Shown here: one piece after another, positions 1 to 27,655 of the stretch
How positions within the stretch are numbered: the first letter of the stretch is position 1
How the letters are laid out: each line of letters opens with the position of its first letter
Source of the DNA: a bacterium
Lineage (GTDB): Bacteria > UBP14 > UBA6098 > JAFGQG01
Direction of reading: 5' to 3'
Assembly: GCA_016930435.1 (NCBI GenBank)
Contig: JAFGGQ010000076.1
Coordinates: 1 to 27,655 of the forward strand
Length of the DNA stretch: 27,655 nt
Made by a program: the position numbers and the translations under genes
The notes under the pieces: generated by a model
Told to the model about the DNA's origin: nothing
Database searches by the model: none
Seen by the model: only the letters and a program-made list of their open reading frames with translations

Positions 1-8
1 TCCATTAT

Positions 9-1037
9 TCAGTTTAATATATTATTAAGTATGAGTGGTATATCTGGCAGCCCGAGTACCATATTCAAAAAACCCTCCGATTTTACTGCCCGGGGCATTC
101 CATAAACCACTGAAGTATTTCTATCCTGGGCGATAGTAAAACCTCCGGATTGATGAATAGCGCGCATCCCTTCCACGCCATCCTTCCCCATTCCGCTGAG
201 AATTATACCCAGGGTACGGTTACCATAAAGGGTTGCAGCAGAACTCATCAGAAGATCAATGCTTGGATGAAGACCGGGACTTTGAGTACCGTTGTATTTT
301 TTTATTGTAATCAGGCTATTCCTTTTATCAAAAACTATAGAGTAGTCTCCTGGGGCAACCATTATCATTCCCCCATAAATTTCCATCCCATCTTCCGCCA
401 TACGTATATCCAGGCCAGTATCCTTTTTCAACCTTCTGGTAAAAGAGAGCAGAAATTTCTGAGGCATGTGCAGCGCAACGATCAAGTTGTTACTCCCCAA
501 CTTGGGGATATTTTTTAGAATAAATGAAATTCCCTGTGGCCCCCCTGTTGAGGCTCCCAAAATAATCATCCGGTATCCTTTGTCAGTCATGATGGGAAAT
601 TCCATGGGAGACCTTTCGGATTTGATCAGGTGGGATTTCAGGGCGTGAAGGCTTACAAGGGAAACGGCCCTGATCCTTAGGTATAGCTGTTCATCCTGTT
701 CGTGCAGGGATAAATTTGTATTCATAGTGAAAAAGTCACAGGCTCCCATATCCAGCATTTCAATCACTGCATCATAGTTTACCGGACCGGGGGGTATAAA
801 GATCAACACCGGTACTGGTCTTATCTCAAAGATTTTTTTAATGATCCGGGGATCGATTTTCCCCTCCAGCAATGGTTCCATAATAACCATATCCGGGTGA
901 TGCGTTTTGTATGAATCCAGGCATTCACTTTGGTTTGATGAGATATCCATAATTGCCAAATCTTTATATTTTGTGATCAGGTCCTTCACCTTCAGGGAAA
1001 CCTGACCGCTATTTTCAACCAAAAGAAGTTTGATCAT
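9..1037 (-). CDS. cheB: Chemotaxis protein-glutamate methylesterase CheB with a degenerate receiver domain
   Basis: CheB removes methyl groups from MCP glutamates and so resets the receptors. This 342-residue protein has the usual CheB length and layout: a receiver-like domain (about 1-125), a linker and a C-terminal methylesterase domain (about 153-342). The catalytic triad is visible: Ser163 in GASTGG, His190 in ALHMP and Asp286 in SGMGKDG. The receiver is odd. The acidic pair is Glu8-Asn9 (VEN instead of VDD), the phospho-acceptor position is Glu54 (VIMEP instead of TLDxEMP) and the conserved Lys of the 'TKP' motif aligns with Met105. Phosphorylation control is therefore probably lost or altered. 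The gene starts two bases after the upstream cheY-like gene, so it is co-transcribed. An ATG lies at positions 5-3, just past its TGA stop, and could open the next gene, but only five bases remain. Confidence 0.93.
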   Translation of the reverse strand: MIKLLLVENSGQVSLKVKDLITKYKDLAIMDISSNQSECLDSYKTHHPDMVIMEPLLEGKIDPRIIKKIFEIRPVPVLIFIPPGPVNYDAVIEMLDMGACDFFTMNTNLSLHEQDEQLYLRIRAVSLVSLHALKSHLIKSERSPMEFPIMTDKGYRMIILGASTGGPQGISFILKNIPKLGSNNLIVALHMPQKFLLSFTRRLKKDTGLDIRMAEDGMEIYGGMIMVAPGDYSIVFDKRNSLITIKKYNGTQSPGLHPSIDLLMSSAATLYGNRTLGIILSGMGKDGVEGMRAIHQSGGFTIAQDRNTSVVYGMPRAVKSEGFLNMVLGLPDIPLILNNILN

Positions 1038-1039
1038 CC

Positions 1040-1408
1040 TTAAAAGCCTTCTAAAATCTCTCTGATCTTATCGCCCACTTTTTTACAGTCAAATGGTTTA
1101 ATAATGTAGCCTTTTGCTCCGGCTTCCAGCGCTTTTTTTATCAGCAGGTTCTGGCTAATAGCGCTTACAATAAGCACATTGGCTTTGGGATTCCGCTTCA
1201 GGATCTCTCCGAGCACGATATTACCGGCGGGTTCAGGTATAATGATATCCAGAATAGTTAAATCAGGTTTCAATTCATCGAATTTCTCGATGGCTTCTGT
1301 ACCCGATTTTGCTTCCCCGCACACTTCATAACCGGCCAATTCCACTATATTCCGTAGTATAGTCCTCATAAAAAGCGCATCGTCCACGATCAATACCGTT
1401 TTTTTCAT
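1040..1408 (-). CDS. cheY: CheY-like single-domain response regulator
   Basis: This is a stand-alone receiver domain of 122 residues, the size of CheY. All residues needed for phosphotransfer are present: the acidic pair Asp9-Asp10, the phospho-acceptor Asp54 (TILDIIIPE), Ser82 and Lys104 in the IIKPF motif. It would take phosphate from the CheA kinase in the cytoplasm and act on the motor or another output. It lies 22 bases downstream of cheD and 2 bases upstream of cheB. The adjacent CheB receiver is degenerate, so this protein is the functional phospho-acceptor of this end of the operon. A few differ from motor CheY (PEPAG after the phospho-site rather than PGMDG), so the target is not certain. 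Confidence 0.92.
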   Translation of the reverse strand: MKKTVLIVDDALFMRTILRNIVELAGYEVCGEAKSGTEAIEKFDELKPDLTILDIIIPEPAGNIVLGEILKRNPKANVLIVSAISQNLLIKKALEAGAKGYIIKPFDCKKVGDKIREILEGF

Positions 1409-1430
1409 ATTGCTCCTAATTCGACATTAC

Positions 1431-1919
1431 CTATATATAAAATATCTTGCCCAATTTCGATCTGATCTTAATGCTTCCATCAATGGAAGAAAACCAGATG
1501 GACTTGCCTGCACTGCCACCGCTACTATTCTCAGTAAGGGGAATATTGTAGTGGATTAGCAATTCCTTCACGACCTCAATGTTCTGCCGGCCTACGCTAA
1601 CGAAATTTTTGAAATGGAATAGTTCTGCGCCACCGACAATTTTGGCAACCAGTTTATCCCTGGGAATTCCCTTTTTTTCAAATATTTCCAATAATTTAAC
1701 GAAACCTGCATCGGCATACTTGGCAGGTCTCTCAGGATCGATGAGGTTATTGGGATTCACGGGCAGCATTATATGAGCCATCCCTGCAGTTCTGCTTATT
1801 GAATGATAGAGACAAAGAGCAACACATGAACCCAGGCCAATGCAGGAAAGCATATCTGGCACTCCGACCACCTTAGCCTGGCCCAAACCCACATTGATTA
1901 TCTTTTCTTCATCAGCCAT
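1431..1919 (-). CDS. cheD: Chemoreceptor glutamine deamidase CheD
   Basis: CheD deamidates selected MCP glutamines to glutamates and in several bacteria binds the CheC phosphatase. The 162-residue length fits the family. The signature GLGSCVAL contains the probable catalytic Cys32, and the catalytic His49 sits in AHIMLP; KYADAGF and KIVGGAELF are further family blocks. The third catalytic residue is a Thr in the characterised Thermotoga enzyme, and from a remembered alignment it corresponds to Cys26 here, which is unusual. The start codon lies inside the last codons of cheW (8-base overlap), which implies translational coupling. No CheC is present, but a CheX-type phosphatase is encoded at the start of the cluster. 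Confidence 0.94.
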   Translation of the reverse strand: MADEEKIINVGLGQAKVVGVPDMLSCIGLGSCVALCLYHSISRTAGMAHIMLPVNPNNLIDPERPAKYADAGFVKLLEIFEKKGIPRDKLVAKIVGGAELFHFKNFVSVGRQNIEVVKELLIHYNIPLTENSSGGSAGKSIWFSSIDGSIKIRSKLGKIFYI

Positions 1920-2370
1920 GCTGCGCCCTCATCTCCATTATATTCCGTTCAAGCAACAATTTATCAATATTCATCATGATTATATTCTGATCATCAATTT
2001 CAACAACTCCCTCCACCAGATCCAGGTCAATTTCCGGTTGTATCATGGTAGGTGTTCGGTTAATCTGGTCCATATCGGTATAAATGACAACAGGCAAAGC
2101 TTCTACAATAATACCAATATAATAATCTTCTATATTAAGAATCAATATTATAGCGGATTCTTTTATAAGTGGCCGGGGAAATCCTAACCGGATGTTAAGG
2201 TCGATCACTGGGATAATATCACCCCGTAGGTTAATGACTCCCAATATAAAAGAAGGGGTTCCGGGAACCGGAGTGATATCCGGAACTTTCATCACCTCTT
2301 TGACCTTGAGGATATCAACCCCGTATTTCTCGTTTCCCAAAGAAAATGTAACTATTCCTATCCTTGACAT
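1912..2370 (-). CDS. cheW: Chemotaxis coupling protein CheW
   Basis: CheW bridges MCP tips and the CheA kinase in the cytoplasmic signalling array. The 152-residue protein is a single CheW domain of normal length. The diagnostic block NLRGDIIPVIDL (residues 47-58) is intact, including the conserved Arg49; it is followed by the typical 'IVEALPVVI' region. The gene overlaps the end of cheR by 13 bases and the start of cheD by 8 bases, so it sits within a tightly coupled run. It is much closer to canonical CheW than the second CheW-like protein at 9040-9597. Confidence 0.95.
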   Translation of the reverse strand: MSRIGIVTFSLGNEKYGVDILKVKEVMKVPDITPVPGTPSFILGVINLRGDIIPVIDLNIRLGFPRPLIKESAIILILNIEDYYIGIIVEALPVVIYTDMDQINRTPTMIQPEIDLDLVEGVVEIDDQNIIMMNIDKLLLERNIMEMRAQHG

Positions 2371-3260
2371 ATCGGATTACCCTCAGTATAATTTGAATTT
2401 GGTATCTTCTGGTAAATACGGCTCTCCCGATCAATTGGGAGGAAAAATTTGTACAGGTTTAAAGGAAGCATTTCGGTTTTACCGGAGACATAAAATCCAT
2501 AATTATAAAGTGATTGATAGAATCGATTATACATCTTGTACTGCAGTCCCTTATCAAAATAGATGCTGACATTGCGGCATACAATAATATCAAACTGGCC
2601 AAAGCTTTTATCGTAAACAATATTGTGTCTGATAAAGCGGATCGAATCGGTTAATTCTGTTTTGATTTGGTACTTACCTTCGGTTATTCGTGAAAAGTAG
2701 CGTTCTTTGAGTTCTTCAGAGATGTTCGTCAAGGCGGATTCATTATAGATGCCTATTTGGGCGGACTTAAGGGCATCCTGATCAATATCGGTAGCTATGA
2801 TAGTCAGGGGTAAATTCCGGAGTTTTTCCGATTCGGCCATTAGGATTGCCAGCGAGTAAGCTTCTTCTCCTGTGGAGCACCCTGCTGTCCATATACGTAT
2901 CGGCTTGTCGCATTGATCTCTATCCGCTATGATCCGGGGGAAAATTATCTTCCGTATCTTATCAAATACTTCGGGATTACGCATGAACTCAGAGACGTTG
3001 ATGGTCAAATTACTGATGAGTTTCGACCGCTCTTCCGGATCAGCCTGGATTAAACCCATATACTGCGGAAAAGAACTGATACCCATCCGATTCATCCGGC
3101 CTACAAGTCTCCGTCTGAGGAAGGGCAACTTATAGCTTGTAAAATCAAGGCAATATCTCAGCTTGAGGAAGCGTGTAAGTTCTCCCACGCTTTCCATAGA
3201 AATGTCGGTGGTCTTAATAAAGTTTGGTTTGGTGGGCAATTCAGGATTTTCTTTTATCAT
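2358..3260 (-). CDS. cheR: Chemotaxis protein methyltransferase CheR
   Basis: CheR methylates MCP glutamates using S-adenosylmethionine. The 300-residue protein has an N-terminal helical domain (about 20-95, with the RRRLVGRM basic stretch that is common in CheR) followed by the methyltransferase domain. Visible motifs are NVSEFMRNPEVF (88-99), the SAM-binding GCSTGEEAYS (127-136), ATDID (156-160) and CRNVSIYF (228-235). The start is placed at 3260 because its ATG overlaps the MCP stop codon as ATGA, a normal coupled arrangement. The neighbouring MCP has no NWETF-type C-terminal docking pentapeptide, so methylation probably does not use tethering. Confidence 0.95.
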   Translation of the reverse strand: MIKENPELPTKPNFIKTTDISMESVGELTRFLKLRYCLDFTSYKLPFLRRRLVGRMNRMGISSFPQYMGLIQADPEERSKLISNLTINVSEFMRNPEVFDKIRKIIFPRIIADRDQCDKPIRIWTAGCSTGEEAYSLAILMAESEKLRNLPLTIIATDIDQDALKSAQIGIYNESALTNISEELKERYFSRITEGKYQIKTELTDSIRFIRHNIVYDKSFGQFDIIVCRNVSIYFDKGLQYKMYNRFYQSLYNYGFYVSGKTEMLPLNLYKFFLPIDRESRIYQKIPNSNYTEGNPICQG

Positions 3261-4747
3261 ACGTTAAACTTCCGGACCAGCTCTCTTAGGTGTAAAGCAA
3301 GTGAATACAATTCCTGGGTAGAGGCAGCCATATCCTCCATCGCGGTAGTTATCTCTTCGGTTGAAGCGCTGGTCTCCTCGGTGGCACTCGCGGCTTCCTC
3401 AGCCATGGAAGCGATCTCGTGGATATTTTTTTCCATCTGTTTGGTATTTTCAGCAATAATCTCCTTTATACTCCTGGAAACATTCGAGATCACTTCTTTA
3501 CCCTCCTGCACTGCCGATGAGCTCTGGCTCATCTTATTAACCGCTTCCTCGATCTCCAGTACGATTTCCCGGATAATCGTTCCTATTTTATCAGCGGCTT
3601 CTGCGGAATGATCAGCCAGTTTCTTGACCTCTTCAGCAACCACATTAAAACCCCTGCCTGCTTCTCCGGCACGGGCCGCTTCAATAGAGGCGTTGAGGGC
3701 CAGCAGGTTGGTCTGATCGGTGATCTTGCTGATCACCGCTACAAACTCATGGATCTTTTCTGAATGCTTAACCAAACGCTTGATTACTTCTACAGCGCTG
3801 TCAACACTCTCATTGATGTGATTGATAACCTTGACGGCATCCTGGGCGCTCATAGCTACATTGACAACATCGGTAGCCATTTTTTCCAGTACCTGGGAGG
3901 CTTCCTCCACCCTTAAAGCGGTATTTGAAGCACCGGAAGAGATTTCCTGTATGGTAGATGATACCTCCTGGGTGGTGGTGTTTATATCCTGTGAGTTTTC
4001 GGATAGCTTTTTAGCAGAATTGGAAACCTTGTCAGCAGAATTCAGGATCTTGAACACCAGATCCCTCAAGGTCCTGATCATCTCATTGAAGGCAACAGCC
4101 AATTTCCCGATCTCATCCTCGCTTTTGACCGGGATCTCGGTTGTCCAATCACCCGATTGTTGAGAGATATTTTCTACTCTCTTAACCAGCAAATTAATCG
4201 GCTGAGTAATTGCGTTGCTGATCAACCAGCCCAACAATACTCCTCCAAGAAGAATTATGATCCCTACTGCTAAGATCAGCCTGAAGTATTCACCTGCCTG
4301 GGAATTGATCCGTTTCAGGGAAAATCCAAGGATAAGGGTTCCTAAACGGCTATCGCCGGATTTGACTGTTATATTTACATTGAGGTGGTTACGATAAATG
4401 TTCACACCGCTCTGATAGATGATTTCACCATCTTCAAATTCATATTGATATGAGGCATATTTATTATCGTTGATATCCAGCAGGAGTATATATGAGAGGT
4501 CGGTATCCAGTTTAAGTCCCTCGAAGATATCCAGAACCATGGTAGTATCCTGGAAATCCAATGCCGGAGCGATATTATAAGCAGTCATTTCGGCGATTGA
4601 GGTAGCCTTGTTAAGGAGTGACTTCATTGCCTGGCTCTTGTATTTTATGGGAAAGAAAATCACGATAAAGGCGGTAATAACCAGGATAACCGCAATAAAG
4701 CTGGAGATGATCTTAGTCTTAATATTCAGTCTATCCAGAAATTTCAT
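3257..4747 (-). CDS. Methyl-accepting chemotaxis protein with CHASE8-like periplasmic domain
   Basis: This is an inner-membrane receptor of 496 residues. In order: transmembrane helix about 13-34, periplasmic region about 35-154, second helix about 155-177, HAMP about 178-232 and a long cytoplasmic signalling coiled coil with the conserved tip, in which QTNLLALNASIEAARAGE begins at 345. The periplasmic part resembles the CHASE8 sensor of YfiN-type cyclases: AEMTAYNIAPALDFQD (52-67), then TDLSYILLLDINDNKYASY. This assignment is by eye. Several EAxxx pairs in the coiled coil could be methylation sites, but the C terminus (RELVRKFNV) has no CheR-tether pentapeptide. The ATG overlaps the YfiR gene stop by four bases, which ties the receptor to that periplasmic protein as a probable sensor pair. 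Confidence 0.95.
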   Translation of the reverse strand: MKFLDRLNIKTKIISSFIAVILVITAFIVIFFPIKYKSQAMKSLLNKATSIAEMTAYNIAPALDFQDTTMVLDIFEGLKLDTDLSYILLLDINDNKYASYQYEFEDGEIIYQSGVNIYRNHLNVNITVKSGDSRLGTLILGFSLKRINSQAGEYFRLILAVGIIILLGGVLLGWLISNAITQPINLLVKRVENISQQSGDWTTEIPVKSEDEIGKLAVAFNEMIRTLRDLVFKILNSADKVSNSAKKLSENSQDINTTTQEVSSTIQEISSGASNTALRVEEASQVLEKMATDVVNVAMSAQDAVKVINHINESVDSAVEVIKRLVKHSEKIHEFVAVISKITDQTNLLALNASIEAARAGEAGRGFNVVAEEVKKLADHSAEAADKIGTIIREIVLEIEEAVNKMSQSSSAVQEGKEVISNVSRSIKEIIAENTKQMEKNIHEIASMAEEAASATEETSASTEEITTAMEDMAASTQELYSLALHLRELVRKFNV

Positions 4748-5325
4748 GGCTCTACCTCCCTGACAACCTGAGCTAACTTTAGGAGGTTGGCGCTGAAGTT
4801 TGCCCCTTCGGCTTTGGAGCGGTCCAGGTTGATAAGGATCTTGGTTTTACCCTCTTCGACACCGAGTCCCACCGCGATACCCACATCGACATATTCGGGA
4901 GTACCGGTAAGACTTAAAATCTGGTTTTTAGCGCTAATCCGATTAATCAAGGGAAGATGCTGATATAACCCTGAAGTCACGTAGATCAGGTTTACCTTTT
5001 TTGTCCTGAGCGCTTCTTCAAGATTTGACACTCCAGCTATGCTTACGCAGTTTACGGGTAAATTCAGTATCCGTTTACTGCGCAAGGATTCAAAACTTGC
5101 CAGGAATTCGTTATGCTGGCTCTGTGATTCAGGGTCTTCAGGGAGGTAAATGACCCCGATAGTCAGACCTTGTTGTCCCCTTTCCTCGATATTACGATCG
5201 TATTTAAGGATCTTCATCAATGTTGGTACCTGCATATCCATAGGTACCAGCATCTCTTCGTTCTCCAGGGGAAGAGCTGCGGATATCAAGACCATTGCGG
5301 TCAGTATTGATAACCACAGTTTCAT
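4744..5325 (-). CDS. YfiR/DUF4154-family periplasmic protein
   Basis: This 193-residue protein has an N-terminal signal peptide (about 1-18) and then a single YfiR/DUF4154-type domain. Family hallmarks are LMKILKYDRN near residues 36-45, a central 'LIYVTSG' strand and a C-terminal block running from LINLDRSKAEG to NLLKLAQVV (about 164-188). In Pseudomonas, YfiR is a periplasmic repressor that binds the CHASE8 region of the YfiN diguanylate cyclase. Here the next gene, overlapping by four bases, is an MCP with a CHASE8-like sensor region, so a YfiR-MCP regulatory pair is a reasonable inference. The ATG is preceded by a GAGGAG ribosome-binding site. It lies 159 bases after the substrate-binding protein gene, a gap with no clear promoter or strong terminator. 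Confidence 0.85.
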   Translation of the reverse strand: MKLWLSILTAMVLISAALPLENEEMLVPMDMQVPTLMKILKYDRNIEERGQQGLTIGVIYLPEDPESQSQHNEFLASFESLRSKRILNLPVNCVSIAGVSNLEEALRTKKVNLIYVTSGLYQHLPLINRISAKNQILSLTGTPEYVDVGIAVGLGVEEGKTKILINLDRSKAEGANFSANLLKLAQVVREVEP

Positions 5326-5484
5326 TTATTTCTCCTCAGCATTTTCCATCCTGCGTGTGCTTTTAACAAATAAATGGACACTATGCAAAGCATACTATTT
5401 TCTGAGTTTCTGTTTAGTAACCTTTGAATGGTACCCATTTTCTTGTTCCTCTTATTAAACTTCAAGTTTTCCATTTATGCTATT

Positions 5485-6840
5485 TTAAGGTTCTATAAAA
5501 TGATCATGCACCATCCTGCCGCCCTGTATCCGCCACACTTCGTAGCGGGAGGTAATTTCCCCGGTCTGGTCGAAATCAACCGAACCGGATGCGCCTTCGT
5601 AATTAATGTTTAATGAATCTGTCTGAATTACTTCCAGCCCGTACTGGTATTGATCGAAATTAACAACTGTTCCGGGTGGTCTTGAGATAGACAACATGGA
5701 ATCCTTGATGGCATCGGGATTCAGGCTTCCGGCTTTTTCGATGGCCAGTGCCAGGAGCATCATAGCGTCATACCAATTCTCTAATCCGCGGTGTTCCCTG
5801 GGGTCAATATTGTATTCGGCCTCAAAAGCATCTTTGAAGCGTTCATAATTTGTTCCTCCCTGGAAAGGAGATAGACCGATAGCTCCTTCAAGATGAGAAG
5901 CCCCTACATTTTCGATGAGTTCAATAGCTTTCAGGGCATCGGAGAACATCCACTGAGTATTGTAACCGGTTGCAATCCAGTCCCGCAGGAAAGTAGCTCC
6001 GGTTTGAGGGTAAGCTATCAGGACTATCAGTTTGGGAACTGCGAAGAAGGCGGAATCGGCTACGTAGTATGTATCAGCAACAAAGGTGGATTCATCCTGC
6101 CAGGTTGTATCGATATGGTGGATCTGGGTAGTGTCGGTTCGATGATTGAGCAGTGAGTGAATCTGATTTATGTAGGAGTTCTGTCCGCTATTCAAAGGGA
6201 TTGTTTCAAGGATATGTCCGCCGCGGTAGCGGTAGCGGTCAACAAAACGGGCGGTGAGGTTCGAGCCGTAGGAATTGTTTATATATACTACTGAAGCAGT
6301 ATCGTAACCAAGATTATGGGCTTTGATAGCCATGACTTCACCCTGATAATAATCCGAGGGTATGGTCCGGAAAAAGTTTCCGGTAACGTCTTGGTTTATC
6401 AGACTTGGGTCGGTTGAGGTACCTGACAGCTGGATCACATTATTATCATTGGTAACGTTCAGAATGGCTTCGGATACCTCGCTGGCTTCGGCACCCAGTA
6501 CGGCAACTACGCTATAATCTTCGATGATCTCCCGGGCTATAGCTTCGGCGTAATCGGGATCGGTTTTTGTGTCTCTGAATACCAACTGGGTTTCCTGCCC
6601 CAAAATACCCCCTGCTGCATTAACCTGCTTTAAAGCAAGCTCTACCGCTTTCTTCTCAAAAGAGCCATAAGCGCCACAATCCCCGGAATACGGCAGAAAC
6701 AATCCAATAGTGAGATAATCATTATAATCCCGGGGTTCAACAACCGAGTCTTTACCGCAGCCCCAAAATACAATCAGACATAATAATAGCGATAAAAATA
6801 GCGTTATTATGCCGAAATGCGGCTTCTTTTTAAATACCAT
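5485..6840 (-). CDS. ABC-type branched-chain amino-acid-like substrate-binding lipoprotein
   Basis: This is a periplasmic-binding-protein type I (Peripla_BP_6, LivJ-like) protein of 451 residues. A basic n-region (KKK), a hydrophobic stretch and a lipobox ending Phe-Trp-Gly-Cys28 mark it as a lipoprotein; the aromatic -2 residue is uncommon. The mature part opens with LTIGLFLPYSGDCGAYG and carries ALKQVNAAGGILGQ and VVAVLGAEASEVSEAI, all typical of the family. I chose the ATG at 6840, which has GAGG six bases upstream. A TTG at 6891 would add 17 residues before the signal peptide and sits 13 bases from its nearest Shine-Dalgarno. An insertion rich in Asp, Thr and Tyr (near DTTWQDESTFVADTYY) interrupts the usual fold. 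No ABC permease or ATPase lies nearby, so it probably serves the chemoreceptor or receptor neighbours rather than a transporter. Confidence 0.88.
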   Translation of the reverse strand: MVFKKKPHFGIITLFLSLLLCLIVFWGCGKDSVVEPRDYNDYLTIGLFLPYSGDCGAYGSFEKKAVELALKQVNAAGGILGQETQLVFRDTKTDPDYAEAIAREIIEDYSVVAVLGAEASEVSEAILNVTNDNNVIQLSGTSTDPSLINQDVTGNFFRTIPSDYYQGEVMAIKAHNLGYDTASVVYINNSYGSNLTARFVDRYRYRGGHILETIPLNSGQNSYINQIHSLLNHRTDTTQIHHIDTTWQDESTFVADTYYVADSAFFAVPKLIVLIAYPQTGATFLRDWIATGYNTQWMFSDALKAIELIENVGASHLEGAIGLSPFQGGTNYERFKDAFEAEYNIDPREHRGLENWYDAMMLLALAIEKAGSLNPDAIKDSMLSISRPPGTVVNFDQYQYGLEVIQTDSLNINYEGASGSVDFDQTGEITSRYEVWRIQGGRMVHDHFIEP

Positions 6841-6898
6841 ATCATGCCTCGCTAATACTAATTTTAAGTTGTCAATATGCTTAATATTCAATAATGTT

Positions 6899-9007
6899 CT
6901 AAAACTCCTTGGTTAATTTAAGAACCAGGCTTCGGGGTGACCCGGGTATATCGATTCCTGAATAACCCGGTTCTACATACTCAACATCGGTAAAGTTTTT
7001 AATGGACAATGAAAGGATTGTTTCACCCAGCGGTATCCAGTTAATACCCACCGTGGAAATGGTAAAATTGAATACCTGATAGGCCGGCACCTCATAGAAA
7101 AGCCCTCCATTAAGGGCTACATTCTGCTGGGAGGAGTACCTTGAGCCTACATAACGGTGTTCCAGATTAAGGTTCAGGAAAAGTTGCGGAACAGCATAGT
7201 TGATAACCGTATTGCTGGTTACGTTAGGATATTGGAAGGTGCGTTTCTGGTCTGCGTAGAGATTGTCATCTGCATCTTCGGGGAGGTCCAGTTTAAAGTG
7301 GGACTGCTGATAGGCGAAATTCCAATAGCAGGTAAAGTTATTAAAGAACCATCGGATTTCCGCCTCTGCGCCGTATGCCCGTATATTGTTCATATTGTAG
7401 GATTTGGTATATGCTCCATCGTGAATAAACTGAATCTTTTTATCGACCATATTATAGAATGCGTTGGTGGATACCATGAGTTCCTGAGTATTTACAGGGC
7501 TGAACTCAAAATCAAAGGTCTTGGTTTTCTCGGGTTCAAGTTCCGGATTTCCGATCACTCCTCCGGGATACATGGGTGTAGTGAAGAGCTGCATGACGGA
7601 GGGGACCTTAAAGGAGGTACCGTAGAGCAGTTTCCAGTACCCCCTGTCATAAAATTCATGGACAATTCCCATCCGCGTATTGAAGAAATCCCCATAAACA
7701 TCATGATTATTGTAGATCAACCCTTCTGTCAAACTAAGATTATCCGTTGGTTTGTATATAACCTGAGTATATAGGCCAAAGCACTTAAAGGTAGTATCCC
7801 CGTTTTCCCCGAACATAGCAATTGAATCACCAGCGTTGTAGTTCTCGTAATCCTGTTTGTAAACTGACCAGAAAGTGGGCTTTCGGTGCTTGTCGATTAT
7901 ATAGTCAGACCCCAGTGAAAGGCTGATCTCCCTTGTGGGATAATACTCTAACTGACAAGCTATTTCATTACTTTGGTAATTGAAGTCCCGTTTTATCCAG
8001 AACAGCTCATTCTCGATCTCCAGGTGGTCATCCTCGGCAGGTTTCCCTTCAGAAATACCATACTTAAGATAAAAAGAAAGGGTTTTCTGTATCTCGTTCT
8101 GATATTTAACAAAGGCGTTATAGTTGGACAGAGCCACCTGGTTCTGATGTGTCAGTATTCCCCAATCCTGAAATTCTGCATGATCGTTAAAGTTCAGGTA
8201 ATTCCCGTTAAGAATCAATTTTCCCAGTTTTTCATGATTAAATGCCAGTCTGCCATAGAAACTGGTGGGTTCGTTGATATCATTTCGGCTTTCTATGAAC
8301 TTGTAGTTATTGTAGAGGGGGGAAATGGATGGGACTCTCAATCCTGATTCATCAAGATAGTAGGATGAGGCTGTAAACATAAAATCGACAAACTGGATGT
8401 TTTTCCCCAGGACTATGTCGCCGCCATAAGATGAATTCGCGCCGTTTTGGGTTCCGGTGCTTATGGAAAGAATTCCGTTATCAACTTTTTCGCCGGATTT
8501 GGTGATGATATTTACCACTCCCAGATATGAATTTGGGCCGTAGAGGGTTGAGCCCGGTCCCAGCACCACTTCTATTCTTTCAACCGCGGTGATAGGTATC
8601 AACTCATATCCCAGGAAATTGGTATTATTGGATTTAAAAACCACCGGCTGATCGTCGATCAGCACTCTTACCACTTGGTTCCAGCCCCGCAATCCGCCAC
8701 TAACTCCGCGGACCCCGATATTATAGTTCAGATGGTCATTGATCAAATAAAGACCAGGTACGCTCTGCAAGGCCTCGCCCACTGAACCATAGCCACGTTG
8801 GGCAATTTCCCTGGCAGTTATTACTCTGACTATAGAAGGAGCTTCCGCAATCTTTAATGGGCGTTTTGTAGCAGTAACCACCTTCACCTGGAGCAATTCT
8901 TCAAGAGACATATTCTCGAAATCCCTTGTGTCCTGCGCTAAAAGGGGTAAAATCAAAAAACCGGTTAATATCAACAACAAAACCAAAAATATATTTGACC
9001 CTCTCAT
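6899..9007 (-). CDS. TonB-dependent outer-membrane receptor
   Basis: The protein has 702 residues, a normal size for the family. It has a signal peptide ending near LPLLAQ (about 25), a conserved start MSLEELLQVKVVTATKR, a plug domain with QSVPGLYL, 'RGVSGGLRGWNQVVRVLIDDQPV', VERIEVVLGPGS and NSYLGVVNIITK, and a 22-strand-type barrel ending in KNFTDVEYVEPGYSG and a terminal Phe. It takes up or senses an unknown ligand using TonB energy; no substrate can be named. The start has AGGAGG five bases upstream. It sits inside the chemotaxis run, 32 bases after a CheW gene and 8 bases before the TTG alternative of the binding protein. In other bacteria, receptors with this SLEELLxV opening often accompany YfiR-family genes, which matches the arrangement here. 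Confidence 0.93.
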   Translation of the reverse strand: MRGSNIFLVLLLILTGFLILPLLAQDTRDFENMSLEELLQVKVVTATKRPLKIAEAPSIVRVITAREIAQRGYGSVGEALQSVPGLYLINDHLNYNIGVRGVSGGLRGWNQVVRVLIDDQPVVFKSNNTNFLGYELIPITAVERIEVVLGPGSTLYGPNSYLGVVNIITKSGEKVDNGILSISTGTQNGANSSYGGDIVLGKNIQFVDFMFTASSYYLDESGLRVPSISPLYNNYKFIESRNDINEPTSFYGRLAFNHEKLGKLILNGNYLNFNDHAEFQDWGILTHQNQVALSNYNAFVKYQNEIQKTLSFYLKYGISEGKPAEDDHLEIENELFWIKRDFNYQSNEIACQLEYYPTREISLSLGSDYIIDKHRKPTFWSVYKQDYENYNAGDSIAMFGENGDTTFKCFGLYTQVIYKPTDNLSLTEGLIYNNHDVYGDFFNTRMGIVHEFYDRGYWKLLYGTSFKVPSVMQLFTTPMYPGGVIGNPELEPEKTKTFDFEFSPVNTQELMVSTNAFYNMVDKKIQFIHDGAYTKSYNMNNIRAYGAEAEIRWFFNNFTCYWNFAYQQSHFKLDLPEDADDNLYADQKRTFQYPNVTSNTVINYAVPQLFLNLNLEHRYVGSRYSSQQNVALNGGLFYEVPAYQVFNFTISTVGINWIPLGETILSLSIKNFTDVEYVEPGYSGIDIPGSPRSLVLKLTKEF

Positions 9008-9039
9008 TAATCCCTCCTAAATAACGATATGTAAATCAA

Positions 9040-9597
9040 CTATTTTCCCTTCAATTCCTGGTATTCTTTTACGGTTTGGCCGATATAATCCAGTTCTTCC
9101 GAAGACCACAAATGCTCCAGGTCAATGATTAGAATCAAGGGCTGATAAGGTTCCCGGATACAAAATCCCTTGATATAATTATACTTAATATGATGGCTAA
9201 TAAAAACGGGGAGCGGTGAGATTTTTTCCGAACCCATTTTCATAATCTGGTGACCCCGGTCCACCAGTAATCCTAATTGCTGCTCATTAATATTGACAAT
9301 AAGTAACCTTTTATCATGAAGCTTTTCCCGGGAATGTTTGATCCCGAACTTAACAGCCAGGTTCATAATAGGGATGATCTGTCCCCGGAAATTATATAAT
9401 CCCATAAGTATAGGCCACTTTTGAGGTATCCTAATCAGGCGCTTGATAAAGATCAATTCCTTCAGCCTCATCAAGCGTATCGCAAAGTTATAATCCCCAA
9501 TTCGGAAAACCAGAAATTTTTCCAGGATTTGTCCGGTTTCAGCCGGCTTGTCCTTTGCAGGTTCCCGAGCAATTATATCTTTGGAAAATTCACCCAT
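9040..9597 (-). CDS. CheW-like coupling protein with N-terminal extension
   Basis: This 185-residue protein has a CheW domain beginning near residue 25 (EKFLVFRIGDYNFAI). Its diagnostic block is NFRGQIIPIMNL (69-80), with the conserved Arg71, and it is followed by 'LLVDRGHQIMKM'. The first 25 residues are polar and unlike CheW. The C-terminal tail (SSEELDYIGQTVKEYQELKGK) is also longer than in a minimal CheW. It starts at an ATG that overlaps the stop codon of the upstream regulator gene (TAATG), so the two are translationally coupled. It is clearly distinct from the CheW at 1912-2370. It may couple a different receptor class or act with the adjacent CheY-like protein, as in CheV-type pairs that are normally fused. 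Confidence 0.88.
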   Translation of the reverse strand: MGEFSKDIIAREPAKDKPAETGQILEKFLVFRIGDYNFAIRLMRLKELIFIKRLIRIPQKWPILMGLYNFRGQIIPIMNLAVKFGIKHSREKLHDKRLLIVNINEQQLGLLVDRGHQIMKMGSEKISPLPVFISHHIKYNYIKGFCIREPYQPLILIIDLEHLWSSEELDYIGQTVKEYQELKGK

Positions 9598-9959
9598 TAC
9601 TTCATTATTTGCTCAATAGCATTCCTGATTACTTTTTCTTCGAATGGTTTGGAGATAACGGTTATCGCCCCTTTTTCCAATTCTTCGTAAATTTTGTCCT
9701 GGGCGCCTCCGACTCCGCTAACTACAATAATCTTGGCAGATGGATCATGTTCAAATATCTGCTTGGTGCATTCAGAGCCACTAACTCCGGGCATAACCAT
9801 ATCCATTATTACCAGGTCTGGTTCAAGTTCCCGGTAAAGCCTGTAACCTGCCTCTCCATCGTTGGCAATGCCTACGATCTCAACTTCCTCTATCCTGGAT
9901 AGAACCTCTTTTAAGCTGAAAACTGCCAACCTGGAATCGTCCACGATTAAAACTTTCAT
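9597..9959 (-). CDS. CheY-like response regulator
   Basis: This is a single receiver domain of 120 residues. The phosphorylation residues are complete: Asp7-Asp8, phospho-acceptor Asp53 (VIMDMVMPGVSG), Ser81 and Lys104 in SKPF. It is cytoplasmic and presumably a CheA target. It is separate in sequence from the other regulator at 1040-1408, so the cluster encodes two CheY-like proteins. It overlaps the following CheW-like gene by one base. The previous gene is the CheX-type phosphatase fusion, which makes this regulator a likely substrate of that phosphatase. No output domain is present. Confidence 0.92.
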   Translation of the reverse strand: MKVLIVDDSRLAVFSLKEVLSRIEEVEIVGIANDGEAGYRLYRELEPDLVIMDMVMPGVSGSECTKQIFEHDPSAKIIVVSGVGGAQDKIYEELEKGAITVISKPFEEKVIRNAIEQIMK

Positions 9960-9991
9960 CGCCTTTCCTTGTCCTAAAGACTTTCTTCTGC

Positions 9992-10012
9992 AAAAAAAAA
10001 AACGATCCGTTA
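9992..10012 (-). terminator. Short hairpin followed by a T11 run (weak terminator or attenuator)
   Basis: On the minus strand the stop codon of the CheX-type gene runs into AACG-GAT-CGTT, a four-base-pair stem with a three-base loop, and then an uninterrupted T tract (11 A on the plus strand, 9992-10002). A stem this short would terminate only partly, so it may lower expression of the downstream chemotaxis genes relative to the phosphatase. It could also be just a homopolymer run. Confidence 0.25.
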
Positions 10013-10876
10013 TCTATCCTTGATAATTCCGACTATAAAATCCCCTTCAGGAGTAACCGAGGGAAAGATCAGAGCGATTTTATTCTCGGGAATTTCAATA
10101 ATCTGCTTTTCTTCATTCCAGATACAGAGCGGAGGGGATATCTCTAGTTTTTTTCCGTATTCCAGCAGTTGGGCTTTCACGTTACCGGCAATTATATTGG
10201 CGAATTCGGAAATAGCGTCAAAAACGGTTTCGAGGTCAAACTCCATCTCCGGAATATTGTATAGTGACCGGGAGATATTAAAAGCAATATTCTGAGGAAA
10301 ATTTAGGAAATATTCAAATCCGCTATCACCAATAAATTTAACCGAGGCAAACGCGAAGCTATTATTGAGCTGTTTGGTTTGGGTTTCTAAATTACCTATC
10401 TTGGAAAGGACATTCCCCGCCCGGCGCAGGATCTTAACCGTAATATCAAGAATAGCTATTAATTCATCATGTTCGGGGTTATCATCTGGTACAATATCCT
10501 GGACGGATTTCACTACTTCCTGTTCTTTGTGGAATCTTTCCAGTTCCCTTTCCAGGGCTTCTTTGCTCATGAAACCCTTGTGAACGACCGCCTCTCCCAG
10601 ATAAATATGGTTATTCCTTTGAATAGTAAGGAGTTCATCCAACTGTTTCTCGTTTAGATAGCCCATTTTAACCGCCAGCAATCCAAAGAGCATATCCTCA
10701 TCACGCTGAGCGGAATTGATGTCTTCTACCTTTTTATTATCCAGATACCCCTTTTGGCAGGCAATCTCACCCAATCGCTTTAATTTTGTATTTTGAAAGC
10801 GCAGCGCTTCTAACAATTCGTCTTTGGTTATAAGGCAATTTTCCAACAGATATTGCCCAAAGAACTTCGGCCTCAT
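10010..10876 (-). CDS. MshEN-like repeat domain fused to CheX-type CheY-phosphate phosphatase
   Basis: The protein has 288 residues. The first part (about 4-117) holds four copies of a motif of the form xLGxxLxxxGxLxxxxLxxxLxxQ, described as a separate repeat feature. This is the MshEN pattern, which binds cyclic-di-GMP in type II secretion and pilus ATPases. The C-terminal part (about 137-288) matches the CheX/CheC phosphatase fold, including FLNFPQNIAFNISRS and DAISEFANIIAGNVK. The E-x-x-N catalytic pair is Glu224 and Asn227. It would dephosphorylate CheY-like proteins, with the N-terminal domain as a possible input. I chose the ATG at 10876, which has GGAGG five bases upstream; a TTG at 10930 adds 18 residues that fit no motif. 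It is the first gene of the cluster, 50 bases before a CheY-like gene. Confidence 0.85.
   Translation of the reverse strand: MRPKFFGQYLLENCLITKDELLEALRFQNTKLKRLGEIACQKGYLDNKKVEDINSAQRDEDMLFGLLAVKMGYLNEKQLDELLTIQRNNHIYLGEAVVHKGFMSKEALERELERFHKEQEVVKSVQDIVPDDNPEHDELIAILDITVKILRRAGNVLSKIGNLETQTKQLNNSFAFASVKFIGDSGFEYFLNFPQNIAFNISRSLYNIPEMEFDLETVFDAISEFANIIAGNVKAQLLEYGKKLEISPPLCIWNEEKQIIEIPENKIALIFPSVTPEGDFIVGIIKDR
10532..10861 (-). repeat. Four 29-residue MshEN-type motif repeats within the CheX fusion protein
   Basis: The motif glycines fall at residues 7, 36, 65 and 94, an exact 29-residue period (24-residue motif plus 5-residue spacer, as in MshEN). The second glycine is at 43, 72 and 101 (Asn13 in the first copy), and the closing Gln is at 28, 57 and 86. 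The leading Arg of the consensus RLG is kept only in the second copy (Arg34), so nucleotide binding may be partial. Two tandem MshEN domains are the simplest reading. Confidence 0.75.
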
Positions 10877-10984
10877 AAAATCCTCCCTCGAGCTTATGGC
10901 AAATTCAGCACCGTTTATAAATATTTCCAAATCAAAAGCTAATCTTTAACAAACTAATACGTCCCCGCATTTTTTGATCAAGCA

Positions 10985-11013
10985 TACATAGTAAATATTA
11001 TATAACCTGACAA
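10985..11013 (-). promoter_or_regulatory. Candidate promoter of the chemotaxis cluster
   Basis: Reading the minus strand, TTGTCA (11008-11013) and TATGTA (10985-10990) are separated by 17 bases in the AT-rich gap upstream of the CheX-type gene, about 110 bases before its ATG. This is a by-eye match to the housekeeping consensus; other hexamers in this AT-rich region fit nearly as well. Confidence 0.3.
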
Positions 11014-11148
11014 CTGCTTATATTATCTGGATAACCCTAAATATATAAACTCAAATATTATCGTTAAGGTAATGCGATTCTTGAAAGATAATACCAAGGA
11101 TTTAAAGGTTATTAGTTCATAAACTCAGAAAATGAAAAAGGATCGGAA

Positions 11149-11523
11149 TTATTTAACCAGATTAATTTTCCGTCCCCAGCTACCTATCAAGGGAACTACC
11201 TCAACCTTGCCGCCGATGGCATTGATCAATCCCATAATCCAGAACACGATCAAGCCGATTGAGGCTATCATGGCTATGATAGGTATAATGCAGGTGAAAC
11301 TAAGCACACTGGCGATAATACTCAGGCCAACTGCAATTATGGCAATGATAATGGCCTGTTCAGTATGGAACATGGCAAATTTATTATCCCTTGCTGCGAT
11401 CAGGGGGATAATAAAGAATATATAAGCCAGAATGCCCATGGTTTTGCCTTCCTCTATCTCTTGCTGGCTTATTTCGGGCAACAACACCTTTGGCTTCTGG
11501 ACTACTTTCTCTTCTTCCGGCAT
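11149..11523 (-). CDS. Small membrane protein, DUF4870-like
   Basis: This is a 124-residue protein with a polar N terminus (about 1-25) and three hydrophobic segments (about 29-44, 56-76 and 78-105). The sequence MGILAYIFFIIPLIAARDNKF, then AMFHTEQA and an 'MGLINAIGGK' C-terminal region, match the DUF4870/YIII-type family of small integral membrane proteins with no defined function. The ATG has AGGAGA five bases upstream. It lies on the same strand as its neighbours, 71 bases after the HHS-motif gene, and is separated from the chemotaxis cluster by a gap of about 270 bases that has a possible promoter. No link to chemotaxis is evident. Confidence 0.75.
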   Translation of the reverse strand: MPEEEKVVQKPKVLLPEISQQEIEEGKTMGILAYIFFIIPLIAARDNKFAMFHTEQAIIIAIIAVGLSIIASVLSFTCIIPIIAMIASIGLIVFWIMGLINAIGGKVEVVPLIGSWGRKINLVK

Positions 11524-11594
11524 TTCGTTCTCCTATTCTTCTTGATTGTTTATAAATTTTTCAAATAATGTAATTAATTTATACACTGATGACC

Positions 11595-12134
11595 TTATGT
11601 CAATAATTTTAGTAATTCCAGGCGATATTTAGATGTAATTAACCGGTAAGAAGGGTTGTAATGTTGCCGGAATTCATCCGAATGATGAAGAGGTATAAAA
11701 CCCTTTTCCCCGACGATCTGATTGATCCGTATCGTACTCTCTGAAGAAAATTGAAGTTCTTTTTGATCCACCAGATAATTGAAGAACTGCCACCAGGACC
11801 TCAGTTTTTGTTCATCCCCGGAAAATTCATCAGCGCTGGATTTTATATATTTCCAGATCATCTCCGGATCAGCTTTATAGTATTTACAGGTGTCCAGGTG
11901 GATCCGGGATATCTCCTGGTCCGGATGGATTTGTTCAAATATTATCCCTTCCCGTGGTTCGATCTTCATATATTCATTTTGAAAACATTCATAAGCGGAG
12001 GGTTGCAGGATCAGGTGTTTACCGCCCATTGTCGCCTGGTAAAGCATTTTGTATATATCTACAACTTTCATTCGGGGGTATTTTTTAAGATGATCCCTTA
12101 TCAGGATCAGTAAGTTGTTGTATTTATAATTCAT
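11595..12134 (-). CDS. Conserved hypothetical protein with HHS motif
   Basis: This is a 179-residue, soluble-looking protein without signal peptide or membrane segment. It has a recognisable but unnamed conserved pattern: KVVDIYKMLYQATMGGKHL near the N terminus, ISRIHLDTCKYYKADPE in the middle, a WWQFFNYL stretch, and GFIPLHHSDEFRQHYNPSYR near the C terminus. I have seen this combination in hypothetical proteins of other bacteria but know no function. Conserved His, Tyr and Arg residues hint at an enzyme or ligand-binding protein; that is inference. I chose the ATG at 12134, which has GGGAG seven bases upstream. A further upstream ATG at 12161 lacks a clear ribosome-binding site. The gene lies 78 bases downstream of ruvB on the same strand. 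Confidence 0.7.
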   Translation of the reverse strand: MNYKYNNLLILIRDHLKKYPRMKVVDIYKMLYQATMGGKHLILQPSAYECFQNEYMKIEPREGIIFEQIHPDQEISRIHLDTCKYYKADPEMIWKYIKSSADEFSGDEQKLRSWWQFFNYLVDQKELQFSSESTIRINQIVGEKGFIPLHHSDEFRQHYNPSYRLITSKYRLELLKLLT

Positions 12135-12212
12135 GAATATTCTCCCTGAATCAAATTCCATTCACCAAGCAACAATCATCGGGTACGTTATATGAATGTG
12201 GCTTTAATAGTA

Positions 12213-13247
12213 CTAAAAAAGGTCCAGTGATTCCGGTTTATTTTTTTTTATCTTGAAGTGGCTAAAGGCAAGGGCAGTAGCCACTCTGCCGCGTTGAGTG
12301 CGGTCCAATAGCCCTTCCTGAACCAGGTACGGTTCACATACTTCTTCGATTGTCCCTTCTTCTTCTCCCACGGCCATGGCAAGTGTTTTTAATCCTACTG
12401 GTCCCCCGTTGAATTTTTGGATCAGTGTCATGATGATACGTTTATCCATATCGTCCAGGCCCAGTTCATCAATATTCAACAAATCCAGGGCATCGAGAGC
12501 CAGGACACGTGTGATCTGGCCTTCGCCCTTGACTTCAGCATAGTCCCTAACCCTCCGCAGCAAGCGGTTGGATATGCGGGGAGTACCCCGTGAGCGCCGG
12601 GAGATCACCTGCGCGCCCTCTTCTTCAATCGGAATATTGAGAATACGTGCGGACCGCAGGACGATCTTGTAGAGCTCTTCCGGAGGGTATAGATTTATCC
12701 GTTCCACCACTCCGAAGCGGTCCCTCAGGGGTGAGGTTATCAATCCCGCCCGGGTGGTAGCTCCTACCAGTGTAAATTTTTGCAGGGGAAGGTTGATGCT
12801 TCTGGCAGCGGGTCCCTGGTCAATCACAATATTGATCTGGAAATCCTCCATTGCGGGGTAGAGATACTCCTCCACATTACGGGGCAAACGGTGTATCTCA
12901 TCGATAAATAGCACATCCCCATTGCCCAGGTTGGTCAGCACCCCAGCGAGATCCCCGGCCTTTTCCAATACCGGCCCGGTAGTCTTAACGAGGTTCACAC
13001 CAAGATCCTTGGCAATAATATGGGCAAGGGTGGTTTTGCCCAATCCGGGGGGACCATAGAACAGCGTATGATCCAGGGGCTCCTGCCGCTTTTTAGCGGC
13101 TTCTAAAAAAATATGTAAACGTTCCTTGAGCTTGGCTTGCCCAATGAACTCCGCCAAACTGGATGGCCGCAAGTTATCCTCAAATTGCTCATCCTGCCGG
13201 GAAAGACGGGGTGATAGTACCTCTTCTCCCTCAAAATCCTTCATCAT
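12213..13247 (-). CDS. ruvB: Holliday junction branch migration helicase RuvB
   Basis: RuvB is the AAA+ motor that drives branch migration of Holliday junctions together with RuvA. The 344-residue length is normal. Visible are the leading [12 protein letters not shown], Walker [10 protein letters not shown] (65-73), Walker [12 protein letters not shown] (111-121), the sensor region [20 protein letters not shown], and the C-terminal winged-helix region with [11 protein letters not shown] and [12 protein letters not shown]. Its ATG overlaps the ruvA stop by four bases (ATGA). Nothing is missing. ruvC is not adjacent. Confidence 0.98.
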
Positions 13248-13837
13248 TCATTCCTTAACAGTTTAAAGGCCTCCCTTAAAAGGGCCTGGAGATCCTTGAT
13301 CCCCTCTTGCTTCATTACCATGCCCACGATGCCGGAAGCTTGACTTCGATTATAGCCCAGGGCACAGAGGGCTTCAATGGCCTCCCCGGTTAAACCAAGC
13401 TTTTCTTCACTTACACCAGTCTCGACCAGAGAAACATCATCCAGCTTGTTCTTCAACTCCAGAATCACACGCTCCGCCCCCTTTTTTCCCAAACCGCTTA
13501 CATTGGTAAGTAACCGAACATTATCCGTATTCACTATGGTGACAAACTCCCCAACCCTGAAACTTGAAAGGATAGCAAGAGCTATACTACCCCCTACCCG
13601 ATTAACGGTCAAAAGCTTGCGAAATAAACTCCGCTCACACTCGGTTGCAAAACCATAAAGCTCATGCCGGTCCTCTTTGACCACAAAATGTGTTAACAAC
13701 ATTAATTCCTGACCTTCACCCGGGAGAACATCGAAGGTTGACCGGGGAATAGCCAGGGAATAGCCTACTCCACCAGCTTCCAGGTGCACCTCATTGATCG
13801 TCTTGTAGGTCAAAATTCCTTTGATATAGGCATACAT
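13244..13837 (-). CDS. ruvA: Holliday junction binding protein RuvA
   Basis: RuvA forms the tetramer that holds the four-way junction and loads RuvB. The 197-residue protein has an N-terminal OB fold ([29 protein letters not shown]), helix-hairpin-helix motifs in the middle ([14 protein letters not shown] and [17 protein letters not shown]) and a C-terminal RuvB-binding domain ([17 protein letters not shown]). The first hairpin reads [13 protein letters not shown] where GVGPKxALxIL is usual, a modest change. It is the first gene of the ruvAB pair and is divergent from the efflux operon. Confidence 0.96.
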
Positions 13838-13876
13838 TTATAGTTCAAGCCCTGAATAAACGGTTTAATTCTCACC

Positions 13877-13904
13877 AAAATAGATTCTGAAAGGTTTTTG
13901 TCAA
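13877..13904 (-). promoter_or_regulatory. Candidate promoter of ruvAB
   Basis: On the minus strand a perfect TTGACA (13899-13904) is followed after 16 bases by TATTTT (13877-13882), which is itself followed by G. It lies about 40 bases upstream of the ruvA ATG in the divergent gap. The -35 match is exact and the spacing is workable. Confidence 0.5.
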
Positions 13905-13972
13905 TATGAAAAAAATATTATTAATTATATGCTTAATGCTCCTGACTAAAAGTGATAGTATCTAATATTTTA

Positions 13973-14001
13973 TTGACTTTAAATTTATACTCTTCTATTT
14001 T
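13973..14001 (+). promoter_or_regulatory. Candidate promoter of the efflux operon
   Basis: TTGACT (13973-13978) and TATTTT (13996-14001, followed by G) are 17 bases apart and lie 30 bases upstream of the TolC-like ATG. The -10 hexamer and its trailing G are identical to those of the divergent ruvA candidate, which supports both as genuine for this organism. Confidence 0.42.
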
Positions 14002-14031
14002 GTAAAAAAACTTTTTTTCAGAGGAAGCAAA

Positions 14032-15366
14032 ATGTCTAAAAATATTACTGAAACAGGTATTCGAGCTTTGGTCATTTTTATCTTGGTCATGCTCATGAGG
14101 GTTAAAGGTGAGGGTTTTGAAGGTTTTTCTTCGGGAGATTCAACCCTGAGCCTGGAGGATTGTATCCAGCGCGCTTTAGAGTATAGTCCATCCATAGAGA
14201 GTAAAATTTTCGATTTGGAATCCTCTGAAGCTCGTAAAAGAGGGGAATATTCTTCATTCATGCCCAAGGTAACCACTGGCCTGGGTTGGCGCAGATATGA
14301 CAAGGAAATGCTAAGCATTACGGCTGATGAGATAGTTCGTTCCAGCGACTCTTATTCCGCTTCCCTGTCTGCTACCCAGAGCCTTTTTACCGGAGGGTAT
14401 CAGTGGTTTAGTATGAAATACCAGCAAGAATCCTACCGTCAGGAGGTATTAAGCTTAAAGCAGGAGAAGTCGGACATCGTTTATGCTGTAAAATCAACTT
14501 ATTATGCCATAATTGCGGCGCAACGCCTGGTTATATTATCAAAATTAGGGGTAAAAAGGGCAGAGGACCAATTGAATCTGGTAACCCAAAAGTACGAATT
14601 GGGTTCAGCTTCCCAATCGGATGTAGCCAAAACCAGGGTATTGATGGCGGAAGAAAAGCTCCGGCTGATTCAAGCCCAGAACGGTGAACGCGAGTATCGG
14701 GAGGACCTCAACGAGCTTTTAAACTACCCCCTCGATCTTCAATTCACTCTGGCCAGTGATTCCCTGATATCCCGGGAACTTAAACCCATGACCGATTACA
14801 TTGAGCTGGCTTTGGATAGTTCGCTTGATATAAGCAGCATGGAAAATGCCCTTAACCTTTATAAGATAGCAAAAACCATGGTTAATTCTGCTTTCTATCC
14901 TGCTCTATCCTTATCGTTGAACTATTCCTGGAATAATATTGAGCTTCCGGACAACTGGGAGGAATGGCGGGACGCTGATTCATGGACCCTCTCCATGAAT
15001 CTTTCCTGGACCTTGTTTAATGGGCTGTCACGGTATTATGACCACCGGGAATCCAGTTTAAACTTCTATAAGGGTGAATTACAGTTAGATCAAACGATAA
15101 AGAACATTGTCAAGCAGGTACGGCAAACTTATGGGAAGGTCATGGAAAGCCAGCAGCGGATCGAATTATCCGAAGCACGGTTGGAGGATGCCAGGTTAAC
15201 CTACGAGATAACTTCCGAAAAATATAAGCTGGGCACAGCGACCCTGCTGGAGCTATTGGATTCTGAAGTATCGCTTACCAGCAGTGAAAACGAACATATT
15301 CAAGCTTTGTACGAGTATAAAATCAACATTGCCCTGTTGGACAAATTATGCGGTGAAATAAGGTGA
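14032..15366 (+). CDS. TolC-family outer-membrane efflux protein
   Basis: This is a 444-residue outer-membrane channel subunit. The N-terminal hydrophobic segment (about 10-24) is followed by the first OEP repeat, STLSLEDCIQRALEYSPSIES. The long helical regions then include YAVKSTYYAIIAAQRLV and LNLVTQKYELGSASQSDV. The second repeat has YDHRESSLNFYKGELQLDQT and 'SEKYKLGTATLLELLDSEVSL', the paired 'KYxLGxAxxxE/D' signature of the family. It would form the exit duct of a MacAB-like pump. The ATG has GAGG eight bases upstream. It is the first gene of a five-gene plus-strand operon, 51 bases before the membrane fusion protein. The signal peptide is unusually polar before the hydrophobic core, so the exact cleavage site is unclear. 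Confidence 0.92.
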   Translation: MSKNITETGIRALVIFILVMLMRVKGEGFEGFSSGDSTLSLEDCIQRALEYSPSIESKIFDLESSEARKRGEYSSFMPKVTTGLGWRRYDKEMLSITADEIVRSSDSYSASLSATQSLFTGGYQWFSMKYQQESYRQEVLSLKQEKSDIVYAVKSTYYAIIAAQRLVILSKLGVKRAEDQLNLVTQKYELGSASQSDVAKTRVLMAEEKLRLIQAQNGEREYREDLNELLNYPLDLQFTLASDSLISRELKPMTDYIELALDSSLDISSMENALNLYKIAKTMVNSAFYPALSLSLNYSWNNIELPDNWEEWRDADSWTLSMNLSWTLFNGLSRYYDHRESSLNFYKGELQLDQTIKNIVKQVRQTYGKVMESQQRIELSEARLEDARLTYEITSEKYKLGTATLLELLDSEVSLTSSENEHIQALYEYKINIALLDKLCGEIR

Positions 15367-15417
15367 TCTTGACCAACTTACTTTAACCCGGTTGGTATTA
15401 GAAATCAGGAGGCTGTT

Positions 15418-16710
15418 TTGAAAAAAATAGTAATAATTGGCATAGTTATAGTTTTTGCAATTTTCATATTTGCATTAGTAGCTTTCAAATTTCACGCCAG
15501 CAAGCAGGCTATTCCGGTACGCGTTGAGCAGGTTGGGCGAATGGACCTGGAGTCATCGGTAACCGGATTTGGCCGTGTACAGCCTACCCGGGAGGTAGAT
15601 ATTTCCGCGAAGGTAACCGGCGAGATCGTCAAGCTTTACGTTCAGGAGGGTGATACCGTTCAGCGTGGCGATACTCTTTTGCAGGTTGACCGTTCAAAGT
15701 ATGCTGCCATGCTGGAACAAGCCAAGGCTAATTTACGTTCATCCAATTCGCTGGTAATTCAGGCGGAGGCCAATCTTAAGCAATCGCGCGATAATCTGGA
15801 GCGTTTACGTGAGCTTTATGGAAAGGAATTTATTTCGGACCAGCAATTTGAGGATGGGCAAACCCAGGTGGAGATACTGGAGGCCCAGCTTCAATCCGCC
15901 AAGGATGGTGTTTTACGTGCCAAGGGGGCGGTGGACGAGGCTCAGGAGGCCTATGATGAAACCATTATCAAAGCGCCCCAGGGGGGTATCGTTACGGGGC
16001 TTTCCGCAGAAGAGGGTGAATATGTAATCGTGGGCACCATGAATATCCCGGGCAGCGTGATCATGAGCATTTCCCAGTTGAACGAAATGGAAGCCGAGAT
16101 TGAAGTAGATGAAACCGATGTTGTTAAGGTAGAAACCGGACAGGAGGCGCGGCTGGAAATCGATGCCTTCCCGGATACCCTCTTCCGTGGAACAGTTATT
16201 CAGATCAGCAATAAGGCCAGGATTAGCGGATCAAGCACGCAGGGGGTTGTGGCAAGCTTTGATGTCAAACTCTCCATTGAAGATTATGTTCCCGGACTCA
16301 GACCCGGAATGTCTATCAGCGCCGATATTATTACCCAACGCCGGGATTCGGTTATTGCAGTTCCCATACAAGCAGTGGTGCCTGAAATAAAAGAGAGTCG
16401 AATTGCGGACAAATCTACTGACTCCGACTCAACGGAGGATAGACTTTCGGATGAACCCGGTGGACAAAAAATGAAAGATCGCAGGGAAATAGTGTTCATT
16501 CTAAAAGAAAATATTGCCCGAGCCCAACCAGTGCGAACCGGGATTTCAGATGACCGCTATATTGAGATATTAGAGGGATTGGAAGGGGACGAAACCATCG
16601 TTGTGGGAAGCTATAAGGTACTCCGTGAGTTAAGGGATGGTGATAAAGTCAAAGTATCAAAACCAGGTTGGGAAAACTACCGTAATGAATCACCTGATAG
16701 AACTGAGTAA
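15418..16710 (+). CDS. Membrane fusion (periplasmic adaptor) protein, MacA/HlyD type
   Basis: This 430-residue adaptor would connect the inner-membrane ABC exporter with the TolC-like channel. It has an N-terminal membrane anchor (about 3-23), a barrel-sandwich half (TGFGRVQPTREVDISAKVTG, GDTVQRGDTLLQVDRS), a coiled-coil hairpin (about 95-185), the second half of the barrel (ETIIKAPQGGIVTGLSAEEG), a beta-barrel and a membrane-proximal domain. A hydrophilic acidic insert with many Asp and Ser (about 325-350) sits in the last domain. The start is a TTG with AGGAGG five bases upstream; no nearby ATG fits. It overlaps the ATPase gene by 26 bases. Confidence 0.93.
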   Translation: MKKIVIIGIVIVFAIFIFALVAFKFHASKQAIPVRVEQVGRMDLESSVTGFGRVQPTREVDISAKVTGEIVKLYVQEGDTVQRGDTLLQVDRSKYAAMLEQAKANLRSSNSLVIQAEANLKQSRDNLERLRELYGKEFISDQQFEDGQTQVEILEAQLQSAKDGVLRAKGAVDEAQEAYDETIIKAPQGGIVTGLSAEEGEYVIVGTMNIPGSVIMSISQLNEMEAEIEVDETDVVKVETGQEARLEIDAFPDTLFRGTVIQISNKARISGSSTQGVVASFDVKLSIEDYVPGLRPGMSISADIITQRRDSVIAVPIQAVVPEIKESRIADKSTDSDSTEDRLSDEPGGQKMKDRREIVFILKENIARAQPVRTGISDDRYIEILEGLEGDETIVVGSYKVLRELRDGDKVKVSKPGWENYRNESPDRTE

Positions 16711-17371
16711 AATAAACAGGATCTACAAGCTGGGAGAGTTGAGTGTTCACGCTCTTCGTGATTTTGATTTCACTATTGATGAAGGTGAATATTTGGCCAT
16801 TATGGGACCTTCCGGCTCCGGAAAATCCACCCTCCTGAACATCCTGGGGTTGTTGGACCAGCCAACTTCCGGAGACTATTTTTTCAATGGTCAAAATGTA
16901 ACTACATTCACGGAATCCAGACTTGCCAATTTCCGAAATCAGCAGGTAGGATTTATATTTCAAACCTTTAACCTGTTGCCCCGTACCAATGCCCTTCACA
17001 ACGTGGAACTGCCCTTGATCTATGGCCGGAAACCGCTTTCCCTGAGAAAAAAGCTCGCCCGTGAAGCCCTGGATGCGGTCGGATTAAGTGACCGTCTGCA
17101 CCATAAACCCAATGAACTTTCGGGTGGGCAGCGCCAGAGGGTTGCAATCGCAAGAGCCATCGTTAATGAACCCCAGATAATACTGGCTGATGAACCCACC
17201 GGGAACCTGGACAGCAAAACCGGTGCCGAAATTATGGAGATAATAGATAACATCCATCACAAAGGGAACACTGTTGTTCTTATAACTCATGAGGAATATA
17301 TCGCCGAACATGCCAACCGGATCGTAACCCTCCTTGACGGAAGGATCAAATCCGACACGAGGCTTAAATAA
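16685..17371 (+). CDS. ABC transporter ATPase, MacB/LolD type
   Basis: This is a 228-residue nucleotide-binding subunit. It has Walker A GPSGSGKST (41-49), the Q-loop region GFIFQTFNLLPR, the signature LSGGQRQRVAIARA, Walker B IILADEPTGNLD and the switch His in LITHEEY. All catalytic residues are present. The family normally starts just before the ELxxIxRxYKxG strand, so I use the ATG at 16685. An ATG at 16637 in the same frame would add 16 residues and deepen the overlap with the adaptor gene to 74 bases. It powers mechanotransmission rather than direct transport in this family. It is separated from the first permease by three bases. Confidence 0.93.
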   Translation: MNHLIELSKINRIYKLGELSVHALRDFDFTIDEGEYLAIMGPSGSGKSTLLNILGLLDQPTSGDYFFNGQNVTTFTESRLANFRNQQVGFIFQTFNLLPRTNALHNVELPLIYGRKPLSLRKKLAREALDAVGLSDRLHHKPNELSGGQRQRVAIARAIVNEPQIILADEPTGNLDSKTGAEIMEIIDNIHHKGNTVVLITHEEYIAEHANRIVTLLDGRIKSDTRLK

Positions 17372-17374
17372 AAA

Positions 17375-18595
17375 ATGTACTTTCTGATTGAATCGCTGAG
17401 AACAGCTTACTATTCACTTTCCAAGCACAGGCTAAGGGCTATTCTGACTACCCTGGGCATAGTGATCGGGATCACGACCATTATCACCATTGTATCCCTT
17501 ATTGATGGGCTCAAGAAAACTGTAACGGGGGAATTCTCCCAGTTGGGTACTAACGTCCTTTATGTTTCAAAATATCCATGGATCAGTCACGGCAAGTGGT
17601 ATGTTTACCGTAAACGCAAGGCGATAACCATGGAAGAAGTAAATGCTATCCAGGAGCGTTGTCCGAGCGCTGCCTATGTAGTTCCCATTGTGGATGCTTA
17701 CACCGAGGTAAAATACGGTTCCAGGAAGTTAGAGGCAATTGAGATCACGGGCACCAATGAGTTTTACCCTCAGGTAAACGGTGCCTACCCTGAGCAGGGG
17801 CGTTTTTTTAGCGCAAGTGAAGTCAACCACAAGCAGCGGGTATGCGTGCTCGGCTGGGGAGTTTACAATAATCTCTTCGATCACGGTGAAGATCCCCTGG
17901 GCAAGTGGATCCGGGTCAGCGGCATTAAGGTCAGGATAATAGGTGTACTTCAGAAAAGGGGTTCCGTGTTCGGCGAATCCCGTGATAATATGGTTTTAGT
18001 ACCGATAGACACTTTCCAGAAGCATTACGGCAGGCGGATCAATATTACCATCCAGGTGATGCCTTACAACCCGGAACAATTAGAGCAGTTAGAGGACGAG
18101 ACTGTTATAGCGTTACGGCAGGTCCGCCGTCTGCACTCCTGGGAGGAAGATGATTTTTCTATTAATAGCCAGGATGTACTCCTTCAGGAGTTCAAGCGTA
18201 CTACTAAAGCCCTGTTCGCAGCAATGGTTGCCATAAGCGCGCTTTCCCTGCTGGTAGGGGGCATCGGTATCATGAACATCATGCTTATCTCGGTAACCGA
18301 AAGGACCCGGGAGATCGGAATCCGGAAGGCGATTGGTGCAAAGCGCGGACATATTCTACTGCAGTTTCTGATAGAGGTGCTGATTCTCTGCTGGGTAGGT
18401 TGTCTGATTGGGGCCAGCCTGGGATTCGGATTGGCTGGTTTCATCAGCGCGGTTACGCCATTACCATCGGCGATCTCGGTCAAAGCCGGTTTTCTGGGGT
18501 TGATATTCTCCTCTTCAGTGGCACTTTTTTTCGGAATCTATCCCGCCGGAAAAGCTGCCAACCTGAACCCCATTGAAGCCCTGCATTATGAATAA
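17375..18595 (+). CDS. MacB/FtsX-type ABC permease, first subunit
   Basis: This 406-residue inner-membrane protein has the type VII ABC exporter layout. There is one transmembrane helix near 21-42 (LTTLGIVIGITTIITIVSLI), a large periplasmic MacB_PCD domain (about 45-270) with an 'LGTNVLYV' opening, and three C-terminal helices (about 283-395). The coupling region reads ERTREIGIRKAIGAKRGHIL, and the protein ends in NPIEALHYE. It has no fused ATPase, so it uses the one encoded upstream. The start lies three bases after the ATPase stop. It resembles the next gene in layout and ending, and both belong to the same pump. Confidence 0.93.
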   Translation: MYFLIESLRTAYYSLSKHRLRAILTTLGIVIGITTIITIVSLIDGLKKTVTGEFSQLGTNVLYVSKYPWISHGKWYVYRKRKAITMEEVNAIQERCPSAAYVVPIVDAYTEVKYGSRKLEAIEITGTNEFYPQVNGAYPEQGRFFSASEVNHKQRVCVLGWGVYNNLFDHGEDPLGKWIRVSGIKVRIIGVLQKRGSVFGESRDNMVLVPIDTFQKHYGRRINITIQVMPYNPEQLEQLEDETVIALRQVRRLHSWEEDDFSINSQDVLLQEFKRTTKALFAAMVAISALSLLVGGIGIMNIMLISVTERTREIGIRKAIGAKRGHILLQFLIEVLILCWVGCLIGASLGFGLAGFISAVTPLPSAISVKAGFLGLIFSSSVALFFGIYPAGKAANLNPIEALHYE

Positions 18596-18606
18596 TAGGA
18601 TTTACA

Positions 18607-19836
18607 ATGTTTAAATTAATTGATACAATGAAAATAGTCTTTGGTGGGTTACGAACTCACCTTTCACGGGGTATCCTGACCACCCTGGGCATTACCGTGG
18701 GGATCGTTGCCGTCGTAGGTATGGGAACAATGGCTTACAGCCTTCAGCAAGAAATTAACAAACAGTTTTCATCATTGGGTTCCAATACCTTTTTCATCAG
18801 CCGGCGACCTTTCATCGTGGGGATCGGAGGGCACAGCGACTGGCGCCAGTATTGGCGACGAAAAAACCTTGAAGTGGATTATCTGCCAACTATTCAGAAA
18901 AATTCACCCCACGTTCAGTCCATAGCTCCTATGCTCTGGTATCGCCAGAATGCCCGTTCAGGGGATGATCAACTGGACAATCTCAGCATTACTGCTTCCA
19001 ACGAGAATCTCTATGATTTCAGTTCTTACGATATTGAGTATGGGAGGTTCCTCTCCCCTTCAGATATACTTTACCGTAAGAATGTCTGCGTGATCGACCG
19101 CAAGGCGGCGGGTATTCTCTTTCCGGATAATCTTATCCCCCTTGATAAGCGGATCAAGATCGGGAATATTCCTTTCAAGATAGTGGGCATTCTTGCCGAA
19201 CAAACCGCTGCATTCGGCCAGGAGCAAAGTGCCCAGGCTATCGTTCCATATTCTACTGCTGAAAAATATTGGGGAGGGGGTTGGGGCTTGCAGTTCATAG
19301 TAGAAGCCTTGCCGGAGAAGATGGAGGAAGCGATCGATGAGGTTATAGTAGCCCTTCGCAATCTCCGCGGTCTCCGTTTCGATGATGAGAACGATTTTGA
19401 ACTCTTTACCTCGGAAATGCTTATGGAAGCAGTATCCAATATCACACGGGTGGCATATATAGTTATCATTGGAATAGCGGCAATATCACTTTTAGTCGGT
19501 GGTATTGGTATAATGAATGTTATGTTCGTATCGGTAACGGAGCGAACCAAGGAGATCGGGATCCGGAAGTCCTGCGGAGCCCAACCCAAGGATATATTAC
19601 TTCAGTTTGGCGCTGAAGCAATTGTACTGAGCACTATCGGTGGAATAATCGGACTGATCCTGGTCCTCTCCCTTAGCCTGCTTGCCAAAAAAGCAGTACC
19701 ATTCACCATTTCGATCCCTGGCTGGCTGGTCATTGTGGGCATACTCTTCTCGGCGATGGTAGGCTTGGCCTTTGGCATTTTCCCGGCTTATAAGGCATCC
19801 CGCAAGAATCCGGTGGAAGCCCTCCATTACGAGTAA
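18607..19836 (+). CDS. MacB/FtsX-type ABC permease, second subunit
   Basis: This is a 409-residue paralogue of the preceding permease with the same plan: helix near 22-45 (LTTLGITVGIVAVVGMGTM), periplasmic MacB_PCD domain opening FSSLGSNTFFI, three C-terminal helices, the coupling stretch ERTKEIGIRKSCGAQPKDIL and the ending NPVEALHYE. The periplasmic domains differ clearly, and this one has a His/Trp/Arg-rich segment near GGHSDWRQYWRR. The pump is therefore probably a heterodimer. It follows the first permease by 11 bases and is the last gene of the operon. No convincing intrinsic terminator was found after it. Confidence 0.93.
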   Translation: MFKLIDTMKIVFGGLRTHLSRGILTTLGITVGIVAVVGMGTMAYSLQQEINKQFSSLGSNTFFISRRPFIVGIGGHSDWRQYWRRKNLEVDYLPTIQKNSPHVQSIAPMLWYRQNARSGDDQLDNLSITASNENLYDFSSYDIEYGRFLSPSDILYRKNVCVIDRKAAGILFPDNLIPLDKRIKIGNIPFKIVGILAEQTAAFGQEQSAQAIVPYSTAEKYWGGGWGLQFIVEALPEKMEEAIDEVIVALRNLRGLRFDDENDFELFTSEMLMEAVSNITRVAYIVIIGIAAISLLVGGIGIMNVMFVSVTERTKEIGIRKSCGAQPKDILLQFGAEAIVLSTIGGIIGLILVLSLSLLAKKAVPFTISIPGWLVIVGILFSAMVGLAFGIFPAYKASRKNPVEALHYE

Positions 19837-19896
19837 TACAGCGTTGTTATAATGATACAATCCGGATGCAATTGGTTTATTATAATAAAAAAATAC

Positions 19897-19924
19897 TTGT
19901 AAAAAATATATTTTATTTTATCAT
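19897..19924 (+). promoter_or_regulatory. Possible promoter of the LVIVD-protein gene
   Basis: TTGTAA (19897-19902) and TATCAT (19919-19924) are 16 bases apart in a very AT-rich 187-base gap, about 100 bases upstream of the next ATG. The match is moderate, and AT-rich sequence produces such pairs by chance. Confidence 0.25.
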
Positions 19925-20023
19925 ATCAAACTATGCTTAATTAGATTATTTAATGAACCAGGGTAATATTAATGAAATAAAGCCATAATTCATTTGACTA
20001 TACGAACATAGACTGGAGGGCAA

Positions 20024-21958
20024 ATGTTAAAGAAGGGATTGCCGCTTATTCTGCTGTTAGCTATGATTGTTACAATTAGTGCAGATCCTATCGATATTGT
20101 AGGTTCCCGGAGCGGTTTTTTTAACGCTCAACGCCTTTACTACCTGGATAACCTGGTATTTATACTGGACTATTTTAATCTATATGTGTTCGATGTTTCG
20201 GATCCTTCCTCGCCGGATTCTATCGGCGCATTTCACTTTGACAATTATACACTTGGAATAGACATCAGCGGAGACTGGGCTTATATTACTTATGGCCAGA
20301 AAATCGGATTGGTGGATATCAGCGATCCCGGGGCCCCGAACCTGGTGGACAATTATAATGTTACCAATTATTCTTATGATGTGAAGGTAATGGGACGTGC
20401 TATCTTTGTTGCGAATATGGCACGTTTTCTGATTCTGCAACATACCCTGACAGATACCATTGGTTTTCTGGGTCAGGTTTCAGTAGCTCGCGACAATAAA
20501 GCCCTGGATATTGTGGGAGGAGTTGCCTATTTGGGTCTGGATCAGTTAGGCTTTTATGCGTATAGCATTACCGATCCCACCTCACCGCGTTTGTTAAGCG
20601 GCAGGGATACCCCCGGCTGGGCTGTTGGAGTAGAAGTGCTTGATAATTATGCATTTGTGGCAGATGCATCGATAGTAGGGGTGCCGGGAGAAGCATCCCT
20701 GCGAATTATGGATATCCGGAATGCCTCCGCGATTACCGAAGTTGGACACTATATATCCTATGGAGGTTCGGTTCTGAATTGCTTCCCGGTAAGTCACTAT
20801 GTAATAATCGCCGACGGCACTGCAGGAGTAAAGATACTGGATGTGGAGTACCCTTCCGCTCTCGAGTTGATCGGTGAATTAAGCGATATCGGATTCGTAA
20901 ATGATGTGGCCTATGAGGATGAATACCTATTCGTCTTAAGCAGAAATACCTTTTATGTCTGCCATACCGACCTGATCGACACGACCGGGGGAACCGAAAT
21001 CGATACAATTCCACCCACCGGCGCTGTTCTGGAACCATTGCCCGGAAGCTATTCCAGCTGCTCTGATCAACCTGTCAAGTTCATCCTACGCGATAACGAC
21101 GAGATCGATCCAACCTCCATCAGATTGATGGTGAACAGCAGCATCTACTCCCTGACCGATTCCCGATTATCTTACAGTGAAGATACACTGGTCTTTCAGC
21201 CATTTTCCGGATGGTGGATCGATGGTGAAGAGATAAATTACAGCTTAACCGATGCCGCTGACATGGAAGGGAACTGCGCGGATGGGCTCCCCTACTCCGG
21301 TTCTTTTACTGTCGATATCTCTTTCCCCATCATCGAAAACCCTGTTCCCGCTCCGGGGATTACTGTAAGCACAAATACTCCGCTGATTCACCTCGATATC
21401 AGCGATGATTATAGCGGCGTAGATCCGGCTTCACTTGCCCTGCAAGTGCTGGGCACGGTTTATTATCTGACTGACCCGGCTTTATCCTATAGCGGTAACA
21501 CCCTGACCTTCGATCCGGCTGTAGCGGGGATTGCCTGGGAGGATACCACCACTGCTGAAGTCTGTTTGGTTCAGGCAGCGGACCATCCCGATTACTGCGA
21601 ACCCAATTCCATAGGCGAATACTATTGCTGGGAATTCTCTATCGCTTCAGAAATAATTAATGAAACAGATGGCAAAATCCCCTCCTTTAATTTATTCAAA
21701 ACCTATCCTAATCCCTTCAATAGTCAGATCAATTTTGAATTTGAGCTTACCCAACCTGCTCTGATAAATATCCAAATTTACGATATAAATGGTTTGCTTA
21801 TAGATAATATTTGCGATAGAGTCTTTTCTGCCGGAAACCATCTCCTACCCTATTTAATTAGTAAAACGGATAATCATAATGTAAATTCCGGCATATATTT
21901 TATCTCTATTCAGGCAGGTCAAAAACGTATATTCAAGAAAGTAATACTAATGAAATAA
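20024..21958 (+). CDS. Secreted LVIVD beta-propeller protein with type IX-like sorting domain
   Basis: This 644-residue exported protein has a signal peptide about 1-20 (ending ISA). Residues about 25-325 hold LVIVD-type propeller blades with repeated 'ISDPxxPxLV' turns, for example FDVSDPSSPDSIGAF, VDISDPGAPNLVDNY and SITDPTSPRLLSG. From about 330 to 545 there are two Ig-like modules that share the pattern 'DPxSxxLxVxxxxYxLTDxxLSYSxxTLxF'. The C terminus has KTYPNPFNSQINFEF (YPNPFN at 561-566) and ends NSGIYFISIQAGQKRIFKK, the sorting domain associated with type IX secretion in FCB bacteria. The ATG has GGAGG four bases upstream. It is a surface or secreted protein without an evident active site; ligand binding is inferred. 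The next gene, 36 bases on, carries the same type of C-terminal domain. Confidence 0.88.
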   Translation: MLKKGLPLILLLAMIVTISADPIDIVGSRSGFFNAQRLYYLDNLVFILDYFNLYVFDVSDPSSPDSIGAFHFDNYTLGIDISGDWAYITYGQKIGLVDISDPGAPNLVDNYNVTNYSYDVKVMGRAIFVANMARFLILQHTLTDTIGFLGQVSVARDNKALDIVGGVAYLGLDQLGFYAYSITDPTSPRLLSGRDTPGWAVGVEVLDNYAFVADASIVGVPGEASLRIMDIRNASAITEVGHYISYGGSVLNCFPVSHYVIIADGTAGVKILDVEYPSALELIGELSDIGFVNDVAYEDEYLFVLSRNTFYVCHTDLIDTTGGTEIDTIPPTGAVLEPLPGSYSSCSDQPVKFILRDNDEIDPTSIRLMVNSSIYSLTDSRLSYSEDTLVFQPFSGWWIDGEEINYSLTDAADMEGNCADGLPYSGSFTVDISFPIIENPVPAPGITVSTNTPLIHLDISDDYSGVDPASLALQVLGTVYYLTDPALSYSGNTLTFDPAVAGIAWEDTTTAEVCLVQAADHPDYCEPNSIGEYYCWEFSIASEIINETDGKIPSFNLFKTYPNPFNSQINFEFELTQPALINIQIYDINGLLIDNICDRVFSAGNHLLPYLISKTDNHNVNSGIYFISIQAGQKRIFKKVILMK

Positions 21959-21994
21959 GCAATATATAGTAATTCTACACTCAGGAGGAAAAAA

Positions 21995-24900
21995 ATGAGA
22001 GGGAGAACCGGATCTGTATTAATCCTGCTTTTATTTTTAGCTATAATGGTGGGAAACATTTTTGCTCAGACCACTGTCGCAAATATTCGAGCAGCCTGGA
22101 AAAACCAGGAAATTACAGATGATGAATATTATTTATATCTGACCTACGCAGTCCACGACCGGGAAGCGTTACCCCAGTCGTTGGTGGGTTCGGATCATCT
22201 TAAATCAGCTACGACTGTACTGGTTGAGGTGTGGAACCATCTGGAGGAGGTAACTCCTTTGACCCGTTCTATAATCAGCAGCTATTTAGCCCGTCCTACA
22301 GGCCTGACTAACAGCCATAGCACAACTCACTTTAAATTCCATTTTACTTTAAGCGGAACGGACCGGGTTCCGAACGAGGGCTATGTAGTGGATATGGGCA
22401 CCCATTTTGAAAATGCCTGGACTTTCATCACCGGCACAATGGGATATTTAACACCTCCTTCCGATGGCTCTGCTGGCGGAGATGGTAAATATGATATTTA
22501 CTGCTTAGAACTTCCAGGAGGAATTATGGGCTATACCCAGCCCGAATGGGGGGGTTCATATTCCTGGAACGATGCCACCAGCTTCATTGCTATGGATAAC
22601 AATTACACCGAGTTTGGTTGGCCGGCTTTAGACTGTAAAAAAATCACATCTGTACACGAATTTTTTCATGCTGTGCAGATGTCTTATGACGTTTCCGAAG
22701 AGGTATTCTGGATGGAAATATCCTCGGTCTGGATCGAGGATGAATATTATCCCACTATTGACCAGGAGCTTTCTTATCTCCCCTATTTCTTCAACTCCCC
22801 CTGGGTATCTCTGACCACCTATGATGGCAGTCATGAATACGGAAGCTACCACTGGGGGAAATTTATCGATATGAACTTTGGGCGGAATAGTATCCGGGAC
22901 ATTTGGGAGGAATGCCGTTATGCATCGGTGTTTTCAGCAACACAGAGCGTCCTATCGGATCTGGGATCGGACCGTAATTCCGCCTTCTCCGAATTCGTGC
23001 AGTGGAATTATTTTACCGGATCCAGGACCACCGGAATGCATTATAATGATGCCGATGATTTTCCGGAAGTTACCTTCCACGCCATTCACAGCACTTATCC
23101 TGCTACCGGAAATTCCGGTAGTCATAGCCCCGATGCTCTGGCCTCCGACTATATCCGGTTTAACTTACCGGGAACGGCAGAGGGCCCTTTTACCATAACA
23201 TTTGATGGACAGGATGGTTATCTGTGGAATGCTCAGGTCATGAAAGTAACCAGTTTGACCTCCTATGAGGTGATATCCATTCCCCTTAATTCCTATAACT
23301 ACGGTCATCTTCAAATAGAGCAAGATGATTATGAGGAGTTGGATTACGTGATTTTTATTCCAACCGTACTATCCACGGGCGGAGAGGATCTTACCTTCAC
23401 TTATTCAGCCAATTTTGAGGTTGTTGGTCCGGAGCTCAATCCACCACGGAACCTAATCGCCGAGAGTGGTCATGATGGAGAGATCCCCTTACGCTGGGAC
23501 CCACCCGAAGGCGCGGGTGGACTGGAAGAACTCTATTATGATGACGGCACTCCCGCCGGAGCCTATGAATGCGAAACGGGGGATTTCGAATCAGTCCGTT
23601 TCACTGCTACCAGTTCCTGCACTATTTATGCAGTCAAGTTATGGGTTTATGATGAAACCGAAACCTATGATGATATCCAGTTGCACTTTTTTGAGGATGA
23701 TGGCGGTTTTCCCGATCCCCTATCACCGCTGGGAACACCCGTCAATATCAGCCCTAACCCCTTTCCGGAATCAACTCTCGTGGATGTTTCCGGGATGGGT
23801 ATTCTTTTGGACTCCCCACGAGATTTTCATGTAGGCATGATGCATCTTACCGATAATCCCTGCCTGCTCGTGGACGCAACTGCTCCGGCTGAGAACCGCA
23901 GCATCTTCTTTGCGGCGGCGGAGACCACCCTCTATTATGCCGGGGGCGATTACCTTTTACGCTGTTACGTCAAGTATTCCGGGGGCAGCACCGGGCCTAC
24001 GCATTACCGGGTTTACCGGTCTTCATTTCCAGGAGCCAGCTATACCTTCCGGGGGTCTTCTTACGGATTGACTTACCTTGATGATGCAGTGGTGGACGGC
24101 ACCCCTTACTATTATGTAGTAACCGCTTATTATGCGGCCGGTGAAAGCCCTTATTCCAATGAAGCTTCGGCTACCTCAGGGCACTCAGGCGGGGAATATG
24201 ATACCCTGCTTGCCGACGATGGCGATCCCGAAACTACGGTTTGGGGGGGCTATGCCGGAACACGTTTCGCTACACGCTTGAGCCCGGACAGTCTATGCCA
24301 GATACTGTCCCTCGAATTCCTGACCTACAATCCAAGCGATCTGGAGCGTGATTTCTATTTCAACGTCTATGAGTGGACCGGGGGCAGGGTGGGAAATGCA
24401 CTTCTACCCCCCTATTGGCGAGGCACCGCTCCACCCGGGCTCGCATGGTCACACGTGGATATCGCTGCATTCTACGACCTTTATACATCCGGTGACTTCC
24501 TCCCATCATTCGAGATGGCAGCAGATACAAATATATATATATGCTATGACGATGAGGATACTGACCGCTCCTGGGATTACTACGGAACAGCCTGGACCGC
24601 CTCCGATATGACCTACTACATCCGGGCGGTAGTCCGTTACGTATCTTCCGATGAAACTTACTCTTTACGTGGGAATGTGGACCTTCCCGGACGGGCTGAT
24701 AAATCAGGTTCCACAGTAAAAATCGAGGGTATCGGCCTGGTAGATACTACCGACGAGCTTGGTGACTACCTTATAACCGGTGTACCTGTCGGAACTTATA
24801 ACGTGATCGCTGATCATTTCGGGTATGAAGAAATGGAGGCTATCCTCTCCATGCACGGGGACCAGACCCGTAATTTTGTCCTGGTAGGCACTCCCACGCC

Positions 24901-27655
24901 GATAAATGAACCCCAGAACCTCATCGCTGTCAGCTATAATTCAGGCGTGGTTCCTTTATTCTGGACCCCTCCTCAGGGCGAACCGGGAACGTCAGAGGAG
25001 ATCTATTACTTCACGGATACAGTTTCTACTTACTGGTATCCGGATGACGCTGCTGCCAGTGCAGGGGATATCGAATGTACGAGGTTCCAGGTATGGTTCC
25101 CCTGCTCCCTCTATTATATCGCCATAATGGCCTATGATCCTCGGGGACGGTACCGTGATATGGAACTCCATCTCTGGGATGACGATGGCGATGGCTTTCC
25201 GAATCTGGACTCGGATATCATGAACCCGGATACGATCTCACCCGATTCTTTTCCTTATTGGACCCTGATCGATTACCGGGATGAGGGCATCATCTTTGAA
25301 CCGGGCCAGGAATTCCACATTGGTCAGGTGAAATTGAACCAGTATCCTTCCATATTAGCTGACGATTCAGCAGTAACAGCGGAAGATAGAAGCCTGCATT
25401 ATTTGGACGACGAAGAGGCCTGGTTTCCCCATGCGGATTACTTTATCGCCATAGGAGTCAAATATTTCGCTATGGAATACCGTATGTACAGAAGGACACC
25501 TGATTTTGTCTATTCCAAGCCCAAAAGGAATTTTGAATACATTACCCCCTCTAATTCCATCAGCCTGGAAGGGAGCATTCTTCCTCCCGATTTCGGTTTC
25601 TATCGTACCGCACCTACAGTAGTAGAGGATTATTATATATACCGGGGAACCGGGCCCCGAGGGCCATTCACACCTATCGGATTCTCGGAAGAAGAAGAGT
25701 ATTTCGATTCATCGGTTACCAACGGCACAATGTATTATTACTTTGTAACTGCCATGCATGAGCGGGGCGAGAGTGAGACCTCGGATACGGTCAGCGCAAT
25801 GCCCTGGGGCTACATAGACAGCGCGGAGGTGCTCCTGGTGGACGATGACGGAAGCGCCTACACCTGGCATAATAACCAGTCGCATTACTACATGGATGCT
25901 CTTGATGAACTGGGCGTCGAATACAATGTTTTCGAGATGATCGGCTACGATTCCCTTTCTCTGGATGATTTGAGCCCATATAAAGCAGTAATCTGGTTCA
26001 TGGGCGCTCTCTTTAGTGACAGTTTAACGCTTACCCCCTGGGATGAGCAGTTGCTGGGAAATTATCTGGATAACGGCGGTAAGCTCTTCCTGATAGGCCA
26101 GGATTACCTCTGGGACCGGTATCCCGGCGGGTCAACCGGACGCTATACATTCTCCGGTTCGGAATTCCCCAGAACTCACCTTGACCTGCTTAGCGTAACC
26201 CATGATGAATGGACAGTGGTAGATGACACTGCTCTGACCCTCACCGGCGACAGCTCAGGATTTGCTTGTGGAATGAGTTTTACCCTCACCAATCCCTTTG
26301 AGAATATCAATGTATTTATCGATGATTTGTCCTATAGTGGTGAGGCGGTATTTCTGCTTTCCGGTGCGGGAGTGGGCCCGGGTATCCCAGTAGCGCAGGG
26401 CGCTGAGAACAACGTGGTTTTCTCTTCCGTGCCCCTGGGGGCAATGGCAGAAGGTCCCTTCCCCTCCACCCATGCTGAATTTATCAACCGGATACTGTAT
26501 GACTATTTCGATATCGATGCCCCAGCCGGCATTATTGCCAACTACAATATTACCGCAGGTTGGCATATGCTCTCACTCCCTCTGGATATTCCGGATAAGA
26601 GCGCTGAGACGGTATTTCCCGGACATGAAGGTAACGTTTGGTATTTTAACCCGGAAGTGTCTGCATACGAACCAGCCGACAACATCGAGATCGGACGGGG
26701 TTATTTTGTGCTCTATCTCTCTGACACAAATTATTCCCTGGTGGGTCCCCCGGTTACCGGTTATGCCTTTGAGGCAGTGCCAGGATGGCACATTGTGGGT
26801 TCTGTCTGGAGGGAAAGCGGGATTACTATCGATTCCGTAGTGACCGACCCTGATGGTTTAGCCCTTGACGGTTCATGGTATGGCTTTAATAATGAGGCTT
26901 CTGCTTATGTTACCGCTGACAGGATCATGCCCATGTTAGCCTATTGGGTGTTAATAACCGATTCCTGCGACTTCATGCTCCCTGCTGTTCCAGCAATGAA
27001 ACGAACTCTCGGTGAGAAAATCCCTCAGTTCAGGCTGGAGTTGAAAGGAGAAGGATTTACGGACCTCTCCCTGGGATTCGACCGGGAGGCATCTGGCAAC
27101 TTCGAACCGGAGTTTGACCGCCCGTTGCCCCCGCCTCCACCTCAGGGGAACCGGGAGATTTATCTAACCGGCAGCGATCATATCCGCTATGCCCAAAGCA
27201 TTGTAGGGAACGGGCCGGACATAGCCTGGGGACTGGTGGTCAACAACTATGAGCCAGTATCCTTCAGTTGGGAGAAGCCGGAATTGCCCGGCAAAACAAG
27301 CATCCGATTAACCGGAAAGGTTACTGACATCGATATGATGGAGGCGCAATCCGCTGTTTTAAATCCGGGAATATATAAAATCCTTTTATCTGAAAGTAAT
27401 ACTCCCGGGAACTATTATCTGCACCAGAATTTTCCCAATCCTTTCAATGCCGTTACCAGGATAGAATATGGTTTACCAGAACAGGCAAAGGTGTCTTTGG
27501 AGATATATAATGTCCTGGGAGGTCACGTGAGAACCCTGTTCAGTGGTGAACAGGAGCCCGGGCGGAAAGTAGTGTTGTGGGATGGCAAGGATGATTCCGG
27601 ACAGGATTGCAGCGCAGGGATTTATTTTTACTCCATTCATGCAGGTTCTTTTAAA
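21995..27655 (+). CDS. Giant modular secreted metalloprotease with type IX-like sorting domain (partial, runs off the right edge)
   Basis: I translated this frame to the window edge: 1887 codons without a stop. AGGAGG lies six bases before the ATG. A signal peptide (about 1-24, ending IFA) is followed by a protease domain. The zinc motif is HEFFH (221-225), inside TSVHEFFHAVQMSYD. WMEISSVWIEDEYYP follows, with Glu241 as the likely third ligand. The pattern resembles the putative metalloproteases named after MXAN_6640. After it come a long module (from about 482), an Fn3-like domain (THYRVYR, about 669), a carboxypeptidase-regulatory-like domain (about 889-961), a second copy of the long module (from about 971), another Fn3-like domain (about 1211), an AEVLLVDDDG Rossmann/glutaminase-like module (about 1277-1508), two 'GWHxxxS' half-repeats (about 1521-1660) and the sorting domain with FPNPFN (about 1806-1887). 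Only a few residues should be missing. The Cys count is low, and no frameshift is seen. Confidence 0.9.
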   Translation, partial: MRGRTGSVLILLLFLAIMVGNIFAQTTVANIRAAWKNQEITDDEYYLYLTYAVHDREALPQSLVGSDHLKSATTVLVEVWNHLEEVTPLTRSIISSYLARPTGLTNSHSTTHFKFHFTLSGTDRVPNEGYVVDMGTHFENAWTFITGTMGYLTPPSDGSAGGDGKYDIYCLELPGGIMGYTQPEWGGSYSWNDATSFIAMDNNYTEFGWPALDCKKITSVHEFFHAVQMSYDVSEEVFWMEISSVWIEDEYYPTIDQELSYLPYFFNSPWVSLTTYDGSHEYGSYHWGKFIDMNFGRNSIRDIWEECRYASVFSATQSVLSDLGSDRNSAFSEFVQWNYFTGSRTTGMHYNDADDFPEVTFHAIHSTYPATGNSGSHSPDALASDYIRFNLPGTAEGPFTITFDGQDGYLWNAQVMKVTSLTSYEVISIPLNSYNYGHLQIEQDDYEELDYVIFIPTVLSTGGEDLTFTYSANFEVVGPELNPPRNLIAESGHDGEIPLRWDPPEGAGGLEELYYDDGTPAGAYECETGDFESVRFTATSSCTIYAVKLWVYDETETYDDIQLHFFEDDGGFPDPLSPLGTPVNISPNPFPESTLVDVSGMGILLDSPRDFHVGMMHLTDNPCLLVDATAPAENRSIFFAAAETTLYYAGGDYLLRCYVKYSGGSTGPTHYRVYRSSFPGASYTFRGSSYGLTYLDDAVVDGTPYYYVVTAYYAAGESPYSNEASATSGHSGGEYDTLLADDGDPETTVWGGYAGTRFATRLSPDSLCQILSLEFLTYNPSDLERDFYFNVYEWTGGRVGNALLPPYWRGTAPPGLAWSHVDIAAFYDLYTSGDFLPSFEMAADTNIYICYDDEDTDRSWDYYGTAWTASDMTYYIRAVVRYVSSDETYSLRGNVDLPGRADKSGSTVKIEGIGLVDTTDELGDYLITGVPVGTYNVIADHFGYEEMEAILSMHGDQTRNFVLVGTPTPINEPQNLIAVSYNSGVVPLFWTPPQGEPGTSEEIYYFTDTVSTYWYPDDAAASAGDIECTRFQVWFPCSLYYIAIMAYDPRGRYRDMELHLWDDDGDGFPNLDSDIMNPDTISPDSFPYWTLIDYRDEGIIFEPGQEFHIGQVKLNQYPSILADDSAVTAEDRSLHYLDDEEAWFPHADYFIAIGVKYFAMEYRMYRRTPDFVYSKPKRNFEYITPSNSISLEGSILPPDFGFYRTAPTVVEDYYIYRGTGPRGPFTPIGFSEEEEYFDSSVTNGTMYYYFVTAMHERGESETSDTVSAMPWGYIDSAEVLLVDDDGSAYTWHNNQSHYYMDALDELGVEYNVFEMIGYDSLSLDDLSPYKAVIWFMGALFSDSLTLTPWDEQLLGNYLDNGGKLFLIGQDYLWDRYPGGSTGRYTFSGSEFPRTHLDLLSVTHDEWTVVDDTALTLTGDSSGFACGMSFTLTNPFENINVFIDDLSYSGEAVFLLSGAGVGPGIPVAQGAENNVVFSSVPLGAMAEGPFPSTHAEFINRILYDYFDIDAPAGIIANYNITAGWHMLSLPLDIPDKSAETVFPGHEGNVWYFNPEVSAYEPADNIEIGRGYFVLYLSDTNYSLVGPPVTGYAFEAVPGWHIVGSVWRESGITIDSVVTDPDGLALDGSWYGFNNEASAYVTADRIMPMLAYWVLITDSCDFMLPAVPAMKRTLGEKIPQFRLELKGEGFTDLSLGFDREASGNFEPEFDRPLPPPPPQGNREIYLTGSDHIRYAQSIVGNGPDIAWGLVVNNYEPVSFSWEKPELPGKTSIRLTGKVTDIDMMEAQSAVLNPGIYKILLSESNTPGNYYLHQNFPNPFNAVTRIEYGLPEQAKVSLEIYNVLGGHVRTLFSGEQEPGRKVVLWDGKDDSGQDCSAGIYFYSIHAGSFK
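23434..25480 (+). repeat. Duplicated module within the giant metalloprotease
   Basis: The stretch starting NPPRNLIAES (near 23437) and the one starting NEPQNLIAVS (near 24907) share the same order. Each has a 'PLxWxPPxG' strand, an EELYY/EEIYY acidic segment, an LHxxxDDxG calcium-loop-like turn, an 'FHVGxM/FHIGQV' strand and a closing RCYVKY/AIGVKYF strand. They are diverged copies, roughly 170-190 residues each, separated by an Fn3-like and a carboxypeptidase-regulatory-like domain. The boundaries are approximate. Confidence 0.6.

Follow-up and report, generated by a model that had tools for sequence, protein, structure and literature searches.

Among the described chemosensory pathways, Pil-Chp acts on type IV pili and has one dedicated chemoreceptor (PilJ). 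A different type of signaling is found in the YfiBNR system of Pseudomonas and E. coli (PMC3375315, PMC4655355), where the periplasmic DUF4154 protein YfiR adjoins a membrane protein with a CHASE8/PAS-like domain, a HAMP domain and a GGDEF output, and where the OmpA-like YfiB is the outer-membrane partner. The AAVVF motif has been proposed as the YfiR binding site (PMC3375315), and in the same paper Malone et al. 2012 reported, in silico, YfiR-linked PAS/HAMP proteins with histidine kinase, GGDEF/EAL and MCP outputs. Furthermore, a trio of a TonB receptor, YfiR and a kinase has been catalogued (TOL_0244, TOL_0243 and YfiR-associated kinase; NCBIfam NF053590-NF053592), and OmpS of Alcanivorax dieselolei was reported to be an alkane sensor and a trigger of chemotaxis (PMC6304351, PMC9788540).

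The window analyzed here, by which we mean the whole stretch of 27,655 nucleotides from contig JAFGGQ010000076.1, holds a run of twelve genes that combines elements of these systems. Like in YfiBNR, a DUF4154 periplasmic protein adjoins a membrane protein with CHASE8/PAS-like and HAMP domains, the Phe of the AAVVF docking motif is kept and an outer-membrane partner is encoded alongside. Unlike in YfiBNR, the output of the operon is an MCP (MCPsignal) and not GGDEF, and the outer-membrane partner is a TonB-dependent receptor (with a binding lipoprotein) and not an OmpA-like YfiB; no OmpA-like domain was found by Pfam among the operon proteins. In addition, the operon YfiR has one cysteine only, and therefore lacks equivalent disulphides. 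Malone et al. 2012 (PMC3375315) already paired YfiR with MCPs but mention no TonB receptor; to this the present locus adds receptor and lipoprotein, a full che operon and the status of single chemoreceptor in a class that lacks FliG. With the catalogued trio and OmpS the locus has in common a TonB-dependent receptor, a YfiR-like protein and a CHASE8 sensor, although the sensor there is a histidine kinase and here an MCP. The window proteins scored 98, 26.8 and 78.9 bits against TOL_0244, TOL_0243 and the YfiR-associated kinase, for which the cut-offs are 645, 125 and 194 bits, respectively. Judged by these scores, they are homologous to the named families but fall outside them. The layout had been called unusual for a chemotaxis operon in an earlier note on this DNA, a claim that has to be toned down in view of the precedents provided by the YfiR-MCP pairs (PMC3375315) and the NCBIfam families.

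Gene content, order and conservation

All twelve genes lie on the minus strand and each of the genes that the earlier note had named was identified by Pfam. The run starts with a CheX-type phosphatase of CheY-P that carries a double MshEN-like domain (c-di-GMP motif) at its N-terminus (10010..10876; CheX, 1.1e-11), whose ATG at 10876 is preceded by a GGAGG-like site. It is followed by a CheY-like response regulator (9597..9959; Response_reg, 1.2e-23) and the CheW of the upstream set (9040..9597; 8.6e-24). Next come the TonB-dependent outer-membrane receptor with a CirA/OmpS-like plug (6899..9007; Plug, 3.9e-17), the LivJ-type substrate-binding lipoprotein (5485..6840; Peripla_BP_6, 3.3e-40, with PDB matches), which has a likely ATG at 6840 and a signal peptide ending in ...GC, and the YfiR/DUF4154 periplasmic protein (4744..5325; DUF4154, 44.3 bits versus 24.9). 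The yfiR gene overlaps by 4 nt with that of the MCP (3257..4747), which has a periplasmic domain of the CHASE8/YfiN type and in which Pfam annotation gave HAMP and MCPsignal. The downstream set consists of the CheR methyltransferase (2358..3260; 2.6e-51), CheW (1912..2370; 2.5e-32), CheD (1431..1919; 2.8e-21), CheY (1040..1408; Response_reg, 2.4e-24) and CheB (9..1037; CheB_methylest, 1.4e-48). The placement of receptor, lipoprotein and YfiR between two che sets, with short gaps, is thus borne out by the Pfam calls. The gaps range from -13 to +58 nt, the sole exception being the 159 nt between the lipoprotein gene and yfiR, for which a consensus scan listed no minus-strand terminator-like site. 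The twelve genes are predicted to be co-transcribed. CheA of this genome was not found in the assembly. The contig ends 8 bases past cheB, at the position where CheA is expected, and in three loci of relatives (L011, L012, L014) CheA comes after CheY; the operon probably constitutes a complete, self-contained chemosensory system.

Conservation was evaluated within a class sample of 17 genomes, for which the genome-wide statements rest on family searches. The order of TonB receptor, (lipoprotein), YfiR, MCP, CheR, CheW, CheD and CheY was found again in three related genomes (G008, G010 and G011), and a fragment with TonB receptor, lipoprotein and YfiR was present in G016, a partial MAG. The cassette order is kept across three families of the class (two besides its own) at about 33-61% protein identity. 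The flanks are not shared, as in the relatives neither RuvAB nor any other neighbour from the window lies close to the cassette. Since the order recurs in three genomes with unshared neighbours, the gene run is more than chance. A full MCP occurs in exactly 4 of the 17 genomes, one per genome and each beside a YfiR gene. Absence of the genes from the che cluster of relatives had been named as evidence against a joint function; receptor, YfiR and MCP were found together in every class genome with a complete MCP. Co-occurrence of MCP and YfiR (both in four genomes, neither in twelve, and only a YfiR fragment in the partial MAG) yielded a Fisher p of 0.002, with genomes treated as independent and shared ancestry uncorrected. 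The lipoprotein is absent from G011, which keeps the TonB receptor, YfiR and the MCP, and is therefore not an obligatory relay. In G010, G011 and one of the G008 copies, CheX and this CheY form a fusion, and CheC is present in relatives.

Sensor domain, YfiR and the outer-membrane receptor

The family search recovered a single MCP in the genome. Its periplasmic domain scored 26.8 bits against CHASE8 in Pfam, just below the cut-off of 27, and matched the profile of the CHASE8 kinases from TonB-YfiR-kinase loci (hhalign E = 3e-19). Two residues that align with the AAVVF motif, Phe65 and Asp67, do not vary among the YfiR-linked MCPs, and E. coli YfiN has them too. In a set of 386 genomes, the seven sensor domains closest to this one all belong to MCPs with an adjoining YfiR, and four of these are from the class. 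The association is not general, as YfiR is lacking within 1.5 kb of at least seven further CHASE8-type MCPs of the sample, and the notion that every such MCP has a YfiR was rejected. Similarly, a YfiR in a che operon is not unique to the class, G359 being a counterexample. In both G256 and G359, YfiR adjoins a CHASE8-type MCP with no TonB receptor nearby, so that YfiR-MCP pairs as such can do without the receptor. Two candidates for an alternative outer-membrane partner elsewhere, a 591-aa protein upstream of yfiR in G064 and a 288-aa ORF in G208, were discarded, as neither gave a Pfam match and the latter looks like a shadow frame.

The AF2 model of YfiR (pLDDT 90) matched P. aeruginosa YfiR in a fold search (TM 0.60/0.76), whereas a PDB sequence search using the YfiR profile gave no YfiR match. 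Residues N166, G174, L182 and A185 are common to E. coli YfiR (L044 was left out of the alignment as unrelated). YfiR, the partner domain of which is carried by the MCP, appears a likelier direct link to the MCP than the lipoprotein. The route that had been put forward, from the outer membrane via periplasmic binding to the MCP, is therefore supported in part, receptor, YfiR and MCP being kept together, and needs revision in its middle step, where the lipoprotein is not obligatory and YfiR is the likelier link.

The receptor matched the TOL_0244 family at 4e-28, below the cut-off, and the Cir structure 2hdf at 1.8e-32, and it carries a TonB-box-like motif (VVTA/VVSA) ahead of the plug. TonB was found in all 17 class genomes, with TonB_C matches in this one (G000). 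In other phyla, the same receptor family adjoins YfiR and CHASE8 histidine kinases. The lipoprotein showed a good alignment with LivJ/LivK-type proteins for the N-lobe only. As the earlier note had pointed out, the operon holds no ABC permease or ATPase. Moreover, the LivHM-type permease (PF02653, BPD_transp_2) is absent from the G000 assembly and from 16 of the 17 class genomes, in a search whose control gave matches in 12 of 14 genomes. Given this absence, the setting of the lipoprotein seems to favour sensing over ABC transport, like the earlier note had argued.

CheX and the output of the pathway

The N-terminus of CheX matched the NCBIfam c-di-GMP_motif model (NF053729) in two stretches with 76 bits (cut-off 38), and the AF2 model of the protein matched CheX structures as well as the MshE/c-di-GMP structure 5htl (rmsd 0.9 over 57 columns), whereas Pfam showed no MshEN even at E = 5. 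An association between MshEN and CheX was already listed (PMC5013675); the present case differs in that there are four tandem 24-residue motifs with 5-residue spacers (at residues 5, 34, 63 and 92), and that CheY is fused on in several relatives. The phosphatase motif D-x3-E-x2-N is invariant. The conserved Arg of RLG is found in one of the four MshEN motifs and the first Arg is missing in the other three, and because of these imperfections binding of c-di-GMP by CheX is uncertain.

FliG (PF01706) is absent from all 17 class genomes, and the chemosensory output is probably not flagellar. PilT (TIGR01420) scored above the cut-off in each of the 17. The lack of FliG, the presence of PilT throughout the class and the MshEN repeats in CheX, which are of the pilus-ATPase type, together point to the activity of type IV pili as the likely output, with c-di-GMP as an input, although PilT also occurs in the 12 che-less genomes and therefore does not single out the pili. 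A predicted action on pili and a single dedicated chemoreceptor would be shared with Pil-Chp, from which the system differs by the presence of CheX, CheD and, in relatives, CheC, by the lack of pil genes in the operon and by the fact that an outer-membrane receptor and YfiR share the operon of the MCP.

Possible readings and their implications

We lean, with moderate confidence, towards a YfiBNR-like relay of TonB receptor, YfiR and MCP through which the sole chemoreceptor would be read across the envelope, with type IV pili as the likely output. In the scheme that we infer, which covers the protein contacts, the ligand, the pilus output and the direction in which YfiR acts, the state of the TonB receptor, or a ligand admitted by it, would change the availability of periplasmic YfiR. 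Docking would take place at the CHASE8 domain of the MCP, and CheA activity would be set, via HAMP and the signalling hairpin, by whether YfiR is bound or released. Receptor adaptation would be provided by CheR, CheD and, in this operon, CheB, CheY would be dephosphorylated by CheX, and pilus activity would result, with an input of c-di-GMP. The more specific proposal, in which the only chemoreceptor of a class without FliG is gated by a TonB-dependent receptor via YfiR, with type IV pili as the output and c-di-GMP entering at the MshEN-CheX phosphatase, is a tentative one.

The same input relay could also feed a system with an alternative cellular function, controlling c-di-GMP, exopolysaccharide or development. 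Such an output would agree with the missing flagellar FliG, the c-di-GMP motifs of CheX and the occurrence of PilT in che-less genomes, but we consider it rather unlikely, as the CheY proteins of the operon are single-domain (CheX-fused in relatives), like in motility systems, Pfam shows neither a diguanylate cyclase nor another gene for an alternative output in the operon, and PilT is universal in the class.

Other readings concern the input. MCPs that depend on a binding protein are well established (e.g. PstS-CtpL and MalE-Tar), and the TonB receptor might import a ligand with which the loaded lipoprotein docks on the MCP, YfiR being a separate modulator that responds to the envelope or redox state. 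In two Bacteroidota-labelled MAGs (L035, L036), receptor and lipoprotein of the same families are paired without YfiR and so form a unit of their own. Nevertheless, the loss of the lipoprotein in G011, the recurrence of YfiR-MCP pairs without an adjoining lipoprotein and the nature of the MCP sensor domain, which belongs to the YfiR-partner family and not to a known binding-protein-docking family, make this explanation unlikely. Still more doubtful is a mere co-location, in which receptor and lipoprotein would serve nutrient uptake and be transcribed from the same promoter as the che genes without any part in signaling. Operons can combine genes with different jobs and the 159-nt gap between the lipoprotein gene and yfiR would be compatible with this, but the gene order is conserved at a protein identity of about 40%, the LivHM-type permease is missing from 16 of the 17 genomes, and in other phyla homologs of the receptor lie next to YfiR and to sensor kinases, a trio represented by named NCBIfam families.

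The usual view is that chemoreceptors detect only those ligands that reach the periplasm or the cytoplasm. If the TonB receptor is indeed coupled to the MCP via YfiR, the cell could steer by binding events at its outer surface. Because ligands would then be read at the outer membrane, a response might be possible to molecules whose size or hydrophobicity keeps them out of the periplasm; given OmpS, hydrocarbons are one candidate. Since these genomes have one chemoreceptor, in one operon with one YfiR and one such TonB receptor, experiments could tie an effect to its cause more clearly than in species that have dozens of MCPs. The system may thereby offer a testable model for how YfiR-like proteins relay outer-membrane signals to inner-membrane sensors of differing outputs.

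Composition and conservation of the che operon

The window is one entire contig of 27,655 bases from a 2.85 Mb assembly that is 90% complete. It carries a run of 12 genes identified with Pfam, on the minus strand from 10876 down to 9, in the order cheX, cheY, cheW, TonB-dependent receptor, LivJ-type lipoprotein, DUF4154/yfiR, MCP, cheR, cheW, cheD, cheY and cheB, with best-fitting start codons at 10876 (cheX) and 6840 (lipoprotein). The intergenic gaps range from -13 to +58 nt, the one exception being the 159 nt from the lipoprotein gene to yfiR, in which a consensus scan listed no minus-strand terminator. Gene identification and gap sizes agree with the earlier note, which had placed a TonB receptor, a binding lipoprotein and YfiR between two sets of che genes on one strand. 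The end of cheB (9-1037, minus strand) lies 8 bases from the contig end. In relatives cheA comes after cheY at the matching position, and CheA was not found in the window's assembly, so the contig end probably truncates the operon.

A profile search of 17 genomes of the class recovered the MCP over the family cut-off in four, exactly one each, and the same four possess a full yfiR gene, a co-occurrence whose statistic is weaker than its p-value because the genomes share ancestry. In two of the relatives (G008 and G010) whole contigs show CheX (or a CheX-CheY fusion), CheW, TonB receptor, lipoprotein, YfiR, MCP, CheR, CheW, CheD, CheY and CheA. A third, G011, has this order minus the lipoprotein, spread over two contigs with the break inside the MCP, and a fifth genome (G016, 59% complete) shows TonB receptor-lipoprotein-YfiR at a contig end. 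The proposed check on relatives was thus borne out in that the order of receptor, YfiR and MCP recurs in the che clusters of G008, G010 and G011, a conservation seen in MAGs only, in four to five members of a single class. Protein identity to the window is about 33-61% for the aligned genes from the receptor through the second CheY. A CheB_methylest match is absent from G008, G010 and G011, although CheR and CheD are present, which reflects either an esterase-free adaptation or assembly gaps.

The upstream neighbours in the window (RuvA, RuvB and two hypotheticals) were not found beside the cassette in other class genomes. Divergent from ruvAB, domain matches identify a TolC-HlyD-MacB-type efflux operon (14032-19836) with an outer membrane efflux protein, a fusion protein, an ABC ATPase and two MacB-like permeases. 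An LVIVD-repeat protein at 20024-21958 carries a C-terminal sorting domain for Por-type secretion; after it comes an open frame that runs off the contig and spans at least 1,887 amino acids. A 188-residue protein (11595-12161) had no match in Pfam or NCBIfam.

The MCP sensor domain and YfiR

The periplasmic part of the MCP scores 26.8 against a threshold of 27 for Pfam CHASE8; a profile of this part matches, at E = 3e-19, the CHASE8 region of the kinases that TonB-YfiR-kinase loci encode, and the NCBIfam model for YfiR-associated kinases matches it with E = 4e-22, below the model cut-off. Phe65 and Asp67 are invariant among the class MCPs, three YfiR-linked MCPs of other lineages, that of G359 (outside the class) and E. 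coli YfiN, and Phe65 aligns with the AAVVF motif mapped as the YfiR site by Malone et al. (PMC3375315). The predicted YfiR model (pLDDT 90) matches P. aeruginosa YfiR structures (TM 0.60/0.76 at about 20% identity); by E-value, some substrate-binding proteins are slightly better matches. The best seven matches of a sensor-domain search in 386 genomes were all MCPs with an adjoining YfiR, all of them rows of the query alignment, so that they provide no independent count and the nearest kin were already included. Two MCPs outside this alignment (G359, G066) also adjoin YfiR, and no YfiR was found within 1.5 kb of seven weaker CHASE8-type MCPs. In the single-contig genome G359 (locus L161), the che operon is complete, lacks a TonB gene and has YfiR between CheW and the CHASE8 MCP; a FapA-like protein is encoded upstream, and CheX together with a CheZ-like protein follows downstream.

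Receptor relatives, the proposed relay and its output

Relatives of the receptor were sought in 84,980 species, and 42 loci were returned. Beyond the four class members, the receptor adjoins YfiR in about a dozen, most of which also carry a CHASE8-HAMP histidine kinase, the sensor of these trios, whereas the sensor of the window cassette is an MCP. The five MCP-linked receptors form one group in the receptor tree (support 91/92), neighboured by a kinase-linked (L033) and two lipoprotein-linked receptors (L035, L036). This grouping would fit a single change of output in the class ancestor, with the root of the tree not fixed. For TOL_0244 a similarity of 40% to Alcanivorax dieselolei OmpS is reported (PMC6304351). 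OmpS is described as sensing alkanes and triggering chemotaxis (PMC9788540), which makes a sensing role plausible for the receptor family but gives no evidence as to the ligand of the window receptor. All 17 class genomes have TonB itself.

The cassette is best read as a YfiBNR-like relay in which the receptor stands in for YfiB and the MCP for YfiN. A ligand would meet the receptor at the outer membrane, shifting free or bound YfiR; this would change the CHASE8 domain of the MCP and, via CheA, act on CheY. Parts, order and homology are observed, and from these we infer the protein contacts and the sign of control. The earlier note had the signal pass from receptor to periplasmic binding protein to MCP; its idea of an envelope-spanning route is partly supported, but docking of the lipoprotein on the MCP is a rival to the relay through YfiR and is at odds with the absence of the lipoprotein from G011. 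Alternatively, the cassette genes may be co-located without joint function, or the output may be other than motility. FliG is found in none of the class genomes and PilT in all (n=17), which, within the reach of the assemblies, rules out flagella; PilT is common to che-bearing and che-less genomes and does not separate them.

The N-terminal region of CheX holds four 24-residue repeats with five-residue spacing (residues 5, 34, 63 and 92), scores 76 with the NCBIfam model of the MshE-type c-di-GMP domain (cut-off 38) and structurally matches MshE and PilF domains. The leading Arg is missing in 3/4 of the motifs, and the domain is a putative c-di-GMP domain. The phosphatase motif D-x3-E-x2-N is invariant. 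G008 carries a tandem pair of MshEN-CheX-like genes with a receiver domain fused to the second (L011:100-2380).

In the open-access literature no earlier description was found of a che operon that combines a TonB receptor with YfiR and an MCP. Already known are the pairing of YfiR with MCPs (one sentence in a 2012 report, PMC3375315), the receptor-YfiR-kinase trios (NCBIfam families TOL_0244, TOL_0243 and YfiR-associated kinase) and MshEN with CheX (PMC5013675).

The binding lipoprotein

The permease family required by LivJ-type proteins is absent in 16/17 class genomes, the window genome included (a control search was positive in 12/14), which argues against ABC import by the lipoprotein and favours sensing over transport, as proposed earlier. 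Given its absence from G011, the lipoprotein is an accessory in the proposed relay. Two Bacteroidota-labelled MAGs carry the pair of receptor and lipoprotein with no YfiR or che genes nearby (L035:1401-4727, L036:4376-7702). In two class relatives (L011:4894-6168, L012:4088-5416) the lipobox Cys is followed by SDDTDD and AEDDSDD, reminiscent of the surface-export signals of Bacteroidota lipoproteins. Were the lipoprotein surface-exposed, it and the TonB receptor would make up a SusCD-like pair.
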